Below the pieces are notes generated by a model, which saw only the letters and a program-made list of their open reading frames with translations, had not been told where the DNA came from and made no database searches. The translations under genes and the position numbers were made by a program. 39,999 nt of DNA, from positions 1 through 39,999 of the forward strand of contig NZ_JAFYYT010000017.1 of NCBI RefSeq assembly GCF_017549005.1, in the 5' to 3' direction. The stretch comes from Ruminococcus sp. Lineage in GTDB: Bacteria; Bacillota; Clostridia; Oscillospirales; Ruminococcaceae. Below are positions 1 to 39,999 of the stretch, in pieces. Position 1 is the first letter of the stretch, and every line of letters starts with the position of its first letter.

Positions 1-88
1 CCTCTCATAGACTATGAGTTTGATAGGCTCAAAGTGTAAGCGTGGTGACACGTTCAGCTTGCGAGTACTAATCGGTCGAGGGCTTTTC
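1..88 (+). rRNA. rrl: 23S ribosomal RNA, 3' end (partial)
   Basis: The first bases match the universally conserved 3' end of 23S rRNA, with the block CGTTCAGCTTGCGAGTACTA followed by ATCGGTCGAGGGCTTTT. The gene enters from outside the window, so only the last part is seen. The exact 3' end is uncertain by about ten bases. The gene after it has its own promoter, so 23S is probably not followed by a co-transcribed 5S in the usual way. Confidence 0.93.
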
Positions 89-164
89 CTATTTGCTTCT
101 TGTTCTTCGCCTCGCATTACGCTTTATTCATTTCAAAACTTTTCAAAAAAATTGAAGAAATCGC

Positions 165-193
165 TTGACAAATCCTTTTAAATGTGATATAAT
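165..193 (+). promoter_or_regulatory. Sigma-A promoter of the tRNA-Lys/tRNA-Glu/5S/tRNA-Asn unit
   Basis: TTGACA at 165-170 and TATAAT at 188-193 are both perfect consensus hexamers, separated by 17 bp. Transcription would start near 200, just before tRNA-Lys. This implies that the tRNA and 5S genes are expressed independently of the 23S gene upstream. Confidence 0.85.
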
Positions 194-211
194 AGTTAAG
201 CAGTTTGAAAT

Positions 212-287
212 GCACCATTAGCTCAGTTGGTAGAGCAACTGACTCTTAATCAGTGGGTCCTGGGTTCGAGTCCCCGATGGTGCACCA
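212..287 (+). tRNA. tRNA-Lys (anticodon CTT)
   Basis: A full cloverleaf can be drawn. The acceptor arms GCACCAT and ATGGTGC pair over 7 bp. The anticodon stem ACTGA/TCAGT encloses the loop CTCTTAA, giving anticodon CTT, which reads AAG. The T arm carries GGTTCGAGTCC, and the 3' ACCA is encoded in the DNA. It is the first gene after the promoter at 165-193. Confidence 0.96.
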
Positions 288-294
288 ATTTTTT

Positions 295-366
295 GGCCCG
301 TTGGTCAAGCGGTTAAGACACCGGCCTCTCACGCCGGTAACACCAGTTCGATTCTGGTACGGGTCA
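295..366 (+). tRNA. tRNA-Glu (anticodon CTC)
   Basis: The acceptor arms GGCCCGT and ACGGGTC pair with one G-U. The anticodon stem CCGGC/GCCGG encloses CTCTCAC, giving anticodon CTC for glutamate codon GAG. The T loop GTTCGATTC is normal. Unlike the two flanking tRNAs, no CCA is encoded after the discriminator A, so the nucleotidyltransferase must add it. It starts 8 bp after tRNA-Lys. Confidence 0.95.
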
Positions 367-373
367 CTTAATA

Positions 374-494
<121 letters not shown>

Positions 495-500
495 ATATAT

Positions 501-576
501 TCCTCCTTAGCTCAGTCGGTAGAGCACTCGGCTGTTAACCGAGTTGTCGCCCGTTCGAGCCGGGCAGGGGGAGCCA
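501..576 (+). tRNA. tRNA-Asn (anticodon GTT)
   Basis: The acceptor arms TCCTCCT and AGGGGGA pair with one T-G wobble. The anticodon stem CTCGG/CCGAG encloses CTGTTAA, giving anticodon GTT. The T arm CGTTCGAGCC is present and GCCA is encoded at the 3' end. It starts only a few bases after the 5S gene and is the last gene before the terminator. Confidence 0.96.
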
Positions 577-580
577 AAAG

Positions 581-606
581 AGCGTCTGCAATAGCAGGCG
601 CTTTTG
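581..606 (+). terminator. Terminator of the tRNA/5S unit
   Basis: The arms AGCGTCTGC (581-589) and GCAGGCGCT (594-602) pair around AATA and are followed by a short T run. This is a classical intrinsic terminator directly behind tRNA-Asn. Confidence 0.8.
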
Positions 607-618
607 TTATGCAAAATA

Positions 619-646
619 TAAGGCAGCCTAAAAGGCTGCCTTTTTC
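619..646. terminator. Bidirectional terminator between tRNA unit and zinc-ribbon gene
   Basis: AAGGCAGCCT and AGGCTGCCTT form a 10-bp stem with a three-base loop. There are A residues before it and TTTTT after it. It can stop plus-strand read-through from the tRNA unit and minus-strand transcripts of the 645-1070 gene. Confidence 0.75.
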
Positions 647-1070
647 AATCGAATTTGCCCATACTTACCAGTTGGGCTGTGAACTTTTTGCAGTTAGGAC
701 AAAAGGTTATCGAGCCCCGGCTTTTCCGCAGTAGATTGGACCTGCAAGAGGGACATTCGTGTCGGAATTCAACTGAGAGGGTGAAGTCACTGTTATTGAG
801 AGAAAGCTCCTTTGCCATTTGTACAGAGAAGCTGCGGCAGTCCATACACTGATAGAGGTCAGTGTCGCAGTTGATATAGACCTTGTCACGCTCATATTTC
901 ATCATATGCTGGATAGTTTCGCCGAATTTACCGTACAGGGCGGCACTTCTGAGTTCTTCCTCAGCTTCCTCCACGCGCCTGTTGTAGTTCCTTGCCATGT
1001 AGCTTCCGCCCACAAAGAACTCCTCCTCGTAGCCGCATTCCTCACATTTATATCTGTAAGATTTTCCCAT
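645..1070 (-). CDS. Zinc-ribbon protein of unknown function
   Basis: The gene encodes a cytosolic protein of 141 residues with no signal or membrane segment. It has an N-terminal CEEC pair, a central CMDC pair, and a C-terminal ribbon with CPSC and CPNC. The residues between the first and second pairs are charged and probably helical. Four CxxC knuckles suggest two zinc ribbons, as in small rubredoxin-like or transcription-associated proteins, but I do not recognise a named family. I chose the ATG at 1070 because AAAGGGG lies 8 bases before it. A GTG two codons upstream sits almost on top of that site. It is convergent with the tRNA unit and probably a single-gene transcript. Confidence 0.75.
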   Translation of the reverse strand: MGKSYRYKCEECGYEEEFFVGGSYMARNYNRRVEEAEEELRSAALYGKFGETIQHMMKYERDKVYINCDTDLYQCMDCRSFSVQMAKELSLNNSDFTLSVEFRHECPSCRSNLLRKSRGSITFCPNCKKFTAQLVSMGKFD

Positions 1071-1141
1071 TTTCACCGCCCCTTTCGCAGTTGCTTTATT
1101 TCATATTATCATAAAAAAATTAAAAAATCAAGTCCAAAGTG

Positions 1142-1170
1142 TTGACTTGCAAATTATTATGTGATAAAAT
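1142..1170 (+). promoter_or_regulatory. Sigma-A promoter of the GNAT gene
   Basis: TTGACT at 1142-1147 and TAAAAT at 1165-1170 are separated by 17 bp, 31 bp before the chosen ATG at 1202. Confidence 0.75.
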
Positions 1171-1201
1171 ATAGCTTACATTGGTTTTGACAGGTGATAT
1201 C

Positions 1202-1696
1202 ATGGAGATAAGGCATATAATGAAAAGCGATGATTTTCCCTCGGTCAGAGAGCTTTATTACAGAAGCTGGAAGTTCGCGTACGGGGATATTATCCCTATG
1301 GAGTGGATAGAAAGCCGTCCGAAGGATAAATGGGGCGGAAATATTACCGAGAACGGCAGGGCTGAAATAGGCGCCTTTGAGGATGGAAAAATCGTCGGCA
1401 CAGCAAGCTTCGGCGCTTCACGCTGGGAGAAGTTCAGGGGATACGGCGAGATCGTTACGATATATCTTCTGCCCGAATATATCGGCAGGGGAGTCGGTTC
1501 TGATCTCATGGAGCGCTGTATATCGGAGCTGAAAGCTCAGGGCTACAGCAGTATACTGTTATGGGTGCTTGAGGAGAATACACGTGCAAGGCGCTTTTAC
1601 GAAAAGCACGGATTCAAGCTCACAGAGGAGTACATGGACGACAATATCGGCGGCAGAGATGTGCGCGAGGTAATGTATACTCTGGATATTGAGTAA
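1202..1696 (+). CDS. GNAT family N-acetyltransferase
   Basis: The product is a 164-residue soluble protein with a GCN5-related acetyltransferase fold, which transfers an acetyl group from acetyl-CoA to an amine. Motif A is clear: the strand IVTIYLLPEY is followed by the acetyl-CoA pyrophosphate loop IGRGVG and the helix SDLMERCISEL. Motif B ends in the typical FYEKHGFK. The length is normal for the family. The substrate cannot be told from the sequence. The start is the ATG at 1202, which has AGGTGA six bases upstream; a longer frame from a TTG at 1181 lacks a ribosome site. It stands alone between a promoter and an AT-rich gap. Confidence 0.88.
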   Translation: MEIRHIMKSDDFPSVRELYYRSWKFAYGDIIPMEWIESRPKDKWGGNITENGRAEIGAFEDGKIVGTASFGASRWEKFRGYGEIVTIYLLPEYIGRGVGSDLMERCISELKAQGYSSILLWVLEENTRARRFYEKHGFKLTEEYMDDNIGGRDVREVMYTLDIE

Positions 1697-2031
1697 AAAG
1701 TCCTGAAAAGCCGTCGTTTGTGAACGAAGTATTAATGATAGATGCAGTTCGCGCTCGAAAAAGTACAGTTCGCGCAAAAGGTATTGAAATTTTACTACCG
1801 GTATGATAATATTATGTCAGTTGCTTGTGATGGGCAGCTATGAAGGCAGCAATATAGTTATTATTTGTACGTTTGTTGTTAAATAATGAATTCCAATTAA
1901 GCATAATCGAACTTCTTAAACTATGAATTTTCAGACTTACTTCATTATTTATTATTGAACTACGAGTTTTAACTTAAACATATCATATACTTATCCCCCC
2001 TTAACTATATTGCTTTCCTTTGCTCGCAGTC
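1697..2031. other. AT-rich gap without a gene
   Basis: I see no open frame with a ribosome site on either strand. The only structure is a pair of CAGTTCGCGC direct copies about 24 bp apart (1745-1779) and the small palindrome TACCGGTA near 1797. These may be remnants of a decayed element. The rest is low-complexity AT-rich DNA. Confidence 0.5.
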
Positions 2032-2066
2032 AAAAAGTGCAGCTCTTTCCCGAGCTGCACTTTTTA
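2032..2066. terminator. Terminator behind the FtsX-type permease
   Basis: AAAAAGTGCAGCTC and GAGCTGCACTTTTT form a 14-bp stem around TTTCCC. It lies directly downstream of the minus-strand permease stop and has A and T runs on both sides, so it works in both directions. Confidence 0.85.
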
Positions 2067-2069
2067 TTT

Positions 2070-4841
2070 TTATTCGTTTGACGCCTGTGCAATGGATTCA
2101 ACTCTGCCGAGACTTTTTATTGCGGGAAGAGCCGACAGAAGTGATATTACTATGTTAAGAGCGAGAGAGGCGATGACCACAGGCAGAATGACCGTCAGTG
2201 CTGTCGGTTTGGCAAGTTCATCAAGGCCGAAAATTATAAGGAATATGACAATGCCTATGAGAGTTCCCGATACAGCCGCAGTTGACGAGAACATTACAGT
2301 TTCAAGAAGTACGCTCCTGCGGAGCTGTTTCCTTGTCATACCCACGCTTCTGAGCATCATAAGCTCGCGGCTTCTGTTGAGAACGCTGGTGTTTACGGAG
2401 TTTATCATGGAGAGTATTCCCACCAGCCATATTGATATGAGGAATATGAGAACTATCTTGACTATAGCTTTTATGAACGTGCTCAGACCTGTGCTGTAGG
2501 CGAACATATTGTAAGCCAGACTATAGCTTTCGTTCTGCTCGAATTTGCTGAAGCACTTGAGGGCTTCTGCGTAGTGCTGAGGGCCGTTTACGGTAACTTT
2601 TATATCATAATAGATATTATATTCATAGGCGTTTTTAAGCGATAATATAAGCGAGTTGGAAGCATCTGCGGTTACGACCTTTCCTGTGACATGGAAGCTG
2701 TCATCGCCTGAAATTGTAGTGATGTCATAGCCTTTTTTCAGGTCGGTGTAGGACTTTTCGTATTTCTGTTTCGGGATTATGTGGCCTTCATCTTTATCGT
2801 ATTCAATTTCATCGTAGCTGCCATAGATACTGCTGTTGTACAGGATACATTTTTTGTCGGTAAATTCATCATAGCTCATTCCCGTAATGGTATCGAGCTC
2901 CAGTTCCTTGTATTTTGTTTCGTCTACAGCATGGATGTGGATCATACCTATTGATTTTTCCTTTTTGCCCATATGCAGTTTTTCAGCCGCTATCCTGTCC
3001 GATCCGTCAACAGTGTTGAGCTTATCATTTCCGGATCCCTCGATCACGTATTTTGAGAATATTCCGGTATTGCTGAAGTATTTGTCCGCAGCTGCCGCAG
3101 GATCTTCCGAATCGCACACATATCCGTCTACCTGGTAGTCGACCATATCGTTGTACTTTATGTATTCCTTGAATTCGCCGTATACCAGCATGAGTATGAG
3201 CGAAGTAAGGGTGAACATGAGAACTCCGAGACCCATAGTGACAGTGGATATAACAAAGCGACCTTTTGCGACCATGATATTCTTCTTTGTGTATCTGCGT
3301 AAGAACTTCTTTGCGCTGAGGTAAAGCTTTGACTTTGCGGAGCGCTTTCTGCGTTTTTTACTGCGGGGCTTGCCGAAGTTGAGAGCCTCCGCAGGAGAGA
3401 GCTTTCTCGCCGCCCACATAGCCGAGGTATAGGCTGAGATGAATATGGCTATTACCACAAGGAAAGCGGCAAGGAAGAGGAAGAAGGGCTTTGCGGAGAA
3501 CTCGAACATATCAAGTCCGCTTTTTCTGAGAGCCGTGAACGAGCCCTTGCAAAGGAAAAATGCGGTTATAATGCCGAGAGGGACTGCCGTTAGGCAGTAG
3601 AACACCGCTTCTATGAATACTACAGCCGCTACCTGCATTTTTGAGGCTCCGATGATACGCAGAGCCGCAAAGTGAGTGCTTCTCTCCTTGACAGCCATTT
3701 CAAAGGTGTTGTCGATAACAAAGCGTGAAATGAACCACGCTATCAGGAGCACCAGCAGCGCAGGTATGATGATAGTGAACATATTCTGATATATTGCATA
3801 GGGGCTTTTCAGTTCGAGCGCAAGGAGAAGCGAGTTTGTTTCAATGGGCATTTGGTAGAACTCAGTCAAATAATCATGTCCCAGATCGGTAAAGAGCATT
3901 TCTAACGCCTTGTCGTAGTCAAAATTGTCGATAAGGCGTATATACAGGTTAGAGCCGTAGTCTGTATAAAGTTCGGGATTGTTTTCTGTAAGCTCCTTAA
4001 AGCTGATATTTGATTCCGTTCCGTTCTTAATGCTAAAGCTTTCCGAACCTGCTTCCATATTATTAAAGGCGCCTATTTTGAATGTTACCTCCATAGGCTT
4101 GCCGTACTGTTTGTCCGTCCAGGGATAGTCCTGATATTTAATGCCCTTGTTGCCGAGTTTATATCCTATTGAGGCTTTGCGGGCTTTTTTCTGCAGTTCC
4201 TTGGAAAGCTCCCCGTAGCCCTTGTCTTCCTGAGTCAGCTCTGTGCCGTTCTGCTCTTTCAGCTCAGAGCGTATCTCTTTCATTACCTCTGTTTCTTCGT
4301 CAAAAACGGCGGATACTGGAGCGATAGTAAGAGTTACCGTATCTCCCACCCTGTAGCCCATATCCTTGAGGAAAGGCGGTGCCATAACGCCGTCGCCCGG
4401 CAGTACTTTATTGTTGTAGTTTCGGTTATACTTGTCTGTTAAGGCGTTATTTCCGTCCTTATCTATAACGCTGAGCGATCTTGCATTAAAGGTATTTGTT
4501 CCGTCCGATATCTCGAAAAAGTGCTGGCGGTACGCATTGTCGCCTTTCTGATGCTCGGAGAAGCGGACTCCATTATAGTTGTAGGAGAAATAGTCCGACA
4601 CAACGGCATGGTGCTTTGCTATTTCAAGGTCATTGCTGTCGTCTATCCACGAGCTTATTTCAAGCTCCCACAGACCGTCCTCGTCAGCGGCGTAATTATA
4701 AAGGGTAGTGAAAAGGCTGCTGCTGTAAACGCACACGGTGGACAGTATGAATGCCGAAAGCATTATGCACATGAACGTCAGGAAAGTGCGGAGCCTTTGT
4801 CGGCGTATGTACTTGAACGAAAGCGAGATAAGATGTTTCAT
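2070..4841 (-). CDS. ABC transporter permease, FtsX/MacB type
   Basis: This 923-residue membrane protein has two FtsX-type permease halves. The N-terminal helix (about 15-42) is followed by a large extracellular domain to about 335. A helix cluster at about 345-480 carries the coupling stretch ERSTHFAALRIIGASKMQ. A second membrane entry lies near 545-575, then a second external domain. The last helix cluster (about 795-915) carries the equivalent RSRELMMLRSVGMTRKQ. The duplicated layout suits mechanotransmission or export of peptides or lipids, not bulk import. It lies 12 bp after the ATPase gene and ends at a strong terminator. The ATG is preceded by GGGGGTG. The substrate is unknown; a role in antimicrobial peptide resistance is plausible from the adjacent two-component system. 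Confidence 0.88.
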   Translation of the reverse strand: MKHLISLSFKYIRRQRLRTFLTFMCIMLSAFILSTVCVYSSSLFTTLYNYAADEDGLWELEISSWIDDSNDLEIAKHHAVVSDYFSYNYNGVRFSEHQKGDNAYRQHFFEISDGTNTFNARSLSVIDKDGNNALTDKYNRNYNNKVLPGDGVMAPPFLKDMGYRVGDTVTLTIAPVSAVFDEETEVMKEIRSELKEQNGTELTQEDKGYGELSKELQKKARKASIGYKLGNKGIKYQDYPWTDKQYGKPMEVTFKIGAFNNMEAGSESFSIKNGTESNISFKELTENNPELYTDYGSNLYIRLIDNFDYDKALEMLFTDLGHDYLTEFYQMPIETNSLLLALELKSPYAIYQNMFTIIIPALLVLLIAWFISRFVIDNTFEMAVKERSTHFAALRIIGASKMQVAAVVFIEAVFYCLTAVPLGIITAFFLCKGSFTALRKSGLDMFEFSAKPFFLFLAAFLVVIAIFISAYTSAMWAARKLSPAEALNFGKPRSKKRRKRSAKSKLYLSAKKFLRRYTKKNIMVAKGRFVISTVTMGLGVLMFTLTSLILMLVYGEFKEYIKYNDMVDYQVDGYVCDSEDPAAAADKYFSNTGIFSKYVIEGSGNDKLNTVDGSDRIAAEKLHMGKKEKSIGMIHIHAVDETKYKELELDTITGMSYDEFTDKKCILYNSSIYGSYDEIEYDKDEGHIIPKQKYEKSYTDLKKGYDITTISGDDSFHVTGKVVTADASNSLILSLKNAYEYNIYYDIKVTVNGPQHYAEALKCFSKFEQNESYSLAYNMFAYSTGLSTFIKAIVKIVLIFLISIWLVGILSMINSVNTSVLNRSRELMMLRSVGMTRKQLRRSVLLETVMFSSTAAVSGTLIGIVIFLIIFGLDELAKPTALTVILPVVIASLALNIVISLLSALPAIKSLGRVESIAQASNE

Positions 4842-4853
4842 GTCCGCACCCCC

Positions 4854-5528
4854 TTATTCGGAAAGCACACCGTCTGATATGCGGCAGACGCGGTCCGCCT
4901 GAGTGGCGATGCTGCCGTCGTGAGTGATGAGTATAAGCGTCTGATCGTATTTCTTTATGGAGTTTTGGAGTATGGAGATTATCTCGCGGCTGTTTTTGCT
5001 GTCGAGATTTCCCGTAGGCTCGTCTGCGAGGATTATCTGCGGCTTGTGGATAAGAGCGCGCGCAAAGGAGACTCGCTGCTGCTGACCGCCCGAGAGCTCA
5101 TGTGGGAAGTTCTGACGCTTCCTGTCAAGGCCTGTGAGCTCAAGGAGCTCGTTCAGGAAATCCATATCGGGAGAGGTGTTGTCGAGATTGAGGGGCAGGA
5201 CTATGTTTTCCTCCACATTGAGCACGGGGATAAGGTTGTAGGACTGGAAAATAAAGCCGATGTTCTTGCGGCGGTAAGCCGAGAGACCCTTGTCGTCGAG
5301 GTTTGTTATCTCCCTGCCGCAGGCGGTTATCTTACCGCTTGTGGGGCGGTCGAGAGAGCCGAGGCAGTTGAGGAGAGTGGTCTTTCCGCTGCCGCTTTCG
5401 CCTGTTATAGCTACAAATTCGCCTTTTTTCACTTCAAGGTCTACGTTGTTGAGCGCGTATATCATGTTCTCGCCCTCGCCGTACTGCTTAACGAGTTTTT
5501 CGGTTTTGATGATAATATTGTTGTCCAT
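4854..5528 (-). CDS. ABC transporter ATP-binding protein, LolD/MacB type
   Basis: The product is a 224-residue ATPase that powers the FtsX-type permease encoded directly downstream. Walker A is GESGSGKTT near residue 38, the Q-loop is FIFQSYNLIPVL, the signature is LSGGQQQR, and Walker B is IILADEPTGNLDS with the catalytic Glu. The H-loop is LITHD. These motifs and the short length are typical of the exporter-type LolD/MacB/BceA group. The ATG at 5528 has GGAGG upstream. It is divergent from the two-component genes, with about 137 bp of shared control region between them. Confidence 0.93.
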   Translation of the reverse strand: MDNNIIIKTEKLVKQYGEGENMIYALNNVDLEVKKGEFVAITGESGSGKTTLLNCLGSLDRPTSGKITACGREITNLDDKGLSAYRRKNIGFIFQSYNLIPVLNVEENIVLPLNLDNTSPDMDFLNELLELTGLDRKRQNFPHELSGGQQQRVSFARALIHKPQIILADEPTGNLDSKNSREIISILQNSIKKYDQTLILITHDGSIATQADRVCRISDGVLSE

Positions 5529-5569
5529 AAAACAGACCTCCGTTCCTTAGTTTACTATAGTTTAACACC

Positions 5570-5591
5570 CTAATCTTACAGTAACGTTACA
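5570..5591. promoter_or_regulatory. Candidate response-regulator site between transporter and two-component genes
   Basis: On the minus strand TGTAA occurs twice, 11 bp apart (plus coordinates 5587-5591 and 5576-5580), and the upstream copy overlaps the palindrome GTAACGTTAC (5581-5590). Direct half-sites one helical turn apart are the usual target of OmpR-type regulators. The position just upstream of the transporter start region fits activation of the ATPase/permease operon by the regulator encoded at 5666. This is an inference from pattern only. Confidence 0.45.
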
Positions 5592-5613
5592 ATAGCGAAA
5601 AAATTTCTGACGG

Positions 5614-5642
5614 TTGCATTTTTTTCTGCTGTATGTTAAAAT
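5614..5642 (+). promoter_or_regulatory. Promoter of the two-component operon
   Basis: TTGCAT at 5614-5619 and TAAAAT at 5637-5642 are 17 bp apart, shortly before the regulator ATG at 5666. Confidence 0.65.
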
Positions 5643-5665
5643 AAGAAAAAAAGCCGAGGTGAAAC

Positions 5666-6265
5666 ATGAATACTATACTTCTTGCAGAGGACGATGAGAC
5701 CCTCAACAATAACATAAAGATCGCTCTTGAATCCGAGGGCTACAGCGTTAAGGCAGTCCGCACGGCTGCTGCCGCAGAAGCCGCAGCTCCCCACGCTGAC
5801 CTTATAATACTTGACGTCATGCTCCCTGACGGGAACGGTATCGAGCTTTGCAAAAGGCTGAGAAAAAAGGTGAATACTCCCGTTATCTTCCTCACCTCCT
5901 GCGACGATGAAGCCGATATAGTGCGAGGTCTCGACAGCGGCGGCGACGACTATATAACCAAGCCATTCCGCCTGAGAGAGCTTTTTTCGCGTATACGTGC
6001 CAATCTCAGGCGTATACCCGATGTTCCCGAAATGGAGCTCACGGCTGTGGAGCAGAAGCTCCTCGGTTATCTCATGCAGAACCGCGAGCAGTACCTCACA
6101 CGCGACCAGATACTCGAATACCTGTGGGACTCAAAGGGGATTTTCGTCAATGACAATACTCTTTCCGTCAATATAAGCCGCCTGCGCGAAAAGCTGAGCA
6201 AGTCGGCAGGCTGCGGCAGGATAGTGACCAAGAGAGGAATGGGCTATAAATGGACAGATTCATAA
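5666..6265 (+). CDS. OmpR-family response regulator, shortened
   Basis: This 199-residue two-component regulator is probably phosphorylated by the kinase encoded next. The receiver domain (1-115) has the acidic pair E8-D9-D10, the phospho-acceptor D50 in LIILDVMLP, T77 and the conserved K99 in DYITKPF. The C-terminal winged helix includes LTAVEQKLLGYL, the recognition helix region NTLSVNISRLREKL and the wing end GRIVTKRGMGYKW. The usual family length is about 225-235. Here the receiver runs into the winged helix through only a few residues (RRIPDVPEM), so the four-stranded N-terminal sheet of the DNA-binding domain seems to be missing. It overlaps the kinase gene by 16 bp. Confidence 0.9.
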   Translation: MNTILLAEDDETLNNNIKIALESEGYSVKAVRTAAAAEAAAPHADLIILDVMLPDGNGIELCKRLRKKVNTPVIFLTSCDDEADIVRGLDSGGDDYITKPFRLRELFSRIRANLRRIPDVPEMELTAVEQKLLGYLMQNREQYLTRDQILEYLWDSKGIFVNDNTLSVNISRLREKLSKSAGCGRIVTKRGMGYKWTDS

Positions 6266-7470
6266 GCAACCGTGCTCCGCGGCGGCTTCTGCTCATTTTT
6301 CTGATAATGCTTGCGCTTTCGTGCGGTATCTCGTATTTTTCAGCAAAAAAATGCGCTGATATCATCGTTTCGGAGCAGATAAAAGCGGAGCTCTCCGCTG
6401 TGGGCGGCGGAAAATTCACGGGAGCTCCCGAGGAAAGCTCGGTCGCGGAGGGCGAGGCGATACTGGAAAAATACAGCATTTCGAGGGAACTGCCTCCTGC
6501 CGCAATGCACAGCTACGGAATGGTCAGAAAGACAGTGTTTTCACTGATGTTCGGGCTTCTTGCAGGAGTCTCGTTACTGTGGTTCGTGATATCTGTGCGC
6601 GAGGTGATGGCTATTTTCCGCGACCTTGAAAAGCTGCGGAATGACTGTATAAAGGCTGCTTACGACACGCAGACCGCTATCACTCTTTACGGCGAGGATC
6701 TGGGAACTGTTCACAGAGTGTGCGAAAGCGCGGAAAAGCTGGTGGAATGCATGAGGAATACGAGTTTCAAGCTCAGCAGGGAGCAGGAGTTCCTGCGGAA
6801 TTTCCTCACAGACCTTTCTCATCAGATAAAAACGGCTCTTGCGGTGGTACGCCTGAATACGGATATGCTCAGCGAGCTTGACGACCTCCCTGCGGAGCGC
6901 CGCGACAAGCTCTCGGACGAGGTACAGCTGAACCTTGACGGCATGGAGAGCCTTGTTATCGAGGCGATTAAGCTTGCAAAGCTCGATACGAATACGGTGG
7001 AATACCGAATGGAGGTACACCGCATTTCTGACGTTTTCGCCCTTGCGGTAAAGCGTATATCGCCGCTCCTCAGGAAGCGGAATATCAGGATAAATGCAGA
7101 ACTCCCCGAGGATATAAGCCTTGTCTGCGACAAGGGGTGGCTGTGCGAGGCTATTGAGAATATCATCAAGAACTCCGCAGACCACTCGGAATGTACGGAA
7201 ATAACTGCGGAGCTCACGAAAAATCCGATAATGACAACTCTTGCGATCTCCGACAACGGCAAGGGTATCCCACAGGAGGAGATACCGAAGCTTTTTGACC
7301 GTTTTTCCAAAAAATCGCAGGACAGCTCAATGTACAGTTCGGGACTTGGTATGTCTATCGCGCAGAAGATAGTCCGCGGCAATAACGGCGAGATATTTGT
7401 GTACTCAGAGGTAGGAAAGGGTACCCGTTTCGAGTTCGTTTTCATCACGAGCGGCAGTTCGGGGCGTTAA
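6250..7470 (+). CDS. Sensor histidine kinase
   Basis: This 406-residue membrane kinase has two transmembrane helices, at about 12-30 and 95-117, flanking a short external loop of about 65 residues. The dimerisation helix carries the phospho-acceptor H191 in DLSHQIKTALA, a variant of the common HELRTPL. The ATPase domain has the N-box NIIKNSADHS, the G1 box DNGKGIP, the F-box LFDRFSKKS and the G2 box GLGMSIAQKIV. The architecture and the pairing with a neighbouring FtsX-type transporter resemble VncS or BceS-like sensors of cell-envelope stress. The gene overlaps the regulator by 16 bp, so the two are translationally coupled. Confidence 0.92.
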   Translation: MDRFISNRAPRRLLLIFLIMLALSCGISYFSAKKCADIIVSEQIKAELSAVGGGKFTGAPEESSVAEGEAILEKYSISRELPPAAMHSYGMVRKTVFSLMFGLLAGVSLLWFVISVREVMAIFRDLEKLRNDCIKAAYDTQTAITLYGEDLGTVHRVCESAEKLVECMRNTSFKLSREQEFLRNFLTDLSHQIKTALAVVRLNTDMLSELDDLPAERRDKLSDEVQLNLDGMESLVIEAIKLAKLDTNTVEYRMEVHRISDVFALAVKRISPLLRKRNIRINAELPEDISLVCDKGWLCEAIENIIKNSADHSECTEITAELTKNPIMTTLAISDNGKGIPQEEIPKLFDRFSKKSQDSSMYSSGLGMSIAQKIVRGNNGEIFVYSEVGKGTRFEFVFITSGSSGR

Positions 7471-7491
7471 CTGCGATACTTATTATGAATC

Positions 7492-7527
7492 AAAAAAGCT
7501 GTACCGCAATAGCAGTACAGCTTTTTT
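7492..7527. terminator. Bidirectional terminator between kinase and U32-type gene
   Basis: AAAAAAGCTGTAC and GTACAGCTTTTTT form a 13-bp stem around a ten-base loop. It lies between two convergent genes and has T runs in both directions. Confidence 0.88.
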
Positions 7528-7542
7528 CCGTATGTACAAAAA

Positions 7543-9207
7543 TCAGCAATAGTAAATTGAACCGTCCTCGATGCTCTGGAGAACACTTGCACAGAGCTCT
7601 TTCCACTGTGCAACCTCTGCCTCGTCGTAGGAGATGACCTTCTTAGCCCATGTGCTGCAGTGTGCACAAGCGTTAGGAGCAGTCTGACCCTCTTCGAGGA
7701 TATCGTTTACACAGAGTGACTTGGAGCAGTTATTGTTGTTGATGAAGTGCTCAAGGAAGCCGTCGAGCTTCTTGTTATCAACGTAGAGCTTAGGAAGGTG
7801 CATAGTTCTTCCGTACTTCATCATTGACTCGGGCTTGAGTCTCTCAGCCCATCTCATAATAGGAGCTCCTGGAGGAGGACCTATCGGAGGCTGACCGTCA
7901 GCGCTGCCAGCAGCCCAGGGTGGAGGACCGCCTGCGCCTGTAGCCCAGGGTGGAGGACCACCTGCACCGGTTGCCCAGGGTGGAGGACCGCCTGCGCCTG
8001 TAGCCCAGGGTGGAGGACCGCCTGCACCAGTTGCCCAGGGTGGAGGACCACCTGCGCCTGTAGCCCAGGGTGGAGGACCACCTGCGCCCATAGGAGGCAC
8101 ACCTGCGGGAGGTGCAGTGATACCATGTGCCTTTGCCCATTCCTCAGGTTCGCCGGGTCTTGGAGGTCTGCCTTCCATTACCCACGGAGGAGGACCGCCT
8201 GCGTTTTGAGCAGCAGGAGCTGCGCCTGCAGGTGCTACCTGTGCCTGTGCAGCAGCTGCTGCCTCAGGGTTGGAGTTAGGATCCTTCTGGTCGGGGCGTG
8301 TAGCGATAGTCTTAGCCTGCGGCCAGTTTACGATATCGAGAAGATTTCCGTCGTAGGACTCTTCCATATAGCCCTTTACGACATTGTGGAGGAAATCTGT
8401 GGTTCTTGTTCTGTCAATAAGCTTGATGGAGAAGTGCTTGTTGCCTGTCTCCTCTGCAAGCTCTCTGTAATAGTGAACGTCCTCAGGACGGATGAATTCA
8501 GCTGTAAGTATAGCAGCAGGGTGTGTTACCTTCTTGTATGCACAGTTTACGAGTGAGTAGTCCATAGAGAACTTATCGGGGTCTGAGTGACCAACGAAGC
8601 AGCCGTGTGCAAGACGGAAAGGACATTCTCTCAGGCACAGGTTGTTAGCGATGACACGGAGATGAAGGTCTGTGTCCTTATACTGTGTGAGGAGCTGTCT
8701 GAGAAGGTCGAATCTTCTGTTGAAGCCGTGGTCGAGAGTGATCTCGTCAACGCCCCAGTTGCGCCAGTATTCGATGTGCTGTATAGTAGTCGGGTAAGCG
8801 TAAAGACCGAGAGTAACGAAAGCGTCCTTGAATTCTCTCTTTACGTACTTGATGAGGATAGGGGAATTGAGCGTGAAAGCCTTGATACCCATATCGTACA
8901 TTGTGTGGATGAACTCACGTATCTTCTTACCCATATCAGGATCGAGCTCGTTCTGATCCATCGAAAGAGGATTGATAAGGTAATTGAACGTGATATCGCG
9001 CTTCTGACATTCCTTTACGTAATCAGCGAGCTGATCCATATTAAAGTCAGGAATGATGGAAGCTGTACGGCCTCCCGGAAGACCGTCGTGCTTGAGCTTT
9101 CCGAAGAAGCTCGTGATGGCGTGCTTCTTGTCATACTGATCGACGAAATCGAACAGCTTGTAATCGAAGTTACAGCCAAGATCGAAGGATATAGAATCCT
9201 GATTCAT
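7543..9207 (-). CDS. U32-type Fe-S protein with GAGGPPPWAT repeats
   Basis: The product is a 554-residue cytosolic protein. Residues 1-300 resemble the peptidase U32 family: the strand GVDEITLDHGFNRRFDLL is followed by the cysteine set C191, C195, C203 and C222 in the pattern NNLCLRECPFRLAHGC...NC. In UbiU/UbiV-type members such a quartet binds a 4Fe-4S cluster for hydroxylation or tRNA/rRNA modification. Residues about 310-460 are an Ala/Pro/Gly-rich linker with six perfect GAGGPPPWA units and a weaker earlier copy. The C-terminal domain adds NNNNCSKSLC and CAHC, a possible second metal site. I know of no described U32 protein with such an insert. The gene is monocistronic with its own promoter, an operator-like repeat and a leader of about 150 nt. 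The substrate is unknown. Confidence 0.75.
   Translation of the reverse strand: MNQDSISFDLGCNFDYKLFDFVDQYDKKHAITSFFGKLKHDGLPGGRTASIIPDFNMDQLADYVKECQKRDITFNYLINPLSMDQNELDPDMGKKIREFIHTMYDMGIKAFTLNSPILIKYVKREFKDAFVTLGLYAYPTTIQHIEYWRNWGVDEITLDHGFNRRFDLLRQLLTQYKDTDLHLRVIANNLCLRECPFRLAHGCFVGHSDPDKFSMDYSLVNCAYKKVTHPAAILTAEFIRPEDVHYYRELAEETGNKHFSIKLIDRTRTTDFLHNVVKGYMEESYDGNLLDIVNWPQAKTIATRPDQKDPNSNPEAAAAAQAQVAPAGAAPAAQNAGGPPPWVMEGRPPRPGEPEEWAKAHGITAPPAGVPPMGAGGPPPWATGAGGPPPWATGAGGPPPWATGAGGPPPWATGAGGPPPWATGAGGPPPWAAGSADGQPPIGPPPGAPIMRWAERLKPESMMKYGRTMHLPKLYVDNKKLDGFLEHFINNNNCSKSLCVNDILEEGQTAPNACAHCSTWAKKVISYDEAEVAQWKELCASVLQSIEDGSIYYC
7913..8092. repeat. Six 30-bp tandem repeats inside the U32-type gene
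   Basis: Units beginning GCCCAGGGTGGAGGACC recur exactly every 30 bp from 7913 to 8092 and differ only at silent or near-silent positions. Each encodes ten residues, GAGGPPPWAT. There are no spacers and the frame is kept, so this is an in-gene minisatellite, not a CRISPR array. The copy number is likely to vary between strains. Confidence 0.92.
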
Positions 9208-9347
9208 GTTTTACACATCTCCCTAATAATTTTCTCAGGAACTATACACTTACAATATCTGGTTTTTGGTATGCGCGGAAGGGCGCTTTTATAGTATCAA
9301 TTATTTGATTTTTGTGCGAAAGATCCCCTTTTTCGGTTTTCTGATCT

Positions 9348-9368
9348 ATTTTAGTCCCATACTAAAAT
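9348..9368. promoter_or_regulatory. Operator-like inverted repeat at the start of the U32-type transcript
   Basis: ATTTTAGT and ACTAAAAT are perfect 8-base arms separated by CCCAT. The repeat touches the -10 box and covers the expected start point, where a repressor would block transcription. The regulator is unknown. The ACTAAA...TTTAGT core could suit an Rrf2/IscR-type Fe-S regulator, which is only a suggestion. Confidence 0.55.
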
Positions 9369-9395
9369 TATATCATCTATTTGTGATACTGTCAA
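9367..9395 (-). promoter_or_regulatory. Sigma-A promoter of the U32-type gene
   Basis: On the minus strand TTGACA (9395-9390) and TATAAT (9372-9367) are perfect hexamers 17 bp apart. The predicted start near 9360 leaves a leader of about 150 nt before the ATG at 9207, containing a small GCGC hairpin near 9280. Confidence 0.85.
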
Positions 9396-9572
9396 TTAAT
9401 CTTATGCAACTTATTGGGAGAACTTGGGCTCGATTTTTTGGCAATAATAGCCAATCGACGGCATGATTTATTGTTACATACATGAACTAATAGTGGTTTT
9501 GTACGGTATAAGTGGAATAAAGCTTTGTGAATAAAAGCTCAAAAAAGAAACATATTTTCTTTTTAGTATCCC

Positions 9573-9601
9573 TTGACATTGTACAGGGACAGTAGTATAA
9601 T
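9573..9601 (+). promoter_or_regulatory. Sigma-A promoter of the Y-family polymerase operon
   Basis: TTGACA (9573-9578) and TATAAT (9596-9601) are perfect and 17 bp apart. The LexA-type box begins eight bases after the -10 element, over the start site. Confidence 0.88.
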
Positions 9602-9608
9602 AAAAACA

Positions 9609-9620
9609 GAACAGATGTTC
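9609..9620. promoter_or_regulatory. LexA (DinR/Cheo) box
   Basis: GAACAGATGTTC is a perfect GAAC-N4-GTTC palindrome, the core of the Gram-positive SOS box. It sits between the -10 element and the ribosome site of a translesion polymerase gene, so repression by LexA and induction by DNA damage are strongly suggested. Confidence 0.85.
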
Positions 9621-9634
9621 GATGGGAGGCAGCT

Positions 9635-11137
9635 ATGGAAAAAATATATATCGCTATCGATCTTAAATCATTTTACGCTTCCGTGGAATGCGTGGAAAGA
9701 AAGCTCGACCCTCTCGACGCCAACCTTGTTGTTGCTGACAGGAGCCGAACCGAAAAGACTATATGTCTCGCTGTATCTCCGCCGCTGAAAGCCTGCGGTG
9801 TCCCCGGGAGACCGAGACTTTTTGAGGTCATTGCAAAAACTGAGGAGCTGAACGCTCAGCGGAGATACAAAGCGCCGCGGAGACAGTTCAGAGGGGAGTC
9901 CTGCATAGCCAGCGAGCTTGAAGCAGACCCGTCGCTGAAGCTGTCCTATGTAGTGGCAGCTCCGCGAATGGCGCTATATATCGAATACAGTACGCGGATA
10001 TATCAGATATACCTGAAATATATAGCTCCCGAGGATATCCATGTGTACTCAATAGACGAGGTGTTCATGGACGTTACGGGCTATCTGAAGACCTACGGCA
10101 TGACTGCGCGGGAGCTTGCCATGACAATGATAGGCGACGTGCTGAAAAACACTGGGATAACGGCTACCGCAGGCATCGGGACCAACCTTTACCTGTGCAA
10201 GATAGCTATGGATATCGTCGCTAAGAAAATGCCTGCCGATAAGGACGGAGTGCGTATCGCGGAGCTTGACGAGATGTCATACCGCCGCCTTATGTGGTCT
10301 CACCGTCCGCTTACGGACTTCTGGCGTGTGGGGCGCGGCTACGCGCAGAAGCTGGAGCGCTGCGGCTTGTTCACTATGGGCGATATCGCCCGTATGTCCA
10401 CATCGGAGTTCGGAGAAAGGACGCTGTACAAGATGTTCGGCGTGAACGCGGAGCTCCTCATAGACCATGCGTGGGGCTGGGAGCCCTGTACTATCGCCGA
10501 TATCAAAAGCTATCGCCCAGAGACTAACAGCATGAGCTCGGGACAGGTCCTTCAGGAGGCGACTCCCTGTGAGACCGCAAGGCTGATAACATGGGAAATG
10601 GCGGATATGATGTCCCTTGACCTTGTGCGGAAGGGCATGGTCACGGATCAGCTCACACTCACTATAGGCTATGACGTCGAGAACCTCCGCAGAGACGATA
10701 TATTGCAGAATTACAAGGGCAGGGTAGTCCTTGACCGCTACGGGAGACCTGTTCCCGTACATTCCCACGGAACGGTAAATCTCAAAGCTCCGGTGTCGTC
10801 CTCAAGGCTCATCACTGAGGCTGCTATGGAGCTCTTTGACCGTATCGCGGACAGGGAGCTGCTGGTACGCAGGCTGACTATATGCGCCAACAGGATAGTT
10901 CCTGCGGAGTCGCTCCGCGAGGAGGAGCAGCAGCTTGACTTCTTCACCGATTTTGAAGAGGAGGAACGCCGCAGAAGCGCGGAAAAAGAGGAGCTTCTCC
11001 GCGAGAAGAGCCTGCAGCTCGCCATGCTGAAAATGAAGGAGCGCTACGGCAAGAACGCGGTGCTACGCGGAGCAAACCTCTGCGACGGAGCGACTGCCCG
11101 TTCACGCAATAGGCAGATAGGGGGACACAGGGCGTGA
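9635..11137 (+). CDS. Y-family translesion DNA polymerase (UvrX/UmuC-like)
   Basis: This 500-residue polymerase copies across damaged template. The palm carries D9 in IAIDLKSFYASVE and the pair D141-E142 in VYSIDEVFMD, the three metal-binding acids; Y14 is in the steric-gate position. The thumb contains the helix-hairpin-helix stretch GIGTNLYLCKIAMDI, and the little-finger domain includes DQLTLTIGYD. The C-terminal tail of about 70 residues (EEEQQLDFFTDFEEEERRR) is acidic and coiled-coil-like, and may carry a clamp-binding QLDFF motif. The length is above DinB (about 350-400) and nearer the UvrX/YqjW type, which also pairs with YolD proteins. GGAGG lies seven bases before the ATG, and a LexA box controls the promoter. 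Confidence 0.93.
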   Translation: MEKIYIAIDLKSFYASVECVERKLDPLDANLVVADRSRTEKTICLAVSPPLKACGVPGRPRLFEVIAKTEELNAQRRYKAPRRQFRGESCIASELEADPSLKLSYVVAAPRMALYIEYSTRIYQIYLKYIAPEDIHVYSIDEVFMDVTGYLKTYGMTARELAMTMIGDVLKNTGITATAGIGTNLYLCKIAMDIVAKKMPADKDGVRIAELDEMSYRRLMWSHRPLTDFWRVGRGYAQKLERCGLFTMGDIARMSTSEFGERTLYKMFGVNAELLIDHAWGWEPCTIADIKSYRPETNSMSSGQVLQEATPCETARLITWEMADMMSLDLVRKGMVTDQLTLTIGYDVENLRRDDILQNYKGRVVLDRYGRPVPVHSHGTVNLKAPVSSSRLITEAAMELFDRIADRELLVRRLTICANRIVPAESLREEEQQLDFFTDFEEEERRRSAEKEELLREKSLQLAMLKMKERYGKNAVLRGANLCDGATARSRNRQIGGHRA

Positions 11138-11165
11138 ATATACCGCAGGATAGGAGGAATTCACC

Positions 11166-11615
11166 ATGCCGGACGATTACAGCGATATCATAAACGAGTC
11201 CCACCATGTCTCGCAGAGCAGACCTCATCTGCCGCAGAGCAGCCGTGCGGCGCAGTTCGCGTCATTTGCGGCTCTTACGGGCTACGAGGACGCTATTGAC
11301 GAGACCGCAAGGCTTACGGACGAAAAACCCGGGCTCTGCGAGGAAAAAGCAGCGGAGCTGAACGAAAAAATAAGGCTCCTCGGTGAACATATCGCCGAAG
11401 AGCCTTACTGTGAGGTGACGTATTTTGCTGCCGACAAGCACAAGAGCGGCGGAAGCTTAGTCACTGTGTCGGGGAAAGTCCGATTTATCGAGGAAGCCAC
11501 GGGGCAGCTGGCGTTCTGCGGCGGGCTTCGTGTACCGCTTGGGGATATAGTGGGGATAGTTCTCATAAAAGAGCAAACAGCCCTACCCCTGCCCAAAGAG
11601 ATAAGACTGTTCTGA
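11166..11615 (+). CDS. YolD-like protein
   Basis: This 149-residue soluble protein has the N-terminal stretch RAAQFASFAALTGYEDAIDETARLTD, typical of the YolD-like partners found next to Y-family polymerases in Firmicutes. The C-terminal half (GGSLVTVSGKVRFIEEATGQLAF) is predicted to be beta-rich. It follows the polymerase by 28 bp with AGGAGG eight bases before its ATG, so it is in the same SOS operon. The biochemical role of YolD proteins is poorly known; a regulatory or accessory function for the polymerase is the usual guess. Confidence 0.85.
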   Translation: MPDDYSDIINESHHVSQSRPHLPQSSRAAQFASFAALTGYEDAIDETARLTDEKPGLCEEKAAELNEKIRLLGEHIAEEPYCEVTYFAADKHKSGGSLVTVSGKVRFIEEATGQLAFCGGLRVPLGDIVGIVLIKEQTALPLPKEIRLF

Positions 11616-11664
11616 TTTGCCCTCTTACAAAAGAAGGATAGCAGAAAAGGAATTAACAGCAATA

Positions 11665-12454
11665 TATCACAAAGACCGCCTATAGTCTTTGTAAATGTCC
11701 GGTACGATCTCTGAGTGATACTGTATTTTCCGCGCGTCCCGAGCTATCCCATCAGGAACTGCGGAACAGCAAACCCGAATGCAGGTAAGGGGAGTAATGT
11801 GCAGAGTCTCCCCGCCTGCGGGTCTGTTGACTTGGATGATCCGCACCCTTAACGTCAGGATGCGGCCGGAACTGCGGCAAACGGGAAGAAAGCCGCATAT
11901 TCGGCAGCTTTGCAGCTGCATATTATATAAAATCGTCTCTGTAACTTGAAATTAAAACCGACGGGGACAAAGACAGACGGGAGAGGGGCCGTCTGCCCTT
12001 GTGCAATAAAATGCCGAGCCTCGCCGTAATTGAAGCCTTTACACTTCCGCTGCCGGAAGCGTGCGTGAAGCTTCATCAGGGTAAGCATATTTATACACAG
12101 GGGAGCTTTTCGCGGTAAACTCCCATGCGAAGCGGATCTCTGCCTGTTCGGGCAAAGCCCTGACAGCAGAAATAAAAAACTCTCCAAAGGACTTGTGGAA
12201 ACACCGACCGTTTTTATGGGATCTGTGTATATGGGAGGGGTAACAGTTCCGGAAGCCGAACGTTTCCACCTCTGCCCTTAAGAGTTGATCTGCTTGAATA
12301 CAGACTTTGCCGCAGGCAGTCGGGCAAGCGCCCTAAAACTGCGGTGAAGTCTGTCATTGCTGACATTATTCAATTTTATCACTCCAAATTTCAATATCCC
12401 TTGCGCCTGCCCGCACTAATTGCGGAACCGTTGTAAGCAATCCGCTATTGCTTT
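11665..12454 (-). ncRNA. Candidate large structured non-coding RNA, about 790 nt
   Basis: No frame in this kilobase has both a ribosome site and a protein-like sequence, yet GC content is high and a consensus promoter (12461-12489) fires into it. On the minus strand many perfect stems follow one another. AAGCAAT/ATTGCTT (12435-12453) comes first. TGTCA-GCAA-TGACA (12352-12365) has a GNRA loop. A nested arm, 12301-12353, has CAGACTT/AAGTCTG outside, then CCGCAG/CTGCGG and GGGC-GCTT-GCCC. A longer-range stem is GTGGAAAC/GTTTCCAC (12262-12269 with 12195-12202). Others are CAGACGG/CCGTCTG (11974-11995), GCAGCT-GCAA-AGCTGC (11904-11919), an 8-bp stem at 11841-11865, and ACAAAGAC/GTCTTTGT (11669-11692) near the 3' end. 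Size, GNRA loops and host recall ROOL or GOLLD RNAs, but I cannot assign a class. The 3' end is uncertain because no T run follows the last hairpin. Confidence 0.68.
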
Positions 12455-12460
12455 ATCTTT

Positions 12461-12489
12461 ATTATAAATAATATGTGAATTGATAACAA
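12461..12489 (-). promoter_or_regulatory. Sigma-A promoter of the large structured RNA
   Basis: On the minus strand TTGTTA (12489-12484) and TATAAT (12466-12461) are 17 bp apart. It lies just downstream of the terminator of the preceding minus-strand gene, so the transcript starting near 12454 is independent. Confidence 0.75.
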
Positions 12490-12530
12490 CCGATAAAATA
12501 AATATTAGGTGGACAAAATGAAGAACTTGA

Positions 12531-12580
12531 CCAAAAAATCCCCGTACTGCCCAAATATTGCGGCAAATACGGGGATTTCC
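12531..12580 (-). terminator. Terminator of the ECF sigma / Thr-rich protein operon
   Basis: AATCCCCGTA and TACGGGGATT pair over 10 bp with an inner GCC/GGC-containing loop. On the minus strand the stem is followed by TTTTTT (12538-12533), which makes it an intrinsic terminator for the 12661 gene. Confidence 0.82.
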
Positions 12581-12660
12581 AACATTACAAAATGCTTCGT
12601 TTCAGCACGATCGGTTATAGAAAATCATTAAGCTTTTTTCATGTACGTACAACCTGAAAG

Positions 12661-13731
12661 CTATGCGTCAGTCAGCTCTGTTTCCCTCCTCGGAGCATAT
12701 GCGCGGTAAGAATAGTTTATGGCAACATATCTCGGAGCTCCGTCCTCTGTGGAGATAAGGCAGTATTGCCTGATATCACGGTCTCCGTAGGCATAGGCCT
12801 TGTACGGGACAGGGTAGCTGTCTTCGTAGATGCAGGGTTCGTCGGAGTAGTCCGTATCATAGTCCTTTTCTCCCGTCAGGGTGTAGTATGTGCCATTTAC
12901 GTAGAAGTTCTGCGGCACAGGCGAAATGTAAGTTGTTGTTTCGGGAGGTACTGCCGTAGTTGTAATTACATATGTCGTCGTGGATACTACAGGAGGCCTG
13001 TACGATGTGGTCGTTAAAACAGGCGGGCTGGAGGTCGTGGATGTTATTACCCGCGTCGTATACGTGGAAGTTGTTAAGACCCATGTTGCAGATGTCGTTG
13101 TGTGGAAGTAGGTCGTTGTATACGGCAGATTTGTCCTGCGCGTCGTGGTAGTGGTCGGAGTTACAGGTGATACCGTTGAAGTCCTTCTGGTAGTTGTCCG
13201 AACAGAAGTTGTTCTTGTGGTGGTAGTACGTGCCGTAGTTGTCCTTGAAGTTGTTGTAGTACGCCTTGTTGTCTGTACATCTGAGGACGCCGTAGTTCGC
13301 GGTGCTGTTGAAGTTTCCGTAACTGTCGGGTTTTCAGCAGTTGTTGCGTCGGTACTGCCGTTATCGGCAGTTGTCCCGGCGGTCGTCTGAGAAGAAGCCG
13401 CAGAAGTCGTAACAGCTGTGGTTTTTGACGTTGTATTCTTTGATGTTTTTGCGGAAGTTGTCGTTTTTGTGCCTGATGATGCTGTGATCGCGGTACCTGA
13501 GGTGGTAGTTGTGATAGTTTCCGTAACGATTGACGGATCGCTGATCGTCGGCGGCAGCTCGGGGCTGAGCTTGTTCATGCGCCATATGCCGAAGCATACG
13601 ACTATCATGACGCAGCAGCTGAGAGCGAGAGCGGAACGCTTGATGAATAATGACTTCTTTCTTTCCTTTTCCTTCAGATATTCTTCTCGGCGCTGAAAAA
13701 CACTGTTTGCTACATCTCTATAGTTTTTCAT
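12661..13731 (-). CDS. Thr-rich single-pass membrane protein, probable ECF sigma partner
   Basis: The protein has 356 residues. A short charged cytosolic segment (about 1-33, YRDVANSVFQRREEYLKEKERKK) precedes one transmembrane helix (ALALSCCVMIVVCFGIW, about 37-53). Next is an external stalk of about 200 residues made mostly of Thr with Ser, Ala, Arg and Val, then a C-terminal domain of about 90 residues rich in Tyr and Asp. The gene overlaps the ECF sigma factor by 14 bp and its ribosome site AAAGGAGG lies inside it, so the pair is translationally coupled. By position and topology it is probably the anti-sigma or signal sensor, but it has no zinc-finger (HxxxCxxC) motif and no clear RsgI domain. 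The Thr stalk is the kind that is O-glycosylated or spans the wall. Confidence 0.7.
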   Translation of the reverse strand: MKNYRDVANSVFQRREEYLKEKERKKSLFIKRSALALSCCVMIVVCFGIWRMNKLSPELPPTISDPSIVTETITTTTSGTAITASSGTKTTTSAKTSKNTTSKTTAVTTSAASSQTTAGTTADNGSTDATTAENPTVTETSTAPRTTASSDVQTTRRTTTTSRTTTARTTTTRTTSVRTTTRRTSTVSPVTPTTTTTRRTNLPYTTTYFHTTTSATWVLTTSTYTTRVITSTTSSPPVLTTTSYRPPVVSTTTYVITTTAVPPETTTYISPVPQNFYVNGTYYTLTGEKDYDTDYSDEPCIYEDSYPVPYKAYAYGDRDIRQYCLISTEDGAPRYVAINYSYRAYAPRRETELTDA

Positions 13732-14272
13732 ACTCAAAGCCCTCCTTTTCAAGCTTTGATCTCAGCGCGAGCTTGGCTCTGTACAGGAGATTTTCTATCT
13801 GCCGTCTGCTTTTTTTCATGACAGCGGCAGTCTCGGCGTTGCTCAGCTCCTCGAAGAAGGTGAGATACAGAACTTGTCTGTAATCCGAGCAAAGAGTCTC
13901 CATAGCCCTGTGAAGCGAGATCTTTTGTTCTTCACGAAGGTAATCCTGTTCTATATTGCGCTCGTCGGAGATATCATAGTGATCCTCCAGGGGAGTGTCG
14001 GAAATGCGCGAATTTTTACGCATAAAGTCGAGAGCAATATTTCGCCCGATGGTGTACAGCCATGTTTTGAAAGAGCATTTACCCGAAAATTTCGGTCTCT
14101 TTGCAGCGAGCTTGAAGAAGGTATCCTCCATGAGCTCCTCTGCAAGGCTGAGGTTGCTTGTAATGCCGTTAAGGTAGAGTATAAGTCCGTCCTTATGTAC
14201 GCGGATAAGCTCCACCATAGCCTCGTCGTCGCCGTCGAGGTAACGGCGGTAGAGTATCGAACCGTTGTCCAT
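13718..14272 (-). CDS. ECF-family RNA polymerase sigma factor
   Basis: This 184-residue protein has the two-domain ECF layout. Sigma region 2 (about 10-85) has EELMEDTFFKLAAKRPKF followed by CSFKTWLYTIGRNIALDFMRKN, the core-binding and -10 recognition helices. Region 4 (about 125-178) has LCSDYRQVLYLTFFEELSNAETAAVM followed by the recognition helix SRRQIENLLYRAKLALR. It would redirect RNA polymerase to envelope or substrate-responsive promoters. GGGGG precedes the ATG at 14272. The Thr-rich membrane protein downstream is its likely control partner, and the divergent CotH/dockerin gene is a possible target. Confidence 0.9.
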   Translation of the reverse strand: MDNGSILYRRYLDGDDEAMVELIRVHKDGLILYLNGITSNLSLAEELMEDTFFKLAAKRPKFSGKCSFKTWLYTIGRNIALDFMRKNSRISDTPLEDHYDISDERNIEQDYLREEQKISLHRAMETLCSDYRQVLYLTFFEELSNAETAAVMKKSRRQIENLLYRAKLALRSKLEKEGFEYEKL

Positions 14273-14365
14273 GAGCGCCCCCTTTCTGACAGGATGCTCC
14301 CCTCTATATATTAGACGTTCGGGGAGCTGAAATCTCTCATGGTTTTAAAAGAAAATCTTATTTAC

Positions 14366-14394
14366 ATAATACATTAAAAATCTTACGCTGTCAA
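14366..14394 (-). promoter_or_regulatory. Sigma-A promoter of the ECF operon
   Basis: On the minus strand TTGACA (14394-14389) and TATTAT (14371-14366) are 17 bp apart. The leader to the sigma ATG is about 87 nt. A CGTCTAA stretch near 14320 could be an ECF -10 element for autoregulation, but I see no convincing -35 partner. Confidence 0.7.
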
Positions 14395-14586
14395 GGCGTT
14401 TTTACGCATTTTTATCTTAATAAAATCTAACTTTTCCGCTAAATACCGCCCCAAATGTTGCGGACTTGGAAAAATGCTGTGCGTTTTTTGCGTTTTTTGC
14501 GGCGAACCTTAAAAAATACAGCTTCCGTACATAAGTAATACAGCCGAAAAACTCCGATTCTGCGTAGGTCTTCACCTTTTTGATGA

Positions 14587-14619
14587 TTTAAGACAAGTTT
14601 AAGATTATTTTAAGAAAGA
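14587..14619 (+). promoter_or_regulatory. Three TTTAAGA direct repeats upstream of the CotH gene
   Basis: TTTAAG starts at 14587, 14598 and 14609, exactly 11 bp apart, each followed by A. A TATATCAT stretch (14623-14630) downstream could be the -10 region. Direct repeats with one-turn spacing just upstream of a -10 box are the pattern of PhoP/OmpR-type activator sites. There is no good -35 hexamer, as expected for an activated promoter. Confidence 0.55.
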
Positions 14620-14711
14620 TTTTATATCATGTACACAAGATGAAAAACGAGTGAGGGCTCTGTGAGCTCTACATCGAGATAACATGAAAAATCACTATGG
14701 AGGGATACGTT

Positions 14712-17700
14712 ATGTTCAAAAAATCAGCAAGAAGAACTGCCTCAGGCATAGTAAGCCTTGCAATGCTCCTCGGAACAGCAGGACTTTTCCCTGTTTCACA
14801 GGCATATGCAGCAAGCTCTGTTACTATCAACGAGGTCTGCCCGAAGAATACTACATTAGCCGCACCTGACGGCGGTATGTACGACTGGATAGAGCTCTAC
14901 AACAGCTCAAACAGCTCAGTTGATATCAGCGGCTGGGGCATCAGCGACAAAGCTGACACTCCTTACCGTTTCACTTTCCCGGCAGGCACTACTATTGCGG
15001 CAGGCGGCAGAAAGCTCGTTTTCTGTGACGGCACAGCAGGCGAAACAAATACAGCTATAGCTCCTTTCGGACTTTCCACAAGCGGTGAGACTCTCACACT
15101 TACAGACGCTTCCGGAAATGTAGCTTCTCAGATAACATTTGAAGATATGGCAAAGGATACTTCCTACGGTCAGTATCCCGACGGCAGCGGCGAGTTCTAT
15201 GTGCTTCAATGTTCTCCCGAGGCTGCAAACAAGGCTCCCGAGGGTTCAAACGCAGTAAGGCTCCCCGGATTCTCCGCAGAGAGCGGATTCTACAACAACA
15301 GCTTCTCCCTCACACTTGAAGCTCCACAGGGCACAACAGTTTATTATACACTGGACGGCAGCGATCCTACAACCTCTTCCGAGAAATACTCGGGCCCTAT
15401 CACAGTTCAGGATATGACGAGCCAGCCAAACAAGTACAGCGCAAGAACAGATATCACAGCCTATACGGATATCCTCGCTCCCGATGAGGGCGTTCTCAAG
15501 GCCTGCGTAGTCCGTGCTATCGCTGTAGACTCTCAGGGCAGGTCAAGCAGCATTGCTACAAAGACATATTTCGTCGGCTCTACCAACGTTGACAAGTACA
15601 AGAACATGAAGGTCATCTCTCTCGTTACCGATCCTTCAAACCTCTTTGATTACGAGAAAGGTATCTACGTAACAGGTAAGGTTTACGAAGAAGGCGGCGG
15701 AGGCATGAACTTCGGCGGCATGAACTTCGGCGGCGGAGGCGGAATGGACTTCGGCAACTTCAATTTCGGCGGCCAGAACGGTGACGCAGCTCAGGGCGGC
15801 GCAGGCGGCTTCAACATGGGCAACTGGAACATGGGCGGTCAGAACGGCGACGCAGCTCAGGGCGGCTTCAATATGGGCAACTTCAACATGGGCGACGTTC
15901 AGCTCGGCGGCGCAGGCGGTCCTGCAGTCAATGCAGACGAGGACGTTCAGCAGGGCGGAGCTCAGCAGGGCGGCTGGAACATGGGCGGCCAGAACGGCGG
16001 CTTCAACTTCGGCGGCCAGCAGGCAGGCGGCGACGTAAACGGCGGCGCACAGCAGGGCGGTTGGAATATGGGCGGTCAGAACGGCGGCTTCAACTTCGGC
16101 GGAGCTCAGCAGGGTGACGTAAACGGCGGTGCAGCTCAGGGCGGCGCACAGCAGGGCGGCTGGAACATGGGCGGCCAGAACGGCGGCTGGAACATGGGCG
16201 GTCAGCAGGGCGACGTAAACGGCGGTGCAGCTCAGGGCGGTGCTCAGCAGGGCGGCGCTGGCGGCTTTGGCGGCTTCGATATGGGAGGCGCAGGCGGCTT
16301 CGGCGGCTTTGACATGGGCGATATGGCATTCATGTCACAGGCTAACTACAACCAGAAGGGCGCAGCATGGGAGCGTCCCGCAAATATCGAGATATTCGAC
16401 GGCGGCAAGAGCGTAGTTTCTCAGGACGTCGGCATCAGAACAAAGGGCGCTGCTTCACGTGCATGGCCTCAGAAGAGCTTCAACATCTTTGCACGTCAGG
16501 ACTACGGCAAGAGCAGCGTTGAATACGACCTCTTCGAGGGCAAGTCCACAAAGGAAAAGAACAATAAGGTCATCGACAAGTTCGACGGCTTCACAGTAAG
16601 AAACGGCGGAAACGACAACATGGCAGGCTTCTTCCGTGATTCCGTAGCTCAGTCACTTGTTTCCGACAGAGATATGGCTACTCAGGCTACAAGCGAGTGC
16701 ATACTCTTCATCGACGGCGAGTTCTGGGGCATCTACCAGCTCATGGAGAAGTACAATTCCGATTACTTCAAGTCACACTACGGCATCAAGAAGAATGACG
16801 TTTCATTCATAAAGAACGGCAGCCTCGAGGAGGGCAACGATCAGGACCTCAGCGAGTGGAACAGCCTCCTCAGCGAGATCTCAAGAGGCGATATGACAAG
16901 CGAAGCTGCATATCAGCAGGTTTGCCAGAAGCTGGATATCCAGAGCTTCATCGACTACTTCTCAGCTGAGATATATATTGGTAACCACGACTGGCCGAGC
17001 AACAATACAGGTGTATGGCGTTCAAACGCTGTAGACGCTGAAAACCCATATGCAGACGGCAAGTGGAGAATGGTACTGTTTGATACAGAGTACAGCTCGA
17101 ACCTTGCAGACAAGGTAAGCGAGACAGGTCCTACCTACAACAGCTTCAACCAGGCATCAGGCGGCGGCTTCGGCATGGGCTTCGGAATGGGCGGCGGCTC
17201 ACTCAGCGGCGCATTCTCAGCTCTCATGAAGAACGAGACATTCAGACAGCAGTTCGAGCTCAGCTTCATGGATATGGCTAACTACAACTTCGATACAAAT
17301 AAGACCACAGCTGCTATCAACTACTACAAGGGCTTCAAGCAGCAGATACTCGATACATACAAGCGTTTCCCGTCATCGAAGCACACTCACAATGAGTCTA
17401 CCTTCGATCAGGATTATCAGCTCCTCGAGACTTTCTACAACACAAGATACAGCAACGTTACAAGCCAGATGAAGAACTACATGAGTCTCACAGGCAGCCT
17501 TGCAACTGTTACAGTCGGCAACGACGGCAGCAAGGGTACATTAAAGCTCAATACGATCAAGTTTGACGACTCTATGAGCACATGGAGCGGCAAGTACTTC
17601 ACAGATTATCCTGTAACTGTCAAGGCAGAGGCTAAGGAAGGCTACAGATTCGATCACTGGGAAGTAACAGGCGCTTCAGTAGCAAATACCACATCTGATG

Positions 17701-18089
17701 AGATCACTGTTCCCGTAAGCGAGGGCGTTACTATCAAGGCTGTATACGCACAGGGCAGCGCTCCTGTAGTTACTACAACAAAGGCAACTACTACAACTAA
17801 GGTAACTACAACAGTTACAACAAACCAGGGCGGAAATACTCAGGTCACAAAGTACGGAGATGTAAACTGTGACGGCGATGTAGACCTTTCAGACGCAGTT
17901 CTCATCATGCAGAGCCTTGCAAACCCCAACAAGTACGGCAGAAACGGCAGCGACAGCCACCACATCACCGCACAGGGCCTTGCAAACGCAGACTGCACAG
18001 GACACAATGACGGCGTTACTTCAAACGACGCACAGGCAATACAGAAGTATCTGCTTGGTCTTATAAAGTCTCTTCCCGATAACAACTGA
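14712..18089 (+). CDS. Secreted CotH-family protein with lamin-tail domain and dockerin
   Basis: This is an exported protein of 1125 residues. The signal peptide (about 1-34) ends at AYA-A. A lamin-tail domain (about 35-145, INEVCPKN...YDWIELYNSS...GWGISD) follows, then a chitobiase-C-like beta domain (about 185-235, TVYYTLDGSDPTT). A Gly/Gln/Asn/Trp-rich segment (about 325-545) precedes the CotH kinase-like domain (about 555-890), with IRTKGAASRAWPQKSFNI, GEFWGIYQLMEKY, NHDWPSNN and the acidic FDTEYS. Then come an InlB-type beta repeat (GYRFDHWEV), a Thr linker and a type I dockerin with two calcium loops (DVNCDGDVDLSD and the loop before SNDAQAIQKYL). The dockerin should attach it to a cellulosome scaffoldin. 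The ATG at 14712 has GGAGGG nine bases upstream; an in-frame ATG at 14697 overlaps that site and is rejected. The CotH substrate here is unknown. Confidence 0.9.
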   Translation: MFKKSARRTASGIVSLAMLLGTAGLFPVSQAYAASSVTINEVCPKNTTLAAPDGGMYDWIELYNSSNSSVDISGWGISDKADTPYRFTFPAGTTIAAGGRKLVFCDGTAGETNTAIAPFGLSTSGETLTLTDASGNVASQITFEDMAKDTSYGQYPDGSGEFYVLQCSPEAANKAPEGSNAVRLPGFSAESGFYNNSFSLTLEAPQGTTVYYTLDGSDPTTSSEKYSGPITVQDMTSQPNKYSARTDITAYTDILAPDEGVLKACVVRAIAVDSQGRSSSIATKTYFVGSTNVDKYKNMKVISLVTDPSNLFDYEKGIYVTGKVYEEGGGGMNFGGMNFGGGGGMDFGNFNFGGQNGDAAQGGAGGFNMGNWNMGGQNGDAAQGGFNMGNFNMGDVQLGGAGGPAVNADEDVQQGGAQQGGWNMGGQNGGFNFGGQQAGGDVNGGAQQGGWNMGGQNGGFNFGGAQQGDVNGGAAQGGAQQGGWNMGGQNGGWNMGGQQGDVNGGAAQGGAQQGGAGGFGGFDMGGAGGFGGFDMGDMAFMSQANYNQKGAAWERPANIEIFDGGKSVVSQDVGIRTKGAASRAWPQKSFNIFARQDYGKSSVEYDLFEGKSTKEKNNKVIDKFDGFTVRNGGNDNMAGFFRDSVAQSLVSDRDMATQATSECILFIDGEFWGIYQLMEKYNSDYFKSHYGIKKNDVSFIKNGSLEEGNDQDLSEWNSLLSEISRGDMTSEAAYQQVCQKLDIQSFIDYFSAEIYIGNHDWPSNNTGVWRSNAVDAENPYADGKWRMVLFDTEYSSNLADKVSETGPTYNSFNQASGGGFGMGFGMGGGSLSGAFSALMKNETFRQQFELSFMDMANYNFDTNKTTAAINYYKGFKQQILDTYKRFPSSKHTHNESTFDQDYQLLETFYNTRYSNVTSQMKNYMSLTGSLATVTVGNDGSKGTLKLNTIKFDDSMSTWSGKYFTDYPVTVKAEAKEGYRFDHWEVTGASVANTTSDEITVPVSEGVTIKAVYAQGSAPVVTTTKATTTTKVTTTVTTNQGGNTQVTKYGDVNCDGDVDLSDAVLIMQSLANPNKYGRNGSDSHHITAQGLANADCTGHNDGVTSNDAQAIQKYLLGLIKSLPDNN
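15697..16330 (+). repeat. Gly-rich in-frame repeat region in the CotH gene
   Basis: About 210 codons repeat variants of GGWNMGGQNGG, GGFNFGGQ, GDVNGGAAQGGAQQGG and GFGGFDMG. At DNA level, stretches such as GGCGGCCAGAACGGCGG recur many times, so slippage and length variation are likely. It sits between the beta domain and the CotH kinase-like domain as a flexible or self-associating linker. Confidence 0.88.
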
Positions 18090-18161
18090 TCGGCAGAGAC
18101 AAGTGGACATAATTTCGACGTTCACGATTCATCAGAAATCTTCCTTTAAATAACCACCTTC

Positions 18162-18196
18162 AAAAACAGCGAAGAGTTCAGCTCTTCGCTGTTTTT
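18162..18196. terminator. Terminator of the CotH gene
   Basis: AAAAACAGCGAAGAG and CTCTTCGCTGTTTTT form a 15-bp stem around five bases, about 75 bp after the stop codon. Confidence 0.9.
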
Positions 18197-18270
18197 CTTT
18201 TATTATTGCTTATTTTTGGCAGCTGCTCGGACTTCCGGCAGGGTACGGCGGCAGCTGATAAATAAGGAAT

Positions 18271-18328
18271 ATGACATTTGACAGAGCGGGATATGACATT
18301 TGTCATGTCAGAAACTGACAGAGTACAC
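18271..18328 (+). promoter_or_regulatory. Three operator copies upstream of the ABC-2 exporter operon
   Basis: A perfect palindrome ATGACATTTGTCAT lies at 18293-18306. A degenerate copy, ATGACATTTGACAG, starts 22 bp earlier at 18271, and a left half CTGACA starts 22 bp later at 18315. Relative to the start expected from the -10 box at 18352, the centres are near -86, -64 and -43. The same layout occurs before the gene at 22044. The inverted repeat resembles, from memory, those bound by NarL/DesR-type regulators. Confidence 0.65.
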
Positions 18329-18351
18329 TACAAAAACTTTTTTCCGTGAGC

Positions 18352-18357
18352 TATAAT
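18352..18357 (+). promoter_or_regulatory. -10 element of the ABC-2 exporter operon
   Basis: TATAAT is perfect, but the -35 position (18329-18334, TACAAA) is poor. That fits a promoter that needs an activator bound at the operators upstream. Confidence 0.6.
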
Positions 18358-18391
18358 ATATACAGTGAGAAACACAAAGGAGGATACAAAT

Positions 18392-19342
18392 ATGGAGAAC
18401 ACAGTTGTAAAGATACAGGACCTTGTAAAACGCTACGGCGATCTTATCGCTCTCGACCATTTCAGCCTTGAAATAAAGGAGGGTGAGATATTCGGACTTC
18501 TCGGTCCTAACGGCTCGGGAAAGACCACTACCATAAACTGTCTGCTGTCGCTGCTTTCCTTTGACAAGGGCAGGATAGAGATATTCGGCAAGGAAATGAC
18601 TCCCGTGAGCTACGATATCAAAAAGGACATAGGCATTATCATGCAGAACGTGGCGGTTTTCGACGAACTTACGGTATATGAGAATATCGACTACTTCTGC
18701 GGACTTTATATCAAGGACAAAAACAAGCGTAAGAAATGCATTGACGACGCTGTTAAATTCGTCGGACTTGAGGACTTTGTGAAGTTCTATCCGAAAAAGC
18801 TGTCGGGAGGACTTCTCCGCAGACTGAATATCGCCTGCGGCATAGCTCACAAGCCTAAGCTCATAATCCTTGACGAGCCTACTGTGGCAGTCGATCCGCA
18901 GAGCCGCAACCGCATACTCGAGGGCATACAGGAGCTCAACAAAAACGGCGCTACCATCATATATACCTCCCACTATATGGAGGAGGTAGAACAGATATGC
19001 ACCCGTATCTCTATCATGGACAAAGGAAAAAAGGTGGCTGAGGGCACTAAGGACGAGCTCAAGCGCATGATAAAGAATACAGAGACTATCATCATCGAGC
19101 TGCTGGAGCTTCCTGACAAGGCATACAGGGAGATAGCTTCACTGCCTCATGTATACGATTCAAAGTTCGAGAACGGAAAGCTTTCCGTATACTGCTCGGG
19201 CGGCAAGCACAACCTCACAAGAGTGCTTGAGGTATTGCAGAAGAACGAGCTGGGCTTTGGAAGAGTATACACGGAGCTTCCTACGCTCAACGATGTGTTC
19301 CTTGAAATCACAGGTACGGCACTAAGGGACAAGGAGGACTGA
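18392..19342 (+). CDS. ABC-2 type exporter, ATP-binding protein
   Basis: This 316-residue ATPase drives the two permeases that follow. Walker A is GPNGSGKTT (about 41-49), the Q-loop is IGIIMQNVAVF, the signature is KLSGGLLRRLNIACGI (LSGGL in place of LSGGQ), Walker B is LIILDEPTVAVDPQSR and the switch His is in YTSHYMEE. The C-terminal extension of about 90 residues is typical of the drug/lipid exporter DrrA/CcmA group. The ATG at 18392 has AAAGGAGG nine bases upstream; a GTG nine codons earlier starts before that site. An ATPase with two ABC-2 permeases recalls the LnrLMN linearmycin exporter of Bacillus. Confidence 0.92.
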   Translation: MENTVVKIQDLVKRYGDLIALDHFSLEIKEGEIFGLLGPNGSGKTTTINCLLSLLSFDKGRIEIFGKEMTPVSYDIKKDIGIIMQNVAVFDELTVYENIDYFCGLYIKDKNKRKKCIDDAVKFVGLEDFVKFYPKKLSGGLLRRLNIACGIAHKPKLIILDEPTVAVDPQSRNRILEGIQELNKNGATIIYTSHYMEEVEQICTRISIMDKGKKVAEGTKDELKRMIKNTETIIIELLELPDKAYREIASLPHVYDSKFENGKLSVYCSGGKHNLTRVLEVLQKNELGFGRVYTELPTLNDVFLEITGTALRDKED

Positions 19343-19344
19343 AT

Positions 19345-20478
19345 ATGTTCATGCATATATTGAAATATGAGCTGAAAAGCGGTCTCCGCAGCAAGGATAT
19401 GCTTATATGGCTCATACTTTTCCCCATACTTCTCGGTACTGTTTTCAAGGTGGGCTTCGGAAGCATTTACGAAAAGACCGAGAAATTCAATTCCATTCCG
19501 ATCGCTGTAGTGGAGGAGAGCGAAAACAAGGCTTTCCGACAGGTGATCGAAAATATCGGGAGCGCTGAGCAGCCCTTTATTACAGCCAGCTTTACAGATA
19601 GGGAAAAGGCTGAGAAGCTCCTTGATGACGGAGAAATAGAGGGTATCATCTTCTCGGGAGAGAAGCTCAGACTGACAGTCAAGGAAAAGGGGCTCCGCGA
19701 GACAATGCTCAAATCCTTTGTGGAGCAGTACTCCGTCCGCGAGAAGATAGCTATGGACGCTTTTGAAACAGCTCCCGAAAAGGCTCAGCAGGTAATTGAA
19801 TCACTGACAGCGGAGACAGTTTCTTCATGCAGGGAGATACCGGTCACACAGGGAAATCCCGACGTTTATGTTCAGTATTTCTACAACCTTATCGCTATGG
19901 TGGCGATGTTCGGCTGTATTACAGGCATGACAATTACCTCACACAGACAGGCTGACCTTTCGGCTCTCGGTGCAAGGAGCTGCTGTTCGCCGGTGCCTAA
20001 GTCTGTAAGCGTTCTTGCAAGTCTTGCAAGCAGCTTCTTATTGCAGACGGTCTGCATGATAATATGCGTAACATTCCTTGCGTTCGTACTGAAAGTGGAC
20101 TTCGGCGACAGACTTTGGCTGGTATATCCTACAGCAATATTCGGCAGTATCCTGGGAGTTTCCTTCGGTTTCTTCATAGGCTCTATCGCAAGGGTGAACG
20201 AAAAGGTAAAGACGGCGATACTTATGACCACAACAATGCTGCTGTGCTTCTTCAGCGGCCTTATGGTGGGCAATATGAAGGCTGTGGTAGCTGAAAAGGC
20301 TCCGTGGTTCAACAATATCAACCCCGTTGCGGTAATATCGGACTGCTTCTACTGCCTCAACATATACGAGGACTATGACCGCTACTTCACAAAGCTAATA
20401 ACCATGGCGGTCACAATAGTGATATTCATAACCCTTGGCATTATTTCTTCAAGGAGGAAAAAATATGCAAGTATTTAA
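19345..20478 (+). CDS. ABC-2 type exporter, permease 1
   Basis: The protein has 377 residues. One N-terminal helix (about 17-37, DMLIWLILFPILLGTVFKVGF) is followed by an extracytoplasmic domain to about 175, then five helices in the C-terminal half (from YFYNLIAMVAMFGCITGM to TMAVTIVIFITLGIISS). This is the standard ABC-2/YhgE-like exporter fold. It starts two bases after the ATPase stop, and GGAGG lies inside the end of the ATPase gene. It should form a heterodimer with the next gene product. The substrate is unknown; amphipathic antibiotics or lipids are typical. Confidence 0.88.
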   Translation: MFMHILKYELKSGLRSKDMLIWLILFPILLGTVFKVGFGSIYEKTEKFNSIPIAVVEESENKAFRQVIENIGSAEQPFITASFTDREKAEKLLDDGEIEGIIFSGEKLRLTVKEKGLRETMLKSFVEQYSVREKIAMDAFETAPEKAQQVIESLTAETVSSCREIPVTQGNPDVYVQYFYNLIAMVAMFGCITGMTITSHRQADLSALGARSCCSPVPKSVSVLASLASSFLLQTVCMIICVTFLAFVLKVDFGDRLWLVYPTAIFGSILGVSFGFFIGSIARVNEKVKTAILMTTTMLLCFFSGLMVGNMKAVVAEKAPWFNNINPVAVISDCFYCLNIYEDYDRYFTKLITMAVTIVIFITLGIISSRRKKYASI

Positions 20479-21652
20479 GGCAATGCTCAGGATAATCAGA
20501 AAAAGGCTGCCCTCTGCCATGATATATATAGTAGTCTTTGTGGTGATCTCTATCCTTGTTACAAATGCTTCCACCAAGGATAATAAGTTTGAGGTGACGA
20601 AGCTGGATATATGCGTGTTCGACGAGGACGATACTCCCGAGAGCCGCGCACTTACCGATTTTATCGGAAAAATCAATGATATAGCTGAAATAGAAAATAA
20701 CAGGGACGTCATAATCGACAGTCTCTACTACAAGCGTGTGAACTATGCTCTTATCATCAATAAAGGCTATGCTGAGAAGCTGGCGGCGGGGGAAACAGCC
20801 GACCTCTTCGGAAGCTACCACCTCGACGAGAGCTACTCCGTAGTGTATATGGGGCAGTTCCTTGATGAGTACATCACCTCGGTAACGGCTTACCTCACTA
20901 TGGGCAAGCCCATTGACGAGGCGATAAGCTGCACAGAGGAGACTCTGTCCCAGCATACAGACGTTGATATGCTGAGAGTGGACAAGGGCGGAAATTCACA
21001 CTACAGCGTGGACTTCGCAGGCTACTTCCAGTATATGCCATACATACTCATTGCGGCTATATTCACCGTTATATGCCAGGTGCTTGTGACTATGAATAAG
21101 AAGGATATCCGCTACCGCACCAACTGCTCCTGCATGGACAGCTCAAAGTACACATTCCAGCTTATTATCGGCAGCGGCTTGTTCGTGATAGCAGTATGGT
21201 TCATGCTAGTGATTATAGGAGCTGTGCTCAACGGGGAAATGTACATGGGAAGAGCATGGTATGCGGTCATCAACAGCTTCATATTCTCAGTAGTGGTAAC
21301 GGCTATGGCAGTATTCGTATCAAGCTTCGAGCCAAAGGAAAACGTGCTGAATATTATCACACAGGTGCTCAGTATCGGTATGAGCTTCCTCTGCGGAATA
21401 TTTATCCCGATGGAGGTACTCAGCGACGGAGTCCTTTCAGCAGCAAGATTCCTGCCTGCATACTGGTACGTGAGGGCTAACAATATGATCGCGGATATTA
21501 CACCTTTCAGCTTCAATGAGGTAGTTCAGTGCTATCTCATACAGCTTGGCTTTGCAGTAGCTCTGATACTTCTTACGCTGCTTGTACGCAAAGTCAAATA
21601 CAACAGCGCAGCTATAAGCACAAATGTGAAGAAAGCTGTAGTAAGCGATTGA
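20465..21652 (+). CDS. ABC-2 type exporter, permease 2
   Basis: This 395-residue protein has the same fold as permease 1: an N-terminal helix (about 16-34, AMIYIVVFVVISILVTN), a polar external domain to about 185, and five or six helices from YFQYMPYILIAAIFTVICQV to the C terminus. The stretch FLCGIFIPMEVL in the third C-terminal helix is the usual ABC-2 motif. The ATG at 20465 follows AAGGAGG and overlaps permease 1 by 14 bp, so the two are co-translated. A strong terminator follows the stop. Confidence 0.88.
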   Translation: MQVFKAMLRIIRKRLPSAMIYIVVFVVISILVTNASTKDNKFEVTKLDICVFDEDDTPESRALTDFIGKINDIAEIENNRDVIIDSLYYKRVNYALIINKGYAEKLAAGETADLFGSYHLDESYSVVYMGQFLDEYITSVTAYLTMGKPIDEAISCTEETLSQHTDVDMLRVDKGGNSHYSVDFAGYFQYMPYILIAAIFTVICQVLVTMNKKDIRYRTNCSCMDSSKYTFQLIIGSGLFVIAVWFMLVIIGAVLNGEMYMGRAWYAVINSFIFSVVVTAMAVFVSSFEPKENVLNIITQVLSIGMSFLCGIFIPMEVLSDGVLSAARFLPAYWYVRANNMIADITPFSFNEVVQCYLIQLGFAVALILLTLLVRKVKYNSAAISTNVKKAVVSD

Positions 21653-21658
21653 CCTGTA

Positions 21659-21687
21659 GGGGCGCACAGTGTGCGTCCCCTTTTTTT
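21659..21687 (+). terminator. Terminator of the ABC-2 exporter operon
   Basis: GGGGCGCAC and GTGCGTCCCC pair, with one bulged T, and are followed by seven T residues. Confidence 0.88.
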
Positions 21688-21719
21688 ATGCTTCTATAAA
21701 GGGGCTGAAATAGGGGCTC

Positions 21720-21741
21720 ATTAAACGGAAAACCGTTTAAT
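21720..21741. repeat. Perfect 9-bp inverted repeat of unknown role
   Basis: ATTAAACGG and CCGTTTAAT flank AAAA. It is too AT-rich at its base for a terminator, has no T run, and lies between the exporter terminator and the next promoter. It could be an operator or a small hairpin. Confidence 0.45.
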
Positions 21742-21863
21742 AAGAAAAAAATAATTTTGAGATTCTGTGTTTTGCACAAAAACGCTTGCTGAGTTTTGTC
21801 GGAGCTGCTTCCTTTGTGTTTGGTTTACGTGGGACGGAACATCTTCATAGGTCGTTGTGATAG

Positions 21864-21919
21864 ATGACATATGTCATTCAGAAGAGGATATATGTCACTG
21901 TGATAGTGATAGTTGTCAT
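21864..21919 (+). promoter_or_regulatory. Three operator copies upstream of the secreted-protein gene
   Basis: The palindrome ATGACATATGTCAT lies at 21864-21877. Right half-sites TGTCAT, TGTCAC and TGTCAT start at 21872, 21893 and 21914, exactly 21 bp apart. With the -10 box TACAAT at 21944, the centres fall near -85, -64 and -43, the same positions as before the exporter operon at 18392. Confidence 0.68.
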
Positions 21920-21943
21920 CTTCACAGAGCAGTCTGAATGTGA

Positions 21944-21949
21944 TACAAT
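21944..21949 (+). promoter_or_regulatory. -10 element of the secreted-protein gene
   Basis: TACAAT within GTGATACAATAAG lacks a good -35 box. Together with the three operators it suggests activator-dependent transcription, with a leader of about 88 nt. Confidence 0.5.
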
Positions 21950-22043
21950 AAGACCATACCAAAGAGGTAACACAGTTCAGCGCGCAGAACTTGGTTATAA
22001 ACGTTAGGAACTTAATAAAATTATTAAAATGGAGGTTGTAATT

Positions 22044-22622
22044 ATGAAAAACAATTCAAAGAAGATCATCTGTACATTATCAAGTGCTATTGTGCTTTGC
22101 GGTTCTGCTGCTCTTCCTGTAAGTGCTGCAAAAGAAATACCGGGAAGAAATCCGTCAGTCGATATAGATAGGCTTCCCAAGGAGATCCCCGAAAGGATCC
22201 TTATTGAACCAAATTTCAGGCCGGGTTTTGAACATAAGTATTTTGAGTGTTATGAAGCATTAAGCGCAAAACAGAAAAAAACACTGGTTTTATTGCCTGA
22301 TTCGGGAAGTGCGGTCCTTGAAGTCGAAGTAAGCGGCGGTCGTTACAAAAATGATCCTGATTATGAGGTAAGATATCAGTGGTGCAATGTGAACGGTCCG
22401 ATCTATGGTGCTATTAATGCTAAATATTACGCCGATAAGACCGGCGAATACTATTGTTACGTATGGGAGGCAAAAAAGAACTCAAACCGTGAGACCTATT
22501 ATCCATATGATGCAGTAAGATCTGATACAGCAAGTGTAATAAAAGGCTTTGTGATGGAAGGCCCTATTGAGAATTCATTCAAAAAAGAAGCAGTATTTCA
22601 TGAAATGAAACGGGCTTCATGA
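22044..22622 (+). CDS. Small secreted protein with an Ig-like segment
   Basis: This 192-residue protein has a clear signal peptide (MKNNSKKIICTLSSAIVLCG, cleavage near SAA-K at about 29-31). The mature part has a Pro-rich start and then a beta-rich segment, YQWCNVNGPIYG...DKTGEYYCYVWEA, that looks like the C and F strands of an Ig-like domain with a possible disulphide between the two cysteines. No membrane anchor or sorting signal is seen. I do not recognise a family. The ATG at 22044 has GGAGG eight bases upstream; an earlier in-frame ATG at 22029 overlaps the ribosome site. It shares its operator layout with the ABC-2 exporter and may bind or sense the exporter's ligand outside the cell. 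Confidence 0.75.
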   Translation: MKNNSKKIICTLSSAIVLCGSAALPVSAAKEIPGRNPSVDIDRLPKEIPERILIEPNFRPGFEHKYFECYEALSAKQKKTLVLLPDSGSAVLEVEVSGGRYKNDPDYEVRYQWCNVNGPIYGAINAKYYADKTGEYYCYVWEAKKNSNRETYYPYDAVRSDTASVIKGFVMEGPIENSFKKEAVFHEMKRAS

Positions 22623-22661
22623 CAGCTGATATCAGTTAAAATGGCGTTCATGCAGTAAAAT

Positions 22662-22697
22662 AAAAAGCTCTTCATCGCTGAATGAAGAGCTTTTTTG
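22662..22697. terminator. Bidirectional terminator at the end of the biosynthetic operon
   Basis: AAAAAGCTCTTCAT and ATGAAGAGCTTTTT form a 14-bp stem around CGCTGA. It lies between the convergent secreted-protein gene and the thioesterase gene, with T runs on both strands. Confidence 0.88.
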
Positions 22698-22732
22698 TGT
22701 TATGCTGCATAAGAAATTAACGGAACTTCTTA

Positions 22733-23428
22733 TCATATATGCAGTTTTTCTTTGATAATGCCGCAGACCTCTTCCTTGTGCTGCTGATAGTAGAAGTGGC
22801 CGCCGTCAAAGGGATATACCTTGCAGCTGCCGTCGGTGAAGCGGCTCCAGCTGCTCATATCCACGCTCTGCATGAGGGGGTCGTCCTTGCCGTATATCAC
22901 TGTGATATCGCAGCCGAACTTTACGTCTTCGGGTGTGGCTTTGTAGCGCTCTGCCATACGCACATCGGTGCAGAGTATGCGGTTGAGAGTACGCATGAGC
23001 TCCTCATCGGGTACGGGAGCTGCCGTGGAAAGCGAATTCTTCGTGAAGTAGGAAACTATTTCCTCATCGGAGGCTGTTTCCACGTTCTCGAAGCAGTGTA
23101 CGTCCTCGTCGGGGGGATTCTTGCCCGAAAGGAATACGTGACAGGGGAGGGCAAGTCCCTTTTCCCTTGCCTGCTTTACAAGCTCGGTAACGAGGACTGT
23201 TCCCATGCTGTGCCCGAAAAGCGCATATTCTCCTCTGAGAAGCTCTGAGTGCTTTTCTATGAGGTCGGCAACGCAGTCATGTACATTATCGAGGAGGGGC
23301 TCTGAAGAGCGCGTAAAGCGCCCTGAGAGCTCCATAGGAACTACGCTGAGTTCCTTAGGCAGGAAGCGCTTGAAGGAGCTGTAGCTCTTTGCAGAGCCTC
23401 CTGCGTGGGGAAGAAAGAAAAGTACCAT
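22733..23428 (-). CDS. Type II thioesterase of the biosynthetic operon
   Basis: This 231-residue alpha/beta hydrolase resembles the editing thioesterases of polyketide and non-ribosomal peptide pathways. Typical motifs are FFLPHAGGSAKSY at the N terminus, the nucleophile S74 in FGHSMG, the catalytic Asp in IYGKDDPL and the His in GGHFYY. It would remove stalled or wrong acyl groups from carrier proteins, or release the product. It is the last gene of the operon and starts one base after the stop of the small carrier protein, which is its likely partner. The length is normal for the family. Confidence 0.92.
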   Translation of the reverse strand: MVLFFLPHAGGSAKSYSSFKRFLPKELSVVPMELSGRFTRSSEPLLDNVHDCVADLIEKHSELLRGEYALFGHSMGTVLVTELVKQAREKGLALPCHVFLSGKNPPDEDVHCFENVETASDEEIVSYFTKNSLSTAAPVPDEELMRTLNRILCTDVRMAERYKATPEDVKFGCDITVIYGKDDPLMQSVDMSSWSRFTDGSCKVYPFDGGHFYYQQHKEEVCGIIKEKLHI

Positions 23429-23429
23429 A

Positions 23430-23681
23430 TCAGTCCTCTAAAGGTGTGCCCTTTTCGTTGAGGAGGTCGAATATCTCGCCTACCTTGCTGATGGAAGCTA
23501 CCAGCGAAAGGGGAATGTTGAGCCTGAATGTCTCTGTTATCTCTGAGCCGAGGCCGAAAAGTCCAAGTGAATCGAGGAAAAGATCGTCGTAAACGTCTGT
23601 CTCTCTTGTTATCTCTGAAGCGTCAACTCCCACATAGTCGGAAATTGCCTGCTTGAATTCATCAAAATTAAGGTTATTCAT
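23430..23681 (-). CDS. Acyl carrier protein (second copy)
   Basis: This 83-residue carrier protein has the phosphopantetheine site S38 in DDLFLDSLGLFGLGSEI and a four-helix layout. It starts inside the stop codon of the AMP-ligase (TAATG overlap), so the ligase probably loads this carrier. The sequence differs strongly from the first carrier at 31404-31706, which implies separate partners for starter loading and for chain extension. Confidence 0.92.
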   Translation of the reverse strand: MNNLNFDEFKQAISDYVGVDASEITRETDVYDDLFLDSLGLFGLGSEITETFRLNIPLSLVASISKVGEIFDLLNEKGTPLED

Positions 23682-25240
23682 TATTTATACTCCTTCTTTC
23701 TCAGGTATTTGAACTGTATCTTGCCGATATCCTTTGGTATCTCCTCAACGAGAACTACCTTGTCGGGTACCTTGTATGCCGAGAGCTTGCCGTCAAAGTA
23801 ACGTGCCAGCTCGCCGCGTGTTACCTTTTCGTCGCCCTTTGGCTGTATGTAAGCAACTATCTGCTGACCGATAACGGGGTGCGGTTCGTCGGTAACTGCC
23901 GCAGCAGCTATCTTCGGGTGAGTGAGGAGGCATGCCTCGACTTCCTCAGCGTGAACGAGGTTTCCGCCGCGCTTGATGATACGCTTGCTTCTGCCTGCGA
24001 AACGAACGATACCGTCAGGGAGCTTGTTTACAAGGTCGCCTGTGCAGAACCAGCGGCGTCCCTGCTCGTCTGTGAGTATCTTCTCGGCTGAGAGTTCGGG
24101 GTTGCCGAAATAGTCTGTGATAACGCCGTCTGTGTATACGCAGAGCTCGCCAACCTCGCCCTCGGGAACATCATTGTGCTTCTCGTCGATAACGCGGACG
24201 TCTGTGAAGCTGAGCTTGCGGAAATCGCTGGGGTCTGTGCCTGCGTCGCGGTCAGAGTCCCATACTACCATAGTACAGGTCTCGGAAGAGCCGATAACGT
24301 TGATAACGCGGATATGGAGCTTCTCAACGAAGATGTCTGCTATCTCCTTGGGGAGAACTTCTCCTGCAAAGTAGCAGATGCGGACGCTTGAAAGGTCGTA
24401 CTTGTCAAAATCGGGAGTTGAGAGAAGCACCTTTGCAAGTGTGGAAGTGAGCTGGATAACGTTTATCCTGTACTTCTGAACAGTCTCGAGGAAGGTGACA
24501 GGGTTGAACTGCGGCTGATACATTACCGTACCGCCCTTGAGCACCATCTGCTGACCCATTCCGAAGCCGCCCTGATGATAGAGAGTCATGCCGAGCATCA
24601 TTACGTCGTCAGCCCTGAATCCGAGGTAGTCGCCCATGTCCTTCTGTGTGGAGAGGAATCCGCCCGAAGGAACGGAGAGTATCTTGGGAGTGCCCGTGCT
24701 GCCCGATGTGCAGGCGAGGGACATTGTGTGGAGATAAGAAGGCTCGTATATCTCGCACTCCTTGCTGCCGTACTCAGCCATGAACTTCTCGGCGGAGATG
24801 TAGCAGCTGTCCTGCGGGATAACGCTGTCGTCAGCGAAGCATATTACCTTGCCGAGAGCTATCTGTGAAGGTACGAGCTCGCTTACAGCAGCGATTATGT
24901 TGTTGTTCCTGTACTTTTCCGTTACGAACATTATCTTTGATGTTGTAGCGGGAATGAGCTTTGAAAGCTCGAAGGATCCGCTCTGCGGATCCATCGGAAC
25001 AGGCTGTGCGCCTATTCTTACTGCCGACCAGTAAACAAGGTACCACTCAATGCTGTTAGGCATACATATGCCTACCTTGTCGTTTGCAGCTATGCCCTGC
25101 TTCTTCATTGCAGAGCCGAGAATGGCGGTCTTTTCCATGAACTGAGCGTATGTGAGCTCGTTCTCGTCGATCCTCAGGAGCACCTTGTCAGGTGTTTCCT
25201 GAGCGTATTTGCCGTAGTAATCGAAAAATTTCTCTGACAT
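23681..25240 (-). CDS. AMP-dependent acyl/aryl-ACP ligase
   Basis: This enzyme of 519 residues activates a carboxylic acid as an acyl-AMP and passes it to a thiol. The P-loop is LACTSGSTGTPK, the aromatic-binding motif region is VIGSSET, the hinge motif is WFCTGDLVNKLPDG and the C-terminal catalytic Lys is in PKDIGKIQFKYL. These are the full ANL-family motifs. The neighbouring carrier protein suggests that it primes the pathway with a free acid. The acid cannot be read from the sequence. The ATG at 25240 has GGGGG eight bases upstream; a longer frame runs into the hydrolase gene and is rejected. One base separates it from the hydrolase stop. Confidence 0.92.
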   Translation of the reverse strand: MSEKFFDYYGKYAQETPDKVLLRIDENELTYAQFMEKTAILGSAMKKQGIAANDKVGICMPNSIEWYLVYWSAVRIGAQPVPMDPQSGSFELSKLIPATTSKIMFVTEKYRNNNIIAAVSELVPSQIALGKVICFADDSVIPQDSCYISAEKFMAEYGSKECEIYEPSYLHTMSLACTSGSTGTPKILSVPSGGFLSTQKDMGDYLGFRADDVMMLGMTLYHQGGFGMGQQMVLKGGTVMYQPQFNPVTFLETVQKYRINVIQLTSTLAKVLLSTPDFDKYDLSSVRICYFAGEVLPKEIADIFVEKLHIRVINVIGSSETCTMVVWDSDRDAGTDPSDFRKLSFTDVRVIDEKHNDVPEGEVGELCVYTDGVITDYFGNPELSAEKILTDEQGRRWFCTGDLVNKLPDGIVRFAGRSKRIIKRGGNLVHAEEVEACLLTHPKIAAAAVTDEPHPVIGQQIVAYIQPKGDEKVTRGELARYFDGKLSAYKVPDKVVLVEEIPKDIGKIQFKYLRKKEYK

Positions 25241-25241
25241 T

Positions 25242-26363
25242 TTATTTTCCCCCATTAAGTCTTGCAGCAAGGAAGTCTGCTGCAATATGCTTTACCCAGT
25301 GGTACTGTTCACCAACGGGCATTGCGTGCATTATAGTTTCCTCCGATACATATGCAGGCTTGTCCTCGATGTGAATGCACTCCTTGTAGCCCTTTGCCTT
25401 GTCGAGGAGCTTCTGTGAAGCTTCGGGAGTCATCCAGTTGTCGTCGCTGCTGTATACCATGAGGAAGTCTGCCTTGTGTGTGCCCTCTTCAAGAGCTCTC
25501 ATACCCTCAAGGTAATCGTCGCTGTACTGGTATGAGCTCCACTTGCCGCGCTTCATCCATACAGGGATGCTGTTCTGGTCGGCAAAGTTCATGAGGAGCG
25601 GGAAGAGGCTTACGCAGGCCTTTGCCTTCGGGTTTTTTACTGTAGCGCGGAAAGCGTAGCCGCCGCCCATGCAGAGACCGAAGTTTGCCATGTTCTTTTC
25701 GTTGAGCTTCTTGTGGTTCTTGATGAACTTTGTGATACCGTCAAATGCAGCTTCTATCTGCTTGCCGCCGCACTTGATATTGTTGTGGATTATAGCAGCT
25801 CCTGCGCCGGGCATATCGGGTGTGATAACTGCGATACCTCTTTCGTTGAGGGGAGCAGCCAGCATTTCAAGCTCCTCCTTGCAGCTTCCGATACCTGAGT
25901 AGGTAACTACTACGGGGTAGTCTGTCTTTCTTCCCGAATCGGGATAGTGGATATAAGCAGGTATCTTTCCTGCCTTTGTGTCTATTTCAACGTACTCTAC
26001 CTTGTTTTTGCAGAGCTTTATGTAGTGCTTGTAGCTTTCCTCGAGACCCTTGTATATCTCGGTCTTGTGCTCAACGTCCTCGATGTTTACCATAAAGCAG
26101 GCATAGTGGCACTGTGTCACCATTCTTGCGTACTCTCTTGCGGATATCTTGTTGCCGGCCTTTTCAGCCTTTTCGCAGAGCTCGGAATAGCGGTCTATCT
26201 TGGCGTGCCATTCCTCGAGCCATACGTTCTGTATCTGCTTGCCGCTCTTTACTTTTATGTTGTCTATCTTCTTGAGGATAGCCTCAAGGTCGAAGGGGTC
26301 GGCTCCGTAGAGGAGCGAACGTGTTGCTACAGGATTAAGCAGGTCTCTTATTGCCCATTTCAT
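25242..26363 (-). CDS. Alpha/beta hydrolase with Cys nucleophile (dienelactone-hydrolase-like)
   Basis: This 373-residue enzyme has a helical N-terminal part (about 1-120) and an alpha/beta hydrolase domain. The nucleophile elbow is FGLCMGGGYAF with C231 in place of the usual Ser, as in dienelactone hydrolases (GxCxGG). The acid is probably D307 or D308 in VYSSDDNWMTP, and the His is one of those in MHAMPVGEQYHW. The N-terminal extension recalls the FrsA or pseudooxynicotine-hydrolase type. In this operon it could cleave, lactonise or transfer a polyketide intermediate. The ATG at 26363 is preceded by AAAGGAAA. It lies 22 bp after the tautomerase gene. Confidence 0.8.
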   Translation of the reverse strand: MKWAIRDLLNPVATRSLLYGADPFDLEAILKKIDNIKVKSGKQIQNVWLEEWHAKIDRYSELCEKAEKAGNKISAREYARMVTQCHYACFMVNIEDVEHKTEIYKGLEESYKHYIKLCKNKVEYVEIDTKAGKIPAYIHYPDSGRKTDYPVVVTYSGIGSCKEELEMLAAPLNERGIAVITPDMPGAGAAIIHNNIKCGGKQIEAAFDGITKFIKNHKKLNEKNMANFGLCMGGGYAFRATVKNPKAKACVSLFPLLMNFADQNSIPVWMKRGKWSSYQYSDDYLEGMRALEEGTHKADFLMVYSSDDNWMTPEASQKLLDKAKGYKECIHIEDKPAYVSEETIMHAMPVGEQYHWVKHIAADFLAARLNGGK

Positions 26364-26385
26364 ATTTATCGTTTCCTTTCTTTCG

Positions 26386-26742
26386 TCAGCCTGTGTACTT
26401 CCATGCGCCCTCGCGCGTCATCTCCGTGAACTGCATATATATGCGGTAGGGGTCGACGTGAGTGTGCTTCTGTATGAGGCTCAGCATTCTGTCTGCGAGT
26501 TCCTTGAGGAAAGCTGCCTTGTTGTCAGCGTATTCCTGCGGGAGTATGTATCTGAACTCCGCAAAGAACACAGTGTCCTCGGAGCTGTTCATGTACATGG
26601 GACACTCGTCCAGCATTACCATTATTGCAGGCAGGGGCTTTCTGAGTATCTCTGAGAGCTCGCTTGCAGCCTCGTCGAGGAAGCCGGTGCGGAGGGCAGG
26701 TGAGCTGAATTTGAAATTGGTCTTCATCTGTGCTATCGGCAT
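26386..26742 (-). CDS. MIF/4-oxalocrotonate-tautomerase family protein
   Basis: This 118-residue protein begins MPIAQMKTN, so Pro is the first residue after Met removal, the catalytic base of the tautomerase superfamily. The C-terminal half, THVDPYRIYMQFTEMTREGAW, matches the macrophage migration inhibitory factor pattern (xxRxYIxFxDxxxxxW). The length fits MIF-type members (about 115), not the short 4-OT type (about 60). In this pathway it could isomerise keto/enol forms or shift a double bond. A MIF-type enzyme inside a carrier-protein operon is unusual. It lies 32 bp after the ketosynthase gene. Confidence 0.82.
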   Translation of the reverse strand: MPIAQMKTNFKFSSPALRTGFLDEAASELSEILRKPLPAIMVMLDECPMYMNSSEDTVFFAEFRYILPQEYADNKAAFLKELADRMLSLIQKHTHVDPYRIYMQFTEMTREGAWKYTG

Positions 26743-26774
26743 ATCATTTATCCTTTCTGTCTTGCTTTACTGTC

Positions 26775-27986
26775 TCAGCCCTCGTATCTCCTGAGAACGA
26801 GAGTTGCATTGTGTCCGCCGAAGCCGAATGAGTTTGAGATAGCAACGTCTACCTTGTGCTCCTGAGGCTTGTTCGGGACGTAGTTGAGGTCGAGCTCGGG
26901 GTCTGCCTCGTCATAGTGGATAGTAGGAGGTACTATGCCTGTTTCGATAGCCTTGATACAAGCGATAGCCTCAAGAGCTCCGCCTGCGCCGAGGGTGTGA
27001 CCGATAGAAGCTTTTACCGATGATACGGGGATATCGTATGCTCTTGCGCCGAATACGTCCTTGATAGCCTTTGTTTCATAGAGGTCGTTGAGACCTGTTG
27101 ATGTGCCGTGAGCGTTTATGTAGTCAACGGAATCAGGTGAAAGGCCTGCGTTGTCGAGAGCAAGTCTCATGGACTCTGCCATGCCTACGCCGTCTGTCTT
27201 GGGAGCTGTAAGGTTGAATGCCTCGCCGCACATTGCAGCGCCTGCGAGCTCACAGTATATCTTGGCTCCTCTTGCCTTTGCGGACTCCTCGGACTCGAGA
27301 ACGACAGTACCGCCGCCCTCGCCCATGATGAAGCCGTCACGGTTCTTTGTGAAAGGACGTGAAGCTGTATTCGGGTCGGGATTTACGGACATCGCAAGGA
27401 GCTGATTGAAGCCGCTTATAACGAGATGTGTGACTGTATTGGAGATGCCGCCTGCGACTACCATATCGCAGAGACCAGATTCGATGAACTGCTTGCCCAG
27501 TGTGATAGCGTATGCCGATGAAGCGCAGGCTGTGCTGACATTGAAAGCAGGACCTGTGAAGCCGTACTTGATAGATACCAGTGCAGGCAGCTCGTTGGGC
27601 ATTTTCTTGAGTGTTATGTTAAGGGGCTTATCGAGCTCATAGTCCTCGTAGGAATTGTCGATAACGCCGTAGATGACGCCGACTCTCTTTCCGTCGTAGG
27701 TCGTAATGTCGATACCGCAGTCTGCGATAGCCTCACCTGCGGAGGCAAGTCCCATTCTTGTGGTGGTGGTGGTAGCGTTCAGCTGACGCTTTTTCCAGTA
27801 TTTTCCTGCCTCTGCCTCGAAGCCGTCATCAACTTCGGCAGCAACAGTGGTGTCGTGTCCGTCAAGGGGGATACGTGTGATGGTCCTCATTCCGCATTTT
27901 CCGGCGATGAGACCTTCCCAGTAATCGTGAGCGTTGAATCCTACAGATGTAACGGCTCCGATACCTGTGATAACTACTTTTTTCAT
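26775..27986 (-). CDS. Beta-ketoacyl-ACP synthase (FabF type)
   Basis: This 403-residue condensing enzyme joins an acyl chain to malonyl-ACP with loss of CO2. The catalytic set is complete: C154 in NVSTACASSAYA, H293 in INAHGTSTGLND, K325 and H330 in SSVKASIGHTLGAGG, plus the C-terminal SNSFGFGGHNA. The Cys rules out the decarboxylase-only ketosynthases of beta-branching cassettes, which have Ser. There is no chain-length-factor partner, so it works alone, probably iteratively. The ATG at 27986 has GAGG upstream; a longer frame has no ribosome site. It is the only ketosynthase of the operon. Confidence 0.94.
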   Translation of the reverse strand: MKKVVITGIGAVTSVGFNAHDYWEGLIAGKCGMRTITRIPLDGHDTTVAAEVDDGFEAEAGKYWKKRQLNATTTTTRMGLASAGEAIADCGIDITTYDGKRVGVIYGVIDNSYEDYELDKPLNITLKKMPNELPALVSIKYGFTGPAFNVSTACASSAYAITLGKQFIESGLCDMVVAGGISNTVTHLVISGFNQLLAMSVNPDPNTASRPFTKNRDGFIMGEGGGTVVLESEESAKARGAKIYCELAGAAMCGEAFNLTAPKTDGVGMAESMRLALDNAGLSPDSVDYINAHGTSTGLNDLYETKAIKDVFGARAYDIPVSSVKASIGHTLGAGGALEAIACIKAIETGIVPPTIHYDEADPELDLNYVPNKPQEHKVDVAISNSFGFGGHNATLVLRRYEG

Positions 27987-28022
27987 ACTAATAACCTCAT
28001 ATCTCAAAATTTTACACAGGGA

Positions 28023-29144
28023 TCAGGCAAAGATCCTGTCCCATTCCGACTTGTCCTTATGAATGTATGAGCCGAAGCCCGTTTTGCTGTGCAGCTCGTC
28101 AAGTGCTGCGAAAATATCCTTTATGCCGAATTTCTCAATGTAAGCTGCAAGGGGCTCGGCAAGTCCGAGAGTGTCCTGTACAGCTTCAAGGAAAACGGCT
28201 CTGTCGCCGCTGTATTCGTCTGCGGCATTGACTGTTTCGTTGAGTATCAGTGCTGCCATATAAAGCGGAGCCTTGCTGCAGTCAGCGCCTGTTGCGCTCT
28301 CGCGCTCCGACATAAAGTCGAGGAATGTGAGAGTTTCCTTTGAGCAGCCCTCATTCAGCCAGCCGTTCATCTTCTCACAGCCGTAGCCGAGAAGTCCCTT
28401 ATTGCGCTCTATGCGGAAGTTATCGGGGCTTCCTGCCATAAGTCCGAGACCTACGCTGTCGAGGACATCAAATGGTCCTGCAACGGCGAAGAGCTCCTCG
28501 ACAGCCTTGCCTGTCTCAGCGACCGAAGCGCCGAAGCTCTCACGGAGATAAATGGCGTGTGAGACCATGCAGGCGAGTATCTGATTGAGGTAGATGTGGT
28601 ATTCGCCCTTGAAGACAACAGGCTTCTTGCCTGCCGCCGTTACGAGCTGTGCAGCCTTTTCCGCGTTGCTCTGTGAAGTTTCGGGGAGTATATTCAGCTC
28701 CACGAAGCCTGTGAGCTTTACGGGATAGAAGAAGTGAAGTCCGAAGCAGCGCTCCTTGTGAGGAATATCGCTGAATACGGACGCGATGTCCAGCGAAGAG
28801 GTATTCGTAAGGAGCAGACAGTCATCGGAAACTGCCTGTGCAGCCTTTGCGAAGAGTTCCTTCTTTGCAGCCATATTCTCGAAAACAGCTTCTATAACGA
28901 CGTCGCAGCCGCTGAGTGCGGAGGTGTCGTCAGTGAAGAGGAAGGAGTCCTTCTTGAACTCGTACTGCTCCTCAGTGAGCTTCTTTCTCTTGAGGCTCTT
29001 GCCGAGAGTTTTCAGAACGGCTTCCGTGTTCTCCTCAGCGCCGAAGAGGTCTATGACCACGAACTGCGCGTCGGGGAGCTTGTCAAAGAAGAGGGAAAAG
29101 ATGTCCTTTCCCATTTTGCCGTAGCCTACTATTCCTATTTTCAT
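28023..29144 (-). CDS. 3-hydroxyacyl-CoA dehydrogenase family protein
   Basis: This 373-residue NAD(P)-dependent enzyme reduces 3-ketoacyl or oxidises 3-hydroxyacyl thioesters. The Rossmann motif is KIGIVGYGKMG, with an acidic residue after the second strand (VVIDLFG), then EAVFENMAAK and the catalytic His in GLHFFYPV. The C-terminal helical domain (about 190-373) is longer than in the 280-residue Hbd type and may be duplicated, as in FadB. It takes the place of a FabG-type ketoreductase in this operon. The ATG at 29144 has GGAGG seven bases upstream; a GTG two codons earlier is a less good start. Two bases separate it from the upstream crotonase. Confidence 0.9.
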   Translation of the reverse strand: MKIGIVGYGKMGKDIFSLFFDKLPDAQFVVIDLFGAEENTEAVLKTLGKSLKRKKLTEEQYEFKKDSFLFTDDTSALSGCDVVIEAVFENMAAKKELFAKAAQAVSDDCLLLTNTSSLDIASVFSDIPHKERCFGLHFFYPVKLTGFVELNILPETSQSNAEKAAQLVTAAGKKPVVFKGEYHIYLNQILACMVSHAIYLRESFGASVAETGKAVEELFAVAGPFDVLDSVGLGLMAGSPDNFRIERNKGLLGYGCEKMNGWLNEGCSKETLTFLDFMSERESATGADCSKAPLYMAALILNETVNAADEYSGDRAVFLEAVQDTLGLAEPLAAYIEKFGIKDIFAALDELHSKTGFGSYIHKDKSEWDRIFA

Positions 29145-29146
29145 AT

Positions 29147-29851
29147 TCACGCCTCCTTGCTTTTTAAGTAGGAGCGCATGAACTCCTTATAGTCAGCAGG
29201 GGAGAAGTCCCTGCCGCAGCCTGAGATGTAGTCTATAACTGCCATAGCCTCGGGAAAGCCCTGCTTTTTGTCTGCGAAGATATCAGCCCAGCCGAGCTCG
29301 AAGGCTTCCTCTGCGGGTATGAGCTCGCCCGACATAACGAGCTTGTATGCGTTCTGCATACCGCATATCTCAATAGTCCTTGCAACTCCGCCGAGAGCGG
29401 GGAGTATGCCGAATGTGGATTCGGGCTGGCCTACTCTTGCGTTCTTCTCGATTATCCTGTAGTGGCTGTTAACAGCGATCTCGCTGCCCGAACCTATACA
29501 GAAACCCGTTACCACGCTGATGACGGGGAACGGGAGCTCTCTGAGAAATGTGAAGTAATGTTTTTGCTTGATGTGACCCTCGGGAAGTATCCCTTCGGCG
29601 TCGTTGTAGGATTCGTTTGCGGAGCGTTCTGCGAGAGCGTCAACGTCAGCGCCTACGCTGAAATGTCTGCCTGCACCCTTTATTACAAGACCTTTATACT
29701 TGTTTTTTGCGGCTCTTACCTCGATATCAGCCATAATGGCTTCGTATTCTTTTAAAAAGTCCGCGGTCATCAGATTGTTTCCCGGCATATTCATGGAAAG
29801 GACGAGGACTCCGTCCTGTTCCTCAAGGATCATTCCGTTATTATCATTCAT
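29147..29851 (-). CDS. Crotonase-family enoyl hydratase/isomerase (second copy)
   Basis: This 234-residue crotonase-fold protein has the oxyanion-hole segment GAGRHFSVGADVDAL and the second one, VVTGFCIGSGSEIAVNSHYRI, with VGQPESTFGILPALGG, where the catalytic Glu of hydratases would lie (PEST). Members add or remove water, isomerise double bonds, or decarboxylate. It shares the motifs of the copy at 30675 but differs strongly in sequence, so the two probably do different steps. It overlaps the small protein upstream by 8 bp. Confidence 0.9.
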   Translation of the reverse strand: MNDNNGMILEEQDGVLVLSMNMPGNNLMTADFLKEYEAIMADIEVRAAKNKYKGLVIKGAGRHFSVGADVDALAERSANESYNDAEGILPEGHIKQKHYFTFLRELPFPVISVVTGFCIGSGSEIAVNSHYRIIEKNARVGQPESTFGILPALGGVARTIEICGMQNAYKLVMSGELIPAEEAFELGWADIFADKKQGFPEAMAVIDYISGCGRDFSPADYKEFMRSYLKSKEA

Positions 29852-30281
29852 TGGAGTTACCTCCGTTCTTTTCTGCCATGAGGCGGTAGAAAGCTCTCGA
29901 CTCTATATCGAGCACCTCTGCCGCAGGAGCTTTTTTCGCTGCGATGAAGCAGGCGTTTATCTCCTGTATCTGCTTTTTTGTTTTGTCCTTGAAAAGCTTT
30001 TCAACGTATTCGTCAGCTTCTTCTGCCTTTATGAACATATCGGCTGCGTCAGCGAGTTCGCTGTCTGCGCTGTCGGAAACTACGGCTGACATGAAAGGCG
30101 CTTCCGAAAGAAATTTTCTTACGGCAGCCTTTTCGCTGTCATCTTTGCCAAGTATCGTACTGCTGTCGGTATGTATGAGCAGTAAGCAAGGCTCGCCGAG
30201 CTGCTCCTTGTTTTCAAGAAGCTGATACAGCGAGCTTAGTTGGCAAATAGTTGTTGTGATTTCTGTTTTATTGATCGTCAT
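29844..30281 (-). CDS. Small unknown protein, possibly a crotonase-fold remnant
   Basis: This 145-residue protein has no strong motif. The end (KKQIQEINACFIAAKKAPAA followed by EVLDIESRAFYRLMAEK) resembles the C-terminal trimerisation helices of crotonases. The part LLLIHTDSSTILGKDDSEKAAVRKFL lies where the oxyanion-hole segment would be, but the GG/GAD residues are missing. It may be a shortened, non-catalytic partner that assembles with one of the two real crotonases. The ATG at 30281 has GGGAG upstream and lies inside the thioesterase gene (14-bp overlap); a TTG five codons earlier is less likely. It overlaps the crotonase downstream by 8 bp. Confidence 0.65.
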   Translation of the reverse strand: MTINKTEITTTICQLSSLYQLLENKEQLGEPCLLLIHTDSSTILGKDDSEKAAVRKFLSEAPFMSAVVSDSADSELADAADMFIKAEEADEYVEKLFKDKTKKQIQEINACFIAAKKAPAAEVLDIESRAFYRLMAEKNGGNSNE

Positions 30282-30678
30282 TCTCTTCTCCCTCAAGATA
30301 AGCTCTTACTGCTTCGGGAATGTCGCATATCATGCGTTCCTTGTTGACAAAGGCAAGCTTGCCTTTGACCCTGCATGAAACAAGGCCTGTATTCTTGTTC
30401 ACAATTTTATGCCTGTAGCTGATTATACCGCACGAGCAGGAGATCTCAGTGTCTATCCTGACTTCGTCCAGCATTTTCAGCTCGTGTATGTACCTTTGAG
30501 TGCTTTCCATAATGACGGGGAAGAGCCCTGCGTCTATGATGAGATCGAGCAGCCCGTGGACCTTGAGAAAGTTCCACAGTGCCGTTTCTGAATACTGGAG
30601 ATACACTGCATTGTTGACATGACCGAACGAATCCAGTTCATATCCCCTTACTGTCAGTTCGTAAGAGCTTTTTTTCAT
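30268..30678 (-). CDS. Hotdog-fold acyl thioesterase (4HBT type)
   Basis: This 136-residue hotdog protein starts YELTVRGYELDSFGHVNNAVYLQYSE, which matches the 4-hydroxybenzoyl-CoA thioesterase motif with the catalytic Asp before GHVNN. The remaining parts (IESTQRYIHELKMLDEVRIDT and TGLVSCRVKGKLAFVN) are the central strands of the fold. It would hydrolyse an acyl-ACP or acyl-CoA, and so might release the product, while the type II thioesterase at 22733 would edit. It overlaps the first crotonase by 4 bp (ATGA). Confidence 0.88.
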   Translation of the reverse strand: MKKSSYELTVRGYELDSFGHVNNAVYLQYSETALWNFLKVHGLLDLIIDAGLFPVIMESTQRYIHELKMLDEVRIDTEISCSCGIISYRHKIVNKNTGLVSCRVKGKLAFVNKERMICDIPEAVRAYLEGEENDDQ

Positions 30679-31394
30679 TTTTTGAACGCCTCCGCCAGTG
30701 CCGATTCAAACTTGCCCTTTGAGGGATCCTCTGCCCCCTCGGAAGCAAGGTTGACGGTATCTATTATAGCGTGGATCTGTGTGAGCGATTTGCCGCTGAG
30801 AAGTTCCTTTACGAAAGCCATTGTCTCGTCAAAGGAGTTTTTGTTTTCGCTGAGCTTTGTAACGAGTCCCAGGTCGAGGGCGTCCTTAGCGCCTATCATT
30901 TCTCCGCAGAGTATCATGCGGAGAGCCTTCTCCTTGCCGAGCAGTCTGTAAAGACGCTCCATGCCGCCCATACCGGGGACAACTCCGTGCATAATCTCGG
31001 GAAGTCCGAGAAACGCGGAGGGAGAAGCGATCCTGAACTGACAGCTCAGTGCTATCTCAAGTCCGCCGCCGAAGCAGCCGCCGTTTATGGCAGCAGCGGT
31101 TATGATCGGGAGCTTTTCGATAGTACGAAGGAGCTCCCTTGCGTTTTCGAGCTTTGATGAAAGCTCGCTGCCGCCTGCCTCGCCGAACTTTGATACGTCG
31201 GCGCCGTGGGAGAAATGTCTGCCCTTGCCTGTAATGACAAGAGCTCCTACCTGTGGATTCTTGTCCAGCCAGCCGAGGAGCTCCTTACGGTCTATGAATT
31301 CGGGCTCGGAGAGAAGATTCTTCGGGCCGTTGTCAATGGTAAGTACAGCAATATTATCCTCGGCGTGAAGCTCAGATAAATTTGACTTTAACAT
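30675..31394 (-). CDS. Crotonase-family enoyl hydratase/isomerase (first copy)
   Basis: This 239-residue crotonase has the oxyanion-hole residues in ITGKGRHFSHGADVSKF and AINGGCFGGGLEIALSCQFRI, and FLGLPEIMHGVVPGMGGMERL at the active site. The PEI...GVVPG stretch is like hydratases with the acidic residue in the usual place. A likely role is dehydration of a 3-hydroxyacyl-ACP. It follows the first carrier protein by 9 bp with GAGG before the ATG. Confidence 0.9.
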   Translation of the reverse strand: MLKSNLSELHAEDNIAVLTIDNGPKNLLSEPEFIDRKELLGWLDKNPQVGALVITGKGRHFSHGADVSKFGEAGGSELSSKLENARELLRTIEKLPIITAAAINGGCFGGGLEIALSCQFRIASPSAFLGLPEIMHGVVPGMGGMERLYRLLGKEKALRMILCGEMIGAKDALDLGLVTKLSENKNSFDETMAFVKELLSGKSLTQIHAIIDTVNLASEGAEDPSKGKFESALAEAFKK

Positions 31395-31403
31395 TTTTGC
31401 CTC

Positions 31404-31706
31404 TTACTGGTTAACGATGTCGTTGCCGTACTGATATATCTTGCAGAACATCTCAACAACGTCGCTCATTGTCTCCATAGGAGCCTTGAGCATATACTTG
31501 CCGATGCTCTGGAGCTTGATATCGAGGTCGAACTTGTCAGCTGTCATCTCGATGAGCTCAACGAACATGAGTGAATCGCTTCCGAGATCCTCCTGAGGAT
31601 TTGTATCCATAGTGATCTCGTCCCTTTCAACTTCACACTCTTCTGCGTAGTAATCAAAGATCATGTCCTTGATTTCCTGTCTGATTTCTTCTGTGATCTC
31701 TCTCAT
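31404..31706 (-). CDS. Acyl carrier protein (first copy)
   Basis: This 100-residue carrier protein has the phosphopantetheine site S45 in EDLGSDSLMFVELIE, close to FAS-type ACPs. The ATG at 31706 has GGAGG nine bases upstream, in the 64-bp gap after the acyltransferase gene; the open frame extends further but without a ribosome site. It probably carries the malonyl unit loaded by the upstream acyltransferase and the growing chain. Confidence 0.93.
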   Translation of the reverse strand: MREITEEIRQEIKDMIFDYYAEECEVERDEITMDTNPQEDLGSDSLMFVELIEMTADKFDLDIKLQSIGKYMLKAPMETMSDVVEMFCKIYQYGNDIVNQ

Positions 31707-31770
31707 TTTTTTTACCTCCGAAATATTTTCTTTCCCCTTTTGGGTATACTTGAGATTTATATATGAAAAC

Positions 31771-32670
31771 TTACACATCCTCAAGGGTGTAAATTTTGCA
31801 TTTTCTGTTCACGCGGGAGAATTTGCTGACAGCGCCGTTTGCGCTGACGTCGAAGAACTCGGTGACTCCCAGTTCCTCAAGCTTCTGTATTGCAAGATCC
31901 CAGCGTATTGGAGTATACACGTTGAGCTGATTTTCCCTGAGTACCTGCTCTCCCTTTGTCATAACCTCCCTGTCGAAGATAGAGAGGATAGGATAATCGG
32001 GATCCTTATACTCTGTGGAAGCGCAGAAATCAACGTACTCCTGCGAATAGTCCTTCATTATCGGGTGATGATAAGCGACGCCCGTACCGAAGCTGAAAGC
32101 TTTCAGTGCGCCCTCGTTCTGGCAGAGGGTGAGGGCTTTCTCGACCGAGTCTGCCTTACCGCTGACCATAACGTGGAATTTCGAGTTGCCGCTTCCGATG
32201 ACTATCTCATCGGATGAGAACTTATCCCTGAACATTTCCTCGATATCGCTGTATGAGAAGCCTATTACCACGCCCATGTCGAGCTTCTGGTCGTGCTCCT
32301 CGAGGCAGCGCATTGTAGCGCGGTTCATCATGATGATACCGTGAGCAAATTCATGGCTGACAGAGCCGAAACAGCTGCTTATGCTGACTATTCCCGAGCT
32401 GTAGCCTGCGCCGATATCGGGGATTATTCCCTTGCTTATGTAGTATTCAAAGACCACCCTGTCGCATATCAGAGAGATTATCCACTCTGCTACGCGGCCG
32501 TCGTATGCCTTGTTCTTTTCAAGATCCTTGTTCAGCCCGAGTCTGCCGAATGCTTCATCGAGATAAAACTCATACTTGTCCATCAGTTCAGGCGGCAGCT
32601 TGACAAGAAGCTTTTCAGGCTTCGAGCCGATGCCGTTGAAAAGAAACGCTCTGTTGTACATTTTTTTCAT
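31771..32670 (-). CDS. Malonyl-type acyltransferase (FabD/trans-AT-like)
   Basis: This 299-residue acyltransferase loads an extender unit from CoA to the carrier protein. The N-terminal FLFNGIGS stands for the usual FPGQG. The nucleophile is S91 in GAGYSSGIVS, where the common GHSxG has become GYSSG. R117 sits in MMNRATM, and H201 or H202 in VAYHHPIM is the catalytic His (usually xxFHS). The changes are compatible with activity but point to a divergent branch. It is the first gene of the operon, about 17 nt after the predicted transcript start. An alternative ATG three codons downstream (32661) has better spacing to GGGGAG, so the start may be 32661. Confidence 0.88.
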   Translation of the reverse strand: MKKMYNRAFLFNGIGSKPEKLLVKLPPELMDKYEFYLDEAFGRLGLNKDLEKNKAYDGRVAEWIISLICDRVVFEYYISKGIIPDIGAGYSSGIVSISSCFGSVSHEFAHGIIMMNRATMRCLEEHDQKLDMGVVIGFSYSDIEEMFRDKFSSDEIVIGSGNSKFHVMVSGKADSVEKALTLCQNEGALKAFSFGTGVAYHHPIMKDYSQEYVDFCASTEYKDPDYPILSIFDREVMTKGEQVLRENQLNVYTPIRWDLAIQKLEELGVTEFFDVSANGAVSKFSRVNRKCKIYTLEDV

Positions 32671-32693
32671 GCTCCCCTTATTAACATAAGTAA

Positions 32694-32722
32694 ATCTTAA
32701 CACCTATTCTGCACACTGTCAA
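32694..32722 (-). promoter_or_regulatory. Sigma-A promoter of the biosynthetic operon
   Basis: On the minus strand TTGACA (32722-32717) and TAAGAT (32699-32694) are 17 bp apart, giving a start near 32687. I see no other strong promoter within the operon, whose genes overlap or lie less than 65 bp apart, so one transcript of about 10 kb is likely. Confidence 0.75.
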
Positions 32723-32908
32723 GAGAAAAAACGGCTCTAAAAAGCGATTTTTAGAAAAGCAATAAAAAAGTGTCGAGTCCACAACAGATTTTTATAAAAT
32801 AGGATAATTATACTATCTGTAATTTGTTAACTAGTGATTAATAAGGCTGAATTTTTATATTAAAATCATGATTTTGGAATGGCACTTTTAAGCATTTTTA
32901 ATACCGTG

Positions 32909-33095
32909 AGCCGTACTGCCAATTTGGGATTTCAATATGGCAGTACCAATTTTTTGCGCTGCCGGTCCCGGCAGACTGTGCAGTAGTTATAGATTTTACG
33001 CCTGTCCGTAATATCCGTCTACTTTGAGTAGACGCCCCCCGTGTGACAGGCACGAGTGCTTAAAAAAGCCTTTTCCATTTGGAAAAGGCTTTTTA
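32909..33095 (+). ncRNA. Candidate small structured RNA
   Basis: TTGGAA (32874-32879) and TTTAAT (32897-32902), 17 bp apart, predict a start near 32909. The stretch then holds GTACTGCCA/TGGCAGTAC (32913-32946), CTGCCGG/CCGGCAG (32959-32974), an outer stem GCCTGTC/GACAGGC (33000-33051) around GTCTACT/AGTAGAC (33017-33033), and ends in a terminator at 33063-33095. It has no open frame with a ribosome site. The strand is inferred from promoter and terminator position; a minus-strand reading is also possible. Confidence 0.45.
33063..33095. terminator. Bidirectional terminator
   Basis: AAAAAGCCTTTTCC and GGAAAAGGCTTTTT form a 14-bp stem around ATTT, with A and T runs on both sides. It could end the candidate small RNA on the plus strand and the PanT-like transcript on the minus strand. 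Confidence 0.88.
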
Positions 33096-33102
33096 GTGAT
33101 CG

Positions 33103-33353
33103 GTGATCAGGATTTTTGTGTGTCTTTATCAGCTCCGCTCTGAGGCGCTGCTGATAATTGATGTAAATAATGTCGGGACAAACGATTCAGACGGTGTGTT
33201 GATCACGGCAGCTCTGAAAGCAGCCGATGTAGTCGGACTCATTGTAAACCTTAAATTTATGAACGCCGCCGTGCTTTTTGCGTGCGGCTGTACGGGATTT
33301 ACTGATTTACCGCTGACAGCTTCGGAAAAGCTGCTTGACAGTCGTGAATGTTC
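33103..33353 (+). other. Gap with a coding-like remnant, no supported gene
   Basis: A plus-strand frame from a GTG at 33103 (ALLIIDVNNVGTNDSDGVLI and onward to ASEKLLDSRECSYF) has codon use like real genes, and the opposite strand reads as the Ser-rich shadow seen under true genes here. However, it has no ribosome site and runs on antisense into the end of the PanT-like gene. It may be a decayed gene piece. I cannot name a family. Confidence 0.3.
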
Positions 33354-33971
33354 TTACTTTTCGGGATTTTTTATAAGCTTTGCTTTGAAAAGTGCTGTTC
33401 CCACAGCACCTGTGATGATCGTGCATACTATCATTTCAACAAGCGCGTTTACGCCTACGAAACTGATGATGAAGGGGATAACGCTCTTGCCTTTCATAAG
33501 TCCCTGAACGTACTCGGTTTTTCCGAAGAGGAATACGAGCGACAGCATAAAGAAAGCTGTGTTCATAAGGGCTGTAAAGAAACCTGTAATGAAACAAGAG
33601 ATACGTGCGTCTGTAAGCTTTGAAGCTCCCTGGAAGATGAGACCTGCAAGGAAACCGTCAAGCAGACGAGGTATGAAGCGCTGTATGAATGCAAAAAACG
33701 GATTGATCTCTACAAGTACCGCTCCCATACCGCTCGGAATACCGATACCGAAGCACTGCAGGAAGCTGAATATACCAAAGACACCGCCGATGATCGCGCC
33801 CCCGACAGGGCCCAGCGAGATCGCTGCTATGGCGATAGGGATGATGTTCAGCGTTATTACCAGCGGACCTACGGGAATAGAACCGATCGGCGTAAACGAG
33901 AACACGGCTATGACCGCAGTCAGCAAGCCGAGCAATACCATGCTTTTGACGTCGAACTTAAAACTTTTCAT
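33354..33971 (-). CDS. ECF transporter substrate-binding (S) component, PanT-like
   Basis: This 205-residue membrane protein has six predicted helices. The beginning (MVLLGLLTAVIAVFSFTPIG), then VGPLVITLNIIPIAIAAISLGPVGGAIIGGVFGIFSFL and the FFAFIQRFIPRLLDGFLAGL segment match the S components of energy-coupling-factor vitamin uptake systems, closest by eye to PanT (pantothenate) or related folate/riboflavin-type members. It needs the shared EcfA/A'/T module encoded elsewhere. The ATG at 33971 has AAGGAGG about ten bases upstream. It lies next to an operon with two phosphopantetheine-dependent carrier proteins, which fits pantothenate as substrate, but this is inference. Confidence 0.8.
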   Translation of the reverse strand: MKSFKFDVKSMVLLGLLTAVIAVFSFTPIGSIPVGPLVITLNIIPIAIAAISLGPVGGAIIGGVFGIFSFLQCFGIGIPSGMGAVLVEINPFFAFIQRFIPRLLDGFLAGLIFQGASKLTDARISCFITGFFTALMNTAFFMLSLVFLFGKTEYVQGLMKGKSVIPFIISFVGVNALVEMIVCTIITGAVGTALFKAKLIKNPEK

Positions 33972-34018
33972 TTTCAAATTTCCTCCTTGTTACTATTCCT
34001 CTTGTGAGGATATAATAC

Positions 34019-34040
34019 AACATGAATATAATATCATGTT
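34019..34040. promoter_or_regulatory. Operator-like inverted repeat upstream of the PanT-like gene
   Basis: AACATGA and TCATGTT are perfect arms around ATATAATA, about 50 bp upstream of the PanT-like ATG. The AT-rich centre could belong to the promoter itself. A vitamin- or CoA-responsive repressor would be expected here, but the motif does not match a site I know. Confidence 0.5.
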
Positions 34041-34347
34041 TTTGAAATAAAGTAAATAGCCTTTTTGATGAATTTTCGTTCATAAAATGTTCCAGAATAG
34101 TTCATGTTTTATAAATAGAATTTCTATATACCCATATATATCATCATAATAATACTACCTGTAATCTTTTCTGAGGATCAGCTTGCATAATATGTTTTAT
34201 TGACTACACAAAAATTGGTACAGCCATTAGGCGTGCTATTGCGGCAAGGGGATATATCGGCTGATGAAGTTTGAAGAAAGTGGTAATATTGTAAAATAAT
34301 GCACAAAACTGTCGTGATAATTTCTTAATATTAGTTGAACGTAAATA

Positions 34348-34376
34348 TTGCAATTTGTATATCATTGTGTTATAAT
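34348..34376 (+). promoter_or_regulatory. Promoter of the giant adhesin gene
   Basis: TTGCAA (34348-34353) and TATAAT (34371-34376) are 17 bp apart, giving a leader of about 100 nt before the ATG at 34486. The 300 bp upstream, back to 34041, is AT-rich and shows no gene. Confidence 0.75.
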
Positions 34377-34485
34377 ATAAAATGCAAAATTCTGTAAATA
34401 TATCATATCGCGTACAGGCGGAAAGGTACAGTTACGGGGAAATTGTGTAAAAACAAAAAACAATAAAAGAAAGGATGGATCGATA

Positions 34486-37400
34486 ATGAAGAAAACTTTG
34501 GGTAAACGCCTGGTAAGCAGTGTTACCTCAGGAGTTGTGGCGCTGAGCTACATTCTGCCCTCATGCGTGGGAATGCAGGCTTATGCGGCTGACGCAGCCG
34601 ACGGACTGCCGATCGTTGACACACCTTATGAGGAAACGATGTGGTTCAGGAATAACCCGCTGGGTATTGCAGGCGATTTCCATTTGTTTGCTTTTGATAC
34701 CATTGAAACCACCAACGACAGAGCTCACATCAACGGAAACATCGCTGCACCAAACTATATCGTCGGTTCAAATCACGGACAGCTCAATACTGCGGGCACA
34801 GGAAGGCTCCTTAACGTTGTCAGGGACTCATTCATGCTCAAAGAAGGCGGAGACTACGAAACGAAAGCCAAAGCGGAAGGAACGAAGGAATTCTCACTCG
34901 GTAAGATGAGCGACTTCTTCTTCCCTGAAAATTGCGGATTGTCCGTAAAGAAGGGTGAATACGTATTCGGATACGGATATGTCGAGACTGAAAAGGCAAA
35001 GCTCGATTATCCTCATGACGCAAGCAAGTATGCATTTGTAAGACTTGATCTTCCACAGTCTGAAAGCTACTATGTAAAGCTGCAGCCGGGCGGAGAATTT
35101 TCTTCAAACTGTTATCTTGCCCATGCAGGAGGAAATCTCATCGACTTTGAGGTCGAAAAGGGCAATTACGAAAGACGTTCGGACAATTACGCTACATTTG
35201 ACAACTGCTATGCAGACCTCAAGCTGGTGGAAAATCCCGATTACGCCAACGATCCTGCAAATCAGTCCGCATACATCGGCACTCTCACACTGAATGCCGA
35301 GGGTACGAACGTGCTCAACTTTACTGCCGACGAGGCTGACAACTACAAGAACCTCAAGGTCGCCGGCATCAACTTCAAGGACGGTCAGTTCCATGACGAC
35401 CAGACTCTTGTTGTCAATATCGACCTCAAGGGCAAGAAGGAGTTCGTATGGTCGCCGGAATGGACATACGAATCCTCTTACGATCCTTCTTACAAGCTTG
35501 TTAATTCCGAGGAGAGCGCTCTCAGCGGAACAAATATAATCTACAATTTCTTCAACGCTAATTCAGAGGGCACGAAGGTACTCTACAACTACGGCGAAAA
35601 GCTTGAGCCGTGGGGCTGCGTGCTCGCTCCTGACTGCGAGGTAGTTCCGAACAACATGAGCGGTACTATCATCGCCGACAAGATAACTCTTACAAACGAG
35701 ACGCACATGGCGCCTTTCATGAACCCTGTAAGCGAAAAGGCTCAGGTAAGCATTTCCGCCAAGAAGACATGGGACGACGAGGGAATAAAGCATGACGACG
35801 ACGAAGTCGAGATCGCTCTCTATCGTTCCAAGAAAGCGGGTCTTCCAAAGGTAACAGACGAAAAGTATGTTGTCAACAAGTATGATGACTTCGTTGAAGC
35901 TGTAAGAGAGGCAGGAAAGACAGATACTCACTTCAGCTATCAGGAAGGAAATGCCGTTAAGGACGTCAATACAGAAGGCGATTCGGACATTATCGTTTCC
36001 AAGTTCGGCTTCGGTGAGGAAGAACCGATATTTGTGCCTATCACAGACGCTGTACAGGCAAATATAGCAGACGGTACCTATACATTTAAAAAGGGAACCG
36101 TTGATTACGTTGTTGATGTTGCGGGCGGCGAGATAAAAGATATCAGCGGCTCGGGCATCGGCTACAAGGAACTCGGCACCAAGAAGCTCAACGCTTCCAA
36201 CAACTGGACAGCTTCATGGGACAATCTCGATAAGACTGATGCCACCGGCCATACGTACTTCTACTATGCCGATGAGGTCAACGTTCCCGACGGATACTCT
36301 GTTGAGTATACCGAAAACGGCGTATCAGGCGGAAACAGAACTATCGGCGTTGTTAACAAGGGCGGCAGCGGCGGTACACCTGCAAAGGTAAGCTTTGCAA
36401 AGTACAGCGACGCTATGACTGTCACCGAGGACGGCGACGGCAATATCAAGAGCGAGTACGCTAAGGAGTTCCTCTCAGGCGCTAAGCTCACTCTCACTGC
36501 TAAGGATATTGAGGACGCGACCCTCAATAAGAGCACATACTCGAATCAGGACAAGAATGCTGAGTGCAGTGTGAAGTACAGTGAGAAATCCATCACATGG
36601 ACAAGCATCGACAAGCCTGTTGAGTTCTACGGACTCCCCAACGGACTCTACAAGCTCACAGAAGAAGCTCCCGACGGCTTCCAGCCTGTCAAGGAGACAG
36701 ATATCAGAATAGACAACGGTACTGCTACGGTAGTAACTGCCGACACAGGCGTTACAGCAGCATCTGTTGCTCTGCTCGATACAGCTATCGAAATCGTTGA
36801 CGAGTCATTTGCAGTGACTGTAAAGAAGTCCGACGGAAACGGCAAGCCTGTACAGGGCGCGTATTTCAGATTAAAGGGCACGTCGGGCGAGAGCATGAAG
36901 AACGTAAAGGCTCACGACTCGAAGTACTTTGCAGCTAACGGCAAGGGCTGGGGCGAAAAGGCTGACAAGAACCTTTACCCTTCAAAGGCAAAGGAGTGCG
37001 AGATAGCAAATCTTGCTTCCGACGGCAAGTCGTTTGAATGGTACTCCACAGGTTCGGACGTTGTTTTCACAGGTCTGACCGAGGGCACATACACTGTTGA
37101 GGAGATAAACGCTCCCGCAGGTTATTCAAAGGACAGCTCAAAGACATTCACAGTAAAGAGAACAGACGGTATCCTTGCAGCAGACAAGGGTACGCTGGAG
37201 TTCACAGACAAGAAGGACACCGTTAAGATAAGCAAGGGCGATATGGGCTCGGTCATCATTGACGGCGCAGAGTTCGTTCTCAGAAAGAAGGACGGCACTT
37301 CACTGGGAGCTCTCACAACAACAGACGGCAGCGCTGACATTTCCGAAAAGGTGAGCAAGTCTCATGACGCTCTCAGCGGAACCAGCGGTGTTAAGATAAA

Positions 37401-39999
37401 GGATCTTACAAAGGGTCAGAAGTATACTGTCCGCGGCGGCACTTTCAAAAATGTGACCGTTGACGGAAAGGCTGCTTCTTCCTCCGGTAAGAACACAATT
37501 GAGTACAAGGGTACAGTATCGGGAGATACACTTGAGATAAAGGGTATCGTAAGCGGTACATACGTTATCGAATTTGAGGACGGAAGCATCTACACGGTAG
37601 ACGTTGAAGAGGGCGCTTCTGTTCCCGAGGTAAAATGCGAAAAGCTCCTCGGACTCACAGACGGCGGAAAGGCTTGTGAGTTCACAGGCGGCTCCATCGA
37701 CATCATCGGTCTTGACGACGGCGATTATGTTCTCGTTGAGACAGCTTCTCCGAACGGCTACACAAAGGTCGTATCCGAGTTCGGCTTCAATGTTGCAGGC
37801 GGCAAGGTAACAGTTACCGACGCCAAGACAACAGGAAAGTACAAGCTCTCGGAGGACGGCAGCCAGCTCATTATCCTTGACGATATCTCAAAGATAGAGA
37901 TCAGCAAGTTCTTCGGCACTGAGGGCAATACAACTCCCGAGGGAACAACTGACGGTGCTGACATGAAGCTCACATTCGTCAAGGCTTCCGAGAAGAAGCT
38001 CCCTGCTGAAAAGTCAGGCGACGCTCTCGGCGCAGGCGAATCTGCCGAGTGGAACACAAAGGTCTCCAACCCCAAGACATTCGAGGGACTTTACGACGGT
38101 GAGTACCTCCTTGAGGAGACAAAGGCTCCTGCAGGATACGAAGCTGCAGCTCCAAAGACTATCGTTATCAGGGACGGCGTTATCGTTGAGACAGACGCTG
38201 ACAAGAACGTTATAAGCACAAAGACGAGCGAGGCTCTTCTCAATGTCAAGAAAAACACTATCATACTTGACAAGAAGGCACTCGGCGCAACTGAGATACC
38301 TGAGTCGGCAGGAAAGGTCAAGTTCACACTTACTGCAAACGATGAGGGCGCAACTCTCAGCGGCGTTATCATCAACGACGGAACAGCTCTCGGTGCTGTA
38401 AAGTCCACAGAGCCTTTCGACGGAAACACAGTTACCTTCACAGGTCTTGAGAACGGTACATATACTCTCACAGAGGACACAGCACCTCTCGGCTACTCGG
38501 TAGTAAGCGACTTTACATTTACAGTAAAGGACGGCAAGGTAACAGACGTATCAGCTGTTACTACAGGCAAGGCTTACGTTGACGAGAACGGTCACCTCGT
38601 AGTTGAGGACGCTCCCGTAATTTCGATCGACAAGACAGACCTCGGCGGCAAGATGATCACAGACGGCACAGCTGAGTTCACACTTACAGCAAAGGACGCC
38701 GACGGTTCGCTCAGCGGCGTGAAGATCAACAGCGAGGAAGCGCTCGGCGATGTGAAGTCCGCAACCTTTGCAAGCAACAGCACAAAGCTCGAATATCTCA
38801 AGGACGGCAAGTACTCACTGAAGGAGGATACAGCTCCCGCAGGATATTCAACAGTTTCTGAGTTTACATTCACAATAAAGAACGGTCTCGTAACAGACGT
38901 AAGCGCAGTTACGGACGGTGTTACAGAGAAGTCCGAGGACGGCAAGAAGATAACAGTCAAGGACGCTCCGATAATCAGCCTCGATAAGCTCGCACTCGGT
39001 GCAGAACCTATCCCCGAGTCGGCAGGCAAGGCAACTTTCGTACTCACAGCAGAGGACGAGGAGAACACTCTTGAGGGAGTAAAGATCAACGGCGGCGACG
39101 CAACTGCAAAGGGCACAAAGTCTGTTAAGATCGACGGCAACAACGCTAAGCTCGAATACCTCAAGGACGGCAAGTACAGCCTGGAGGAGACAGTGGCTCC
39201 CGACGGTTATACTACAGTTACAAAGTTCACATTCACAGTCAAGGACGGCAAGGTAACAGACGTAAGCACCGTTACAGACGGCAAGGCTTACGTTGACGAG
39301 AACGGCCACCTTGTAGTTGAGGACAGACAGTCAGAGATAACTCTTGACAAGCTTGCACTCGGCGCAACACCTATCCCCGAGTCAGCAGGAAAGGCAACTT
39401 TCGTACTTACAGCAGAGGACGAGGACAAGAACCTCGACGGTGTAACAGTCGGCGAGGGCTCAAAGGCTAAGACTCTTACAAGCAAGGACAAGTCCGTAGA
39501 ATTTGAGGGTAACAGCGCCAAGTTCACAGGACTTAAAGACGGTAAGTACAGCCTGGAGGAGACAGTAGCTCCTGACGGCTATACTACAGTTACAAAGTTC
39601 ACATTCACAGTTGAAAACGGCAAGGTAAAGGACGTAAGCACTGTTACAGACGGTAAGGCTTATGTTGACGAAAACGGTCACCTTGTAGTAGAAGACAACA
39701 AGTCCACAATAACACTTGACAAACTTGCACTTGGTGCAACACCTATCCCCGAGTCAGCAGGCAAGGCAACATTTGTACTTACAGCTGAGGACGAGGACAA
39801 GAACCTCGACGGCGTAACAGTCGGAGAGGGCTCAAAGGCTAAGACACTGACCGATAAAGACAAGTCCGTAGAATTTGAGGGCAACAGCGCTAAGTTCACA
39901 GGACTCAAAGACGGAAAGTACAGCTTAGAGGAGACAGTAGCTCCTGACGGCTATACTACAGTTACAAAGTTCACATTCACAGTTGAAAACGGCAAGGTA
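34486..39999 (+). CDS. Giant secreted adhesin with Cna-B/SpaA-type repeats (partial)
   Basis: The frame is open from the ATG (with AAAGGATGG upstream) to the window end, 1838 codons without a stop. A signal peptide (about 1-37, ending MQAYA-A) is followed by a choice-of-anchor-A-like domain (about 50-310, beginning LGIAGDFHLFAFDTIETT). From about residue 400 many prealbumin-like Cna-B/SpaA domains follow, each ending in a variant of YSLEETVAPDGY, where the Glu promotes Lys-Asn isopeptide bonds; the Lys is in the LDKLALG strand. The last part is tandem repeats of about 120 residues. Such proteins are wall-anchored pili or adhesins; the expected LPxTG signal or other anchor lies outside the window. 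A role in attachment to plant fibre or host surface is inferred. Confidence 0.9.
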   Translation, partial: MKKTLGKRLVSSVTSGVVALSYILPSCVGMQAYAADAADGLPIVDTPYEETMWFRNNPLGIAGDFHLFAFDTIETTNDRAHINGNIAAPNYIVGSNHGQLNTAGTGRLLNVVRDSFMLKEGGDYETKAKAEGTKEFSLGKMSDFFFPENCGLSVKKGEYVFGYGYVETEKAKLDYPHDASKYAFVRLDLPQSESYYVKLQPGGEFSSNCYLAHAGGNLIDFEVEKGNYERRSDNYATFDNCYADLKLVENPDYANDPANQSAYIGTLTLNAEGTNVLNFTADEADNYKNLKVAGINFKDGQFHDDQTLVVNIDLKGKKEFVWSPEWTYESSYDPSYKLVNSEESALSGTNIIYNFFNANSEGTKVLYNYGEKLEPWGCVLAPDCEVVPNNMSGTIIADKITLTNETHMAPFMNPVSEKAQVSISAKKTWDDEGIKHDDDEVEIALYRSKKAGLPKVTDEKYVVNKYDDFVEAVREAGKTDTHFSYQEGNAVKDVNTEGDSDIIVSKFGFGEEEPIFVPITDAVQANIADGTYTFKKGTVDYVVDVAGGEIKDISGSGIGYKELGTKKLNASNNWTASWDNLDKTDATGHTYFYYADEVNVPDGYSVEYTENGVSGGNRTIGVVNKGGSGGTPAKVSFAKYSDAMTVTEDGDGNIKSEYAKEFLSGAKLTLTAKDIEDATLNKSTYSNQDKNAECSVKYSEKSITWTSIDKPVEFYGLPNGLYKLTEEAPDGFQPVKETDIRIDNGTATVVTADTGVTAASVALLDTAIEIVDESFAVTVKKSDGNGKPVQGAYFRLKGTSGESMKNVKAHDSKYFAANGKGWGEKADKNLYPSKAKECEIANLASDGKSFEWYSTGSDVVFTGLTEGTYTVEEINAPAGYSKDSSKTFTVKRTDGILAADKGTLEFTDKKDTVKISKGDMGSVIIDGAEFVLRKKDGTSLGALTTTDGSADISEKVSKSHDALSGTSGVKIKDLTKGQKYTVRGGTFKNVTVDGKAASSSGKNTIEYKGTVSGDTLEIKGIVSGTYVIEFEDGSIYTVDVEEGASVPEVKCEKLLGLTDGGKACEFTGGSIDIIGLDDGDYVLVETASPNGYTKVVSEFGFNVAGGKVTVTDAKTTGKYKLSEDGSQLIILDDISKIEISKFFGTEGNTTPEGTTDGADMKLTFVKASEKKLPAEKSGDALGAGESAEWNTKVSNPKTFEGLYDGEYLLEETKAPAGYEAAAPKTIVIRDGVIVETDADKNVISTKTSEALLNVKKNTIILDKKALGATEIPESAGKVKFTLTANDEGATLSGVIINDGTALGAVKSTEPFDGNTVTFTGLENGTYTLTEDTAPLGYSVVSDFTFTVKDGKVTDVSAVTTGKAYVDENGHLVVEDAPVISIDKTDLGGKMITDGTAEFTLTAKDADGSLSGVKINSEEALGDVKSATFASNSTKLEYLKDGKYSLKEDTAPAGYSTVSEFTFTIKNGLVTDVSAVTDGVTEKSEDGKKITVKDAPIISLDKLALGAEPIPESAGKATFVLTAEDEENTLEGVKINGGDATAKGTKSVKIDGNNAKLEYLKDGKYSLEETVAPDGYTTVTKFTFTVKDGKVTDVSTVTDGKAYVDENGHLVVEDRQSEITLDKLALGATPIPESAGKATFVLTAEDEDKNLDGVTVGEGSKAKTLTSKDKSVEFEGNSAKFTGLKDGKYSLEETVAPDGYTTVTKFTFTVENGKVKDVSTVTDGKAYVDENGHLVVEDNKSTITLDKLALGATPIPESAGKATFVLTAEDEDKNLDGVTVGEGSKAKTLTDKDKSVEFEGNSAKFTGLKDGKYSLEETVAPDGYTTVTKFTFTVENGKV
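38278..39999 (+). repeat. Tandem repeats of 354-372 bp in the adhesin gene
   Basis: Units start with a variant of ALGATPIPESAGKATF at 38278, 38638, 38992, 39355 and 39727, that is every 118-124 codons. The last two are nearly identical over the visible length, while the first are clearly diverged. This indicates recent duplication towards the 3' end, and the array probably continues past the window. Confidence 0.9.

Follow-up and report, generated by a model that had tools for sequence, protein, structure and literature searches.

The 13 genes on the minus strand at positions 22733-32670 of the window (the whole stretch of Ruminococcus DNA that was analysed, 39,999 nucleotides) form a real and well conserved operon with an unusual core, and they probably encode a dedicated iterative synthase made of discrete (type II-like) subunits that acts by the steps proposed below. 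The product would most likely be an unsaturated acyl compound, and probably a coloured one. All 13 open reading frames of the preliminary description were present in the ORF list of the window at the positions it had given, in the order acyltransferase (AT), acyl carrier protein (ACP1), crotonase (ECH1), hotdog thioesterase (HOT), a small crotonase-fold protein (SML), a second crotonase (ECH2), L-3-hydroxyacyl dehydrogenase (HCDH), ketosynthase (KS), MIF/tautomerase-superfamily protein (MIF), alpha/beta hydrolase (ABH), AMP ligase, ACP2, and type II thioesterase. Most of the identities were backed by Pfam and NCBIfam, which recognised two ACPs, two crotonases, the hotdog and type II thioesterases, the N-domain of 3HCDH, a FabF-like KS, the AMP ligase, and an alpha/beta hydrolase. 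The host, a Ruminococcus, is a cellulose-degrading gut bacterium.

A sigma-70-type promoter (TTGACA-17-TAAGAT) was predicted by consensus match at 32694-32722 on the minus strand. Its TTGACA element was unchanged in all 14 upstream regions compared (that of the window and those of 13 of the 27 AT-holding loci from the HCDH scan described below), and the -10 element was TAAGAT or TAATAT in 12 of them. At the end of the operon, a terminator-like hairpin of 15 pairs was located at 22662-22695 on the minus strand, which scored on the plus strand as well. Both elements are consensus matches from a scanned region that contained 22 promoter-like sites against 8.8 expected and 18 terminator-like sites against 10.1 expected. 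In the 20 loci with a complete gene set, neighbouring genes overlapped or were separated by 72 nt or less, except for the KS-MIF gap, which reached up to 245 nt. The tight gene spacing, the conserved predicted promoter, and the end hairpin are features of the sequence that together point to the single minus-strand transcript proposed earlier. The only Rfam matches in the window, to 23S/5S rRNA and tRNAs, were at its start.

AT (31771-32670; this gene and all those below lie on the minus strand) was a divergent FabD-like protein with low scores in single-sequence scans (30 bits against the Pfam cut-off of 32.7, and 82.5 against 260.9 with the fabD model), and its Ser88 and His198 were invariant among 13 sequences. 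In malonyl-CoA:ACP transacylases, an Arg residue has a malonate-binding role. Four operon ATs were aligned with the host's own FabD, and the column of its Arg was N or H in all of them, the next residue being R, L, R, and K; a one-residue shift of the alignment would return Arg in two of the four, including the AT of the window, which may thus have kept the malonate Arg. Of the malonyl-type acyltransferase in the preliminary description, the FabD-like AT with Ser88 and His198 was retained, whereas the malonyl specificity is unproven, with Arg missing from the aligned column. The extender units may come from the FabD of fatty-acid synthesis, or AT may move some other acyl group.

ACP1 (31404-31706), a core component identified by domain scan, showed 46-59% identity to the ACPs of four clostridial relatives. 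The crotonases ECH1 (30675-31394) and ECH2 (29147-29851) were also recognised by domain scans, and each kept both catalytic Glu residues. HOT (30268-30678), of the 4HBT type, matched thioesterase models, and D16, H20, and N22 were invariant in 10 sequences. SML (29844-30281, 144 aa) had no match in Pfam or NCBIfam; it was predicted to adopt a crotonase fold from which an internal segment is deleted, and the protein is fused to ECH2 in three relatives. The earlier designation as a crotonase-like small protein is thus borne out by the predicted fold, whereas the catalytic core of a crotonase is absent. HCDH (28023-29144) had invariant S116, H137, E149, and N187, and its C-terminus extended beyond that of two generic HCDHs. 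When HCDH was compared with a plasmid collection, 793 records matched, all below 60% identity, and the best ten were haloarchaeal (24-26% identity). KS (26775-27986) carried the intact Cys-His-His set that had been attributed to this FabF-type enzyme, with C154, H293, and H330 unchanged in all 13 sequences of the alignment. A weak ACP_syn_III match corresponded to KS itself, and no other was found among the 13 proteins.

In the second part of the operon, MIF (26386-26742) scored 18.5 against a cut-off of 22 in the single-sequence Pfam scan. A profile built from 13 MIF orthologues matched solved MIF structures (E 3.7e-7), and the catalytic-type Pro2 was invariant, in agreement with the MIF-type tautomerase suggested before. 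ABH (25242-26363) had a two-domain fold, with a helical N-domain and an alpha/beta-hydrolase C-domain, as in the group of AntI, Ayg1, DHPON hydrolase, and FrsA. Its identity to AntI (Photorhabdus anthraquinone), Ayg1p/Wdyg1p (DHN-melanin), DHPON hydrolase, FrsA, and AbyA5 was 13-19%. Cys231 was invariant in 13 of 13 sequences and was aligned to the Ser position of AntI; the nucleophile motif was GLCMGG, in contrast to the Ser of GXSXG described for AntI and Ayg1p in an excerpt of PMC11165489. This alignment supports the putative Cys nucleophile claimed for the hydrolase, and ABH may work like the AntI-fold enzymes as a Cys variant. The AMP-forming acyl ligase (23681-25240), ACP2 beside it (23430-23681), and the type II thioesterase (22733-23428) were identified by domain scans. 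Long open frames in three genomes (G012, G020, and G130) hinted at a fusion of ABH with the ligase (ABH-AMPL); this was rejected, as the stretch from G012 shows two separate genes.

From the genes, their order and conservation, the catalytic residues, the KS clade, and the ABH fold, we infer the reactions, their repeated use, and the nature of the product as follows. On ACP1, KS would condense extender units with an acyl starter, and HCDH would reduce each 3-keto group via L-3-hydroxyacyl (beta-oxidation) stereochemistry. ECH1 and ECH2 would catalyse the dehydration, with SML as a non-catalytic partner of ECH2. Because an enoyl reductase is absent, the double bonds would stay and conjugation could accumulate. 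The AMP ligase would load a second carboxylic acid onto ACP2, MIF may tautomerise a keto acid or a keto intermediate, and ABH, with its Cys nucleophile, would join, trim, or cyclise and then free the product. HOT would free or edit the chains on ACP1; editing of the ACPs would fall to the type II thioesterase.

HCDH, crotonases, a ligase, and thioesterases are also typical for acyl degradation, and the solved structures and NCBIfam models closest to HCDH and ECH were those of butyrate or beta-oxidation enzymes. The operon could therefore be a degradative or salvage module, in which the ligase and the beta-oxidation enzymes degrade an aromatic or branched plant acid and KS works as a decarboxylase or stands in for a thiolase. 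Such a module is difficult to reconcile with two carrier proteins and a KS with intact Cys-His-His, or with the lack of a thiolase and an acyl-CoA dehydrogenase among the 13 proteins; furthermore, ACP1 and KS stay together across the wider family described below. We consider degradation very improbable.

The iterative synthase was also separated from housekeeping fatty-acid synthesis. The genome of the window, a draft that is 94% complete, contained two KS genes, whose open frames measured 415 and 442 aa. The second KS, a FabF-like one, was located on another contig (C41) together with FabD-, FabK-, FabG-, AccB-, and FabZ-like genes; all were named from reading the sequences, FabF alone being matched by search. 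Since these genes sit together on another contig, the operon is distinct from the housekeeping set; with its KS outside the FabF clade as well, the housekeeping fatty-acid operon, which the preliminary description had named as the competing possibility, was ruled out. The operon KS showed 40% identity to the host's own FabF; it scored above the cut-off of a FabF-type subfamily at NCBI (429.9 against 387) and below that of the FabF equivalog (438 against 494). In a KS tree of 75 rows, 67 of them different, 41 operon rows and four rows from other Clostridia were separated from the FabF side with a branch support of 100/100, the latter comprising 26 FAB rows (clostridial KS, including the host's own FabF) and four BAC rows (more distant KS), both treated as groups without row-by-row annotation. 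Among 125 genomes of the genus, exactly one KS was found in 62 of the 74 without ABH, and exactly two were found in 33 of the 51 with ABH.

Domain scans detected no FabG, FabZ, or enoyl reductase among the 13 operon proteins, which agrees with the earlier view that fatty-acid-synthase parts are mixed here with beta-oxidation-type parts. The FabF-like KS, the ACP, and the ancestry of AT resemble those of type II fatty-acid synthase (FabF/FabG/FabZ/FabK), whereas HCDH and crotonases are used instead of FabG and FabZ, and there is no enoyl reductase.

Scanning named records with HCDH, a search whose reach was confined to close relatives, yielded 30 loci. The complete 13-gene set was found in the same order and on the same strand in 20 of the 30, more than would be expected by chance. 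The ten incomplete loci consisted of one with a divergent small protein (L048), seven cut by contig or locus ends (L021, L035, L036, L038, L040, L043, and L049), a cut locus with decayed SML and ECH2 (L033), and an unrelated one (L050). Eight named isolates, all of R. flavefaciens, were within the 20 complete loci: ND2009, YL228, SAb67, YAD2003, Y1, ATCC 19208, 007c, and MA2007. ATCC 19208, the strain of locus L031, is presumably the same as DSM 25089. The flanking ORFs of nine loci, read by eye without a domain scan, varied by lineage, and no constant transporter, regulator, or oxidase was apparent in them. With such lineage-specific flanks, the 13 genes appear to be self-contained as a unit. 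ABH was present in 51 of the 125 genomes of the genus, which are fragmentary drafts (G022, for example, has HCDH but no ABH match), and it was absent from 393 other genomes drawn from the order. The R. albus plasmid pRUMAL01 had no more than short, weak matches among the 125 genomes. Dockerins occurred in all 60 genomes examined, and their counts among the matches listed failed to separate operon carriers from non-carriers.

This patchy distribution within the genus argues against an accessory membrane-lipid operon, which would use a parallel fatty-acid route to equip the lipids of R. flavefaciens with an unusual fatty acyl chain. The FabF-like KS, ACP, AT, and hotdog thioesterase would suit such a role, as would the lack of a constant exporter in the flanks; however, the missing enoyl reductase does not, and the tail of the operon (MIF, the AntI-fold hydrolase, and a ligase with its own ACP) fits specialised metabolism. 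We regard a membrane-lipid function as improbable.

Relatives of the operon KS at 51-55% identity were found in 4 of 290 other Clostridia genomes. ACP1, ECH1, the hotdog thioesterase, ECH2, and KS (51-54% identity) were present in all four loci (L083, L084, L085, and L086), and HCDH (32% identity) in three. In L083-L085, ACP1, ECH1, and HOT are followed by a degenerate crotonase-type protein and ECH2, then by a KASIII-like and a B12/radical-SAM-type protein, and finally by HCDH and KS; L083 and L084 have an extra small protein between ECH1 and HOT. Pfam was run on L083, and the KASIII-like and B12 radical-SAM proteins of L084 and L085 are look-alikes by sequence start. For the degenerate crotonase, weak similarity was seen in L083 (E 1e-6) and L084 (E 6e-4), and position alone identified it in L085. 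L085 also had an AT homologue (24% identity), and L086 was rearranged, with no HCDH in the stretch fetched. The core order is common to the operon and L083-L085, and the KS ancestry to the operon and all four loci. MIF, ABH, the AMP ligase, and the type II thioesterase had no match in the 19.9-kb stretches of L083-L086. Unlike the operon, the L083 cluster includes glycosyltransferases, flavodoxin, a PPTase, a condensation-domain protein, and the KASIII-like and B12 radical-SAM-type proteins. The KS family had no further members at E <=1e-118 in 21 other genomes from one of the host families or in 169 from a second, and among 398 genomes drawn from across the phylum the other KS matches at E <=1e-108 came from four genomes of one genus and grouped on the FabF side of that branch. 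As judged from these sequences, the wider family is rare, with a related core that recurs in unrelated Clostridia. Neither this family nor the AntI-type fold of the hydrolase nor a possible connection to the yellow pigment had been noticed in the preliminary description.

The occurrence of related cores in larger clusters also bears on the number of cycles, since the glycosyltransferases and the condensation-domain protein of L083 suit a longer scaffold. They speak against a short-chain or single-cycle pathway, in which the ligase, ACP2, MIF, and ABH would form a small cyclic or branched acid, KS, HCDH, and ECH would act only once or twice, and the product would be a colourless small molecule, for instance a signal or a lipid modifier. 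That pathway would account for a single KS with no chain-length-factor-type partner and for flanks with no constant transporter, regulator, or oxidase in the nine loci, and two thioesterases and a two-domain hydrolase would permit early release. We consider it unlikely, though deserving of serious attention.

The iterative synthase was then set beside known polyene and polyketide systems. Aryl polyene and highly reducing type II PKS systems feature a KS with a chain-length-factor-type KS, a FabG-type ketoreductase, and a hotdog dehydratase. In contrast, the operon has none of the last three: its single KS has an intact Cys, the other KS of the genome belongs to the fatty-acid locus, and HCDH and crotonases take the place of the ketoreductase and the dehydratase. 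This architecture, with HCDH and crotonases around a single KS, is in line with the earlier remark that the operon was not recognised as a known class such as aryl polyene. No described pathway for the operon was found in the literature searched (open-licence PMC papers). The operon may be among the clusters tabulated by Hungate1000 (2018), a paper that, in an excerpt, predicts 6,906 biosynthetic clusters.

Celluxanthene is the yellow affinity substance of Acetivibrio thermocellus according to an excerpt of Ishida et al. 2025 (PMC12144888). Excerpts of the literature place the cex/faf clusters in A. thermocellus and its relatives (PMC12144888; PMC11839114), describe a single iterative PKS of type I (CexF) together with two KASIII in the cex clusters, and propose that celluxanthene is a polyene joined to indole-3-pyruvyl-ACP (PMC12144888). 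The operon resembles the celluxanthene/flavoaffinin system in that the hosts are anaerobic cellulose degraders and an AMP ligase, a separate ACP, and an alpha/beta hydrolase stand beside a chain-building synthase. By analogy, the ligase-ACP2-MIF set could parallel the indole-3-pyruvyl-ACP route of celluxanthene. Unlike the cex system, the synthase of the operon consists of discrete proteins with HCDH/crotonase reduction and no KASIII, and the ligase and ABH would correspond to CexD and CexE by type of enzyme. A celluxanthene-type cluster was ruled out on the grounds that the 13 proteins include neither a type I multidomain PKS nor a KASIII, that both KS frames of the genome are those of 415 and 442 aa given above, and that its absence from R. 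flavefaciens DSM 25089 has been published, where, in the excerpted text, neither a cex-like cluster nor celluxanthene was found (PMC12144888).

A yellow pigment is given as a special feature of R. flavefaciens in an excerpt of PMC8865330, according to which unpigmented strains are probably nearer to R. albus. By contrast, isolates of both R. flavefaciens and R. albus are yellow on cellulose according to an excerpt of PMC11055587. A carotenoid as the source of the pigment was not supported, as a carotenoid-type head-to-head prenyl synthase (SQS_PSY) was found in none of 60 genomes of the genus, including that of the window; the control search was positive in 7 of 14 named genomes. With the cex cluster and celluxanthene absent from DSM 25089, we know of no genes assigned to the yellow pigment of R. 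flavefaciens. In the 94%-complete draft of the window's genome, the operon is the sole KS system besides the fatty-acid one. Genome G018, which has the same KS sequence as ATCC 19208, has a third KS in a PKS/NRPS-like locus (L093, from BLAST matches and ORFs), so the operon is not the sole pigment candidate in that strain. It is possible, if rather doubtful, that the operon makes the yellow cellulose-associated pigment to which R. flavefaciens owes its name, as a convergent celluxanthene analogue, in which a conjugated chain made on ACP1 by the beta-oxidation-type discrete synthase would be combined with an acid (perhaps aryl-keto) activated by the ligase on ACP2 and the Cys-variant AntI-fold enzyme would close the head group. 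The link to the pigment is a candidate, not a finding.

As the sole extra KS system in the window's genome, and complete in eight R. flavefaciens isolates, the operon makes the old pigment question testable. A KS coupled to an L-3-hydroxyacyl dehydrogenase and crotonases, with a non-catalytic crotonase partner, would be an unusual route to unsaturated chains. If the proposed reading is true, the core would define a new class of polyketide/polyene synthase that is sporadic across Clostridia.

On its upstream side the operon is flanked by a gene for an ECF-transporter substrate-specific component (window positions 33354-33977), homologues of which were found upstream of the operon in many, though not all, of the fetched loci. 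Genes for an ABC ATPase and two ABC-2 permeases (18365-21652) face the operon in convergent orientation. Of the two permeases, the first adjoins the operon in 16 of the 30 loci from the HCDH scan, and was not found in L039, L041, L043, and L045-L048 of that set. Upstream of the promoter, an AT-rich block (32760-32800) consisting of GTATAAT followed by TTTATAAAA was kept in most of the 14 aligned upstream regions; it is possibly a regulatory site.

In one operon locus, L033, SML and ECH2 were decayed (9510-10001) and the rest of the operon was retained. Locus L005 of genome G006, whose KS is identical to that of L033, likewise had no ECH2.

Large PKS clusters exist in Ruminococcus: genomes G093 and G144 each have 19 scored KS domains, a minimum count, and most of these lie within large frames of a single contig (contig 14 and contig 3, respectively). 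Genome G018, whose KS is identical to that of R. flavefaciens ATCC 19208, carries a PKS/NRPS-like locus (L093, 503-15491). This locus has an HCDH and an AT gene of its own, as well as acyl-CoA-dehydrogenase-like and flavoprotein-like ones; unlike G018, the genome of the window has no third KS.

Operon-related clusters were located in four other Clostridia, namely in L083 (1870-10416), L084 (9119-17495), L085 (9388-17094), and L086 (9062-18433). KASIII-like and B12 radical-SAM-type proteins were present in the first three, and the L083 cluster also encodes glycosyltransferases, along with a PPTase and a protein with a condensation domain. These four clusters probably represent a larger natural-product family.
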